DNA from: Odiellus spinosus
Taxonomy: Eukaryota > Arthropoda > Arachnida > Opiliones > Phalangiidae
Direction: 5' to 3'
Assembly (NCBI GenBank): GCA_963920705.1
Contig: OY987226.1
Coordinates: 808,501-872,500 of the forward strand
Length of the DNA: 64,000 bases
Part shown: piece after piece, positions 1 through 64,000 of the stretch
How positions within the stretch are numbered: the first letter of the stretch is position 1
Layout of the letters: each line of letters begins with the position of its first letter
Translations under genes and position numbers: made by a program
The notes under the pieces: model-generated
What the model was told of the DNA's origin: nothing
The model's input: only the letters and a program-made list of their open reading frames with translations
The model's database searches: none

Positions 1-325
1 TGCTATTCTAATTATAATAATCTTAATATCAAAGCTCCTACGAGGTTTAATCAAAGAGGGAAAGTTGTACCCGTTATCATCAAGAGTAATTGTTAGTTAA
101 AGTGTTAGTTAAAATCACTAGTAAATATTTTTAGAATTAGAACTTCGTTTCTAGTTATTGTTAAATCATTTAAAATACCCTTCGCTCGTGAAAAACCAAT
201 TCAAATTTAATTGTAACGTGTGGTCTAATCTCATTTAAATTAATTAATTCTAATGGTAGGCAATTACGACAATTAACTATTTAAAAATAAGGCTGGCAAT
301 GATTTTCATCTCGATATAAAAACAA

Positions 326-452
326 AGGCTCTATCTGCTCTGAAATTCATTTAAAATCATCTTCCTTTACACACACAGCCTAGCATTGATTGGACAGTTT
401 CTTATGGTCAACGTCGTCCGCTAACTTACAAAAGAAGGCGACTTTAAAGGGG
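326..452 (+). repeat. Dispersed repeat, copy 1
   Basis: This stretch shares long blocks with 3978-4102: CTATCTGCTCTGAAA near its start, TATGGTCAACGTCGTC in the middle and a TTTAAAGGG end. A shorter third copy of the start lies at 60520-60567. It is probably a fragment of a short interspersed or nonautonomous DNA element. Its class is unknown. Confidence 0.65.
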
Positions 453-1918
453 CTTTTTATAAAATAAATAAAAATTCGTCGCTTACGTTTCTATACAAGC
501 TTCCAATTAAACCAGTCCAATCTTGGCCATTTTTATTACCAATCCTATTATCCAGCATCCGATAAATGACGTAACTATAAAAAATTAAATACATAATGAT
601 TGTAAAGGAATTAAATTCGTTGATTATGAGTTTTTCTAACTAGACTCAAATGTTGTAAAACCTTTATTCATATGGGCAAAATAGGCAACTGACTATGGGG
701 CCCTTAGAGACCTACCTAAGGGGAAAGGTTCCCCTAGCGTTGAATAGCGCCCTAGCTTAATCCTGTCCTGTTCATTGGATAGGTGTACTTAATTACATTC
801 AGGTATTACATAAACATAAACTGTTAATATAAAATATTACGTTCTATTTAGAGCTTGCACAATATGACTGAAGACATCTCGAATATGTCCTTCAACGATT
901 ACTTCCAATTCGTCAGACCAGCTAGTTTCTAATAAAAATATCACCTTCAAAATAAAAAGAATGATAATAAGAATTCAATTTCATATTTTGCTTGAAAAAT
1001 ACTCTTTTTTTAAGTCTATTATAACTTTAAAGTGTGGCTGTTATATTTTTAATTTATCACCATTCAAAATTTTACAACTTTGGGTTGAAACTTTTTTCCG
1101 ATTTCTTTAATACTGTTTTTTCGTTTTAATTTTTTCAAAATTCGTGCAAAGAAGTAATCTAAGGTCAAATTTAAGGCTCTCAAGAAATATCAATTTTGTC
1201 TAGACTAAAACGTGGGCATAGAAGTTATTTCGCTAGTATTTTAATACCGAGCGTTTAATACCCACCAATCTGTATAAAGATTGGAATATTTTAGCGCATA
1301 AAATTAACACGTTCTTCAAAAGCTAACTCATTTTTGTTTCCAGAGATTTAAAATTTCAAATATTGGTTATAAATTAAGAAAATACTAAAAATGAAACCCA
1401 TTTAAACTTAAAGACAATTTAAACTAATAGACAAATTAAATACGTTTAAATTCTTACATCAATGGTAGCGAAACTAACTTGAGGCACCCCCGGGGCGTAC
1501 CAACCACTCATTTTTTTTAAATTGGTCTAAATCATCTGAAGAAATTAGTTATAAAACTAAACTCGCGTAAATCTAACACGGCTTTACTCGAGCTTGTAAT
1601 GAAAAATGAAATTTTTAAAATGGAAAATGCGAAACATGCCAAAGAATTCTATCGGTGATGGCACTTGTAACAAACAGTGTCATTTTATACTGTCAAAACT
1701 AAAATTACTCATAAATTATTCGTTTCAATTGTTTCAACTCTAATATTTTTTCCAATAATTTTAATCAATATTGCGCGAAACTTTCCAGATGTCGCTTCAC
1801 TCAAATCAAATTATAACAATGGAAGTTTCGGAGCAGGTGACAGTTTAAACTTTAACTTAAAACTATCAGCAAAAGTCTATGACTTCATTCCGTGTAAGTA
1901 AAAAACTCCGTTAGCTTA

Positions 1919-2213
1919 ATATTATCAAGAAGGATCAGAGAAGGAGAGGAAATGTGGGGCTGCGTTGAGTTAGAGAGAGAAGAGCCAACCTCCCACTCGG
2001 GTGGAAAGGGGGGATAGGAAATTCTCGAGGTAAACTGTTGTCACGTGGTCGCTAGCTAGCGCGTCTCATAAAGGATTCCTTTTACCCACGTGACAACAAT
2101 TTACCACGAAGCATCTCTACCCCCGTTCTCCCAGAGTGGGAGTTTAGGCCGACGTAGTAGGAGCCGCGCCGTTCCCACTTTTCCTCTCCTTATCTGATCC
2201 TTCTTGATATTAT
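1919..2213. mobile_element. Palindromic MITE-like element A
   Basis: The ends are near-perfect inverted repeats: a left arm starting ATTATCAAGAAGGATCAGAG and a right arm ending CTGATCCTTCTTGATATTAT. Complementarity continues inward, with GTTGTCACGTGG on the left facing CCACGTGACAAC on the right. Nearly the whole 295 bp could therefore fold into one hairpin. There is no coding capacity, so it is a nonautonomous, foldback-type element. Confidence 0.75.
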
Positions 2214-2313
2214 CAGCAAAGGTCCTGGTAAATGGACCGACAGATTCTAATTCGAGACACTCTAGCGGCCGCAAATGGTATAAATAGTGAACGGAGGAAA
2301 CGACACTCTTTGG

Positions 2314-2601
2314 TATAGTCCTGGTCGATTTCTAAAACCGAAAGTCTAGAGATCCTCGCGAAAATTTTGGCGGGGAAAACTTTTTGTCACGTGATCGTCC
2401 GCCATCTTTTTGTAGTGTGAAAATAGCTACGGACTAACCAACGCCTCCTATACTTTATCATATAGGAAGCGTTGGACTAACAACTTGAATTTGGTTTGTG
2501 GGAAATAAAATTAGAAATAGTCTGGCAACCTGTTACTACAAAAAGATGGCGGCGCGGCTGTGAAACAAGGGCCCATTTCCGGCAAATCGACCAGGACTAT
2601 T
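2314..2601. mobile_element. Palindromic MITE-like element B
   Basis: The element is bounded by ATAGTCCTGGTCGATTT on the left and its complement AAATCGACCAGGACTAT on the right. Inside, GCCATCTTTTTGTAGT faces ACTACAAAAAGATGGC, and a small hairpin (CCAACGC to GCGTTGG) lies at about 2439-2476. It is non-coding and sits about 100 bp from element A, with different termini, so it is a separate family. Confidence 0.75.
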
Positions 2602-2925
2602 AAGCTACGGGGTGTTGTTCACTTTTATGGTATAATGTTATGGACTTTTGTTATAAATAATTTTTAAAAAGTCAGGTACTTTACGGCGTTTATTTAAAAT
2701 CTTTATTTTTTGGTACCTTTCGTACCTTGGTGAAAACGGGCCTTTAGCGGGAAACCGGGTTCGTAACCGTGACAACCAAATGCTTTGTTTTTTAACCATT
2801 CCTGTCAACAACATCAATAGCCAATAAGAAATTTATACGCGTTTATGGTGGTAAATTAACGGAATATCACGAAGATCAACCGGAATAGGTTTCAATTTTC
2901 AATAATTCCTTTGTTATTTCAAAAA

Positions 2926-3161
2926 TTAAAGGGAAACATGGAGCTAAAAATGGAACATCACAATTTTTAGACCCTTTTTTGTTGTTTAAATTAATTTCTG
3001 AAGTTTGGTATATATAAGTTCGGACCAATCATATTTATTTCAGCCCTAAAAGGAGCTTGTAATGTCCAAACATTAAAAGAATACGCTAACGTTTGATACC
3101 CAAGATCTTGGGCATGAAAATAAATTCAAAATCCATTTTTAGCTTCAAGTTTCCCTTTAAA
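2926..3161. mobile_element. Palindromic MITE-like element C
   Basis: The left terminus reads TTAAAGGGAAACATGGAGC and continues with TAAAAATGGA. The right terminus is nearly its complement (TCCATTTTTAGCTTCAAG, then TTTCCCTTTAA). TTAA at both edges would suit a TTAA-type target duplication, but this is not proven. No open frame is present. Confidence 0.65.
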
Positions 3162-3246
3162 TTGCAAATAATAATAATTTCCCCGTTGAAATTGGATTGT
3201 CTCTAATTAATTGACGATAAGACGATAATTTAAATTTTGACTTCGT

Positions 3247-3430
3247 CCCAACCTTAAAAAAAAGGCAACATCTTCAGTAGAAACGGGTTCTATTTAACGG
3301 TTCTTTTGTTAGTTCCAAGACTGGCAAAAGTATAGAAAATCCTATACTTTGTACCAACCTTGAAAAAAGGAAACATCCGAGATTCAAACGAGTACTTTTT
3401 AACGCCTCTTTTATCCCTTTCCAAGATTAT
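3247..3430 (+). repeat. Diverged tandem duplication
   Basis: Two adjacent units of about 100 bp each begin CCAACCTT followed by an A-run and a GGCAACATC or GGAAACATC block. They continue through related ACGAGTACTTTTTAACG or ACGGGTTCTATTTAACG blocks to CCAAGA. This looks like an old local duplication of non-coding sequence. Confidence 0.5.
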
Positions 3431-3977
3431 TTTATAATAAGGCCTATTCAATGTTTTTATCTATTTTTGGGGGACAAAGCCTATGGGATTTCAATCTTTA
3501 CGTCGGAATTAAAAACGTGTGAATGTCGCTTTAAAAATGAATTGAAACTATCATATGGAGAGAGGGAACGGAAGAAAAATAGAATTTTACGGGAAGAGTA
3601 GAGGTTTTTCGCTCGGGAAGAGGATGCGTCCTCCTGATGAGGGTGATGCGGGATTAGATTCTCTCTCTCTCTCTAGCGGGCGCCTCTCTCAAGATGGGGA
3701 TGGACAAATGGGGGACACCCATAAATATCTTTAGGTAACGTGTTATTTAATCTTTTCGAAGAATTGAAATATCTTTGGGAAAACGGATTACTTTACCTCA
3801 TTCATTTAAATCATTTAAAATGATAGTTTTAATCGAGTTTAATCAGCTTTACCCGAGGTTTATTGAACTGTGAAGGCTAATTACGCCTCGTCTGAAGAGG
3901 GTATAACGTACAATTAAAAATTGTTTAGTTATGGTCTATTGGTAATAAAAAAAGAAGCCTGGGAAAAGGTACGATTA

Positions 3978-4102
3978 AAGGCCCTATCTGCTCTGAAACT
4001 TGCTCCTTTAAAATTATCTCCCCTTATACGTACAGTCTAGCTTTGACTGTTGTTATGGTCAACGTCGTCTGCTAAGCTAGTAAAGATGGCGAGTTTAAAG
4101 GG
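3978..4102 (+). repeat. Dispersed repeat, copy 2
   Basis: This is the second copy of the repeat at 326-452, in the same orientation. It keeps the CTATCTGCTCTGAAA start, the GGTCAACGTCGTC core and the TTTAAAGGG end. The two copies differ by scattered substitutions and small indels. Confidence 0.65.
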
Positions 4103-5904
4103 CATTTGAACCACGCATATAGTCCCTTTAAAAAGGTAAAAGATTTTGTACAGTTTAAGTTTTGGAAATTCAATAATTTATTTCTGCAAATCTACTGTTC
4201 ATTGTTTATTATTGCAGTAAATCTTTATACTGGTTTATCTAGGGTTAAATTTATTCGTTAATTTATACTTGACCCCCCATTTCTCTCTCTCTCTCTCTCG
4301 TTCCAGATTTTCCCCTTGCATTTTCTTCGCCTAAACGTTGGATTTCGCATCCCAAAAGTTGTAACCGCTTGGAGTAGTCGCGTCATAAGCGTGGTTCGAA
4401 GAACTGGATATATATATTTTTTAAATATACTATAATTATTCTAGTTAATACCTTTTCACTATTAAACCGTTTTAAAGTTATATAAGGCAAAAGGCCTAAA
4501 TTCGCGCGTTCTCCGATTAACTGGGATGGTGGCCAACATCATCGGAAATCGAACGGTTTTCATGTTCGAGTAGTTCGCTTCCCCTATAGTTGCGTACGTC
4601 TATGGTGCCCCCGATTTAGTCTTCGTGTTGCTTGAAACGAGCTCGGAGCTTCAATAATTTAATAATTATCTTTTGCGTAATTGTGATAATCAGGGAGTGT
4701 AAGAGCCATTCGTATTAAAAAAAAAAAATGACACGTTTTGGGTAAGAATATAATTTTTAGATATCAGATATTTATTGATACTTAATTGGCATAATTGTTA
4801 CACGAGTAATTAGAATTACTACAAGTTCGTATCTTTTAAATGATCGGTAAATATTACAGTAAAGGTTAACATTAACACTAATATAACTGGCATCTAAGTT
4901 AAAAAATAATTTTCGCTTTATGAAATGTATATTAATTAACATAAGGTTAAGATGTGAATAATTAGGCCCATCTAATCTTAATTTGGATACGTTTAACCAC
5001 GAAAAAACGTAATTATATTTAAGATTTGTTTGCCACGACTCTATTTCACGTAATTGTATTATGTAAAACTTCTTTAAAGATCAAGGATAGCTTATAATAA
5101 TATTTATTTTGCACAATAATGCGCGTAACCACAGAGCTGAGGCAAAAGCTACTCTGGATGGTTGCCAGGACTAAAACCCAACAAGTAGAAGTACTTAAAA
5201 ATAGAAAACAATTATAAATTAAGAAATTAAAATTACTAAAACAAGGGTAATTATAGTCTATTAAAGATTTTTTAAGAAATTTTACTTTAAAAAAAATGTC
5301 AAAACATTATACCGCAATTTAATCATATTGAGACTGATTGGTACAACCGAAAAATCTCAATTAATTATCATAATAACTTTTATTATAATATAATTTTAAT
5401 AATATTCTGGTCTGTTCCTCGTTAACCCAATGAAAACCGAAATGACAATTTATCACAAAAACGCGTGAGCCGAGACAGTTATCTTTTGCATAAAGAATTT
5501 TCTTTGATAAGAGAGCGTGGGCAGACAACTCCAAATTTGAAACATGCCTCCCGCCCTCGTATAAAGACTAATAACTTAATAACCACACTTCCCTTTTCTG
5601 GCGAAACTGCGTTTTTTTTTTTTTTTTTTTATCATCTGTTAGAATTATCCCTCTAGAAAAAACGATGGCGTTTCGTTTTAAAAATTAAAATCTGGCGTCT
5701 TTTGTAAAATTTTCGTTTCCCGCGAGTCCCACTACTCGCGAATCTGAGTGTCGGCTACTGGGTTATGATTCAAACCAGGAGGCTGAACATAATCATGAAA
5801 TTTGGTGGGTGTAAGCGACGCTCCGACTGTAAACGCTTTTTTAGTTATTTATCCCTTATCGGTTATTTTGGCTACGGCGAGATTGTACCGGGAATTATTG
5901 AAAA

Positions 5905-8900
5905 ATGCGCGCCTCAAGTTTCCAAGGACCGCAGATACCTCAAACAACGGTCGTGAAAAATCAAGTTTATTTACAACGTCGCGGAAATTCTTCCTCATCG
6001 GCGACGACCCAATCTCGAACTATTGGATCAGCTGAAAAACGTCGAAACCCGCGCCCATTATCGTTTACGAGTCCCTCTACGCATTTGCCCAACTCCAGTC
6101 GATCACCGTTCAACGATACGAAGCCCACTTCGAAATCGGTGTGCGCGTCACCCACCGGAAACGTACCGGTTAATAAATTGACCAGCGCGAACGGAGGGTC
6201 ATCTTCTTTCGTGGCGGCTAAAAGTCCTCTTGATAAAAACTCCCTACCGGCGTTTTACAGCGAACAGCCTCTCATCGCGAGATCCATTTCCCAAGAGGAT
6301 CAAAAAAGGTAGGCTTAATCGCTATAAATAACATACATAACACTGTAAAGAACCTTAAAATACCGCTTGTATAACATCCAACAAAATCCCATTGGCAGAA
6401 ACCCATTAGACCCGAAGTAAAAACAAGTTCTATCCCCATAAACAAATAAAATACATTTGACCATCAGTTTATAACTTAGAAGAGAAGTTATAAACTTATG
6501 ATTCGAGCGATGAGCGAAGGGTAGAAAAAAAAAAAAAGCATGGCGATTCTGATAAAGGGATTAAAAATATTTATTTATAAAGAAGCGAGCTCATTTTTTA
6601 GGTGAAAGTAAAGTCTCACTAGTTAAAAGGAAGCTAACCTACTTCTCTATTTACTTCTGGTACGATGGCGTCCCTTGAACCTAAGAAAAGCAAATTCGCG
6701 CCTTAAAGTTTTGAATTTCGTTTTTGTCGGGAAATAGCAGATGACTACACGAAATCGCGCCTTCCCTCCCCCTTCGAAGATTCGCGCCAGATTTCATGTA
6801 TTCATCCGAGGTTTCCTGTCAAGGGTGTAAATATAGGAAGGAGTTGCCCCCTTTAATTAAATCTTAGGGCTATATACTCGTATCTCTACGCTCCAGTTAT
6901 GATTGTAATTAGCTAATTGGAAATGCTCGTGTAGCATTTTTTGGGAGCAACATGTTTTTGGCTTCTGGAATGGAGAGTTTCCACTCCTCTCTCTACGCTA
7001 ACTCTTTGTGATGATTTTGTAATTATCTTTGAGTGTCTACTCCCTTAAAATTGAGCACCCCGCGAAAAGACAAAATAACCCTTCCATCCAATGAGCCTTG
7101 ACATTTTATTGTCGTTTATTTTAAGGATTTATTTTATCAATACTGTTTCCGTTATTCCGATAAATTTAAAATATATTAATTAACGAGATTTAATAATAAT
7201 ATACGTTTTGGATAAAAGGATATTTCCTACGCTGTGCAGCCGTTACTCTTAAGCAGACGACAATAATTCAAATTCAACTGCCCTTTGCGTTGCTTTGTTT
7301 GGAAAAATATTTGCTTTGTAACTTAAGGGTGAGGTCGCGCTTTTATGCATTAATTAAATATCAAATTATAGTTTTATGAAATAATCATTTTATGTTGGTT
7401 AAACATGATTTCGATTGACGAAGAACCGTCTGAGAAAAAGTAAAACAATTATTTTTACTAAGGTTCAATTTTATATGTAAATATTTCCCTTCCCTCTTTT
7501 AATTCAATGAGTTTGATCTTTTTGTTTGGTAAGAAAGAGTGTAAGATCTTTAGGCTTTCGTTCTCGCTATATTCACACATTGCACCCAGTGACGCTCGAC
7601 TTTCTTGAAAAGTATTTTGATTAGTCATGAAAGAAATGGGTTCAAACAGCTGGGGCGGGTACAGAGAGAATGAAAACCTCCTGTTGCAATGTACATTAAA
7701 CCTGACAGTAGTTAAGTCTTTCACTTGACTGTTACTGTTGTGGTGGCCACTGACTATTGGTCCAAGATTAGTAAAGAGACAGACTTTACTGTCTAGCTGG
7801 CGTCTCTATTCAGTCAAAATTAAAATGGTAGCGCTCTGGAAATCAAGTCTAGATTCCAAACAGCCGCCTAGGTTGTCAGAGTCTGCTTAACCTGTCTCTT
7901 TAGTCTTTACTAGTCTTGTATTGATCATTGAACCAATTCAGCTGCCAGGTAAATGCTATAGAGCCAATGTTAAATTATGCCCCCAATTAGGCTTAAAGAA
8001 GTCAGTGGGGTTTAGAAAGTTCCACCTCTTTCTGCCAGCTTCCCTTTCATTGCAGGGTTGCCAGCACTTAGATTCCTCAAGAATTTAAATTATTTTCATT
8101 ATTTAACCCAGTATGTCCAATTTGTTTTTTCTTAACTCAGATATTTTTGTCAATTTTAAACCAGTTTTAAACCGTGCGATAAAATTACCCAGTAAATTTG
8201 AGATATTCTGGTCTATTCTAATTTTTGAACTCCACACCTAGCTTATTAGACAGTATGACAGAGATATGTTTAGTCATGTTCAAAAATTAAAATAGACCAA
8301 AATAGTTCAAATTTGTGGGGAATGTTAATGCACGACGAGACAGACGAGATCTTATACTACAATTTAAACCTAATCTTGATAAAAATTAATCAAAATTAAG
8401 TCGATTTAAAACTGATATAAAATTGACTAAAATATCTTAATTAAAAATACACCCGATAAACTAAGTTAAATAATGAAAATGGTCTAAATTCTTGAGGAAT
8501 CTAAGCGCACTACGAGACAGAGGAGATATTAAACTTCAATTTAAACCTAATTATCATTAAATTTAATCAAAATTAAACGCTTTTATAGTTAATGAAAAAA
8601 TGATATTAGACAGTATGAAGAAGATATATTTTTCATTAACTATAAACGCGTTTAATTTTGATTAAATTTAATCATGATTAGGTTTAAATTGTAGTTTACA
8701 TTCTCTATCTCGTCATGTGATTAGATTCCTCGAGAATTTATTTTGAATATTTAACTTAGTTTATCCAGTGCATTCTTAATTCAGATATTGTTGTCAATTT
8801 TAAATCAGTTTTAAATCGACTTAATTTTGATTAATTTTTATAATGATTAGGTTTAAATTGTTGTATAAGATCTCGTCTGTCTCATCGTGCGCTAACATTC

Positions 8901-11900
8901 CCCGTAAATCTGACCTATTTTGGTCTTTTGTAATTTATGAACGCGTCTAAAAACAACTCTGTCATACTGTCTCATAAGTTTGGAATCATTTTCTAAAATT
9001 AAAATAAACCAAAATAGGTCAAATTTAAAGGGAATGTTAATGCATGACGAGACAGACGAGATCTTAATCTACAATTTAAACCTAATCATAGTAAAAATTA
9101 ATCAAAATTAAATCGCTTTAAATCTAATTTAAAATTGACGAAAATATCAGAATTAAGAAAGAATGTATTGGGATAAACTAAGTTAAATAATCAAAATGGG
9201 CAAAATTCTTGAGGAATCTAATCACGTGACGAGACAGAGGAGAACTTAAACTACAATCTATAACTAATTAAATTTAATTTGAAGACTTACTCTTCATACA
9301 TGGGCTATCCTAAAAAAGTTACTATTTTAAATGGAACCACTATGATTTGTTTGCCCCATGGTTCTGGAAATTTAAAAATATTTAGTTTTCATTGAAAAGC
9401 AATCCCTCTATTTGGTTCATACTTTTACAAAAGACTGAATTTAAATTTTTCTAGCTCGCTGGAAAATCTTATATCCGTGATATCAAGTGTTTTAAAAAAT
9501 TCAAATGAAATCGAAGCTCATTGTCCCGTAACTCAGCCTTGTAAGATATCATTTTTTATGATAAAATCTAATTTAGTACAAATTTATCCCTAAACCTTTC
9601 TCACTTTCTTCAACGTTGCAGCTTTACAACCTATAGATCCGCTTAAAAGCTATCGCAACATAAACCATGTCAAAGAGTTGAACGATAAACTCGCGCAGCT
9701 TGAAAGCGAGAATTTCAAATTGAAGCTTAAACTATTCTACTTAGAAGAGGAACGGAACAAAGGAGGATACAGCGTTGAGAGTAATCAGGTAAATACTAAT
9801 TGAGATTTAAGTAGGGATATTCGAATAGTTTAAAAACGAATTCTGCCGTTAAGCCTTGGCTAAAAATTAAATTTTATTTCAGAATATTAATCTTCAAGTT
9901 GAACTTCAGGAGGTTAAATCTGACCTCGCTAAACGAAATGAACTGCTAAAGGAAACATTGTGAGTATTTAATGTTTTAACATTTTATATTAGACTGTCGA
10001 TATCAGGATATGAAAATCTGCGGATCAATTGTACCATTTTCTGAAATTCCGACTTAGGTTGCACTTAAATAATTTTGATAAAGACTTTGACAAAAGAACT
10101 CAGTCTCCCGGTACTGGAAAATCATCGGAGACATGTCTCAGAGATAAGGTATAATATAAAGAAATATTAATAAATAAATACGATATTAAAATGAGTTTTA
10201 TTAGACAACTTCGGAAGACGAGTCTCTCGTCAGCCAGGGAAATTGCGCTACAATTGCGGAAGATTCAATCGCTACGAGCAACATTGAGTGCCAATTTCGT
10301 GACAGAGACTGGCTTAAAACTTCTTTGAACCGGCTAATGAACGAAGCCTTATCAATCGCTCCCAACCTGACGAATTTGATTGAAAACACAAAAAAGACGT
10401 TCAATTTGGCTCTCGCTAATGTGGTAAGTAAATATTACCTTTTAAAACATCCTGACTACGTTAGATCTATATTTCTAAAAACATTCCTATAATTTCCTAT
10501 AATTCAATGAATAATTTTTATATATTTTGTTTTTCTCCAACAGAAATCTGTAGAGTCTGAAGATCAATTTAACATTGACATGGATATTGATATTAAGAAC
10601 AAAAGGATAGAAGCGCTTGAATCTGAGCTTAAGAAGTATCAAGAACTGGATTGTTCCATTCCTACGAGAGACACGCCCATTTCCCACGAGGTTGAGCAAG
10701 AACTACGCTCACTTCATCAGGCAGTCATAGAGAAGGACCGTCTTTATCAGGTACGTTCCCTAAAATAAGCTTCCAAGTTAGCTTCCTTATTTCAAATCAG
10801 TCTTCAAATCAGTCTTAAAAACCCCAAATTCAGATCAATGACTCGCCACTTTTCACAGGTGGGTGCATTTGTAAGGTACTAACCAACATGAAATTTGGTT
10901 TTATTTAAAAGTTATCTTAAATGACACTATAACACTGCTACAAGCGAGCCATTCTCGTGATAGGTCCACCATTATCAAGTTAGAAAATCAAAAAGCTAGT
11001 TTTGATCCTCCCTCGCCCGCAGAAAAATAAGAGAGCGAATCGTGGGAAATATTTGTGGAATGCTCGTTCTAAACCAAGGCTTAGCAGTTTTTAGTAAGTG
11101 AGAATGATATTGTGAGAACAATAATGAATAAACTGTAAACGAAAACTTATTCTCATAAATTAGACTCGTAATTATGTGAAAAATAACAAAGATAGTTCGA
11201 GAATATGTAAAAATCAGGGAAATTCGTTTTCCAAATCTTGCGCTAACTCTGAATTTGTTCTTGTTCATAATTATCCTGCGGGGCTAATATGATAATAACG
11301 GTTTTACAGGAAGCTATAAAAGAAAAGTGTTCGATTCTGAAAGAATCAGAGGAAAGATGCAAAAGCATCATAGCTGTAGCCCAAGAACGCAGCGAAGAAG
11401 CCCAAAGACTAAACTCGCAGTTACAAGAAATGAGAAACGAGTACGAATCTGCCAAAAAACTGGTTGAAGAAAGTCAAAATTCCTTGGCCGTACTCGAAAA
11501 ACAAAATGACGAAATGAAAAAGGCTATGGAGAACGAAGTGAAAGAGAAAAATCGTATACTCTCCGAAGCCGAAGTATTGGATCAAATGCAAAACGAACAA
11601 AGCCAAGAATTGGCCAAACTTAAAACCCGACTAAGCAACTTACAAGAATTGCATCAAAGAACCCTGGATGAAGCCCACGATAAAGAATGTAATCTCAAGG
11701 AAACCCGACAAAAGTTGATAGATGCTCAGAATCAACTCGAAATGATAAGAAATCAATCCAAGGTGGCTCAGAAGGAAATGAACTCGATAATTTGGGATGC
11801 CTCTTCAATTCACGTGAGTTTTTCTGCCTTTGAATATATTAGGGGTATAGGGCGACACTGTATAATAGGTTAAAGTTAAACTAATTTGAAATGGCCAGGG

Positions 11901-14900
11901 TTGAAAAAAGTAGTTGGACTGACTAGTGAGCCCCTATCTTAATATTTTTATTACTCAGCCTGACTAGAGGGGTAAAAGGCAGAATAAAATCCAGAAGGAA
12001 ACAATTTAGCCTTGTGAGTGACTGCTACATAGAGACTGGAATATTTTGCCTTAGGCTACAGTCTGTCTCATGCCTCTGAATTTCAGAAACACACTACTCT
12101 GGCGGTAATATAGGGCTTGCCTACATTAATAATGAGAATATGTCATTATGAATAATTAGGCAAATGAACTAGCGCAGGTTTTAATTAATTTTAATAGTGC
12201 CTTATGTAGAACCCTGGCCATGGCGACTGTGGATTATTATATATATTGGTCAAAGTAAATTTCCACAATGACACATTACTAAAAAACGTTAGTCTGAAGT
12301 GAAGAGGTCCTCAAGAACACTAAAAAAGTCTTGGGAAGTCTTTAAGACCTCACCAAGAATTCTTGACATAGTGGAAGACTTCCCCAAGACCTCTTAAGAC
12401 TGCGTAAGACACACGAAAGACTTCCCCAAGACCTCTTAACACTAATTTTTTTTGGTAAGGGATAGGTCAAAGTAAATTGACATGATGACAGTGTATCATA
12501 GGTCAAAGTAAATTGCCATGATGACAATGAATAATAGATCAAACTTTCAGTGAAGACATAGTATAATAAGTTAGGATAAGTTGCCATGACAACAGTGTAT
12601 ATTATATTTTTGGATTAATTACTTTACTGTTAAACTATTCATAAAACACCCAAAATTATCCAATTGGAAACCGGGCATTAGTGCAAATATTTACGTTAGG
12701 AATTGTATCAAAGTAATCAGGGAAAATGAGTTTTAAGTATTTGAAAATATCATATTCAATTTGTTCCACAGTCTAAGCATCACGAGTTAGATTGTCCTTT
12801 CCACCTGTGTTTCAGCTTTGTCCAGGGTTCGTACACAACCTGGAATACTGGGAAAACCTGGAAAAGTCAGGGGAATATAAAATGGGTCCAAAAGGTCAGG
12901 GAAATATATTTTCTGGGTGAAAGTCAGAGAAAATGGTAATGATTTGTAGCAGTTGAGAAGTAGGCAATATTTTTAGCTGAAATTGTTTATACGTAATTAT
13001 TAACTGTCCTTCAATTAACGACGTCCTTCCACTCTAAATATTTACTAATTCACATTTTGGTACAGGTCAAGGAACTGTTTATGATAAGTGGACCTTTTAT
13101 TTATTTTAAAATATTCCACTAAAGATGAAGTTTTTTCTTATATATCGAGCAAACTATCAACCCTGATTGATATACTGCACTGACAAATACGTATAGAAAA
13201 AGATAGCTGGAAAAATCAGGGAATCTCGCTTCTAAAAGTTTATACGAACCCTGACCCCAACTTTTTATAATTCTAGAACCATTCTGCTCTGGAAATCTCT
13301 CCAAATGTGATGGAACAAAGCACGATTGGCGAATTCCTAAAGAGTTTCCAGGGAACTGAGACTAATCATCTCCTACTTAATCACATTTACGAACTGGAGA
13401 AGTTCTTGCATAGATTACTTACGTGCGAAAACCCCAGTGAACTTCTGAGTCAAGGATCATTTACCCCAGTCTACGTTGATTCGCTGAGAAAAGCTCTAGT
13501 AGGCGTAGATGGAACGTTAGACGCGAGTCAAAGCGGCATTTCTCTGATGCTTTTAGAAAGAACCTACGAAGCCCTTCCTCTGTCTATGATTAACGCGGAT
13601 CTGCCTGAGATTGATAAGGCCGAAACTGAAAGTGATGGGGCTACTCGAGACAGGGATATGTCAGATATGTCCATTAACAGGTAAGACTTTATTTAAAAGT
13701 TTGGCACCACCTATTAAAGCCAAAAGGGCTTTATTTTGATATGTTGGTGGCTGATTTGATTGTTCACTTTCGGATAAAGTGAAGTGATAAATAACTGCAT
13801 CTTAGCAAATGGTGAGGTTTCAAGCAAGTTGTGGCTTATAACCATCATCTTCTGTTATTCATATTTTGCAATATATTTTAATATCCAATAATTTTGGAAC
13901 TAAAAAAATGCAGTTTGTAAGTTCAAATAGTACTAGCAGGGCTCCCAGACCACCTATAATTCTGAAGTTATCCTATGAACACCTATAATTTCACTTTTTA
14001 ACCTATAATACCTATTTTTTGGGTAATTTGTTCAATTTCGGTGATAAAATTCGAAATGAATGATCTATATAACTATAAAAATTATACTTTTGCTTGGAAA
14101 AGTGCAAATGTCCGCAAAAACCAAAGCTGTGGCAGAAAGGTTTCCTCTTTCGAGAGGGGGCGTGAGTAGCTAGTAGTGCCAAAGAAAGGCAGAGGGACGG
14201 GTCTAGAGGCTATAGACTCTATATTGCATTACATGTCAGCCAAACCCATATTTTTTGACATTAAAAAACTATAAAAAGTCCTAAATTGATATTTTTGGAC
14301 CTACAAATAACCTAGATTTTGGCTTTTAAAACCTATAATACTATTTTTTTGGGCTATGCACTGGGAGCCCTGGAACATAGTTCTGGATAGACGGATTTAT
14401 GGATAACTTTTAACACGCGTACTGTAAATAGTGAGGAATGACGTCATATGATTAGTTTTAACCAGAAGTAGTTACATCAAAAATTAGGAACCTTCATTTA
14501 GATCAGTATCCACAGGAGAATATAGAGCAGTTATAGCTAATCAGTTCTGTGTAGCGCGTACAGGGGCCTTAAACCCACGTCCTGCCATGTGTGCTTAATA
14601 ATAACTCAAAATGTTAAAGAAACATGTATGCCTAATATCAGTTCTTTTGGAAAGCAATATAAAACCTGAGCAAAGTTTTGAAGATAAATCAAAGATTTTA
14701 CTGTTGCTTTTATACTTTTGAAACTATAAAAGGCTGACGAGTAATTTTGATTTCTTTCAGTTACACCAAACACGTTGATAAAGGTGACCAGGATGTGGGG
14801 GATTCTTTGAATGGTACCTTATTCGCCAGACGATTACGAGCGGAAAAAGGTGAGAAACAGGGACACGTTGAATACTCTCAAGATATTGCTATTAGAGACA

Positions 14901-17900
14901 TTAGTTCTGACACCTCAACTAGTAATGTTAGTTCAAAGCGTCGCGCTTCCGATGTAAAACTCCCCGTACCAAGAAGAAGATGGTCTTCTTCTCCATTTCC
15001 CCATTTGCCCGATCCTTCCGGGTGCTTTAAAAAGAACTCCGAGCCGTGTAGCGGTACTGATGACTCTTGTCCTTTAAGTTTACTAAGCGACGACAGTTTG
15101 CCGCGTGATGCCCCGAATGTTGAAACCTATAAAATATCTGTTTCTGAAACAGTGGCTCTACCTAGTTCTAGTCAACGTCCTTTAGTTCTAACTGTACCAA
15201 ATACTCAAGGAGAAAAACAAGATTCAGCGAAGTTTACTAGTTTCCCTTCAAGAAATTTTAGAAAATTGGAACTTCACAATGGTAATAATAAAAACAATAA
15301 ATGCTACGCTTGCGGTCAAAGCTCAGCCGTTTCCCTACCCGCTTGTCATCAGCATTCTGATTGGATGGAAGTTGACAAAAGTCCTGAAAATGTGAACTGC
15401 GTCATCAATAACGTCTCCCATTCAGCCGTTTTGCCTTACAACTATAATTTTTCATCTGAATCCGATATTTGGTCCGAACCGGATCGTACCGTGTCAATGA
15501 AACGAATGGGTCTAGATTCTGCGGCTATTACGATCAAATCCAACGGTTTGGAAGGGGAAGGTTGTAACAATGGAATATTTTTTGAACCCAAGAAAATAGC
15601 GAAACGTTGTTGCCACCCTATGGGTAACCCTTGCAAATTGCAAGCCATATGCGAATGTTTTAACGGTAGTAGTCGCAACTGCTCAAACGCTTTATGTCAA
15701 CATCATCATCGCAAGTGTGACTGCGCCACGACATCAACTACAAATACGGATAGCGCCGATCCAAATAATTCAAAAACTGGAACGTGTTATTTATCAAGAT
15801 TGCAGCACCACTGTCAACACAGATGTGGGAATTATTTTCATCGAAGTGGATGTTCCGCTGGTAAATACCGATACGTATTATTATACTGCACCGTATTATT
15901 GTACAGCACCATGCGTTTACAATTTGAAGCACCGTATTCCATAAATTTCATATTTTTATATAATTTGACGCATGTTTTGGTGCAGTTTTAGTTAATTCAT
16001 CTTTTATATTATAATTCAGAACTGTTTCAGCGTGAATGTTTTTTTAATATACCAATCTGCGGTACGGCCACTTGAAAATTAGCTTTTTAAATAATGTTTT
16101 TAAAGGTCTCCCTGTCGTATTATTCTATAATTTATTATATATATTTAATATATTTTCTGTTGCTTCGTTTGTTAATTTTTAATTGAAGCGTAATTATTTT
16201 TGTTTGCTGTCTGTTCCCTAATAAACAAATGGGAACGTTTATCACAATACTGTCATCTACTAATTGAGCTACTACCATAGTCCTTAGTACTTTTTCAAAG
16301 ACTAGGATAGTGATTATTTTAGTGATTTTTTTTTCACATCACTACCTAGCTGCAACCACGCAGGGCTCCGTGGTTGCCCGCATGCATGTGCGAAATATTA
16401 GTAATAGTAAACATTCCCATAGTTTCAAAAAGTTATTCAATCTCACGTGAATATTAAATTCTAGCGTCATAAATAGACCCTTACTAAAAAAAATTAGTCT
16501 TAAGAGGTCTTGGGAAAGTCTTTCGGGTGTCTTATGTAGTCTTAAGAGGTCTTGGGGAAGTCTTCCATTATGTCAAGAAGTCTTTGGGAAGTCTTAAAGA
16601 CTTCCCCAAGACTTTTGTAGCGTTCTTGAAGACCTCTTCAGATCAGACTTTTTTCAGTAAGGGGATATATGTAGATAATACAATGAAGTATTTTGGTTGC
16701 CTTTGCCTGCTAAGGGGCAACTAAGATTGAAAATTGATGTAGATCTGAGGAATGGACCAGTTAATAGGTTTTTAACACGAAACAAGTTAGGTATTTTTGG
16801 ACTTCTGCAAATGCTAGTCCATAGATGGTTCAAAGAAAGAATTATATTGTTTTCTGCTCACACTCTTCCTGGTTAGGTTAGGGGCATTGTCTTCTCCTGG
16901 AATACATGGCTTTACCAAAAATATGTCCATAGATTAACTAACTCTGGGTTAGTTATGTCTCTTTAATTGACATTTTCATGGGCACAAATTTCCACCTGTT
17001 ACATATCCAAAAATTATATGTCTTGTGTCTATTATCGTGCCTGTTTGGAACAAATATATTTTAAGAAATATTTATCTTGAGAGATTTAATCAATAAAGAA
17101 AATAATTCGCATTAGTGACCTTGTCAGTTATGAAGAAGTGATAATCAGAATAAGTTTAGAATTTTTATTTTATTTTTTTATTTCATAGCCTCTATGCTGT
17201 ATTTGGTCATCCTTGATCTAGTTAAAAAAACATTCTTGACCAATGAGTTTGGGGAAAAAAAATCAGTTCCCTTATACAAAAATGTTCACGATAGATTGAA
17301 TAATTTAAATATTATACTAAATATAATGAAGATCTTGTAGTATACAGTCAAAATTAATTTAAAAGCTGAACTTTTTAAATGATTAGGAAATAGACCATCG
17401 CGTCCTGTTTCATGGGCTTAAAATTCAGGGCAACACTTCTCCATTAAGAGTTGCTTGTCCCAAATATTTTTCTGAGATAAATTCTTAATTGACAGTGCTA
17501 CTAGAAAATCTTCATAGTATGCCGCATGATTTACTGTTCAAGCTTGTTCATTAATATTTATAAACTAACCAGTTTTGAAAATAAAATTTTAATTTGACTT
17601 GGACTTCAGTTTGTTTTAAACAATTTTCGTATATCAGAACAGAAACGAAATATTTTAAGCCATGGCTCTTTAGTCTAACTTTATAATAATTGAACAATTA
17701 CTCCTAGATTACAAAAAAACACAATTGTATGTCAACATTGTAAGCATTATTATGGTTTTTACTGTCTAAAAGTAAAAAATTTTAGGTTAAGTTTCAACTC
17801 CTCTTTTGATTGTTAAATACCATAAAATGAGCTATTATTTTCCCACGAATAAGTTATGAAATTTATTCATCTTATGAAATCTTTTTTTTTATTTTATAGC

Positions 17901-20900
17901 ACCCAAAAACCATGGAGCTTGTGTTGGTAATGGCGAGGAGTTGGAACCTCTAGTTTCGCGCATTGAAAACACCGTGGAAGCACTCTCCCGAGAACTAGCC
18001 AAGTTTCAAAACGAAAATCCCCACTTAATTCTTCGACTTTTGGACATGTTGAAAGAAAATGATGGAAATTCGTTTCCTAGTCTCTTGGAAGGACAAATAC
18101 TGAGCTCGTTCGAGATCTTGGGTGAAAAAATGGACTTGCTCGGAAAAAGAATGAATGATGTCAATATAGCAGCGAGAACTTTAGCCGAGTGTTTCAACTC
18201 TCAGAGCAGTCCCAAGTCAGGTATAGCGAGATAACATTTTTATTTTTAATTTTTTCGGTTAAATTGAAGTTCTTGAAAAAGTTATCAAAGGCTTTGACTT
18301 CGCGGACACAAATATGAAATAGCTTATTATTTTTAACCAATTTTGATAGTATTCATTGCATAATTTTAAACCTATTACTTAACTTTCGAAACTATAATGT
18401 TATATGTATATAAATTTTGAAACACTTTAACTATCTTTCTGAAAATGCTGATCAGTTTTTGGACCTCTTTAAAAATCTGTGGCAGCTGTACTTAAAATGT
18501 AAAAATTTGTTAACTTATTCCTCCAGATACGGTCAAAACTACATACGCGAAGGAAATTCTTTCTCCTCTGAACATTTGTACTAGCAACAAAAATACGTCT
18601 CCCTTGTTGGAGAGATCAGTGTCTGGTCCCATTGGTGCTCAAGGAAGAATAGAGCCACCTTCGTACCATAGAACAAAACGCTCTTTAGATAATGAGCTCA
18701 ATCCTCGCCAGTCTGATGCGTCAGTTGAAGAGAATTTATCCACGTTAAGAGACTGCTATAATCAATTGGTCGAAAGTCTCCGTTCTTCTTTAGACTGGAT
18801 GAAATCTGTCAATGACAGCGAAATCAATGAAGCTATTGAACAACAAGAGATTATAAATCTGCTGAACAACAGCTACACCACGAACAAAGACATTTCCAGT
18901 GCCAATTACAGCGATGAACTGCGCAAACTTAACCAGATGCTACCAGATTGGGTCCATGTCAATAGATCGCTGTTTCAGACGCTTGTCAAAAGTCTCAGAG
19001 AAAAAAATCAACTGCTTAAAGTAAGTTCATGATTTGCCTCCATCTTCCTTGATTTGTAACCAAATTAAGTCCCAATCATAAATTTCAGGCTCACGAAGAA
19101 CAAATTGTTACGCTAAATCGTAACCTTGAAACTAAATTCAAAGAGTTAAAACAAGTTCAAGACTGGAATCTTCGTCTTCAAAATGAACTAGATAATGAGA
19201 AGCTCGCGTTAGGATCAACTTTACAAAAACTGTCTTCAGTTCAGGAGGCTTTTGACGCGGCGTCTGAGGAAGTCAAGTCTAAAATGGATACCAATGCTAA
19301 AATGTGGGACGAAAACAAAATTCTTAAAAGTTCCATCGAGTCCAGAGTTTCGGACAGCGGTGCCCTGAAAGAACTTTGCCATAAGCTCCAAGAGGAATTA
19401 AAGTTGAAACAGACTGAGAGAGACGATTTAAAAGCGGAGTTGAATAAAGCGTACTTAGAAATCCAAAACTTCAGAACTGAAGCCGACACTCATCGGAAAG
19501 TTCTTGAAAATCATCTTAAACGGGAGTACGAGAACAATATTATGGAATTTAAGAAACAAATCGATAATCTTTCTCAAGCGCGACAAAAGATTCAATCGGA
19601 GAATGACGAAATGTTCACGGAATTAAAAAATTTGCGTAAGGAAAGTGCCAAGCATAAAGAAATGGAAAGCTGCTGGCGAACTTCCTACGAAACTCTAGAA
19701 AAACAACTCGAAGAAAAAACCAATAAACTAGAGAGCTTAATTCAATCTAAAGAAAAGGAAGCGTTAAAAAGAACCAGTTTGGAAGAAAATCTTAAGGAAA
19801 CTTTAAAACTTAAGATTAATATGGAATACGACTGCCAATTGTTGGGAGAACGATTGAATGAAATTCAGAGAAAAAATCGTGAAATGGCTGCGCAACTTAA
19901 ATCGACGAAAGATCTAGTTAAATGTCACGAGAACGAAAAGGAAACTTTACGCCAAAATCTTAAAGATTTAGAGGCAAAATATGCCGAGTTACGGGTGAAA
20001 ACTAATGCCACAGTTGAGTCTGAAAGCTTAGGAATTGCTCAGTCTACTCGTTCGGAAAATAGAGAAAAAAATTATGGTGAAACGCAAGATCAGTTGGAAA
20101 ATAAGATGGAAGTTCTTGAAAATGAGATAGATAATTATAAACGCAACGAATATTCGATGAAACAAGCTCTTCATCATGAGAAGGAAAAAGTGGAAAGATA
20201 TAAGAAAAATCTGGCTTACGCTAAAGTGCTTTTGAAACAGAAAGGGGTTGGCCTTAAAAGTACATCTCTCTCGGGATTAAGCATCGAAGCTCTTGATGAA
20301 GTCTGTGATGCTACGAAAGATTCGGGTAAAAGGTAAGTCATTTTTTAAATATTTTAGATCTACTAAAGCAGAAATTCTTGGTTTTTTTTATGCAAGTTGC
20401 AAATAGTGCTCGGAGTTTAACTATAATGACAGAATGTTGATTTTCACATTATTCTATATCAATTAAAATAAGCTGTCTTTCCCAAAAAACATAGCCAATG
20501 TTTACCCTACAGGGTTCATACAAACCTGGAATATCCAGAAATATCAGGGAAATTCAATGATATCATGAAAATATCAGGGAAATTCAATGATATCATGAAA
20601 ATATCAGGGAAATTCAATGATCATGAAAATATCAGGGAAATTCAATGATATCATGAAAATGTCAGGGAAATTCAATGATATGAAAATGTCAGGGAAATTC
20701 AATGATATGAAAATATCAGGGAAATTCAATGATATCATAAAATATCAGGGAAATTCAATGATATCATAAAATATCAGGGAAATTCAATGATATCATAAAA
20801 TATCAGGGAAATTCAATGATCATGAAAATATCAGGGAAATTCAATGATCATGAAAATATCAGGGAAATTCAATGATCATGAAAATATCAGGGAAATTCAA

Positions 20901-23900
20901 TGATCATGAAAATATCAGGGAAATTCAATGATATGAAAATATCAGGGAAATTCAATGATCATGAAAATATGAGGAAATTCAATGATATCATGAAAATATG
21001 AGGAAATTCAATGATATCATGAAAATATGAGGAACTTCAATGATATCATGAAAATATCAGGGAAACTCATAAAAATTTGTCATAAATGTTGTAAATCAGG
21101 AGTATTTGTGCATTATATTCAATGAAACTAAGTTGGTATGATCTTAATCATCTTAATACATAGTTTATATCAGACTTTTTCAAAATGTTTGATGCACATT
21201 GAGATATCAGGGGAAATTCTCCGGTATAACCAGGAAAAAACAAATGTATGAATCCTGCCTAATAATATTTTTCATTGTCATTTGGATGTAGCTGCAAAAA
21301 TAGCTTCTTTAAATTGACTTCTCTATTTAAAAATTAAAATTACTTCCCTTTCTATTTAAAAATTAAAATAACTTTCCTTTCTATTTAAAAATAACTTAAT
21401 TATTATTATAGTTCCAAGAGCCACTTTTACGCTGAAACTAGTACCCAGACATGCGAGATTCAGAAAGATACGCAGAGTTTCTCTGTTCAATGCGAATCTG
21501 GTAAGCTATTCTACATCTTTTTATTCATTGTCCACTTAATTTTGCTCATTTTAATAGAATTAATCTCATTTTAAGTTATATATTATGAAATTTTAATTAA
21601 AAATTAAAAAATCCCTACCCTCCGTGCGCTTAAAATTGTTTAAGAGGGACAACATTTAAAAAACCTCGTTAAACTTAATTGAAATACTTAGTTCATTGTC
21701 AAGTGGAAGTGACATAGGTACACCGCCTGATCTATTGTTCCCAAATAATTTCTTGAAGTAGACACGCAACCTGACATTGAGAAACTTCGCGAGACTTTTT
21801 TTTTCTTCATGTCCTGGTTTTTCTTTTTATTTCATTATACTCCCCAAGAATAACCAAAGAAATTGGCTTTCCCAATCAGGAAAAATTCTTCTAATTAAAT
21901 CAAAAATGATATGAACTGAAAAATTCCTTCAGACCTAATGATATAACCCGACTCAAACAACGAAAGTGGACCAAAATCCAAATTTAGGGGAATTGAACGG
22001 GGTTGGGTTTACATAGTTGAGTGTGATTTGTCACGGAATGACCCGCAAGAAATATTACAGTTATTACGTGAAATAGGAAACTTATGACCAAATAACGCAC
22101 CAATTTCTGACTATTGTCGCTATTTGTATCTTTGATTTTTCAAGTTGAACCCAACTTAGAAACTATAATTCAAGGCCTTCTTGAAGAAACTAATTCCTTA
22201 AAAGCTGATCTTGAAAAAACTACTAAAGCCAATAAAGAACTGTCAGAGAAAATTAAGGAATACGAATGTTATTCCGATGATGCCAAAGGGATGCGAGGTG
22301 AATTAAAAGCATTTGATAAAGATCATAGATTAGGATGAAGTTTTACCAATGAAATTATCGAATTACAGATGATTTTGTAGACAGACCAGGTCCGGTTGAT
22401 CACTTTATTCCTTCTGGGGCGTCGGTGCATCAACCGGGGATTACGCAACCTCAAACCGATTGGACATTGACAAATTTGGTTAACCAGAACTCCTCTCCCG
22501 AAAATCTTGCCCAAATGTATATGGAAAGAGACGCGTTAAGTTCCTCCGAAAGTCTTCTTCATTCGAGAGTAATCGAACAACTAGGTACCCAAGTTACATC
22601 GAGAGCATTTGCTGGCTTTAATTGGTGAGTTGTTACACTTTCTCTCATTTTTTTCACCATCTGCGTAAAAAAAATCAACTCTAATTTGATATGGCACGGA
22701 TTCCCATCTAATTTGATATGGCACGGATTCCCTTCTTTTTGATATGGCACGGAGTTCCATCTATTTTGATATGGCACATACGGAGTTCCATCTATTTTGA
22801 TATGGCACGTACGGAGTTCCATCTATTTTGATATGGCACGTACGGAGTTCCATCTATTTTGAATACGGAACTCTTAAAGGTTGCCTGTTTGAAACTAAAT
22901 TGAATAATAAATTCCAATTCGAAAATGGGAAATATTTAAAAATCAATTTATTCCATTCTCAAATAAAATTTAATTGAATATTTTGGTTTTCAAAAAAAAA
23001 AAAATTGAAAAACTATGGCTACCAAATAATTGTTTAAAAAACTAAATACAGGGTGGTTCAGATAAAAAACCAACTGTTTCTATGGAGGGATAAAATTATC
23101 ATTGACTGCTTGAGTATCTGCGTGTCTGAGTGCTTTAATTGACATTACACTGATGTATTTACATTTACATTATTTTTATAATAGCTGTAAGGCACTGAGA
23201 GCCTTGCTCTGTTAATAAATATGGGAACAAACTAAAAAGTCGGTGGAAACAGATTTCCACAAATGAAGTTACTTATTATTCAATAAGAAACAATATTATT
23301 CGCAAAATTAGCTCATTGGCACATCCCTCACTATTTTTATTTAAAGTGGGTAACTGTATTAATGGTGGTGCAAATGATTAACAAATCCTGATATTGAAGA
23401 TTTCGTCAGCTGATAATTATTTTAAATATAAATCTTAAGTTTTTTTACACAATTCAGAGACACTTAATGCTTATTATAATGCAAACGTATCTTTCTAAGT
23501 AGTAAATTCCATAAAAAACACTTGATTTTCTTATTATTCTTCCCTTTAAGGGTCTGTTTATACAGAATATGATAAATAAATTAACAAAATATTTAATAAC
23601 AGAATAGAAAAAAAGATTCTTGCATGTTGGGATTGTGTTTCTAGCCTGGACCTCTCATTCATAATTGCATATGTAAAGAAGGGGTAACTTTTAAAATTAA
23701 AGCCTTTGGCATTATGCAGGATTGCCACAGGTCAGGGAAAGGTCAGGGAATTTGAAAATGAACTAAAAATGTCAGGGAATTTGAAAATGAACTAAAAATG
23801 TCAGGGAATTTGAAAATGAACTAAAAATGTCAGGGAATTTGAAAATGAACTAAAAATGTCAGGGAATTTGAAAATGAACTAAAAATGTCAGGGAATTTAA

Positions 23901-25390
23901 AGATCTTTCAAGAAGCCAGGAAATTACAATCATCTGCAGAACCGTGTCAGTTGTATAGATTATAACAAAGATACGCGTGCAAAAAGTATGGCGAACGCCA
24001 TTATATAAAAAATAAAAGGTTAAAAACTGTGTAGTACTAGCCGAAACGGTCAGGAAAATCGTTGGAAACGGTCAGGGAAAAACCTGGAAAAGTCACGGAA
24101 TTTGAATCTGAAAAAACTGTGCCAACCCTAATTATGGATTATTTATATTTTCAGCATTAGCAATGAAGTTCCTGTTCGAGATATTGATAATGACATGATT
24201 TGCGGTATGAGGAATGTGGCCCCAGATTTTCAGAGCAGCAACGAAGAGATTCAAACTATAATCTCGGGAGTGGGAGGCGTCAATGCGAGAAGATCACCGA
24301 GATCAGTCTATTCATCCCCCGATTTGGGTATCGAATCTGATCCTAACCGCGAACGAGGCTGGAGTGGTTCACCATTATTGGACAATAATCACCTAAACAA
24401 AGGGAATATTTCCTCGCAAAGCTTAACCAAATTGGCGAATTCCGCGTTTAAACAAGATCATTCTTCTATCACGCCGATTAACGTAGTTGCGTCAACTGTA
24501 CAAGATTCAAACTTGGTCGTGATTTGTCCTTTGGGCGAGTTGGTTCTCCTAACGAAAGAGGTGGAAGAGAGCGTGGCCATCTTAGAAGGCATCAAAGCTC
24601 GTCTCAAAGACAGGATTCTTACTCTTACTCAGAGTACGAATGGCTCTAGCCCAGCTAAGGTATTTTTTACGCTTGTAGGAATTGTTTAAAAAATTAAAAC
24701 AAATTTATTATATAAATTTGTAGACCTTAGAGTACAGTACTCTGAAAGAAGTGGATTCCAGTTGTTACAAACTACAAGTTTGTCTCTGCAGAAGTATCGC
24801 TCTCATAAATATATTTTCCGCCGAACCCAAAAAACTCGACTCTTCCCAGACTAATACGGGTGATATCGTTCTACCGAAAATGTCTTTAAACTCAAATGTC
24901 AAAGACAGACAAGAATTGGAAAGTTTGAGGCTGTTATACGATGAACAAAGTGAAAAACTTAAAGAAGCGTTGGCAAAGCTAGATGTAAGGATTGATTAAC
25001 TTTCATCATTAGTTTATGACTTTAAAGTTAATGATACGTAATTTTGTTTTATTAGTTTTACCAGAAACGTAAAGAAAATGTGGAGAAAGCCATTTCTAGA
25101 CAATGTAAGTTACACCAAATTTACAATGACAGTCAAGAATTAAATTTCGTTGGGATATCCGTTTCAACACATTCGTATTAAGAATATCATATGTTATTTT
25201 TTAATTTTTCTCTCTCTCTCTCATTGGTTTTACTTTAGTATCTAAAACCAAGAGAGTACTGAGGAAGGCCAAAGGAAATCTGTTAGAAGAAAAGAAGGTA
25301 GTGGACAGCCCGCAAGCCGCTGTTCCCGATGTTACTGTTGCAAATATAAAGACAATCGCTTCTACACCCATGGTTAAATCTAACAAGTAG
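5905..25390 (+). CDS. CDK5RAP2/centrosomin-like centrosomal scaffold (spliced, 20 exons, about 2256 aa)
   Basis: Exons: 5905-6308, 9455-9540, 9622-9788, 9883-9959, 10058-10148, 10205-10423, 10544-10750, 11310-11813, 13277-13680, 14761-15860, 17900-18220, 18527-19020, 19089-20332, 21412-21500, 22145-22297, 22381-22624, 24155-24659, 24724-24984, 25056-25104 and 25239-25390 (TAG). All phases agree. Residues about 172-207 match the CM1 (Cnn_1N) motif, with the core ESENFKLKLKLFYLEEE. In this family CM1 recruits and activates gamma-tubulin ring complexes at centrosomes. The adjoining NINLQVELQEVKSDL also follows the CDK5RAP2 order. Long coiled coils fill exon 8 and exons 12-15, as expected for a scaffold. 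The N-terminus (about 1-134) is Ser/Pro/Arg-rich and disordered-looking. Exon 10 holds an unusual Cys/His-rich stretch (about residues 900-1086). I did not recognise a CM2 domain at the C-terminus. Length is close to human myomegalin and longer than CDK5RAP2. The family call rests mainly on CM1, so the paralogue is open. Confidence 0.9.
7763..7917. repeat. Imperfect inverted repeat in intron 1 of the centrosomin-like gene
   Basis: AAGATTAGTAAAGAGACAG on the left faces CTGTCTCTTT and TTTACTAGTCTT on the right, with a few extra bases in the right arm. The interior is non-coding. It may be a decayed MITE. The rest of 6309-8060 shows nothing I can identify. Confidence 0.4.
8060..9285. mobile_element. 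Two adjacent palindromic repeat elements in intron 1
   Basis: The block TTAGATTCCTC(A/G)AGAATTTA appears near 8079 and 8721, and its complement appears near 8487 and 9204. This gives two palindromes of the same family at about 8073-8505 and 8713-9230. Both carry internal arms such as CTACAATTTAAACCTAAT and GACAGACGAGATCTTA. The spacer at about 8570-8690 holds further inverted copies of the same inner sequence. No protein is encoded. It looks like a nonautonomous DNA transposon family in a nested or head-to-head array. Confidence 0.65.
12247..12600 (+). repeat. Short tandem repeat block interrupted by a MITE
   Basis: Units resembling GGTCAAAGTAAATT followed by CCATGATGACA recur near 12249, 12474, 12509 and, more weakly, 12567, in intron 8 of the centrosomin-like gene. 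A MITE at 12275-12461 separates the first unit from the rest, so the element probably inserted into an existing tandem repeat. Confidence 0.5.
12275..12461. mobile_element. CCCTTACC-family MITE, copy 1
   Basis: The element begins TTACTAAAAAACGTTAGTC and ends ACTAATTTTTTTTGGTAAGG, which are inverted termini. The body is made of alternating GACTTCCCCAAGACCTCTTA-like blocks and their complements. Related copies lie at 16478-16663 and 33193-33587. It is non-coding. Confidence 0.7.
12822..13253. mobile_element. CAGGGTTCGTA-terminated element with TCAGGGAA cores
   Basis: The left end is CCAGGGTTCGTAC and the right end is TTATACGAACCCTG, giving short inverted termini. Just inside are repeated CCTGGAAAAGTCAGGGGAAT and AGGTCAGGGAAATAT blocks. 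The element at 20510-21259 has related termini and cores. It lies in intron 8, immediately before exon 9 of the centrosomin-like gene. It is nonautonomous. Confidence 0.6.
13937..14372. mobile_element. CAGGGCTCCCAG-terminated element, copy 1
   Basis: Inverted termini are CAGGGCTCCCAG and CTGGGAGCCCTG. The inner sequence (for example GTGCAAATGTCCGCAAAAAC, and GGGGGCGTGAGTAGCTAG) is nearly identical to the copy at 36704-37199. There is no open frame of note. It is a nonautonomous DNA transposon inside intron 9 of the centrosomin-like gene. Confidence 0.75.
16478..16663. mobile_element. CCCTTACC-family MITE, copy 2
   Basis: This copy starts CCCTTACTAAAA and ends TTTTTTCAGTAAGGG. Its body is again built from AAGAGGTCTTGGGGAAGTC and complementary GACTTCCCCAAGAC blocks. 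It lies in intron 10 of the centrosomin-like gene. I see nothing identifiable in the rest of that intron (16664-17899). Confidence 0.7.
20510..21259. mobile_element. CAGGGTTCATAC-terminated element with internal minisatellite
   Basis: The left end CAGGGTTCATACAAACCTGG and the right end ACAAATGTATGAATCCTG form imperfect inverted termini. Most of the inside is a tandem array (about 20540-21066) of units built as ATCAGGGAAATTCAATGAT plus ATCATGAAAAT, varying from about 26 to 31 bp, with about 18 units. It occupies intron 13 of the centrosomin-like gene. Confidence 0.65.
22681..22862 (+). repeat. Minisatellite, GATATGGCACG unit
   Basis: Six or seven units of about 26-30 bp, built from TTTTGATATGGCACG(TA)CGG, AGTTCCATCTA and variants, lie just after the donor site of exon 16 of the centrosomin-like gene. 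They are intronic and non-coding. Confidence 0.7.
23718..24130. mobile_element. AGGATTGCCACAG-terminated element with internal minisatellite
   Basis: The ends AGGATTGCCACAG and CTGTGCCAACCCT are imperfect inverted repeats. The inside carries about six copies (23743-23899) of a 29-bp unit, TCAGGGAATTTGAAAATG plus AACTAAAAATG. A CCTGGAAAAGTCACGGAA block stands near the right end. It lies in intron 16, ending only about 25 bp before exon 17 of the centrosomin-like gene. The core resembles 20510-21259, but the termini differ. Confidence 0.6.
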
Positions 25391-26415
25391 ATAATCATTT
25401 TCAAAATCACCTTTTCAGTTGATTGTAAGTTGGTATATTTTATTACTTTATAGTTTATACGTTATACAATTTTTAATTTGGCTACCATTAACGGTTACTT
25501 GCGTGATATTTTTATCTAAAATTCACGGTTTCCGTAATACCAATAAGTAAACCTTAACACCAAAGGGTATACCGGGTCATATTGGGTCTTGAAGCTCTCG
25601 TGACAAAGCTTACGCGCGAGTAGAAATAAAAATCTACAGAGAAATGGCACTTCCTAGCTGTTGGAACTAGATCTAAAATAGGTGGGGCTAAGTTAACTGG
25701 AGGGCTTAAAGGTTTTAGATTTTTGTGACGTTTTTTAAGGGGGTGTACTTTGACTGAAAATTACAGTGCCTACTTGGAGTCATTTAACTATTCCTGCATC
25801 CTAGGAAAGCCATTATTTGGCTGTGTTTAGTTAGAAAATACAGTCTTGCCCCTTTGAGAGCCGAGACTCGCTTGAAAGGTTTAAATACAATTATTTAACA
25901 TATAATAATTGCTCAGCAAATCATATAGATATATAGAACAATGAGTTTTTTTGTTTATTTTCATTTAAGGTAGAGTTACTTTTCAAACATTGTATTTTGT
26001 GGTTCTTATTTCGTCTTTGCTCGCAACTGAAAAAGAAAATAAGTGCCAAAATGTTGAGTGTTTTAATGTAATACATAACACTATTATAACGAACCCGCGG
26101 AATAAGTCTAATCCTTGAAACACTGTTATAATCCGTGTATTTGGATTTTAATGTAAACTATACCCTGGTTTTATTTTGTAAATTCTGATTTTAGTTCTTA
26201 AATAACAAAATTCACCCAAAAGGAATGCTGTGTAAAAAATAAAAGTTCTATTTTTAATTATTCATTTTTAACTCTCAAATTTTGATTTGGCATACACACC
26301 AGGCCATTAACGGTAGATCATAAGTGTTGGTCTTAACGGTGTTACTCTTCCCTCTCCCTCCTATATGATATAGAGTTACCTTTTACGATTCTCGAAAGAA
26401 TCCTTATTCCGCATC
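25391..26415. other. Tail-to-tail interval between centrosomin-like and GPCR genes
   Basis: This 1.0 kb holds the 3' untranslated regions of two convergent genes. I see no further coding sequence. AATAAA hexamers on the plus strand occur at 25625-25630 and 26238-26243. A TTTATT near 26170 is AATAAA for the minus strand. If the distal plus-strand signal is used, the two transcripts would overlap. Confidence 0.55.
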
Positions 26416-29400
26416 CTAAACTTTAGCTGAATTAGTGAAAGTAGTCCGGGAATCGTCGGAGGATCGGTGACCACGGCTGAAAGAGGATCGTTCCAAGTTG
26501 ATGCTACCGACAAAGCGATGTATCCTCTCAAATCCAGTTTTCCAGGGAACACGGGCAAAAGCCAAAAAAATAAAGACTCCTTGCAGCCCGTTAACCGTGA
26601 TGTATAAATATCTCAACGAGTCACTGTTGCCGTACGAAGAGATAATTCCCAAGATCCAAGTCAATCCCATTAACAACGCCAATTTGATGAACAGAGCCAA
26701 ACGTATTCGATCTTTCTTCTTTCCTAAGTGTAGTAAAAAAACTACCTTAAGGTGAAAGGAGGTTTTTATATACCGTAATAGCCCGGCAAAATAACAGAAT
26801 TAGAATAAGATAGTAAAACGCGATAGTACCTTTGTTATTTTCCCTAGCTTTTGATGTGCTTTTCGCAGTTGAAGCTATTTTGAAAGAAGCCATGATAAAG
26901 AAACCCCAATTGATCAGTAGAAGTAACGTGAGAGGCGTGGCGAAAAAAAATATCAAAGCTCTATTGTTTGAAATCCAGCACACTCCGTATTGACCTTGAC
27001 CGTAATTCGGTTTCAGCCAATCCCAATCAGACGCTAGATCCATTGTAACAGCCAATAGGACAATAAGGGCGGGTGTCACCCACGCGTAGAAATTGTAACC
27101 AATCAGCCTCCTCTTTGCGTTTGGTTTTTGAATTTCGTAGGGTGATGAAAATGTGCGGTGAACGTCGTAAGCCAAAACATTCATCCAAAAGAACGAAGCT
27201 AAGAAGAAATAATGTATGGCGATGCCCACGGCTCTGCAAAGGCTGGGAATGTCGGCGCTAGTCGAACCCATCAGGAAAAGAAATTGATAGATGAAGACTG
27301 AAATGGCCAGCAGCAATACGCAACGGCTGGCCAAACTGACAGTTCTTTTCATAGCCAAGTAACAAATGAACTTTGCCACTAGAGCCACCTATTAAGAAGT
27401 GGAGGAATAAGAAATAAATTATTATTAAAAGATCGACCATTTGATATATACTATCAGTACAAGGGAAAAAGGAAACCAACTTATGCCTTTATTTTAAGAA
27501 ACAAGTAATAAAATGAGGATATTTATGCCCTGAAAACAAGGTTTGAAATCAAGTAACCTACCTTGTCTAAAGGCATTCTCTATATGTCTAGAATATATTC
27601 ATTACACCCTTATATATTCATTATGAGGCTGAAACGAAATTTCTTACCAACGAAGCTCCCAAACATACGATTGTTAGAATTCTGTCAATTCTTAGGCAAT
27701 TGTCTCTTGATAATGGAGGTGAGGGTTCGATCGTACCGGAGTAACACTCTTTCTCGTACAAACTAGAACCTAATAAGCACCATTTTCTCCAGTTTGTTGT
27801 TATTTTGTGCTTCCCGAGCAATACGGATAATTCTGGAATGTTTTTGGACGAAGACTCTTTGTTGAGGCAGCTTATACCGGATCCCAGCTTGCGGTTGTCC
27901 CCGCTGTACGTCAGTGAAAAGTCAAAAAATAAAGCCATTCCCGGTATCTTGGCACCGGGGGCTTTGAAACGATTGGTTGAGTGACCACCAGTGACGCAAT
28001 TGAGTTCCCTTTCCGAAAATCCACTGCAAAAGGCGCAAAATTTGTTCTTGAACCTAACTTTGACATTATTGGATCGAGCCTCCACCGGGGCGTAATAGTA
28101 TTTGCACTGTTTCTCTTGGTGCCGTAACGTTTTGTTTGTTCCGGAGTAAAAACACTGTTGTTCAACCTCATTGTCGCAAGATCTTATTTTCTTGTTGATT
28201 AGAGCTAGTGGTTCTGGCTTTCTATAAACGATGGAGCAATACCTAGAATGGAGAATTTTAGTTCAATTTTAACATTAAACATTTGCAGATAGTCCCTTTA
28301 AAGGGACTACCCGCCATTTTTAAATCTCCTTTATTTTAATTTGGAGAAAACCTTAGTAAACTCATCAAAGATGGATGGGTGCTTGCTTCGGTAAATTCTG
28401 TCCACGAGTCTTGTAGGTAAAGGGTTTCGTTAGGATAAGTGCAGTTGACAGGAACCAGTTCCCAGGGTGTAACCTTTTTAGCGTTGTTACAGATGGCGCA
28501 AAAAACGTTAACGTATGTTACGTTACTAGATAATGAAATAACAGGTAGTCTTCTTGAGACCCAAACTAAGAGCTCGTGGTTAGTCATTTCGTGTTGTTTC
28601 TTGGGATAGCCTTCTTCGCAATATTTTTTATACTCGTTGTGGTTGTAATCCACGGGACAACCATTGGTCATGAAAAAGGACTCCCGACTGAACACCCCGG
28701 TTGGTATTTCTACGCATTTTCTTTCCCATTTAGGCAGAATATATTCTTTATCCTTGAATAAAGGTACAAACAAAAAAATTATTGAGAAACAACCAACACA
28801 AAGTAATTTTGTTATTTTTAAACAACAACTTTAAATTGTTACCAAAGACATTAACCTCAATATTTATTTAATATCCACTATTAATTTTATGTTTTTGAAA
28901 GGAAATTTAAAAATATCAACTTCATTATCCCTTTAACTTGTTACCATTGTCTTATTTAACTACCTCATTATGTAATGTCCATTATTAATTTTAAGTTTTG
29001 TGCTTTAATTATAAGCGACTACTTGTTTTTTGTATCACTATACAAAAAGTTTCTAGAATATTTTATTTAAAAAAGTGCAAATTAATTTTTAAGCTTATGG
29101 AGACGACTCTTTAAAACAAAAATCTATGGACATTTTCTACATACTATTACTACAGCCAAGTACAATATAGTAGCCTGCCCCTCCCATAGGAGGGAGGTGT
29201 GGCTAAAAAAAGGGTACATTAAGTTTGGATAAAGGCTGTCAGGAAATAATACATTGAGGAAATATTCCGATCTAAATTATAATGTATGGTTTTCTAAATA
29301 AAACCTGACTTAAATATATTTTAGAAAATGTCTGTTACATTGATTTTATTAAGGTTTTTAAATAATTTAAATTAATTTTTAGGAAGCTCTAGTTTTTGTA

Positions 29401-30215
29401 ACAAACGCGCGGTTTTAAATTAAACTCGAAAAGCGCGAGTTTCAATTTTATCATAAGTTCATAACATATAAGTTATTGTAAGTGCGGGACTCAGTTGCTT
29501 ATATTTTATTTTGAAGTTTTTATATACAAATCAACAGGTACTATTTAATCACAATTCCAATAATCAAAAATAAATAGAATAAGATTCTATTTATTTTTGC
29601 AATAATATAGGTGTATATTGACATTGAAAACAACTGGGTAAAACGCGAATTTTAAATCCTCTTTACGAGAAAACGATTGATTATTTTTGAGTGAAATTTA
29701 TGACAGGTACGCTTTTTATACCGTACTACACCCATATCACTAGGTTTCTCAATTTAAATAATTTTACAAACCTGGAGTTTTATTTTTACTGGTGGTTTAG
29801 GAGCATCCCAGCAGCAATCTCCATACTTATGACAGTCATTTTGGCAAGAGCAATATACACCCTTGGCTGTGGACTGATTAACGCTCTTATTAACGCAATA
29901 TCGGTGCGTTCCAGCGCACTCTAATAACGAAGGATCCTTAACTCTGACGTCATTTTTAGATATCGAGGTATTTGAGTGAAATGGCGGGAACGAGACATCC
30001 GGATACTGACGTGGTTTCGTTTCTGATTTAAAGTACAACCGGCTGATTGGTTTCAGCGTGGTGGGACGCTGGTTCAATACCGTTGTACTACTTTCGTTCG
30101 CGACGTCATTTCCGTCGGTATAATTGTAAGCGTGATCGTACAGAGAATGATAGCGTAAGTCTTTCATGATAATAATTAGCGCGAAAACTATGTATTTAAC
30201 TTTTTTCTTCGCCAT
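26416..30215 (-). CDS. Methuselah-like GPCR with somatomedin B domain (spliced, 5 exons, about 774 aa)
   Basis: Exons (minus strand): 29772-30215, 28352-28752, 27648-28242, 26830-27388 and 26416-26741 (TAG). The ATG at 30215 follows a purine-rich context (GTGAAAATGG). Residues about 100-161 form a somatomedin B domain: eight cysteines including the CSCQNDC...GDCC signature, the last one supplied by exon 2. A long Cys-rich ectodomain with several N-x-S/T sites follows (about 160-465). Seven hydrophobic helices start near residue 469 and include FFWMNVLAYDVHRTF and LALLMGLTWILGIIS, typical of secretin-like/Methuselah receptors. Such receptors signal from the plasma membrane through G proteins; the ligand cannot be told from sequence. 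I find no GPS autoproteolysis motif before the first helix, which separates it from classical adhesion GPCRs. The exon 2 donor (AAG before GTTTTC) is weak, so that junction is the least certain. The N-terminal hydrophobic stretch is short for a signal peptide. Confidence 0.9.
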
Positions 30216-30330
30216 TTTCACCTCTCCCGTTTCAACAGATCTTATTTAACTTTTATCTTTTTTAAAATTACGTTCCGTTATGTTCGAAATCCCGAAATCA
30301 AATGAATCGCTCTTCATTGAACCCTTCGCG

Positions 30331-30337
30331 TATATAG
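30331..30337 (-). promoter_or_regulatory. Possible TATA box of the GPCR gene
   Basis: On the minus strand the sequence reads GACTATATACGCG, about 115 bases before the GPCR start codon. Spacing and sequence fit a TATA element with a short 5' leader. The region is AT-rich, so chance occurrence is possible. Confidence 0.3.
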
Positions 30338-31065
30338 TCGAGTTCGTCTTAAGGTCAATATTAGTTTAAATTCGTCCGAAAACGTTAATATCCGCTTTTA
30401 TCAGTCGACAGCCATCTCCGAAAAAGAGATGGGAATTTTCAATTTAGAAATGATATTTGACCTTGATTTAAAGTAATGTAAATATTATTACGCTACATTT
30501 CGGACCCAAAATTGAATTATTGTCAAGTCTGAAGTGACGTTTACTTATTTATGTTAAATAACTGTTTGAATATTTTCATAATCCAATTTTAAATAGATAC
30601 CAAAACCTTAGACCAATAACTTCTCTGAATATTTTTCAGTCTTCAACAGCGCCATCACGATAGTTTGTTTAAACCGTCGCCAGATGGCGAAAGCGACGAC
30701 TTCAGAATAAATTGGAATATCTGTACCGTACTTTGAAGGCGGGAGGCGTAGGGTTTTTCTGATTGTTTCAATTTTATACTTCACTTACATTGAAACTAAT
30801 CTTAAGAAATTAATTTAAACACCTAAAACGTGTCCATTAATTTGGCATGGTGATTTCGAGAATAAATTGAAAAGCTGCTCCATGTTTAGCTTACAGTTTC
30901 CCTTTAAACTGTTTTTGAGGGAAGAAAATACCGTAAAAAACAAGATGGTTAAACCCATACTACACCAATGACACTTCACAATTAATTTTTCGACTTCACA
31001 TTTCCTTGCCTTTGCCTTTTTAGCCTTTCCCTTTGTCTTTGTCTTTTTCGAATTCCTTTTTTCAT

Positions 31066-31285
31066 TGTATTTTTCACAATCCCTTTTTATGTTTTTCACA
31101 ATCCCTTTATCTGTGTCTTTTTCACAATCCCTTTATCTGTGTATTTTTCACAATCCCTTTATCTGTGTCTTTTTCACAATCCCTTTATCTGTGTCTTTTT
31201 CACAACCCCTTTATCTGTGTCTTTTTCACAACCCCTTTATCTGTGTCTTTTTCACAACCCCTTTATCTGTGTCTTTTTCACATTT
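31066..31285 (+). repeat. 26-bp minisatellite
   Basis: Eight to nine copies of a 26-bp unit, TTTTTCACAATCCCTTTA plus TCTGTGTC, with an A-to-C change in later copies (CACAACCCC). The unit has no stop codon in several frames, which creates spurious open frames rich in Phe, Ser and Leu. It lies in the divergent intergenic region. Confidence 0.85.
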
Positions 31286-32140
31286 CCTTTTCCAGTTTTC
31301 AAAATTAAGCAATCATACGTGACTACTTGTTTTTCGGAGTTGGTGCGACCGTGCGAGTGGCCCGGTATAACGTTTTCGGGACCTTTTTTGACATAGACAA
31401 CTCTCTAAAAAAGGTTAGTTAACCAAATAATTAATAAATACAAATTAATGTGAGAGTAAGAATACCATTAATCTATTTGAATGCTAGTTTGTCTGCTAAA
31501 ATCTGCTAGACCTCCATATTCCAAACATTCAAACTGAGAGAAAGCGTCTCTGTTGCTATGGCGACGGCAGCGGTACTTAGGGGTATTATGGGAAATTTTC
31601 CGCCAGGAAATGGAAATTTCCTATCTGGCAACCCTGCAGCCCTGCTTAAAAAATAAAAAATAATAACAAAATAAACCCAGAATCCAAAATTTTGAAACTC
31701 GGGTCGTAGAATCTTTAATTTTTGTGTGTAAAACGTAAGCTAATTTCACATATTCAAGCTCTTACGAAGTGATTTCATTATATGATTTCACCACTACCTA
31801 ATTTAAAGTTTAATTTAGAGAAAACATGTTATTTAACTCCGGTAGTGGAAGTAGCCAAGGCTTAGAGGAATGAAATTATTGAAATAGTTTAGTAGCACTA
31901 GCAGTAGCCTTATTATGAACAACTTGCCTATTTTTAATGCACTGCTAATCTTAAAGCCTAAAATTGTAGTTGGGGTAATCTTTTATCAGCAACATTGGCT
32001 TTAGTTGAGAAATTTCGTTCTTGCCGCAATTACTTAACCCAAATCTTTTCAAACCAATTTTTTTAATTGTAAATTTAATCCGTTTTGTCCTAGAGCTTAT
32101 AGTGAACATTAGTTGCGGAGCGTATCATCTTGGTTGCCCC

Positions 32141-35100
32141 ATGATGGGGGAGATTTTGCACCCTGAGCTCGATCGGCCAGCCTCTCCCGCTCGCCTAGAG
32201 TACACGTCCGAAAAACATCCGAGGCACACTCTAGAAGCTATTAATTTGCTTCGGAAGCATAGAGAGTTATGCGATGTGGTTCTCTTGGTGGGAGCTAGGA
32301 AGATTTTTGCTCACAGAGTGATCCTCTCCGCCTGCTCGCCATACTTCCAAGCCATGTTTACTGGGGAACTTGTTGAAAGCAGACAGACTGAGGTAAAATT
32401 AATTTTTGACTTTACTCTTTCAGGACCTTTTAAAATGTCCCCAAACTAGCTTTGGTTATTGCAAAATAAGTTGCGCAATGTTGAATGAGTATTTATTTGC
32501 TTTTCTGATAAATAAAACATTCTGGGCAGTAGACGGATCGCACTTTATCTAACTACAATGCGCCTTTTTCAAAATATTAGGCTAGGCTTTAGACAGAAGA
32601 AATTAAGAATACTTTCACTCATTCATCAAAATGGATCCAAAACTCCTATATAAACGTACCATGACGCATCTTTTTTTAATTGGCTACATATATTATACAT
32701 GCATTCCCTCTGATGGAATAAAGCGTAATAAAGTCAGACCCTAGTAGTTGGTCCTTAACAAGGCATGGGTTACGATAGTACAAGTCTCCTTAGAACCACT
32801 AGTGGTTTGATGACAAATGATATAGGTTCAAGAAGCAAATGGATACCTGCGTGGCTATTACAAATTCATCGCTCTTACGCCCATTAGAGCAGTTTATCAG
32901 TCATCTAGTACCACACATCCCAGGGTGGCAATGACTAATAAATTTTGGACAACATAGTTCAGTAGTTAAACTGTTTTTAGGGTAGCGTAAAAGATGGATC
33001 TACTTTCAGGCAACCACAAAGAATAGGCTACACCTCTGGGGTTGCCTAAAACTTTGGTTGTAAAATAACTATTATTATTCCTTGAGGTTCTGCCTAGGGT
33101 TAAAGTCATTTTCGCTATTTCATATTCGTGAAAGGAAGTTTTACATTATCAGAATTAAAATTGTTTGTGGCATAAAAACATCCGCGTCATTTCCCTTACC
33201 TAAAAAAGTTAGTCTGATCCAAAGAGGTCCTCAAGAATATTACAAAGGTGCTCAAGACATCTTAAAGACTTCCCCAAGACTTCTTGACATAGTGAAAAAC
33301 TTCCCCAAGACCTCTTAAGACTACATAAGACACTTAAAAGACTTCCCCAAGACTTCATGACATAGTGAAAGACTTCCCCAAGACCGAAAAAAGTTAGTTG
33401 TATCCAAAGAGGTCCTCAAGAACACTACAAAGGTGCTAAAGACTTCCCCAAGAGTTCTTCACATAATGAAATACTTCCCTAAGAGTTCTTCATGTAATGA
33501 AAGACTTCCCCAAGACCCCTTAAGGCTACATAAGAGACCTGAAAGACATCCCCATGACCTCTTATGACTAACTTTTTTCGGTAAGGGTTATCAGAACCAC
33601 AATTACCGATATCTTATGCCATTTTGATTTTGAGATTTCTTTATTTACGGATCATCCCAGAAGAGTTTTTTGATCTGAAGCTACCTGAATTTTTTTTTTT
33701 TTTGTTAGTAGGAAATACCTAATAACATAATACAAAAGCCCATTGCTTTAATATTTTCTTGACCCCTTTTTTTCTCCTGGTTATTGACGAGCTAGAGCAT
33801 GTAACCATTCAGCTCCAAAAAATTTGACAAAATTCTTAAACAATTGACAAATAAAAAAAGTATACAATTGAAGAGCTGGACCACCACAATTAAATTAAAT
33901 TAAATATTAGACAAGTTGATTCATTTTAGATTATTAGAGTTAAGTTATATTTAAGGTTAGATTGCTAAAATTGAAGGTTAATTTAGTTAAACTTGTGGGG
34001 TCAGCAGAATCTATAGCTTGAAATGTTTTTAAATTGTGACACGCTAGAGGCCGAAGTGATCGGGTTAGGAAGGCTATTCCAAGAAACCACAGTAAGGGTA
34101 AAAAAGGAGTCCTTCTTCTCATCCGTACGACAGCTAGGGGGCGTCACTAGGCCTTTTTTTGGGGGCTATAGAATAATCAAAAATCTTAGTTATACATTAT
34201 AAACGTTTGTATTTCTCAGGTTAGGTATAAAATATGTACTATTTTCCATTGACTTCTCAAGTTATCCATTTGAATTGGAAAAGCTATAATGATTTTACGT
34301 AAGCTCTTAATGATTTGAAACTTCTTTTTCTAGGTGACGATCCGTGATATCGACGAACACGCCATGGATATGTTGATAGAGTTTGCGTACACGTCGCATA
34401 TTGTTGTGGAAGAGTCAAACGTCCAAGTTCTTCTACCCGCCGCGTGTCTCCTTCAGATGACTGAAATTCAAGAAGTTTGTTGCGATTTCTTGAAACGGCA
34501 ACTGGATCCGACTAATTGTTTAGGCATCAGAGCCTTTGCTGACACCCATTCGTGTAGAGAGTTACTGAGAATAGCTGACAAATTTACGCAGCATAATTTT
34601 CAAGAGGTGAGAATCGCTAATTTTAATAAATTAGTATCTTGAAAGTCTTCAAAATTTTATTTGTTCTTCTGAATTGGATTTAATTCGGAGGCTCTCAAAC
34701 CTTTTTGGGTCTATTGCTTAGGAAGATTTTAAATTTTTAACGTCCCCAACATTTTTATCTTTTGATTTTCAATTCTTGCCCCAAAAACTTGGCAACCTTT
34801 TTTTAATATTCCTTGATTTTGAGCGTGGGTTAGGATGACCCGAAACAGTTGTTAAGTAATTTTTTCCACATCTCCTACAAACTCTTTCATAAATTTTTGA
34901 ACAGGTGATGGAAAGTGAAGAATTTTTGCTACTGCCTGTAAATCAACTAATAGACATAATTTCGAGTGACGAACTAAACGTTAGAAGTGAGGAGCAAGTT
35001 TTCAATGCTGTGATGGCTTGGGTTAAATACAACGTGTCTGAAAGGAGACAACATTTAGCGCAGGTTCTGCAGCACGTGAGACTTCCTCTACTATCGCCAA

Positions 35101-38100
35101 AATTCTTAGTAGGGACCGTGGGTTCCGATTTACTCATCAAAAGCGACGAGGCCTGCAGAGACCTCGTTGATGAAGCCAAAAACTACCTGTTACTTCCTCA
35201 AGAAAGGCCTCTAATGCAGGGACCTAGAACGCGCCCACGTAAACCCGTCAGGAGAGGAGAAGTTTTATTTGCTGGTAAAGAATCTTTAAACTTAATTTAT
35301 TATAGTTTATTTCTGTTCATCAAAGATACTCAAACTGATAACAATTATTTGTTTGCTTATAAAAGCGAGGAATCTGATATTAACTTAAAACTCTTACACT
35401 CAAGATTTTAATTTACATTTGTTCTGAGAAGCCCTCTGTAATCATGTTAAATCTCTTAAAATTATCTCAATCTTTTCAAAATATATTTTAGTCTCTTCAA
35501 AATATATTTTAGTCTCTTCAAAATATATTTTAGTCTCTTCAAAATATATTTTAGTCTCTTCAAAATATATTTTAGTCTCTTCAAAATATATTTTAATCTC
35601 TTCAAAATATATTTTAATCTCTTCAAAATATATTTTAATCTCTTCAAAATATATTTTAATCTCTTCAAAATATATTTTAATCTCTTCAAAATATATTTTA
35701 ATCTCTTCAAAATATATTTTAATCTCTTCAAAATATATTTTAATCTCTTCAAAATATATTTTAATCTCTTCAAATTATATCTTAATCTCTTCAAATTATA
35801 TCTTAATCTCTTCAAATTATATCTTAAACTCTTCAAATTATATCTTAATCTCTTCAAATTATCCATAATGATTAATGTCTTCAAATTATCCATAATGATT
35901 AATCTTTTCAAATTATCTATAATGATTAATCTCTTCAAATTATCTACAATGATTAATCTCTTGAAATTATCTATAATCTCTTCAAATTAAATCTCTAATT
36001 TATCTTCTAATAGCTTCATATCATCTCATATACTGTGAAATCTTAGATACCTTCAGATCATGGCAAATTAATTCTCTAAACAAGCTTGTTTGGTTTTTCT
36101 TTTGTTAGTGGGTGGTTGGTGTAGCGGTGACGCGATAGCCAGTGTGGAAAGGTACGATCCTCAGACTAATGAATGGAGGATGGTGGCGCCCATGACCAAA
36201 AGGAGATGCGGAGTGGGAGTGGCAGTGTTGAATGATCTGATGTACGCCGTGGGAGGCCACGACGGACAGTCTTATTTAAACAGCATTGAACGTTACGATC
36301 CGCAAACTAACCAGTGGAGTAGTGATATCGCTCCAACCAGTTCTTGTCGAACTAGCGTTGGAGTAGCCGTTTTAGAAAATTATCTTTACGCTGTTGGTGG
36401 ACAAGATGGAGTCTCCTGCCTCAACTTTGTCGAAAGGTAAGTGACTAAGTGTTCTATTATGGTCATAAATAGCACCCATGGTTGAGAGAAATATAAATTT
36501 TTATATAGGAGATTGGTCCTAAGTATTTGATTCAAATTTTTATAGTTAAATTATTCGTGTTTGGCTTAAATGACAATTCGTGCAACTTGAACCTCACTAA
36601 AAATTTCAAAATTTAAAATAAAACTCTCCCTAGATTGGGAAATGAAAACTCACTGCGTGCTTTTGAAATAATTCTCCTCGTGTTTTTAAATAAAATCTCA
36701 AATGCAGGGCTCCCAGACCACCTATATTACCCATAATTACCTATAATTCTGAAGTGATCCGATAATACCTATTTTTTGGGTAATTTGTTCAATTTCAGTG
36801 ATAAAATTCGAAATTAATGATCCATATAACTATAAAAATTATACTTTTCCTTGAAAAAGTGCAAATGTTCGCAAAAACCAAAGCTGTGGCAGAAAGGTTT
36901 CCTCTCCTAGGTCACTGATAATTATTACTCTATTTTATTAGAGGTTAGGTAGACTTTCACGAGGGGGCGTGAGTAGCTAGTAGTGCCAAAGAAAGGCAGA
37001 GGGACGGGTCTAGAGGCTAAAGAACCTATGTTGCATTACATGTCATCCTAACCTACCTATAAAACCCCTAATTTTGGCAATTAAAACCTATAAAAAGTCC
37101 TATAAATGGATATTTTTGGACCTATAAATAACCCATATTTTTGTCTTTTAAAACTTATAATACCTATAATTTTTTTGAGCTATGCTCTGGGAGCCCTGCA
37201 AATGGAGGTTGGGATCTAACTTTCCGTGTACATTTTAGCATTCCCAATAGACAGACAGACACTTACCTAGAGAATTACATATTTTAAAAAATAGTTTCTT
37301 ATACGAAAGCCACCGTACATTGCATATACTTCTAATTACCCTTTTTTGAAGTAGATGTTTTTCTATTTCAATTGTTAGATCGTATTTCACCAGGAAACTA
37401 TTCTGTATATTAAATGAGGGTAAAATAACTATAATAAATCTCGCGTACAATTATTATTAGGTACGACCCTCAGTCAAACCGGTGGAGTAAGGTTGCTCCA
37501 ATGAGTACGAAGAGACTAGGAGTGGCAGTTGCTGTTCTTGGAGGTTATTTATACGCAGTGGGAGGATCTGATGGCACATCGCCTTTGAATTCTGGTTTGT
37601 TCCATTCGCAGACTAGAATTTATTAACCTTGGAATATCCTAATCTAATTTCCACGCAATCTGATTTATTTTTCAGTATTTATCATTAAACTTTCCCCCAT
37701 TTAAATTCATTTGTTAATTTCTCCAGTTGAAAGATTTGACCCGAGAAATAATCGTTGGGCCACTGTTGCGTCTATGGGAACGCGGAGGAAGCATTTAGGT
37801 TGCGCCGTCTACAATAATATGATCTACGCCGTAGGTGGGCGGGATGATACGACGGAGCTGAGTAGTGCGGAGCGTTACAATCCTCAAACGAATCAGTGGC
37901 AACCTATCGTAGCCATGACGTCTCGCAGATCTGGGGTAAGCTGTACTTTTAACAACTGTCTAGAATGTTTTCGCGCAAAGTTTTGGTATTACGCTAGCTA
38001 CAGCGAATGCGGTGAAACCAATTCTAGTGGGATTGCGTGTCTACTATGATAAGTACTTCAATTTTTTTGGTTTTGGGATCATCATTTAGGTTGGATTGGC

Positions 38101-38281
38101 AGTGGTTAACGGGCTACTGTACGCCGTAGGTGGATTTGACGGCACAACCTATTTGAAAACGATTGAAGTATTCGATCCTGAACAAAATCAATGGCGTCTG
38201 TGCGGGAGTATGAACTATAGAAGATTAGGCGGCGGTGTTGGAGTGGTTAGGTTACCGCAACACGAAACTCACTATTGGTGA
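32141..38281 (+). CDS. KLHL20: KLHL20/diablo BTB-BACK-Kelch protein (spliced, 7 exons, about 585 aa)
   Basis: Exons: 32141-32392, 34334-34606, 34905-35274, 36109-36436, 37461-37594, 37727-37935 and 38090-38281 (TGA); phases agree throughout. The protein is nearly colinear with human KLHL20 (609 aa), with a shorter N-terminus. A BTB domain (about residues 29-131, [18 protein letters not shown]), a BACK domain (about 136-238) and six Kelch blades (about 295-585, each with an AVGG core and an [10 protein letters not shown]-like strand) are visible. KLHL20 is a substrate adaptor of CUL3 ubiquitin ligases: BTB/BACK bind CUL3 and the Kelch propeller binds the substrate. The start was set at the first of two tandem ATGs, because the upstream in-frame sequence is not conserved. 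Intron 1 carries a MITE, intron 3 a 21-bp minisatellite and intron 4 a DNA element. AATAAA at 38323-38328 and 38658-38663 are candidate poly(A) signals. Confidence 0.96.
33193..33587. mobile_element. CCCTTACC-family MITE, copy 3 (double)
   Basis: The element begins CCCTTACCTAAAAAAGTTAG and ends CTAACTTTTTTCGGTAAGGG, so it has good inverted termini. It is about twice as long as the copies at 12275 and 16478, and a second internal terminus (CCGAAAAAAGTTAG, near 33384) suggests two fused or nested copies. It lies in KLHL20 intron 1. Confidence 0.7.
35464..35940 (-). repeat. 21-bp minisatellite in KLHL20 intron 3
   Basis: About 22 copies of a 21-bp unit, TCTTCAAAATATATTTTAA plus TC, grade into AAATTATATCTTAA and AAATTATCCATAATGAT variants at the right edge. 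The core AAAATATATTTT is itself a palindrome. Because 21 is a multiple of three, the complementary strand stays open as a 158-codon frame of KRLKYIL repeats, which is not a gene. Confidence 0.9.
36704..37199. mobile_element. CAGGGCTCCCAG-terminated element, copy 2
   Basis: This has the same termini (GCAGGGCTCCCAG, TGGGAGCCCTGC) and interior as 13937-14372. It has an extra block of about 55 bp near 36907-36960 (GTCACTGATAATTATTACTC and following) that is absent from copy 1. It occupies most of KLHL20 intron 4. It is nonautonomous. Confidence 0.75.
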
Positions 38282-39710
38282 CATTACGGCCTTGCCAGGA
38301 ATCTAATATTCCTCTAGTTTAAAATAAATTTACGCGACGGGAAAAGCCAAAACTCGTTTGTTAAGGGTCCTATCATCTCTTCAGTGTTGGATTGAAAAAA
38401 AGGCTTCAGGTTTGTTCCAACTATCTTGATTTCTTGTTAAAAAAAAATGACAAATGCAAAAAAGCTAGGACTTGGTAATTGAGATCTAGCGTTTGACGTT
38501 AAAGAAATGCGTCGCTCAAAGATTACTCGATTAAGCGTATATTGAAGTTTGTCCACATCTCAGTGGATGTGTTGGTTCAAAAGAGCCTTAACCTTTTACT
38601 GTAAATTTTATTTATATTAGTTGTTATAATTTATATGGTACCAATAATTACCAAAAAAATAAAAACAGTAAATACTTAAATTTCAATTGTTTTTTTATTA
38701 TTAAAACAAATGAATAAACGCACCTACTGATTCAATTCCGGTCTTGTTGAACCTAGATCGCCAATTTTCCACTATAGAGGCTTAATTAATCAAAGGTTTT
38801 GCAGACACGTCTCTCCCGTAAACATGGCAACTCGAGGTAGTTACATCGGGTTGCCACGGGAATGGAAGACACGCGTGTGTAAAAATTGAATGATACCGCC
38901 ACCTATTGAGAAAAAATGTCAATCCTATACGAGCTAAAGTCCCCTACTGCTTCAGAAGCGTGCGCGGGCTTTGATAAAATATAGGAGGCGACCATAGGAG
39001 CCTCCAATCGAGATAAAACGACCATACCCATATATACTTAACTCCTGTATTAATATCGACCATCACAAAATTCCCGAAACATGAATTACAATAGAGAATG
39101 CAGAGTGTAGCTTTATTTAGACCAAATTTGAATACACATTCTTAGAATAATTTATTTCGATCAATTTGAATTACAATAAGCAAGCACTAATTTGAGGTTT
39201 AAAAAATACAATTGACGTATCAATAAATACATTATTAAAAGGGTACCAGGAAACTTGGGTTCAAGAATTTCCAGTTAAACTATTTTTAGGGTGGAAAATA
39301 AGGGAAAAAAATTAATAAAACATAAATTTTGGTTTTAATTGTCAAAAAGTGATCTCCAAATAATGGTAGTTTTGGTCATTTTGAAAAACAATTCAATCAC
39401 GGGACGAGGTTAGTCACGCGAGCTTATCAAAATTTCACTGAGACTAGTAAATTTTGAGATAAATATAAATAATAACTATATAATATTTGGAGATACGTTT
39501 CAAATGATTTGGTTTAAATTAAGAAATATTTTGAAAACCAGTTTCCTGGTCCTTTTAATGGGGTGAGAAAAATAAATAATGAACTGGACTTAATCAGAAA
39601 ATGAAGTATACGAGTAACCTCCTCGTGTCAAGATTGTAAATCTCTGCCAACAGGCGTCTCAAGCTCGCGCGAGCGACTCAAATTTGAGGCAATTAAAAAT
39701 GATATAGGTA
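38282..39710. other. Tail-to-tail interval between KLHL20 and CEP41
   Basis: This holds the KLHL20 3' untranslated region (AATAAA at 38323 and 38658), a repeat copy at about 38758-38992, and probably the CEP41 3' untranslated region. I see no coding sequence. TTTATT near 39113 and 39148 could act as minus-strand poly(A) signals for CEP41. Confidence 0.5.
38758..38992 (+). mobile_element. GCCAATTTTCCACTATAG-family repeat, copy 1
   Basis: This is homologous to 56293-56504 along its length: GCCAATTTTCCACTATAGAG start, a CGTCTCTCCCGT block, a GGGTTGCCACGG block, GATCCCGCCACCTAT-like sequence and a TTTTGATAAAA...GGAGGCG end. The middle is an imperfect palindrome. It is a nonautonomous dispersed element. 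Confidence 0.65.
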
Positions 39711-42700
39711 TCACTTCCATGGCTTAGCTTTCCCACTACGAGCGACTGCTGCTGATCTTGAAACTCTGAATTGAGTTTGAGCCGTTGATGCTCGACTTGC
39801 GTAGGAAACCGATTGACCTGAAACATTTAACTCCTTGTTAAATTGTTGATTTAATACGGCATACGCAACTGAGTTAGGTTGCGTGTCTACTTTAAATATG
39901 GAATAGCTCAAAAACTCACCAGTTTTATTTTGAGACAAAGTGACAATTTGTGAAAGTTGTAGTTCAAGGGTTTCAATAAGTAAATATTTCATTAAGAAAA
40001 AAATATTTTAATCTTAAGTAGTTTAATTTTGGGTAAATTTTTATAAAGGATATCAGTAGGAGTTAAGATTTCATTTGAACTTATATTCGTTACGTGACGA
40101 CCAGCAATGTGAACTAAATGTAACCGCCTTTCGGGATGAGTCTTTATAATCAATCCATCGGTGAACTTGGAGGCAGCCAATTTTAAACCTTTTCGGAGTT
40201 TTAAAAATAGACAGAGTTAAGTGGGAGCCTCTGCAAATTTTGCCCCTGCAAACTTTGCCCCTTCAAATTTTTGCCCCTGCAAATTTTTGCCCCTGCAAAT
40301 TTTTGCCTCTGCAAATTTTTGCCTCTGCAAATTTTTGCCTCTGCAAATTTTTGCCTCTGCAAATTTTTGCCTCTGCAAATTTTTGCCTCTGCAAATTTTT
40401 GCCTCTGCAAATTTTTGCCTCTGCAAATTTTTGCCTCTGCAAATTTTTGCCTCTGCAAATTTTTGACCCTGCAAATTTTTGACCCTGCAAATTTTTGACC
40501 CTGCAAATTTTTGACCCTGCAAATTTTTGACCCTGCAAATTTTTGACCCTGCAAATTTTTGACCCTGCAAATTTTTGACCCTGCAAATTTTTGCCCCTGC
40601 AAATTTTTGCCCGTGCAAATTTTATCTTTTGAAAATTGACGTATCGTGTAGAGTACAACTTTTTTAACATGTTTTAAGCCGATTTAATTCCCTCCTCTCA
40701 AATAATATTTAATAGAAAACATTTTTTTTGGCAGAAGTGGGGAAATTCGCGACTAGCAGAATTCGGGAGTAATGCGAACTTCGCCAGATTTTAGTGTTTG
40801 GCTCCAACCACCAGGATCGCCGCGATCGCGCGGAGTCACTTCTATAGCATTGAGATTCCAATCTATATACGTTAGTTATTTTATCTATGATCCCATCAGT
40901 AAGCCAACATCTTTCACACGGGTGAGTTTATTTTTCATCTTACCTCCTGTTAGAACAAATATATTATCGTATCCCCTCTGTGTTAGGGTTGAAGCCACTC
41001 TAGCAGATATTGTTTCATCCTCATCGTAAATTACAATTATGTAAAGAGACACGTTTTTCTACAGAGACACCAGTTAAGAAAAAGTTCATTACTTTTTTTC
41101 ATTAAATTTAATTGAGGCGCCTTTGATTAGTTGCAAACTAATTGGCCATTGAATAGCTTTAAAATTTGATTGTTTAGATTGATTTTGAGCCGAGTAAATA
41201 TTAGATATTTCAAACAAACATATATTTGGAGATTAATCACCCTACCTAATTAATTAGATATTAGAATTTGGAAAACAAATGGATTTCCGGGTAAATTATT
41301 CTAAAACAAACTTTTTAAAAAGGATACGTATAGAAGTAAATCTCTGCTTTCGTAGTTGCATGTCCGGCATAGCATTGAAGACGGATAGTTTTTGGCTGAT
41401 AAAATCAAATTAGAAAAATAAACTTTACGCAGAATGCTAACATTGACCGTGATGATTAACTTATATTAACAATGTTGTTACTTCACGGTTAAGAAAAATA
41501 TCTTATTAACGGGAATCTGTGAGCAAAAACTGAAAAAAACCTACTCGCATCCTAGCGTACTTATTCGGGAAAATGCCCCATTTTTGTTTCTATTTTCTAA
41601 AATTCCTATAAACATACCTGTTATGATATGAGAAGCTTCGTACAGATCTGGATCCCTAACGTCTAGCAAGAGATAAGGAGGCAGGTTAGGCCTTTCATTC
41701 GCAGAGGCATTATTTAAGGTACCATCATTTGCTCCCCATTTCTCGCTATTAATGCCACTTCTCAGATCAAGCTCTCCCATACCGTTTAAAATGCTGTAAA
41801 ATGTATAGTCAGATTTGCCTATATTAATGATTATAAAAGGATTAAGCCTAGGGATTAGATTGTAAGTTAAAAATATGCCCTAAAGACAATCTGGTTCCAC
41901 AGAGTTATGATAGGGGCGCCACAGTCGTTTACTGAATTATATAAAAGGCGTTCGCTACAAGCGGGAAGGGGTCAGTTGATTGTAAGCCTCTGGACATCAG
42001 TTAAGATATAATAAAAAATTTAGTTCTGGCAATTGATACCAGATGGCGCCAACACGATTTGATTAACTCGATCCCTATCGCGAAAATATAAGCCGCACGC
42101 AGCCAATTTTAATTATATCTCTAGGTTATAAAAAATAATCTATCTTATTGGTGTCAAACCAATAGCGCACCACTACAGCAATTATTGAACTATATTTTAT
42201 ATTTTAGGCTTAGCTAAAATGATTTGTATCGGGTTGGTATAAAAATATGAATGTCCTAAATGTCCAAGTCTCTAACCCTTTGTATAGTGGCCCTGTAGGT
42301 ACCTTTGCTATTTAAGCCCATATTTTGATCCAATAAGACTCATTCATCCATTATTTAAGCCTAAAAATATGGGCCTTAATATTAATTGCCATTTAAAATG
42401 GATAATAGTCTGACCTGTTTAGATTTGGAGATTCATTTTCTGTTTGGTTTCTTTTGTTTTCTTGCGTTAAATTTGAAATAGACTTGTTTTTATTTCGCTC
42501 TAGCTCTTCTTTACCTACTTCAACCATCTAGAGCAATAAAATTCCGAATTAATAATAAAAAAAAAAAACACACGCAAAATTTCGCCATAGCAATAAACCC
42601 TTTAGAAAAAGAAACCCTAAACTGATAGAGTTCTAAGCCTTCAAGAATATACGTGAATATTTAAAGCGTGTTTTTGGCTTATTCAATTTGATAATCGTCG

Positions 42701-44966
42701 CTGAAGTAAAAGGCGGGTGACATAGGCAGTCTAAGATGGTAATATTAACATAGTTTTCCATATCTTAAAAGTATAAAGATAAAACGTGGCTTTCATAGGC
42801 GTCCCTCTAATGGCAAGCAGTTTATATAGAAACATACTCTCAATACCCCCCCCCCCCCTCCGTTGTGCTATACTGTTTTTAACACTTATGCACTGACCAA
42901 AGCTAAAGTTTCAAGCGTTCCTTACTTTGGAGATTATGTATATATTTTTTAGAGTATACGCAGGTGTGGGCTTTTACTCATACCCTCCCGCTGAAAGGCA
43001 GAAATCTTTCCCAGTACAAAGAATCTCAATAACCCATTCCACATTTTAAGTTTTCGACCCCCTTGATTCCTTATTCCATCCTTTACAAAAGCAAAAGTTT
43101 GTTTCTGCCCAAAATTTCATTGTTCAAAAATATAAATGCTAAAGGCACCATGTTTCTATATGAAGTAAAAATGAAATGAGAGGGCCTCTATAAATTCTCA
43201 GGTAGGCACGTGCTGACCCGTGCCCATTACAGGCGGCGCCACTGCTATCGGCTCTAGTTTTTTGGGGTTAGGCTAACGGGGGTATGTCCAGAGATCCTAG
43301 CAAATGGTTGGCCCTGATTAAAAAAATGTTCAATTCAAAATATACATATTTTTAAAGATTTATAGAATTTTTATTATTTTATTTCACGAGTTATTCCCAA
43401 ATAATTTGTCCTTAGACAATTATTTTCAAGTTATATTTTCCCAAGTCTTCCCATATTGTTTTCCCACTTTTTCCTACAGTTATTTTCTCACTAGTTTTTA
43501 ACGTAATTACTGTTTCTCTATTTTTCCCACAATTTCCCATGGTTTCCTATAATTATTCTTCCAAAAGTTCCCATCACGCAATTTGATTGAATCTTAACTA
43601 TTTTTTTCCAATTTGTTTATTTTAGCCGGCTGTTAAACGGGGGGAGTCTTTAAAGTTGTACCAATGCTACGAATGTCGAGAGCCTTATCCTTTTAAATAT
43701 TTCGTCTTGTCTTTGATGTTTTTGAGCTTCTTTCAAACGCTGTGGCACTTGAGATCTACTATTCATCCCAGTGTTGATTACTGGCTTTACATTCCTGAAT
43801 TTTGGATTTTCTGGAATTCGTTTTTTCAGCACCTAAGAAATTGAATATTTATCTCAAATGGGTCAAATGTATCTCATTGGTGATTAATTCTAAAGATTTT
43901 CAAAAGATTTTTATAGAGGGCAAATCTTTAAACTAGTTTATTGGGGTCTTCTCAAATTGATCTCGCGCCAAACTTGCAAACTTAATCGCAACAACTATTT
44001 TGTAAATTTTAAAGGGGAGAGACGCGTGGCAATTATTCTTGTTGAATTCGGGTTAATTCATTTTGTCGAATTCTGTTGGAATTTTTCAATTTGGACCACT
44101 TTTGACCAAAAAAGATTTTTCATGATTGAAAAAAGCTGATAAGAGGAAGCGAGCCAATCAAATCTCGTCATTTTAGGCAGCTATATTTCAAAATTATATA
44201 TACAAGCGGCAAGCCTCTAAAAGGTGGCTCCACATCTCATTAAAAAATCGAAATTGAACCGAAAATTATACCATTTTTAGTGAAATACGCATATTTAATA
44301 AAAATGAAAATTCGGTTACTAAATATTACAACAAAAGTAATTAGCCAATCTAAGCTAGGAAACCCCAAATGTTTTTTTAACACTAATTATCTAAAAGGCA
44401 ATGTAAGAAAATCTAAATTAATAATAACAATAGTAACAATAGTAACAATAATATATATTTTTCAACAAAGAGTTGAAGGCAACCAAAGAAGCGTAGCATA
44501 TTCTAATTTGAGTAAACCAAACCATATAATTTTGGCCAAAGTAAAATCTGATTGGTTGGCATCCCCTTTTCAAAGTGGAACAAAATGGTGGGTGATTTAA
44601 ATATGTTAAAACTTAATTTTGGCATAAAAAAATATTTGACAGGTGAAAGTGACTTTTTATTAGTACTGTGACACTGTTTTATAAACAAAATAAGGCTTTT
44701 GAGTTTCCTGCATAAATATTACAGTGGGGGAGGGGATTTTGTCCCCAGATTTTGAATATCCATTCATTTTATTAATCAAATGCTATGAATATTTTCTTAT
44801 GTAGAACCAGGCCCATAACCCCCGCTCATTAACAAAAAGCTATGAAACTTAAAAATACTAGAAGGTCAAAGTCAGATTATAATAATAAGAAGAGGATTTT
44901 CTTAGATAATTCAACTCTTACATCCGCTTCATTTGTTCTTTTCTTCGCTGAAGATACTGAAGACAT
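39711..44966 (-). CDS. CEP41: CEP41 centrosomal/ciliary protein with rhodanese-like domain (spliced, 9 exons, about 329 aa)
   Basis: Exons (minus strand): 44922-44966, 43662-43832, 42415-42527, 41618-41793, 41328-41395, 40944-41058, 40054-40188, 39920-39979 and 39711-39817 (TGA). The order and sequence follow human CEP41 (373 aa): KKRIPENPKFRNVKPVINTG near the N-terminus, GMGELDL, the rhodanese-like fold (LLLDVRDPDLYEASHI; IIVIYDEDE; RGYDNIFVLTGG; about residues 132-250) and a C-terminal GKAKPWK. In vertebrates CEP41 acts at basal bodies and cilia and promotes axonemal tubulin glutamylation. The rhodanese loop has no catalytic cysteine (YDEDE), so it is probably non-enzymatic, as in human CEP41. 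The introns after exons 5 and 7 look U12-type. Exon 1 (MSSVSSAKKRTNEAD) rests on splice sites and phase rather than conservation and is the least certain. Confidence 0.92.
39980..40053 (-). other. U12-type AT-AC intron of CEP41 (intron 7)
   Basis: On the minus strand the intron begins ATATCCTTT at 40053-40045, an exact U12 AT-AC donor. It has TTTTCTTAAT at 40000-39991, a close match to the U12 branch site, and ends in AC at 39981-39980, about 12 nt downstream of the branch adenosine. Splicing it joins phase 1 to phase 1 and restores the CEP41 frame (NEILTPT-VIETLELQL). No GT-AG alternative keeps the frame open, because the following exon has no upstream AG in frame. Confidence 0.85.
40231..40622 (-). 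repeat. 16-bp minisatellite in CEP41 intron 6
   Basis: About 24 copies of a 16-bp unit, TGCAAATTTTTGCCTC. A block of GACCC variants (GCAAATTTTTGACCCT) lies at 40455-40580, between GCCTC and GCCCC blocks. It ends some 40 bases before the CEP41 exon 7 acceptor. Since 16 is not a multiple of three and the unit lacks stops, several overlapping frames stay open. They are not genes. Confidence 0.9.
41059..41327 (-). other. U12-type GT-AG intron of CEP41 (intron 5)
   Basis: The donor on the minus strand is GTATCCTTT (41327-41319), the consensus for U12 GT-AG introns. TTTTTCTTAAC at 41083-41073 matches the U12 branch site, and the terminal AG lies 15 nt beyond its adenosine. The exon join (DLLLY-KNVSLYIIVIYDEDE) agrees with the human protein. 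Confidence 0.8.
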
Positions 44967-46098
44967 ATTACTAGAGTAGAAATTTTATAGTATTCTAGAA
45001 GCTGTAAAACTGCAAAAATGGGGGGAATTTCAAATTAAAAATGAAATTTTATGTTTGGTTTAGCAGAGTCTTTCACAGACGACAGTTCTACGTTTCAGAA
45101 AGGAGAGGCTGAAATAATCAAAAACGGTGTAAACGAGGACGGAAATAAGTCGGACATGTCCAGTCAATTTTGTTAAATGTCGATAATTTTTTAGAAAACA
45201 AAAGGGTCATTCTACATTTTGCGCAATAAGATTTTCAATCGGTCGTTTAGCCAGCTCATTGGGTCACTGAGCCAGCTCTACCAAAACTTAAGCTTCTAAC
45301 ATTTAGACATCAGAGGTTTGCCTATTATGGGCTTGAACATCTTGTTAATATAGATATGGATTTTGGCGCCCAAATACTATAAATATGAAAATATGAAAAA
45401 AATCGAAAAAACTTAATTTTTTTCAAGGGGTACCCCTTGTAAAAAAAAAAAAAAGGGAATTTTTTCCCTTGGAAAATTTCCTGTGATTTTTTAGGATTTC
45501 GAATTTCTTTCATATTTCTTTGAGCTGTAATTTAATTTCTGTCCTTTTACGGGTTTGAATTTTTGAAGTGCGAAGCGAAATATGTTTTTGTATAATTAAT
45601 TTGCAATAAAAATATCCTCCAGTGCACTGAACTAGACATTTAAGATTCATTTCAAACAAAGAAAACTCTACATTTTTTTTTTGGAAATTTTACTAATCAC
45701 CTTGTTTATTTGTCCATGAAATATTTAATTACAGTGCTTACATATTTGCCATCCAGCTTTAAACATAGAAAACGTATAATTAAGCTGATATTTTAAATGG
45801 GTAATAAGGCGGACATTTTAATATTCGAATTATTTTATTTAAAGGATAAATCCGTGTGTTTTAAAGTGTTATTGAAGCGTATCCGCGATTTTCAAAGGGA
45901 TAAGCTATGGATATATTTGATTTGGGTGCGCGTATAAACCCCGTTTAATATTTTTTCTTGATTTTTTAACACACGATTCCAATAAAAGAGAAGCCTATTT
46001 GTGACAGATATTGGGGATATACAAAAAATTATGTTACAATAGCCTACCCTTCTAGTTGGGCAGCTTAAATGTTTTTTTATTAATTTTTTAGTGTTCTG
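44967..46098. other. Interval between CEP41 and the lectin-like receptor gene
   Basis: This 1.1 kb should hold the CEP41 promoter and the 3' untranslated region of the upstream lectin-like gene; both genes are on the minus strand. TTTATT at 46076-46081 and near 45833 are candidate minus-strand poly(A) signals. No further gene or repeat is recognised. The open frames here are short and AT-rich. Confidence 0.5.
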
Positions 46099-49000
46099 TT
46101 AAGTTTCGCACATTCTATTAGTAAAACTTAAAACCGTTGTATCTGACGTTTCGAATAAATTATTACTAAAACTGCGGTCTCGCTCAGTAAGTCGGCTTCT
46201 TCGTTTACGATAGAACCAAACTGAAACGCCAACCGTGATACAAACCAGCGACAATACCGTAAGTACCACAATCGTAACGTTAGAACTTGAGTGATCTGAA
46301 TCAAAAAAAGGTGTTATTTGTCTACCGTCTTATTTTAATTTAAAATATTTTACGCTTACGCTTGTTCGTGGTTTTCTTATCAGTAACCAGTTTTTCTTTC
46401 CTACCTGAAAATAAACGTTTAAATGTGTATAAGTTCATAAATAGAAATATTTCCTTTCGATCAAAATCAATTCTCAGTTTTGAAAGTTCCTACGAATGAA
46501 CGAATGGTGTCGGATTCGAATTTAGCGGAAGATTATTTGTTTTTTAGCTAGGGTGAGTTAGAGGCTTCGCGGTAGAGTGGTGAGTGGGGAGATCGAGTCC
46601 CGCGGGTAACGTTGGTTTATTATTAATTGTGAAATTCAAGTTTTGTTAAATTTTAAATAGAAACTTTGTTATGAATGCCGTAGCTAGAATACTGGGTCGA
46701 AGAGAGTAGGATGTTTCAATGTCTGTTTTATTTTCAAAGCGTGTTTTATTTTCAAAGCGTGTTTTATTTTCAAAGAGTGTTTTATTTTCAAAGCGTGTTT
46801 TATTTTCAAAGCGTGTTTTATTTTCAAAAAAGGGGAGTTTTATTTTCAAAAAAGGGGAGTTTTATTTTCAGAAAAGGGGAGTTTTATTTTCGAAAAAGGG
46901 GAGTTTTATTTTCGAAAAAGGGGAGTTTTATTTTCGAAAAAGGGGAGTTTTATTTTCAAAAAAGGGGAGTTTTATTTTCAAAAAAGGGGAGTTTTATTTT
47001 CAAAAAAGGGGAGTTTTTTACAGGGGGTGTATTTATTATTCTTATTTTTTACAGGGGGTGTATTTATTATTCTTATTTTTTACAGGGGGTGTATTTATTA
47101 TTTATTTTTTTTACAGGGGGTGTATTTATTATTTATTTTTTTACAGGGGGTGTATTTATTATTTATTTTTTTACAGGGGGTGTATTTATTATTTATTTTT
47201 TTTACAGGGGGTGTATTAATCATTTATTTTTTTTACAGGGGGTGTATTTATTATTTTTTTTACAGGGGGTGTATTTATTATTTTTTTTACAGGGGGTGTA
47301 TTTATTATTTTTTTTTTTACAGGGCGTGTATTTATTATTTATTTTTTTTACAGGGGGTGTATTTATTATTAATTTTTTTACAGGGGGTGTATTTATTATG
47401 TAAAAAAAATTGAACGATAAATACACCCCCTGTAAAAAAAATTGAACGATAAATACACCCCCTGTAAAAATAATTAATAATAAATACACCCCCTGTGAAA
47501 AAAATAAATAATAAATACACCCCTTCAAAAAAGGAGAGTTTTTTATTTTCAAAAAAGGGGAGTTTTATTTTCAAAAAAGGGGAGTTTTATTTTCAAAAAA
47601 GGGGAGTTTTATTTTCAAAAAAGGGGAGTTTTATTTTCAAAAAAGGGGAGTTTTATTTTCAAAAAAGGGGAGTTTTATTTTCAAAAAAGGGGAGTTTTAT
47701 TTTCAAAAAAGGGGAGTTTTATTTTCAAAAAAGGGGAGTTTTATTTTCAAAAAAGGGGAGTTTTATTTTCAAAAAAGGGGAGTTTTATTTTCAAAAAAGG
47801 GGAGTTTTATTTTCAAAAAAGGGGAGTTTTATTTTCAAAAAAGGGGAGTTTTTTACAGGGGGTGTATTTATTATTCTTATTTTTTACAGGGGGTGTATTT
47901 ATTATTTTTTTTTACAGGGGGTGTATTTATTATTTATTTTTTTACAGGGGGTGTATTTATTATTTATTTTTTTACAGGGGGTGTATTTATTATTTATTTT
48001 TTTTACAGGGGGTGTATTTATCATTTATTTTTTTTTACAGGGGGTGTATTTATTATTTATTTTTTTACAGGGGGTGTATTTATTATTTTTTTTACAGGGG
48101 GTGTATTTATTATTATTTTTTTTACAGGGGGTGTATTTATTATTTATTTTTTTTACAGGGGGTGTATTTATTATTAATTTTTTTACAGGGGGTGTATTTA
48201 TTATGTAAAAAAAATTGAACGATAAATACACCCCCTGTAAAAAAAATTGAACGATAAATACACCCCCTGTAAAAATAATTAATAATAAATACACCCCCTG
48301 TGAAAAAAATAAATAATAAATACACCCCTTCAAAAAAGGAGAGTTTTTTATTTTCAAAAAAGGGGAGTTTTATTTTCAAAAAAGGGGAGTTTTATTTTCA
48401 AAAAAGGGGAGTTTTATTTTCAAAAAAGGGGAGTTTTATTTTCAAAAAAGGGGAGTTTTATTTTCAAAAAAGGGGAGTTTTATTTTCAAAAAAGGGGAGT
48501 TTTATTTTCAAAAAAGGGGAGTTTTATTTTCAAAAAAGGGGAGTTTTATTTTCAAAAAAGGGGAGTTTTATTTTCAAAAAAGGGGAGTTTTATTTTCAAA
48601 AAAGGGGAGTTTTATTTTCAAAAAAGGGGAGTTTTATTTTCAAAAAAGGGGAGTTTTATTTTCAAAAAAGGGGAGTTTTATTTTCAAAAAAGGGGAGTTT
48701 TATTTTCAAAAAAGGGGAGTTTTATTTTCAAAAAAGGGGAGTTTTATTTTCAAAAAAGGGGAGTTTTATTTTCAAAAAAGGGGAGTTTTATTTTCAAAAA
48801 AGGGGAGTTTTATTTTCAAAAAAGGGGAGTTTTATTTTCAAAAAAGGGGAGTTTTATTTTCAAAAAAGGGGAGTTTTATTTTCAAAAAAGGGGAGTTTTA
48901 TTTTCAAAAAAGGGGAGTTTTATTTTCAAAAAAGGGGAGTTTTATTTTCAAAAAAGGGGAGTTTTATTTTCAAAAAAGGGGAGTTTTATTTTCAAAAAAG

Positions 49001-52000
49001 GGGAGTTTTATTTTCGAAAAAGGTGAGTTTTATTTTCGAAAAAGGGGAGTTTTATTTTCGAAAAAGGGGAGTTTTATTTTCGAAAAAGGGGAGTTTTATT
49101 TTCGAAAAAGGGGAGTTTTATTTTCGAAAAAGGGGAGTTTTATTTTCGAAAAAGGGGAGTTTTATTTTCGAAAAAGGGGAGTTTCATTTTCGAAAAAGGG
49201 GAGTTTTATTTTCGAAAAAGGGGAGTTTTATTTTCGAAAAAGGGGAGTTTTATTTTCAAAAAAGGGGAGTTTTATTTTCAAAAATGGGGAGTTTCATTTT
49301 CAAAAAAGGGGAGTTTTATTTTCAAAAAAAGGGGAGTTTTATTTTCAAAAAAAGGGGAGTTTTATTTTCAAAAAAAGGGGAGTTTTATTTTCAAAAAAGG
49401 GGAGTTTTATTTTCAAAAAAGGGGAGTTTTATTTTCAAAAAAGGGGAGTTTTATTTTCAAAAAAGGGGAGTTTTATTTTCAAAAAAAGGGGAGTTTTATT
49501 TTCAAAAAAGGGGAGTTTTATTTTCAAAAAAAGAAGAGTTTTATTTTCAAAAAAGGGGAGTTTTATTTTCAAAAAAGGGGAGTTTTATTTTCAAAAAAAG
49601 GGGAGTTTTATTTTCAAAAAAGGGGAGTTTTATTTTCAAAAAAGGGGAGTTTTATTTTCAAAAAAGGGGAGTTTTATTTTCAAAAAAGGGGAGTTTTATT
49701 TTCAAAAAAGGGGAGTTTTATTTTCAAAAAAGGGGAGTTTTATTTTCAAAAAAGGGGAGTTTTATTTTCAAAAAAGGGGAGTTTCATTTTCAAAAAAGGG
49801 GAGTTTTATTTTCAAAAAAAGGGGAGTTTTATTTTCAAAAAAAAAGGGAGTTTTATTTTCAAAAAAGGGGAGTTTTATTTTCAAAAAAGGGGAGTTTTAT
49901 TTTCAAAAAAGGGGAGTTTTATTTTCAAAAAAGGGGAGTTTTATTTTCAAAAAATTGGAGTTTTATTTTCAAAAAAGGGACGTTTTATTTTCAAAAAAGG
50001 GGAGTTTTATTTTCAAAAAAGGGGAGTTTTATTTTCAAAAAAAGAAGAGTTTTATTTTCAAAAAAGGGGAGTTTTATTTTCAAAAAAGGGGAGTTTTATT
50101 TTCAAAAAAAGGGGAGTTTTATTTTCAAAAAAAGGGGAGTTTTATTTTCAAAAAAGGGGAGTTTTATTTTCAAAAAAGGGGAGTTTTATTTTCAAAAAAG
50201 GGGAGTTTTATTTTCAAAAAAGGGGAGTTTTATTTTCAAAAAAGGGGAGTTTTATTTTCAAAAAAGGGGAGTTTTATTTTCAAAAAAGGGGAGTTTTATT
50301 TTCAAAAAAAGAAGAGTTTTATTTTCAAAAAAGGGGAGTTTTATTTTCAAAAAAGGGGAGTTTTATTTTCAAAAAAGGGGAGTTTTATTTTCAAAAAAGG
50401 GGAGTTTTATTTTCAAAAAAAGGGAGTTTTATTTTCAAAAAAGGGGAGTTTTATTTTCAAAAAAGGGGAGTTTTATTTTCAAAAAAGGGGAGTTTTATTT
50501 TCAAAAAAGGGGATTTTTATTTTCAAAAAAAGGGGAGTTTTATTTTCAAAAAAAGGGGAGTTTTATTTTCAAAAAAGGGGAGTTTTATTTTCAAAAAAGG
50601 GGATTTTTATTTTCAAAAAAGGGAGTTTTATTTTCAAAAATGGGGAGTTTTATTTTCAAAAAAGGGGAGTTTTATTTTAATTTTTTTTACAGGGGGTGTA
50701 TTTATTATTTTTTTTTTACAGGGGGTGTATTTATTATTTTTATTTTTTTACAGGGGGTGTATTTATTATTTATTTTTTTACAGGGGGTGTATTTATTATT
50801 TATTTTTTTACAGGGGGTGTATTTATTATTATTTTTTTTTACAGGTGGTGTATTTATTATTTATTTTTTTACAGGGGGTGTACACCCCCGTAAAAAAATA
50901 ATTAATACACCCCTTGTAAAAAAAATAAATAATAAATACACCCCCTGCAAAAAATAAAAATAATAAATACACCCCCTGTAAAAAATAAAAATAATAAATA
51001 CACCCCCTGTAAAAAATAAAAATAATAAATACACCCCCTGTAAAAAAACTCCCCTTTTTTGAAAATAAAACTCCCCTTTTTTGAAAATAAAACTCCCCTT
51101 TTTTGAAAATAAAACTCCCCTTTTTTGAAAATAAAACTCTCCTTTTTTGAAAATAAAAAACCCCTTTTTTGAAAATAAAACTCCCCTTTTTTGAAAATAA
51201 AACTCCCCTTTTTTGAAAATAAAACTCCCCTTTTTTGAAAATAAAACTCCCCTTTTTTGAAAATAAAACTCCCCTTTCTTGAAAATAAAACTCCCCTTTT
51301 TTGAAAATAAAACTCCCCTTTTTCGAAAATAAAACTCCCCTTTTTTGAAAATAAATCTCCCCTTTTTTTGAAAATAAAACTCCCTTTTTTGAAAATAAAA
51401 CTCCCCTTTTCTGAAAATAAAACTCCCCTTTTTTGAAAATAAAGCTCCCCTTTTTTGAAAATAAAACTCCCCTTTTTTGAAAATAAAACTCCCCTTTTTT
51501 GAAATTAAAACTCCCCTTTTTTGAAAATAAAACTCCCCTTTTTTGAAAATAAAACTCCCCTTTTTTGAATTAAAACTCCCCTTTTTTGGAAATAAAACTC
51601 CCCTTTTTTGAAAATAAAACTCCCTTTTTTGAAAATAAAACTCCCCTTTTTTGGAAATAAAACTCCCCTTTTTTGAAAATAAAACTCCCCTTTTTTGAAA
51701 ATAAAACTCCCCTTTTTTGAAAATAAAACTCCCCTTTTTTGAAAATAAAACTCCCCTTTTTTGAAAATAAAACTCCCCTTTTTTGAAAATAAAACTCCCC
51801 TTTTTTGAAAATAAAACTCCCCTTTTTTGAAAATAAAACTCCCCTTTTTTGAAAATAAAACTCCCCTTTTTTGAAAATAAAACTCCCCTTTTTTGAAAAT
51901 AAAACTCCCCTTTGTTGAAAATAAAACTCCCCTTTTTTGAAAATAAAACTCCCCTTTTTTGAAAATAAAACTCCCCTTTTTTGAAAATAAAACTCCCTTT

Positions 52001-55000
52001 TTTGAAAATAAAACTCCCTTTTTTGAAAATAAAACTCCCTTTTTTGAAAATAAAATTCCCTTTTTTGAAAATAAAACTCCCTTTTTTGAAAATAAAACTC
52101 CCTTTTTTGAAAATAAAACTCCATTTTTTGAAAATAAAACTCCCCTTTTTTGAAAATAAAACTCTACTTTTTTGAAAATAAAACTCCCCTTTTTTGATAA
52201 TAAAACTCCCCTTTTTTGATAATAAAACTCCCCTTTTTTGAAAATAAAACTCCCCTTTTTTGAAAATAAAACTCCCCTTTTTTGAAAATAAAACTCCCTT
52301 TTTTTGAAAATAAAACTCCCTTTTTTGAAAATAAAACTCCCTTTTTTGAAAATAAAACTCCCTTTTTTGAAAATAAAACTCCCCTTTTTTGAAAATAAAA
52401 CTCCCCTTTTTTGAAAATAAAACTCCCCTTTTTTGAAAATAAAACTCCCCTTTTTTGAAAATAAAACTCCCCTTTTTTGAAAATAAAACTCCCCTTTTTT
52501 GAAAATAAAACTCCCCTTTTTTGAAAATAAAACTCCCCTTTTTTGAAAATAAAACTCCCCTTTTTTGAAAATAAAACTCCCCTTTTTTGAAAATAAAACT
52601 CCCCTTTTTTGAAAATAAAACTCCCCTTTTTTGAAAATAAAACTCCCCTTTTTTGAAAATAAAACTCCCCTTTTTTGAAAATAAAACTCCCCTTTTTTGA
52701 AAATAAAACTCCCCTTTTTTGAAAATAAAACTCCCCTTTTTTGAAAATAAAACTCCCCTTTTTTGAAAATAAAACTCCCCTTTTTTGAAAATAAAACTCC
52801 CCTTTTTTGAAAATAAAACTCCCCTTTTTTGAAGGGGTGTATTTATTATTTTTTTACAGGGGATGTATTTATTATTAATTATTTTACAGGGGGTGTATTT
52901 ATCGTTCAATTTTTTTTACAGGGGGTGTATTTACCGTTAATTTTTTTTTTACATAATAAATACACCCCTGTAAAAAATATAAATAATAAATACACCCCCT
53001 GTAAAAAAAATAAATAATAAATACCCCCCTGTAAAAAAATAAATAATAAATACTTCCCCTGTAAAAAATAAATACACCCCCTGTAAAAAATGAGAATAAA
53101 AAATACACCCCCTGTAAAAAATAAGAATAATAAATACACCCCTGTAAAAAAAAATAATAAATACACCCCCTGTAAAAAATAAAAATAATAAATACACCCC
53201 CTGTAAAAAATAAATATAATAAATACACCCCCTGTAAAAAAACTCCCCTTTTTCGAAAATAAAACTCCCCTTTTTCGAAAATAAAACTCCCCTTTTTTGA
53301 AAATAAAACTCCCCTTTTTTGAAAATAAAACTCCCCTTTTTTGAAAATAAAACTCCCCTTTTTTGAAAATAAAACTCCCCTTTTTTGAAGGGGTGTATTT
53401 ATTATTTTTTTACAGGGGATGTATTTATTATTAATTATTTTACAGGGGGTGTATTTATCGTTCAATTTTTTTTACAGGGGGTGTATTTATCGTTAATTTT
53501 TTTTTTCATAATAAATACACCCCCTGTAAAAAATATAAATAATAAATACACCCCCTGCAAAAAAAATAAATATTAAATACACCCTCTGTAAAAAAATAAA
53601 TAATAAATACACCCCTTGTAAAAAATAAATACACCCCCTGTAAAAAATAAGAATAATAAATACACCCCCTGTAAAAAATAAAAATAATAAATACACCCCC
53701 TGTAAAAAATAAAAATAATAAATACACCCCCTGTAAAAAATAAAAATAATAAATACACCCCCTGTAAAAAATAAAAATAATAAATACACCCCCTGTAAAA
53801 AATAAAAATAATAAATACACCAACTGTAAAAAATAAAAATAATAAATACACCCCCTGTAAAAAACTCCCCTTTTTTGAAAATTAAACTCCCCTTTTTCGA
53901 AAACTCCCCTTTTTCGAAAATAAAACTCCCCTTTTTCGAAAATAAAACTCCCCTTTTTTGAAAATAAAACTCCCATTTTTTGAAAATAAAACTCCCCTTT
54001 TTTGAAAATAAAACTCCCCTTTTTTGAAAATAAAACTCCCCTTTTTTGAAAATAAAACTCCCCTTTTTTGAAAATAAAACTCCCCTTTTTTGAAAATAAA
54101 ACTCCCCTTTTTCGAAAATAAAACTCCCCTTTTTTCGAAAATAAAACTCCCCTTTTTCGAAAATAAAACTCCCCTTTTTCGGAAATAAAACTCCCCTTTT
54201 TCGAAAATAAAACTCCCCTTTTTCGAAAATAAAACTCCCCTTTTTTGAAAATAAAACTCCCCTTTTTTGAAAATAAAACTCCCCTTTTTTGAAAATAAAA
54301 CTCCCCTTTTTTGAAAATAAAACTCCCCTTTTTTGAAAATAAAACTCCCCTTTTTTGAAAATAAAACTCCCCTTTTTTGAAAATAAAACTCCCCTTTTTT
54401 GAAAATAAAACTCCCCTTTTTTGAAAATAAAACTCCCCTTTTTTGAAAATAAAACTCCCCTTTTTTGAAAATAAAACTCCCCTTTTTTGAAAATAAAACT
54501 CCCCTTTTTTGAAAATAAAACTCCCCTTTTTTGAAAATAAAACTCCCCTTTATTGAATATAAAACTCCCCTTTATTGAAAATAAAACTCCCCTTTTTTGA
54601 AAATAAAACTCCCCTTTTTTGAAAAAAAAACTCCCCTTTTTTGAAAAAAAAACTCCCCTTTTTTGAAAATAAAACTCCCATTTTTTGAAAATAAAACTCC
54701 CCTTTTTTGAAGGGGTGTATTTATTATTTTTTTACAGGGGATGTATTTATTATTAATTATTTTACAGGGGGTGTATTTATCGTTCAATTTTTTTTACAGG
54801 GGGTGTATTTACCGTTAATTTTTTTTTTTACATAATAAATACACCCCTGTAAAAAATATAAATAATAAATACACCCCCTGTAAAAAAAATAAATAATAAA
54901 TACCCCCCTGTAAAAAATAAATAATAAATACTTCCCCTGTAAAAAATAAATACACCCCCTGTAAAAAATGAGAATAAAAAATACACCCCCTGTAAAAAAT

Positions 55001-58000
55001 AAGAATAATAAATACACCCCTGTAAAAAAAAATAATAAATACACCCCCTGTAAAAAATAAAAATAATAAATACACCTCCTGTAAAAAATAAATATAATAA
55101 ATACACCCCCTGTAAAAAAACTCCCCTTTTTCGAAAATAAAACTCCCCTTTTTCGAAAATAAAACTCCCCTTTTTCGAAAATAAAACTCCCCTTTTTTGA
55201 AAATAAAACTCCCCTTTTTTGAAAATAAAACTCCCCTTTTTTGAAAATAAAACTCCCCTTTTTTGAAAATAAAACTCCCCTTTTTTGAAAATAAAACTCC
55301 CCTTTTTTGAAAATAAAACTCCCCTTTTTTGAAAATAAAACTCCCCTTTTTTGAAAATAAAACTCCCCTTTTTTGAAAATAAAACTCCCCTTTTTTGAAA
55401 ATAAAACTCCCCTTTTTCGAAAATAAAACTCCCCTTTTTCGAAAATAAAACTCCCCTTTTTCGAAAATAAAACTCCCCTTTTTCGAAGATAAAACTCCCC
55501 TTTTTCGAAGATAAAACTCCCCTTTTTCGAAGATAAAACTCCCCTTTTTCGAAAATAAAACTCCCCTTTTTCGAAGATAAAACTCCCCTTTTTCGAAGAT
55601 AAAACTCCCCTTTTTCGAAAATAAAACTCCCCTTTTTCGAAAATAAAACTCCCCTTTTTTGAAAATAAAACTCCCCTTTTTCGAAAATAAAACTCCCCTT
55701 TCGATTATCACAAATTCCATTAAAAGGGAACGTGCAATTGGATAATTTAAACTTGGTTCACCACTCTACCGCCAAGACTCTAACTCACCTGGGATAGTTA
55801 ACAATTAAACTTGAATATAATTTACACATTCTATTACGATAAAACTTGGCAAATTATACTTTGCTTTTAAGGGGTCATCCGTAAATAAATTATTTCGTAA
55901 CTTTTAAACGTCGCCCCATACGACAAAATGTCGTAAAACACTTTCGACTCAAAAGGACCCAAAGAAACCGTTGAACGTCGATTCTACCCCATTTTTGGGA
56001 CATCCTGTATATTAAACTTGTTTATATGACACGGGCGTCAAAATAAATTTCGTCACTCCAAAGCCATTGAAATACGCGTGTAGTATGGTTTAGAAAATTT
56101 GATTCGTAAAATTCCAACCGTTTTCTAGGAAATAGGATTTAAACTCCACTTTTTTTACCCTAGCCTTATAATGCGCTTGATATTTAAAAAAGAGTTAATG
56201 CCAACTCTTTAAATAGCCCACGCAACGCCTCATATAATCTATCAAAGCTAGCGCACATGGCAAACAAAAATAACAAAGGGGAAAATTTAGTTTGCCAATT
56301 TTCCACTATAGAGAGCGCGATTAAGCGAAGATTTTGCAGCCGCGTCTCTCCCGTTACCGTGCCAACCCGACGTAGTAACGTCTCCTAATCCGGGTTGCCA
56401 CGGTAACGGGAGAGACGGGTCCGAAAAATCGCTGAATGATCCCGCCACCTATCGAGAAAAAAAGTCCCATCTAGCTTCATTGGTTTTGATAAAAATAGCA
56501 GGCGTTGCCCCAAAGAATAGCTTTTTTTTTAAACAAAATAAAGTTTTTACCTGTAATGTTGTATCTATACACCAATGTGGTCGTTGGTATTTGAATTCCA
56601 TTGGAAGGTGTTGTTTGATAAGACGTAGGTGTTTCTCTGTATCTAGAAGTAGACGTCCTTGAAGTAAGAGCGGCAGTTGTGACAAACACACGTGTCACAG
56701 ACGCTGTGGAATTTGGCTCGCTCATTACTCGAGTACTTTCATTACTAGATGGAACTGCGAAAGGAAATAACACAGGGTAATTCTTTTTAGTTCTTCATTT
56801 TTCCTATATTTTCAACGTGTTCAGGAAGTTCATATAATTTCGACCATTTTCCTATACTTTTCAAGATTTCATTCGTATTTGCTGGTTTTCAGAGCGTGTT
56901 GAACCAGCTCGACGAACCGTTGAACCAATCAGTTCTACGGATCTTTGAGCCAACCCAATCTAATCTAAAGCGTCTAACATTTAGCTTGTTAGGTTAAACT
57001 TTAACACGAGAGGTGTGGCTATAATATGGGTTTACCCATCTTGTTAATATGTATGTCGCGCTTAAAAATTACAACGTATATAAAATTAATATTTTTAATA
57101 GAGAAGTGTTCTTTCTCGTTTCTTTGACAGTACTCACTATTCGTCCAAACATTTAATACCCGATTGGTACCCGTCAACTATTTTTGGGAGAGACTAATTA
57201 CCCGCTCTGTAATACCCGAAAGAAATCGTGTACCCGCCTCGATACCCGATAAGAAAATCTTTAATTATCCTAGACTATATTGATAGAGATAAGAAATAAA
57301 GATTTAACAAGATTGAAAATTTCATATACGTACTTTTTGGTATTTGACATAAAAATGGCTTAGGATACGCGCAAGTGACAAACAAATCGAATGATTTTTT
57401 CAAAATACTCCATGATCCACATCGTAGCTTTGAACGTTGTCGTTCACCTATTTGCGAGAAAAGAACATTTTATAATATTAGAAATAAACTACTTTGACGG
57501 ATCGGGAGGAAATCAGACAAAAACTATTTCATTAAAATATCCCAGATCAGAAATGTCTACCGCGCATAGAGAGCCTCAAAGGAAAATGTATTTAATATAT
57601 TCAATAAGATTGATAGCTTACGAATCCTGGTTAGGATACAGTTATCGAATTCTTCGGGGTCTCGCTTTTCAAAGCACATGTCCAGATGGCCTGGGTTATT
57701 TATTACACCATTAAATGGAACTCGATCCGTCCAATGAAAGCTTTCTAAATGGAAATATTAGTATCTTAATACTTTAATACTTAAAAATAATAATCAAAGC
57801 TAACACGAAACTAATAAAGATACAATTACAATAGGACCATTTTATAAACCTAAAAAACCCGCGGTTTTTGGTTTCGAATAAGATTTAACATCTATCAATG
57901 TCTGGAAACCACTTTTTTGGTGTACCAATTAACTCGTGGACAATTAAGTTTAAATTAAGATTCAAAATGTGTAACCTATCTCATCTTCGTACAATCCTAT

Positions 58001-61000
58001 CCAAAAGGAATTTCGAATTCCCTTCGAAGACAATGTACCGCGTAATTTTTCTAGTTCTTCGACGTTATGAAGATTGGCCAAGGTTCCGCCTATGAAATAT
58101 ACAAAAAACACAAATTTTTTATTTAACAGAAGAAGAGAAAAAAATACCTCGAGCATAAAAATAAAAACATTTTATAATTTTAAAACGACGACTATTTTTG
58201 CAAACTATATTCGGGTGCTTTTTCAGATCTGTTTTTTTTACAAAATGGCGTGATTCATATTTTAAAATCCATCCATCAACTTACCATTAGTTGCGCATTC
58301 AAGTTTAGCTTGTTGCCACGTGTTTGGTCTTTTATCTTCCAAATAAAAACAGCTTCGGGTACCAACGTCGATCCACGGAACAGTTTCCGAATTAGGACAT
58401 TCCAAGTTAGTTCGATTACTTAAAGAGGATTCTTCTTCCGAACCTACCCCAATAATAAAGCGTTTAATAAATTAAAAGCTGGTACTAGAGAATAAAGTGT
58501 TTAAAATTTTAAACCTGTAATGTTTTTTATTTGGCAAATGAATTCGATGGAAAGGCTGCAATTGGAGGTGACCCATTTTCCATTATTTCGTTCCAAAGAT
58601 ACGCATCGTGTCGAGTTACTCAAACCTGGTTCTAAGTTATTCCAGTTGTCGAAAGTGAGATTATCACCGTTGCTCCATCCAAACAACGGATTTCTCTGTT
58701 GAAACAATTGATTTCCATCCATTAGATCAAATTATCATAATTTTTAACGAAGATATCACTTACCTCGTTATCGGATAACCCAGTCCAAAAAAAAAGGCCT
58801 TTGGACTTCCAAGTTAGGGTTTGAACAAAAGCCTGCTCAAAACCGTCGACGATTGAAACCAAATGTCCACCATCCACCACGCAACGATCTTCCGCGTTTT
58901 TCCAGCTCAGCGATTCATTTTGAAACATTTTGTAACACGAAGTTCCGTAGTGCTGGTAACCTTCCAACTTGCACTTGGAATCCGGTTTTACCGCTACTTT
59001 TGGCAAGTTTTTGTCTGGAAATGATTTTTCGGATTCAATTTTATGATACAATTACGCTAGTTTTTTTACGCCACCTTCCCTGAAAACAATTTCTATTGGC
59101 TCTCATATGCTCATCAATAGCTACACCCCTACTTCATTGTCTACGCTACAATTGTAAAAATACAAAGCTAAATTTCCAGCTTAAATATTTTCTAATAACA
59201 CATACATATATATACTATAATCAGATATTTGCTTTCATAAATTATTTCCTCACAAAAAAATTATATATTTACCTGGTAATATTTGACATACAAATGGTCT
59301 AACTTCGCTGCAATTCGAAGCTGTTTTCCATTTTCCGGGCCTTAGTTTGTTTATGACTGCCGACACGCAGACTTTAAAGGTAGGGCTTTCCAGACCCTAT
59401 GTCGTATGAAAAAAAAAAACAGTATGGGTAAATATTATTAAAGCTAAAAAATAATTCCATTTATTTTACCGGGTGTGGAACCGCATTTAGTGGCTCTCCA
59501 TCATCCCAATTGTCGAATCCTCTTAAAGCGGTAACATCAGCCCAGCGATATTCGCCAAGTACCCTTTTTAAACCAATCCAAGGGTCGGTTTTGAGGCCTC
59601 GAAGAAGGGAAGTAATTTCCACTATAATTAAAACGTTGTAATTTAATGTAAATTAATTTCAGTTTTTGGTTAGTGAGGAACACGTATCTAAATAACGATA
59701 AACGAGACAATCAGTTCGTAACAGTAGACTTAGTTACTACTTTTGTGCGCGCTGTTTGCCATTTTATAAACGTCAAGTTTCGTTATTCGTCAATTAAGAT
59801 AGGTGTCCACCGTGTCCTTTGTTAATAGTCCTTGCTACCATGGACATAATTGTCTCTAGCGCTGTTAAATAAATACCTTGTTCCGTCTTTGAATGAGCGG
59901 TGACTAGACTGCCTTCTGGATGATATAATTTGCAGTGTTTCAGAGCCGAAGACCAGTTCATCCATTCCGTTTCATTAAATCCGAAAGTTTTCCTGCACCA
60001 GTTTTCTTTAAAAGACAAAACCTTTTTTTCTAATTCCTTAGATTTTTAAAACTCAGGTCAATTTGCCCCCCAAGACGTCATAGCTTTGTCTCTACAAAAT
60101 TGACCCCAAAAAACGCGTCATCTCGGCACAGTGATGACGTATTTGTTTCCTTTAGTAAACTCTAAAGTCACGCCACCTATCTTAATAGATATAAGGATAA
60201 ATACCCAAATCTGGTGTCTATTAAGATAGGTGGTGTCCATTTTTAATATAGTGCTTTGATATAAAAAGGTATTAATAAATGAATATTTCTTTACGGTGTT
60301 TAGTCCATCCGTCCAAACATTCTCCCTCAAATTTCAAAACTCGCGTCTGATTATCTGTTCCGTCGCTATCGGGAGGTGTAAATTTGCAAATGTAGGAATA
60401 GTCCAGGAAATTTCCTGAATGGCAGTCGGCCTCTTTCCATACGCCTGGATCAAGGGATAAAAATGTAGCGTCATATACTTATAATAAAAAAAAAATTGAT
60501 AAATCGACCTAGAAATGATGGGCCCTATCTGCTCTGAAATTTGGCCCTTTAAAAATTATCTTCCCTAGCTAATAAACCCGTAATTTGTTTAGTAATTATA
60601 ATTTTATCTCCGGGTATAATTCGTATCTAGCATTTGATACGCGTCTGTTTATATAATTTGAGGTTTTAATTAACACACAATTTATCCGAGATTAAAATAT
60701 CCGAAAAAGACCCCCTCCCTTTTCCAAATGGGGTAGGCAACCACGGAATCAGACAGAGAAATGGGGATGCCCATGATCTCATCATCCACCTTTTCCAGTC
60801 TGATTGCCTACGCCTTTGGAGGGGGTCAAAATAAATGAAAGAGGTCTTACGAAGTAGCCCTTACCTCTTGCCACGTAAAGGCATTTTTCCCAGGCGTTAA
60901 TAACCAATGGATAATCAAGAAATGTTTCTTCTGTGAAATCTACAACGGTTTGATCGGACCATCTAAACCCAGAATTTCCCGTAGATTTCATTCCGATCCA

Positions 61001-62373
61001 GTAACTATCTTTAAACCATAGTTCTTGCTTAGCAATCTAATACAAAAAAATATATATATTTTATTGTAATATGACCTAACTAAAAATTAATTTAACATAA
61101 TAACATAATTTAATATTAATTTAATTTTAATATCCACTAACTTTTGTCATTTAACAAAACTTTGTTGAAGTGGTCTAGTAAATTATACTAAATGAACTTT
61201 TATGATTTGGAACTTTATTTGTATTTTACTGGTTTACGAATCTGTCATTACAAAAACTATTCCGCTCAACGACCCATTGAGCTGGCTCAAAAACGAAGAG
61301 TTCAAAAATGAAGTCATTGGTGTAACTATTACTATGGGTTTGCTCATCTTGTTACACCCTATCTTTGACTTTCTGTTTGTTCAGCGATTAAAAATGGAAC
61401 TAAAACGTACGAATTTAAACGGCATCCAATATTTATTTCACAAAACCTTTTACTAATTCCCTTAAAGGGAGAATGCAACCTAATTACAAGTGATGTTTTA
61501 TAGATTCCTTATCGTTTAAATAGGCCTAATCTATCGATAAAAAGTTTACAATACAAATATTAAACTAGAAATAAATTTAAAACTTACCCTGAAAATAGGC
61601 TTAGCGGGATTCACGGAGATCCTGAATCGCGTCCGTGTAAGGTCTAGCGACCAATGAGCAAAGGCCCGTCGTTCGCGCGAAATCTCCACGAGACTTACGT
61701 CGCGCGCGATTGGTCGCTAGACCTTACACGCGAGGAAAACAGGACCTCCATGAATCCCACTAAGCCTATTTTCAGGGAAAGTTTTAAATTTATTTCTAGT
61801 TTAATATTTGTATTGTAAACTTTTTATCGATGGATTAGGCCTATTTAAACGATAAGGAATCGATAAAAAAATCACTTGTTGCATTCTCCCTTTAAGTTTG
61901 TATCAATTACTCACACTTTCTTTGATAAAATCCCATTCGGCTTTGGAATGAAACGAGGCTAGATGACCACCGTATTTAACGCAAGTGGACTCTGCCTTTT
62001 GCCAGTCAATCGTATCGAACATGCTCTTGTAAGTAAAGTAGCAGTTCCCGTTGAAGTGGTACCTGTGGTAATTCACGGAATGTGGGCCGCATGGAAGATT
62101 GTCCGAAAGACCTGCAATTAAAAGTTTTCTCCGAATCCTTAGTTTTACAAAAGCGCGTCCCAGACATACCCGTAATCATTACGTTAATACCAATAAATTA
62201 CCGTAAGACAGTAAATTACGCGCTAATTACCGCGTAATTTACCAATTTTTAAATTACTAATTTTAGAACGTACATTGATTTAGTAAAACTAAAAGGGAGT
62301 GGGTTTTATACAACTCACCGCATTTTATTGATGTAAAAAGTATAATTACGATTTGAACAATATGGAAATTCAT
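46099..62373 (-). CDS. Type I membrane receptor with four C-type lectin-like domains (spliced, 16 exons, about 770 aa)
   Basis: Exons (minus strand): 62319-62373, 61915-62111, 60865-61036, 60295-60444, 59877-60005, 59470-59621, 59273-59396, 58764-59014, 58515-58695, 58285-58443, 57976-58089, 57622-57690, 57334-57447, 56551-56754, 46360-46404 and 46099-46295 (TAA). Phases agree throughout. Exon 1 is a signal peptide (MNFHIVQIVIILFTSIKC). Four CTLDs follow (about residues 27-175, 190-326, 340-470 and 480-621), each with WIGM/WIGL/WTGL-type cores and paired cysteines ending in CKF or CQI. Next come a Ser/Thr-rich stalk (about 625-705), a transmembrane helix (about 711-733, TIVVLTVLSLVCITVGVSVW) and a basic-start cytoplasmic tail of about 37 residues. 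The layout resembles a short macrophage mannose receptor-like protein. None of the CTLDs shows intact EPN/QPD plus WND calcium-sugar motifs, so the ligand may not be a carbohydrate. Domain 4 is short and the most diverged. Intron 14 holds the 9 kb foldback array. Confidence 0.9.
46552..46583 (+). repeat. Left outer inverted repeat of the foldback array
   Basis: A 32-bp block (starting GGTGAGTTAGAG, ending GCGGTAGAGTGGTGA) lies about 130 bp outside the tandem array. It recurs in inverted orientation with two mismatches at 55758-55789, just outside the other end. On this side it is followed by GATCGAGTCCCGCG, which resembles a tRNA B box, so it may be a tRNA-derived SINE fragment. Confidence 0.6.
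47523..48357 (+). repeat. Higher-order duplication inside the left arm
   Basis: The composite 46830-47552 (A block, B block, inverted B block and the AAAAAGGAGAGTTTTTTATT junction) is repeated about 805 bp further on, ending at 48357. The two copies share the same small variants, such as TTGAACGATAAATACACC in the inverted B units, so the duplication is recent relative to the individual units. Confidence 0.75.
50874..50889. repeat. Perfect palindromic centre of the foldback array
   Basis: GGGGGTGTACACCCCC is a 16-bp perfect palindrome, flanked by a T-run plus ACA on the left and G plus TAAAAAAATA on the right, so complementarity continues outward into the tandem units. This is the point at which the orientation of the whole array flips. 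Confidence 0.85.
52833..55115. repeat. Higher-order repeats inside the right arm
   Basis: The composite GAAGGGGTGTATTTATTATT, a short B block, an inverted B block and an A block recurs at 52833, 53389 and 54711. The first and third copies share private variants (CCGTTAATTTT, TACCCCCCTGT, TACTTCCCCTGT), so they are closer to each other than to the middle one. This fits block-wise duplication or gene conversion. Confidence 0.75.
55758..55789 (-). repeat. Right outer inverted repeat of the foldback array
   Basis: This is the inverted partner of 46552-46583, with 30 of 32 bases matching, about 60 bp beyond the last tandem unit. The tRNA-like continuation seen on the left is missing here. Confidence 0.6.
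56293..56504 (+). mobile_element. GCCAATTTTCCACTATAG-family repeat, copy 2
   Basis: This is the second copy of the element at 38758-38992, in intron 14 of the lectin-like gene and close to exon 14. Its centre is a hairpin: GTCTCTCCCGTTACCGTG on the left pairs with CACGGTAACGGGAGAGAC on the right. The right arm contains a perfect RFX X-box-like site at 56394-56407. Confidence 0.7.
60173..60233. repeat. 17-bp perfect inverted repeat in intron 4 of the lectin-like gene
   Basis: CCACCTATCTTAATAGA at 60173-60189 is exactly complementary to TCTATTAAGATAGGTGG at 60217-60233, with a 27-bp loop. A related TTAAGATAGGTGTCCACC occurs at about 59796-59813. It could be the remains of a small DNA element. 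Confidence 0.7.
60520..60567 (+). repeat. Dispersed repeat, copy 3 (partial)
   Basis: GGGCCCTATCTGCTCTGAAA and the following CCCTTTAAAAATTATCTTCC match the start of the repeat at 3978-4102. The rest of that repeat is absent. It lies in intron 3 of the lectin-like gene. Confidence 0.55.
61461..61896. mobile_element. Long palindromic element in intron 2 of the lectin-like gene
   Basis: The ends are CTTAAAGGGAGAATGCAACC and TTGCATTCTCCCTTTAAG. Complementarity continues through ATTCCTTATCGTTTAAATAG, AAACTAGAAATAAATTTAAA and AGGCTTAGCGGGATTC almost to the centre, giving arms of about 200 bp. Partial sequence of the same family lies at about 62624-62720. It is a nonautonomous foldback/MITE element. 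Confidence 0.8.
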
Positions 62374-64000
62374 TTTTAAATGAATTTCAAACGTCTTTAA
62401 GCGCGCGAAGCTAACTGATTCACGCGAATTGGTTCTCCAAACAAATTAAAGAAACCAGAAAATCTTTCGTACAATGTCTTATCGACCGGATATCCGTCAT
62501 CTCGTGACTGTTTTTGCGGTTATTTAGTCGGAAACTGAGTGTTTTCCAGTTCTTCCTGATCAACGCCTGTGTACATCGATATAATTGCCAAAGGGATGTA
62601 AATTAGTTTAATCTTATATAGTCTTAAAGGGCGAATGACACCTAAAAACGTGTGATTTTTTTATAGAACAGTAAACAAATTTAAAAACAAATATTAAACT
62701 AGAAATAAATTTAAAACTTAACATCAAAATTGGAGAACACCCGAACTCCCCGTATATATTGGATATAAATGCCCAAATGGGGAGATTTTCGTTAACCGAC
62801 CCCCCGCCACTAATTAACGATGGTTGTAGACTATTTAGGACCAACTGGGGAGTTCAGAAAAAATTAAAATGTTTCCGACCAGCGGAAGTTTGAGAAAAAC
62901 ATATTTGAAAATTTGATTTTAAAATAGAGTGCGAAATATGTTGGGTTAGGTTAGGTTGGAATCTATGGGATTTAACATACAAACTTTCGATGGTTGAAGA
63001 TTTGTTTAGTTATTTTTTCTGAACTCCAAATGGTCCTAATTAGTTCAAAAGCATCCTTATTTGGTGGGGTCGGGTCACTTATCGGAAAGCTTGCCAATCT
63101 AATTTCCATTTGATCAAACTAACGCGCAAATAAATCAAATTTTCATTTGATCAAATCACCCAGGCGCAAACGATCGAATTCCATTTCTAGATTACTTATT
63201 TTAGTCTTCTTTCTCTTGTTAATAATTCATTTTGCGCGGGTAAATTAGCGGGTAGCTGTTGGTCTATGATATGTTGTAAATATTGCAGTGATTGTTTATC
63301 AAAATATTCAGTTCCGACTCTCAAACTGAGTCAAAACTTTCCCCATTAGCCATCACGCGTATAGCACAATTTTCTGATCATTAGCATCCTCTGTCCGGAA
63401 ATAACGCATATTTCCAGTTAAATTTAATACGGAGAATTAACTCTAATAGAGTAGCGGCGTTTACCATATCGGAAACCTTATTTTTGCCATTGAATTAAAA
63501 TTGGAGCCTCTGGCTAATCAAAATCCGAAGTCTTTCAGGTTTTTGCACCAATTAAAAATTACTTTATTTTCCCCTTTACCCTTATTTAATATTGTTATTT
63601 TTAATTATTTTATTGAAGAGAAATTTATATTTAAATATATTAATAGATGTCACTTAAAATCCTTCCCGCCAAACCGTATTTAAATGAATATATAGATTAC
63701 CCCTTTTAATTGCGTTAGCTGATAGCGCCATCTGACGATAAAAAATAGAAATATTTGACGTCATGATTCTTTAAAATCTCCCACCCTCAAATAATTTTAT
63801 TACATAAGAAAACTGGCTTTAAAAACCGCTCAAATTGTTTCAATTATTAAAAGATTTGCTAGAATTGATTAGATATGTATATGAAGAATAGGTTCCAATA
63901 TTCAATCATTTTCAAGGTCAATTGTAAATGACTCTTTTACGTGTTTTGTATATTTTGTTCCTCACTGAGAAAGTTGCTTTTTAAAGTAAGAATTATACTT
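62374..64000. other. Upstream region of the lectin-like receptor gene
   Basis: No coding exon is recognised. The first few hundred bases should contain the minus-strand promoter, but no clear TATA box stands out. A partial copy of the 61461 palindromic element lies at about 62624-62720. The rest is AT-rich sequence with no feature I can name. Confidence 0.5.

What the first reader, a model, noticed from the sequence alone, without database searches (positions are those of the whole stretch)
46711..55697. A 9 kb foldback built from two tandem units inside a receptor intron
The array reads in one direction up to 50881 and in the other afterwards, centred on a perfect palindrome, and both arms are almost entirely unit A (22 bp) and unit B (about 30 bp). 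Long inverted repeats that are themselves tandem arrays are the hallmark of foldback elements (FB in Drosophila, TU in sea urchin). Transcribing the lectin-like gene would produce an intron able to form kilobases of double-stranded RNA, a possible substrate for ADAR editing or Dicer. An assembly artefact at the turn point must be excluded.
Basis: partly seen in the sequence, partly recalled or inferred. Interest (0 to 1): 0.85.

Follow-up and report, generated by a model that had tools for sequence, protein, structure and literature searches.

The report
Mirror-image satellite array in an intron
An intron of an animal lectin-receptor gene is almost filled by a 9-kilobase array of short repeats that runs forward for half its length and backward for the rest; it belongs to a satellite family that has formed such mirror images at many places in this genome, and it is probably not a jumping gene.

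Summary
The array (46720-55698) fills 88% of the last intron of a minus-strand C-type-lectin receptor gene. Unit A reverses once, at 50881. Unit B makes six B+ to B- turns, because five B blocks are themselves hairpin modules. The perfect palindrome at the turn is only 16 bp.

An assembly artefact is unlikely: the ends already face opposite ways within one splice-compatible intron, and B blocks are 89-92% alike between arms but 95-99% within an arm.

Genome searches change the reading. B is a dispersed satellite (19,375 exact 21-mers) with a palindromic relative (3,753 places); A is rarer (1,749). A strict pattern finds 34 B+ to B- turns (30 distinct spacers, about 24 groups) against 5 of opposite polarity. 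A C3 locus shows the same A-B><B-A mirror.

A 32-bp inverted repeat outside the array occurs nowhere else (up to 3 mismatches), and no target-site duplication was found, so membership in a foldback-transposon family is not supported. It works like a foldback. The closest description is the macro-dyad satellite arrays of Tribolium, here with short units and inside a gene.

Folded as RNA, 89% of bases pair. No reads or expression data were available.

The parts
46711..50881 (+). Left arm: A units in + orientation (14+14+106) with B blocks 47019-47528, 47854-48333 and the left half of the centre (50688-50881)
50882..55697 (-). Right arm: A units in - orientation (81+6+37+26) with the right half of the centre (50882-51042) and B blocks 52829-53236, 53385-53859, 54707-55114
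50874..50889 (.). Turn point: 16-bp perfect palindrome where a truncated B+ meets a truncated B-
   Evidence: one further genomic occurrence
47019..47528 (+). B block L1: 13 B+ then 4 B- (hairpin module). Its turn sequence is exactly repeated in L2 and at C12:21861050
47854..48333 (+). B block L2, 98% identical to L1, 805 bp away
52829..53236 (-). B block R1 (reverse complement of the same module; 99% to R3, 90-91% to L1/L2)
53385..53859 (-). B block R2 (95-96% to R1/R3, 91-92% to L1/L2)
54707..55114 (-). B block R3 (99% to R1, 89-90% to L1/L2)
46529..46583 (+). Left member of a 55-bp inverted repeat outside the array (44/55 identical; inner 32 bp 30/32). The 32-bp core is genome-unique at up to 3 mismatches
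55758..55812 (-). Right member of the same inverted repeat
46296..56550 (-). Host intron (10,255 bp, GT...AG, phase 1); the array is 88% of it
56551..56754 (-). Ser/Thr-rich stalk exon of the lectin-like receptor (3' end supported by the frame join; 5' end inferred by eye from an AG acceptor)
46099..46295 (-). Last exon: transmembrane segment (by eye; no Pfam match), short cytoplasmic tail, stop
45423..45440 (.). Single relic of the palindromic P motif (one mismatch to ACAAGGGGTACCCCTTGT), 1.3 kb outside the array

Best explanation
This is a mirror-image (macro-dyad) composite minisatellite array, not a transposon copy. SHOWN: units A and B belong to a short-unit satellite family dispersed over this genome, together with a 15/16-bp unit C and a palindromic unit P (T7 ACAAGGGGTACCCCTTGT A7). 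B arrays have turned back on themselves many times, with many different junctions and a strong polarity bias (B+ into B-, T/G-rich strand entering the turn). The same A-B><B-A mirror exists at a second locus. INFERRED: the turn arises in place by a strand switch (hairpin or template switch) at a B or P unit. The half-palindromic unit makes this easy, and P shows the switch frozen as a unit. It copies the neighbouring A/B higher-order array in inverted orientation. Each arm then homogenises separately by unequal exchange. EFFECT (calculated, not observed): when the lectin gene is transcribed, the intron can fold into a long imperfect RNA duplex, so it works like a foldback element's inverted repeat at RNA level.
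For: Order and orientation of 370 unit cores. B blocks within left 98%, within right 95-99%, between arms 89-92%. Private unit variants per arm (23-bp AAAAAAAGGGGA unit 9:0; 21-bp AAAAAAGGGA unit 0:9), so the arms have evolved separately. Genome counts: B 21-mer 19,375 exact, A 1,749, P 3,753 places, backwards controls 0. 34 B+>B- turns, 31 outside the window, against 5 B->B+ turns; 30 distinct spacers, about 24 groups once near-variants are put together by eye (34:5 gives binomial P 2e-6, 24:5 gives 5e-4). Second A-B><B-A locus, C3:28.82 Mb: A+144 B+3 >< B-6 A-112, flanked by C+ and B+ on the left and P, C- and B- on the right. P-centred turn at C1:0.19 Mb, and a P-to-B transition unit at that array's edge. 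The window's module turn is found exactly on C12. No TE family found in the flanks and no abutting TSD.
Against: The 32/55-bp inverted repeat outside the array is real (0 of 100 shuffled flank pairs, and 0 of 500, reach its score). It is what one would expect of a terminal repeat, and this model does not predict it. The sequence between it and the array does not align between sides better than shuffles (40 of 500 as good), so it is not simply a co-duplicated flank. Turns of the opposite polarity do occur: 5 by the strict pattern and one in each of four fetched loci at C3:27.05 Mb that the pattern misses. The bias could in part come from P-seeded growth and not from strand switching; P arrays also stand at the left edge of the C1 array, which a simple outward-growth model does not predict. 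The number and position of turns inside the array depend on the assembly.
Confidence: 0.75

Rival explanations
1. A foldback transposon (FB/TU/Galileo/Tetris type): a DNA element with long, internally repetitive inverted arms that inserted into the intron. The 55-bp inverted repeat would be its terminal repeat and A/B its subterminal repeats.
For: Geometry. A significant 55-bp inverted repeat lies 136 and 59 bp outside the two array ends. Arrays with the same units are found elsewhere. The window's B module recurs on C12, so modules do move.
Against: The terminal motif is unique in 443 Mb at up to 3 mismatches in 32, and the left flank finds only itself (a search too insensitive to find the right-hand copy). 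No abutting TSD: the best near the 55-bp ends is a 6-mer that does not abut them, and none of 5 or more at the 32-bp core. The repeat is most alike at its inner, not outer, end. The two edges of other A/B arrays that were fetched (L044, L045) do not match the window's flanks. Of five other A/B regions one shows an A mirror in what was fetched. No transposase search was made: one search scanned 6 stretches of the window and one search's list of 81 ORFs was only read by eye.
Confidence: 0.13
2. Assembly artefact: a fold-back chimeric read or a mis-join of two arrays makes a mirror that is not in the chromosome.
For: Long homogeneous arrays are hard to assemble. 474 bp are identical between arms. 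No reads were available.
Against: A fold-back read gives near-identical arms. Here matching B blocks differ by 8-11%, copy numbers are 134 against 150, and variants are arm-private. Both ends join non-array DNA of one intron with matching splice phase, and they already face opposite ways, so at least one turn is needed whatever the interior. The architecture recurs at C3:28.82 Mb with another junction.
Confidence: 0.05
3. Two separate insertions of satellite pieces (for example circular-DNA or gene-conversion fragments) in opposite orientation, fused by chance, with no inverted duplication in place.
For: The modules spread between chromosomes (C12 copy). The arms have about 8-11% divergence and different block spacing.
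Against: Both arms hold the same A plus B+n/B-4 higher-order module, reverse-complemented. The turn falls inside a B block. Opposite-polarity turns are rare by the strict pattern (34 against 5), whereas random fusion would give equal numbers.
Confidence: 0.07

Closest known systems
Macro-dyad symmetries of Tribolium satellite DNAs (PMC13081366, 2026; passages found by term search read, parts of the abstract among them)
   Same: Satellite arrays change monomer orientation to give palindrome-like arrays of a few to tens of kb, mostly two subarrays; two satellites are intermingled; one monomer contains its own large dyad; a degenerate unit sits at the turn. The paper says such arrays had been documented only in Tribolium.
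   Different: There: an ancestral unit of about 110 bp, putative (peri)centromeric megabase regions, conserved inversion sites. Here: 22/30-bp units, a dispersed genic array inside one intron, many different junctions, a polarity bias and an associated palindromic unit. Whether this genome is a Tribolium is not known (unnamed).
Foldback elements: FB (Drosophila) and TU (sea urchin), recalled; Galileo (PMC3573991) and Tetris (PMC4079207), passages read
   Same: Long inverted terminal repeats that can hold tandem units, variable arm length; Tetris has seeded satellites.
   Different: Those have shared ends and TSDs (Tetris 8-10 bp, Galileo 7 bp). Here no second copy of the ends and no TSD was found.
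TCAST transposon-like elements of Tribolium castaneum (PMC3411249, passages read)
   Same: Satellite sequence placed as an inverted pair near or inside genes, including introns.
   Different: 314-1181 bp elements: a nearly complete monomer and a 121-bp inverted segment within TIRs of about 269 bp around a unique core, with an ACT duplication in some; no tandem arms of this kind.
Satellite-filled introns such as Drosophila kl-3/kl-5 (PMC6508621, search listing and start of abstract only)
   Same: Satellite DNA inside a transcribed intron.
   Different: That abstract concerns megabase introns; a mirror arrangement is not mentioned in what was seen.

Membership tests
Foldback transposon (FB/TU/Galileo/Tetris kind) | Long inverted arms that consist largely of tandem units | tested here: met
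Foldback transposon (FB/TU/Galileo/Tetris kind) | Element ends shared by several genomic copies | tested here: not met
   32-bp flank motif only at this locus at up to 3 mismatches; left flank only itself; the two fetched edges of other A/B arrays do not match the window's flanks. More diverged copies are not excluded; the right-flank search did not complete
Foldback transposon (FB/TU/Galileo/Tetris kind) | Target-site duplication next to the ends | tested here: not met
   none at the array ends; near the 55-bp repeat only a 6-mer (AATTTA) that does not abut it.: at the 32-bp core only a 4-mer that does not abut it
Foldback transposon (FB/TU/Galileo/Tetris kind) | A transposase-bearing relative that mobilises it | not tested
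   No transposase search was made in the genome
Macro-dyad satellite array (Tribolium kind) | Array of a genome-wide satellite split into oppositely oriented subarrays of kb size | tested here: met
Macro-dyad satellite array (Tribolium kind) | Recurs at other loci in the same genome | tested here: met
   C3:28.82 Mb mirror; 34 B turns, 31 outside the window; C1 P-centred turn
Macro-dyad satellite array (Tribolium kind) | Conserved inversion-site sequences | tested here: not met
   30 distinct spacers among 34 turns, about 24 groups by eye; the central 16-mer occurs at 2 places in all. Some turns do recur: the window module on C12, and identical or near-identical turns on C277 and C13
Macro-dyad satellite array (Tribolium kind) | Pericentromeric, megabase-sized setting | tested here: not met
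   The array is 9 kb, in a gene intron about 0.86 Mb from one contig end, among other genes; centromere positions unknown

The most novel reading that the evidence does not exclude
A genome-wide family of short satellites makes mirror images as part of its own growth. A palindromic unit (P) or half-palindromic unit (B) triggers a strand switch of fixed polarity, so arrays repeatedly become foldbacks, in introns too. In this gene the mirror may also mask what the repeats would otherwise do. The lectin-sense strand of the left arm carries 176 AATAAA poly(A) hexamers against 8 in the right arm. In the predicted fold 142 of these 184 are fully paired, 135 of them wholly with the other arm. The foldback could thus hide, or under other conditions expose, a bank of intronic poly(A) signals placed before the transmembrane exon, which would switch the receptor between anchored and soluble forms.
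Probability: 0.2. Interest if true: 0.8.

Novelty: new variant of a known kind. Interest (0 to 1): 0.55.

Why it matters
How satellite arrays come to face both ways is an open question; the macro-dyad paper says they had been documented only in Tribolium, in large putative pericentromeric blocks. Here short units, many different junctions and a 34:5 polarity bias in one genome make the mechanism testable by counting. A 9-kb mirror inside an intron gives a natural single-gene case to ask whether long intronic duplexes are edited, diced, skipped or used to hide poly(A) signals. For genome readers it warns that "foldback" geometry alone does not make a transposon.

Tried and rejected
Rejected: the flank inverted repeat as a tRNA-derived SINE head. 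It resembles an A box and B box (recalled), but its 32-bp core is unique in the genome at up to 3 mismatches, and ARAGORN finds no tRNA in the window. The flank inverted repeat as a co-duplicated flank of the array: the inner sequences do not align better than shuffles (40 of 500 as good). miRNA families: 21 Rfam matches in 45500-56600, all below the families' gathering scores; I take them as chance hits to AT-rich hairpins.

A sample of 22 stretches of 10 kb (20 on C1, 2 beside the window) held no exact A or B core; it mainly showed how satellite-rich C1 is. One search repeated by mistake and cost a search. My first unit count used too strict a matcher; one search replaces it. The count of 30 distinct turn spacers treats near-variants as different; grouped by eye they are about 24.
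Full report
WHAT IS THERE. The window lies at C2:808501-872500 of an unnamed 443-Mb genome. Between 46720 and 55698 I placed 370 unit cores at up to 4 mismatches: 284 A (134+, 150-) and 86 B (43+, 43-). The order is A+14, B+13 B-4, A+14, B+12 B-4, A+106, B+6 >< B-5, A-81, B+4 B-9, A-6, B+4 B-12, A-37, B+4 B-9, A-26. A reverses once. B makes six B+ to B- turns, because the five non-central B blocks are hairpin modules in themselves. The palindrome at the turn is 16 bp.

THE TWO ARMS. Oriented alike, B blocks L1 and L2 are 98% identical, R1 and R3 99%, R2 to R1/R3 95-96%, and left to right 89-92% (best local alignments of 423-501 bp). Unit variants are arm-private: the 23-bp AAAAAAAGGGGA form 9:0 and the 21-bp AAAAAAGGGA form 0:9. 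The commonest A unit is shared (84 and 82 copies), and 474 bp are identical between arms. So the mirror looks older than the last rounds of amplification inside each arm. This also speaks against a fold-back read, which would give near-identical arms. The outer ends face opposite ways and lie in one intron, so at least one turn is needed however the interior was assembled.

THE GENE. On the minus strand, ORFs at 61903-62175 and 58722-59051 match Pfam Lectin_C; the first has LY75 and other mannose-receptor relatives as its best PDB matches. The intron 46296-56550 (10,255 bp, GTAAAAAC...TGATTCAG) joins a Ser/Thr-rich stalk exon to a transmembrane-plus-tail exon in a continuous frame. The array is 88% of that intron. 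No transcript evidence was available.

THE FLANKS. Outside the array, 136 bp away on the left and 59 bp on the right, lies an inverted repeat (46529-46583 and 55758-55812; 44/55 identical, inner 32 bp 30/32). It is not chance: 0 of 100 shuffles and 0 of 500 reach its score. Its 32-bp core with up to 3 mismatches occurs only twice in the genome, at these two places. The left flank finds only itself, although that search is not sensitive enough to find even the right-hand copy. No target-site duplication abuts the array, the 55-bp repeat or its 32-bp core. Neither the sequence inside the repeat nor that outside it aligns between sides better than shuffles (40 and 128 of 500 as good). I cannot say whether the repeat is a relic of a single-copy element or a footprint of the rearrangement.

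THE FAMILY. The B core (21-mer) has 19,375 exact copies, the A core 1,749 and the palindrome TTTACAAGGGGTACCCCTTGTAAA 3,753 places; the same patterns read backwards have none. The window holds 218 of the A and 44 of the B copies. An A-to-B junction occurs at 15 places, 6 of them in the window. The other 9 lie in five regions. C3:28.82 Mb is a mirror of the same kind: B+ C+ A+144 B+3 >< B-6 A-112 P C- B- C- B- C- B-, about 9 kb fetched with neither end reached (7 bases between two fetched pieces were not read). C3:27.05 Mb has B turns in both directions and no A mirror in what was fetched. C4:22.20 Mb, C4:22.92 Mb and C14:4.08 Mb are one-directional in what was fetched. At C1:0.19 Mb a B+ array passes through seven P-like units into a B- array, and an intermediate unit ACAAGGGGTGTTTTT stands between P and B at that array's left edge. 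So B looks like a half of P.

TURNS ACROSS THE GENOME. With a strict pattern (two exact 17-mers at most 30 apart), B+ into B- occurs 34 times on 11 contigs (31 outside the window), and B- into B+ 5 times. The 34 have 30 distinct spacers; putting near-variants together by eye leaves about 24 groups. The binomial P is 2e-6 for 34:5 and 5e-4 for 24:5, if each were independent. The window's module turn is present exactly on C12. An inversion inside an array makes one turn of each polarity, so the excess points to arrays that turn back once. Both counts are lower bounds; the pattern misses the window's centre, the turns of both polarities seen in the fetched C3 loci and the P-centred turn.

HOW IT MOST LIKELY AROSE. 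Shown: dispersal of units and modules, many turns, polarity, separate divergence of the arms. Inferred: a strand switch at a half-palindromic unit during replication or repair, copying the neighbouring A/B higher-order array in reverse; later growth by unequal exchange. Tandem arrays are common here: in 20 stretches of 10 kb from C1, they cover 23% on average and 3 of 20 are more than half array.

WHAT IT COULD DO. The lectin-sense strand folds to -5620 kcal/mol with 89% of bases paired, 3421 of 4018 pairs crossing the turn. With one arm flipped it folds to -1404 kcal/mol and 48%. Allowing interruptions of 1 nt on either side, helices of 100 bp or more hold 2,849 bp, the longest 747 bp. On that strand the left arm has 176 AATAAA hexamers and the right arm 8; in the fold 142 of 184 are wholly paired, 135 of them with the other arm. 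These are calculations on naked RNA; proteins and co-transcriptional folding are ignored.

COMPARISON. It works like a foldback element's arms but fails two tested features of that kind (shared ends, target-site duplication), at the sensitivity of these searches. The nearest description found is the macro-dyad satellite arrays of Tribolium; PMC13081366 states that such arrays had been documented only in that genus (passages read). Literature searches showed, in the titles and abstract starts listed, no report of mirror arrays of 20-30-bp units inside an intron; the library holds only open-licence papers and some listings were cut. The species here is unnamed, so I cannot say how it relates to Tribolium.

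LIMITS. No reads, no expression data, no relatives. I spent much of it on the C1 sample.

On re-reading the calls I changed the flank distances, the wording of B reversals, the independence of the 34 turns, the partner of the poly(A) hexamers, the TCAST description and the transposase statement, and added. The odds did not change.

Noticed in passing
window 61496-61655 / 61709-61868: A compact foldback with 160-nt arms, 92% complementary, 53 nt apart, next to a lectin exon; part of an arm recurs at 62672-62733. Looks like a MITE.
   Followed up: no
window 8064-9221: Nested inverted repeats (arms up to 302 nt, 83%) within 1.2 kb.
   Followed up: no
window 12333-12461 / 16478-16606 and 33317-33515: Inverted copies 4 kb apart (129 nt, 91%), each holding short tandem units of the AAGACTTCCCC kind; similar units also at 33317-33515. 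Possibly ends of an element with internal tandem repeats.
   Followed up: no
window 45423-45468: A P-like palindrome (CAAGGGGTACCCCTTG) and a short hairpin motif (GGGAA TTTT TTCCC) sit together 1.3 kb outside the array.
   Followed up: partly
L017, L018, L019 (C1:11.2, 12.9, 14.6 Mb): Three of 20 sampled 10-kb stretches of C1 are almost wholly satellite: a 14-bp unit, a 149-bp unit and an 18-bp unit (AATTGAAGAGTTATTTTC). The last shares GAGTT..ATTTTCAA with unit A.
   Followed up: no
L025 8525-9345: Six tandem tRNA-Ser genes with three different anticodons (cga, aga, tga) in repeats of about 150 bp.
   Followed up: partly
window 46724-46828 and 55480-55620: The array's edges carry their own unit variants (18-bp units on the left; GATAAAACTCC units on the right), as expected if exchange homogenises the interior more than the edges.
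   Followed up: partly
C277:9339, 16906, 27456: Three near-identical B turns 7.6 and 10.6 kb apart on one contig suggest a higher-order repeat that itself contains a turn.
   Followed up: no
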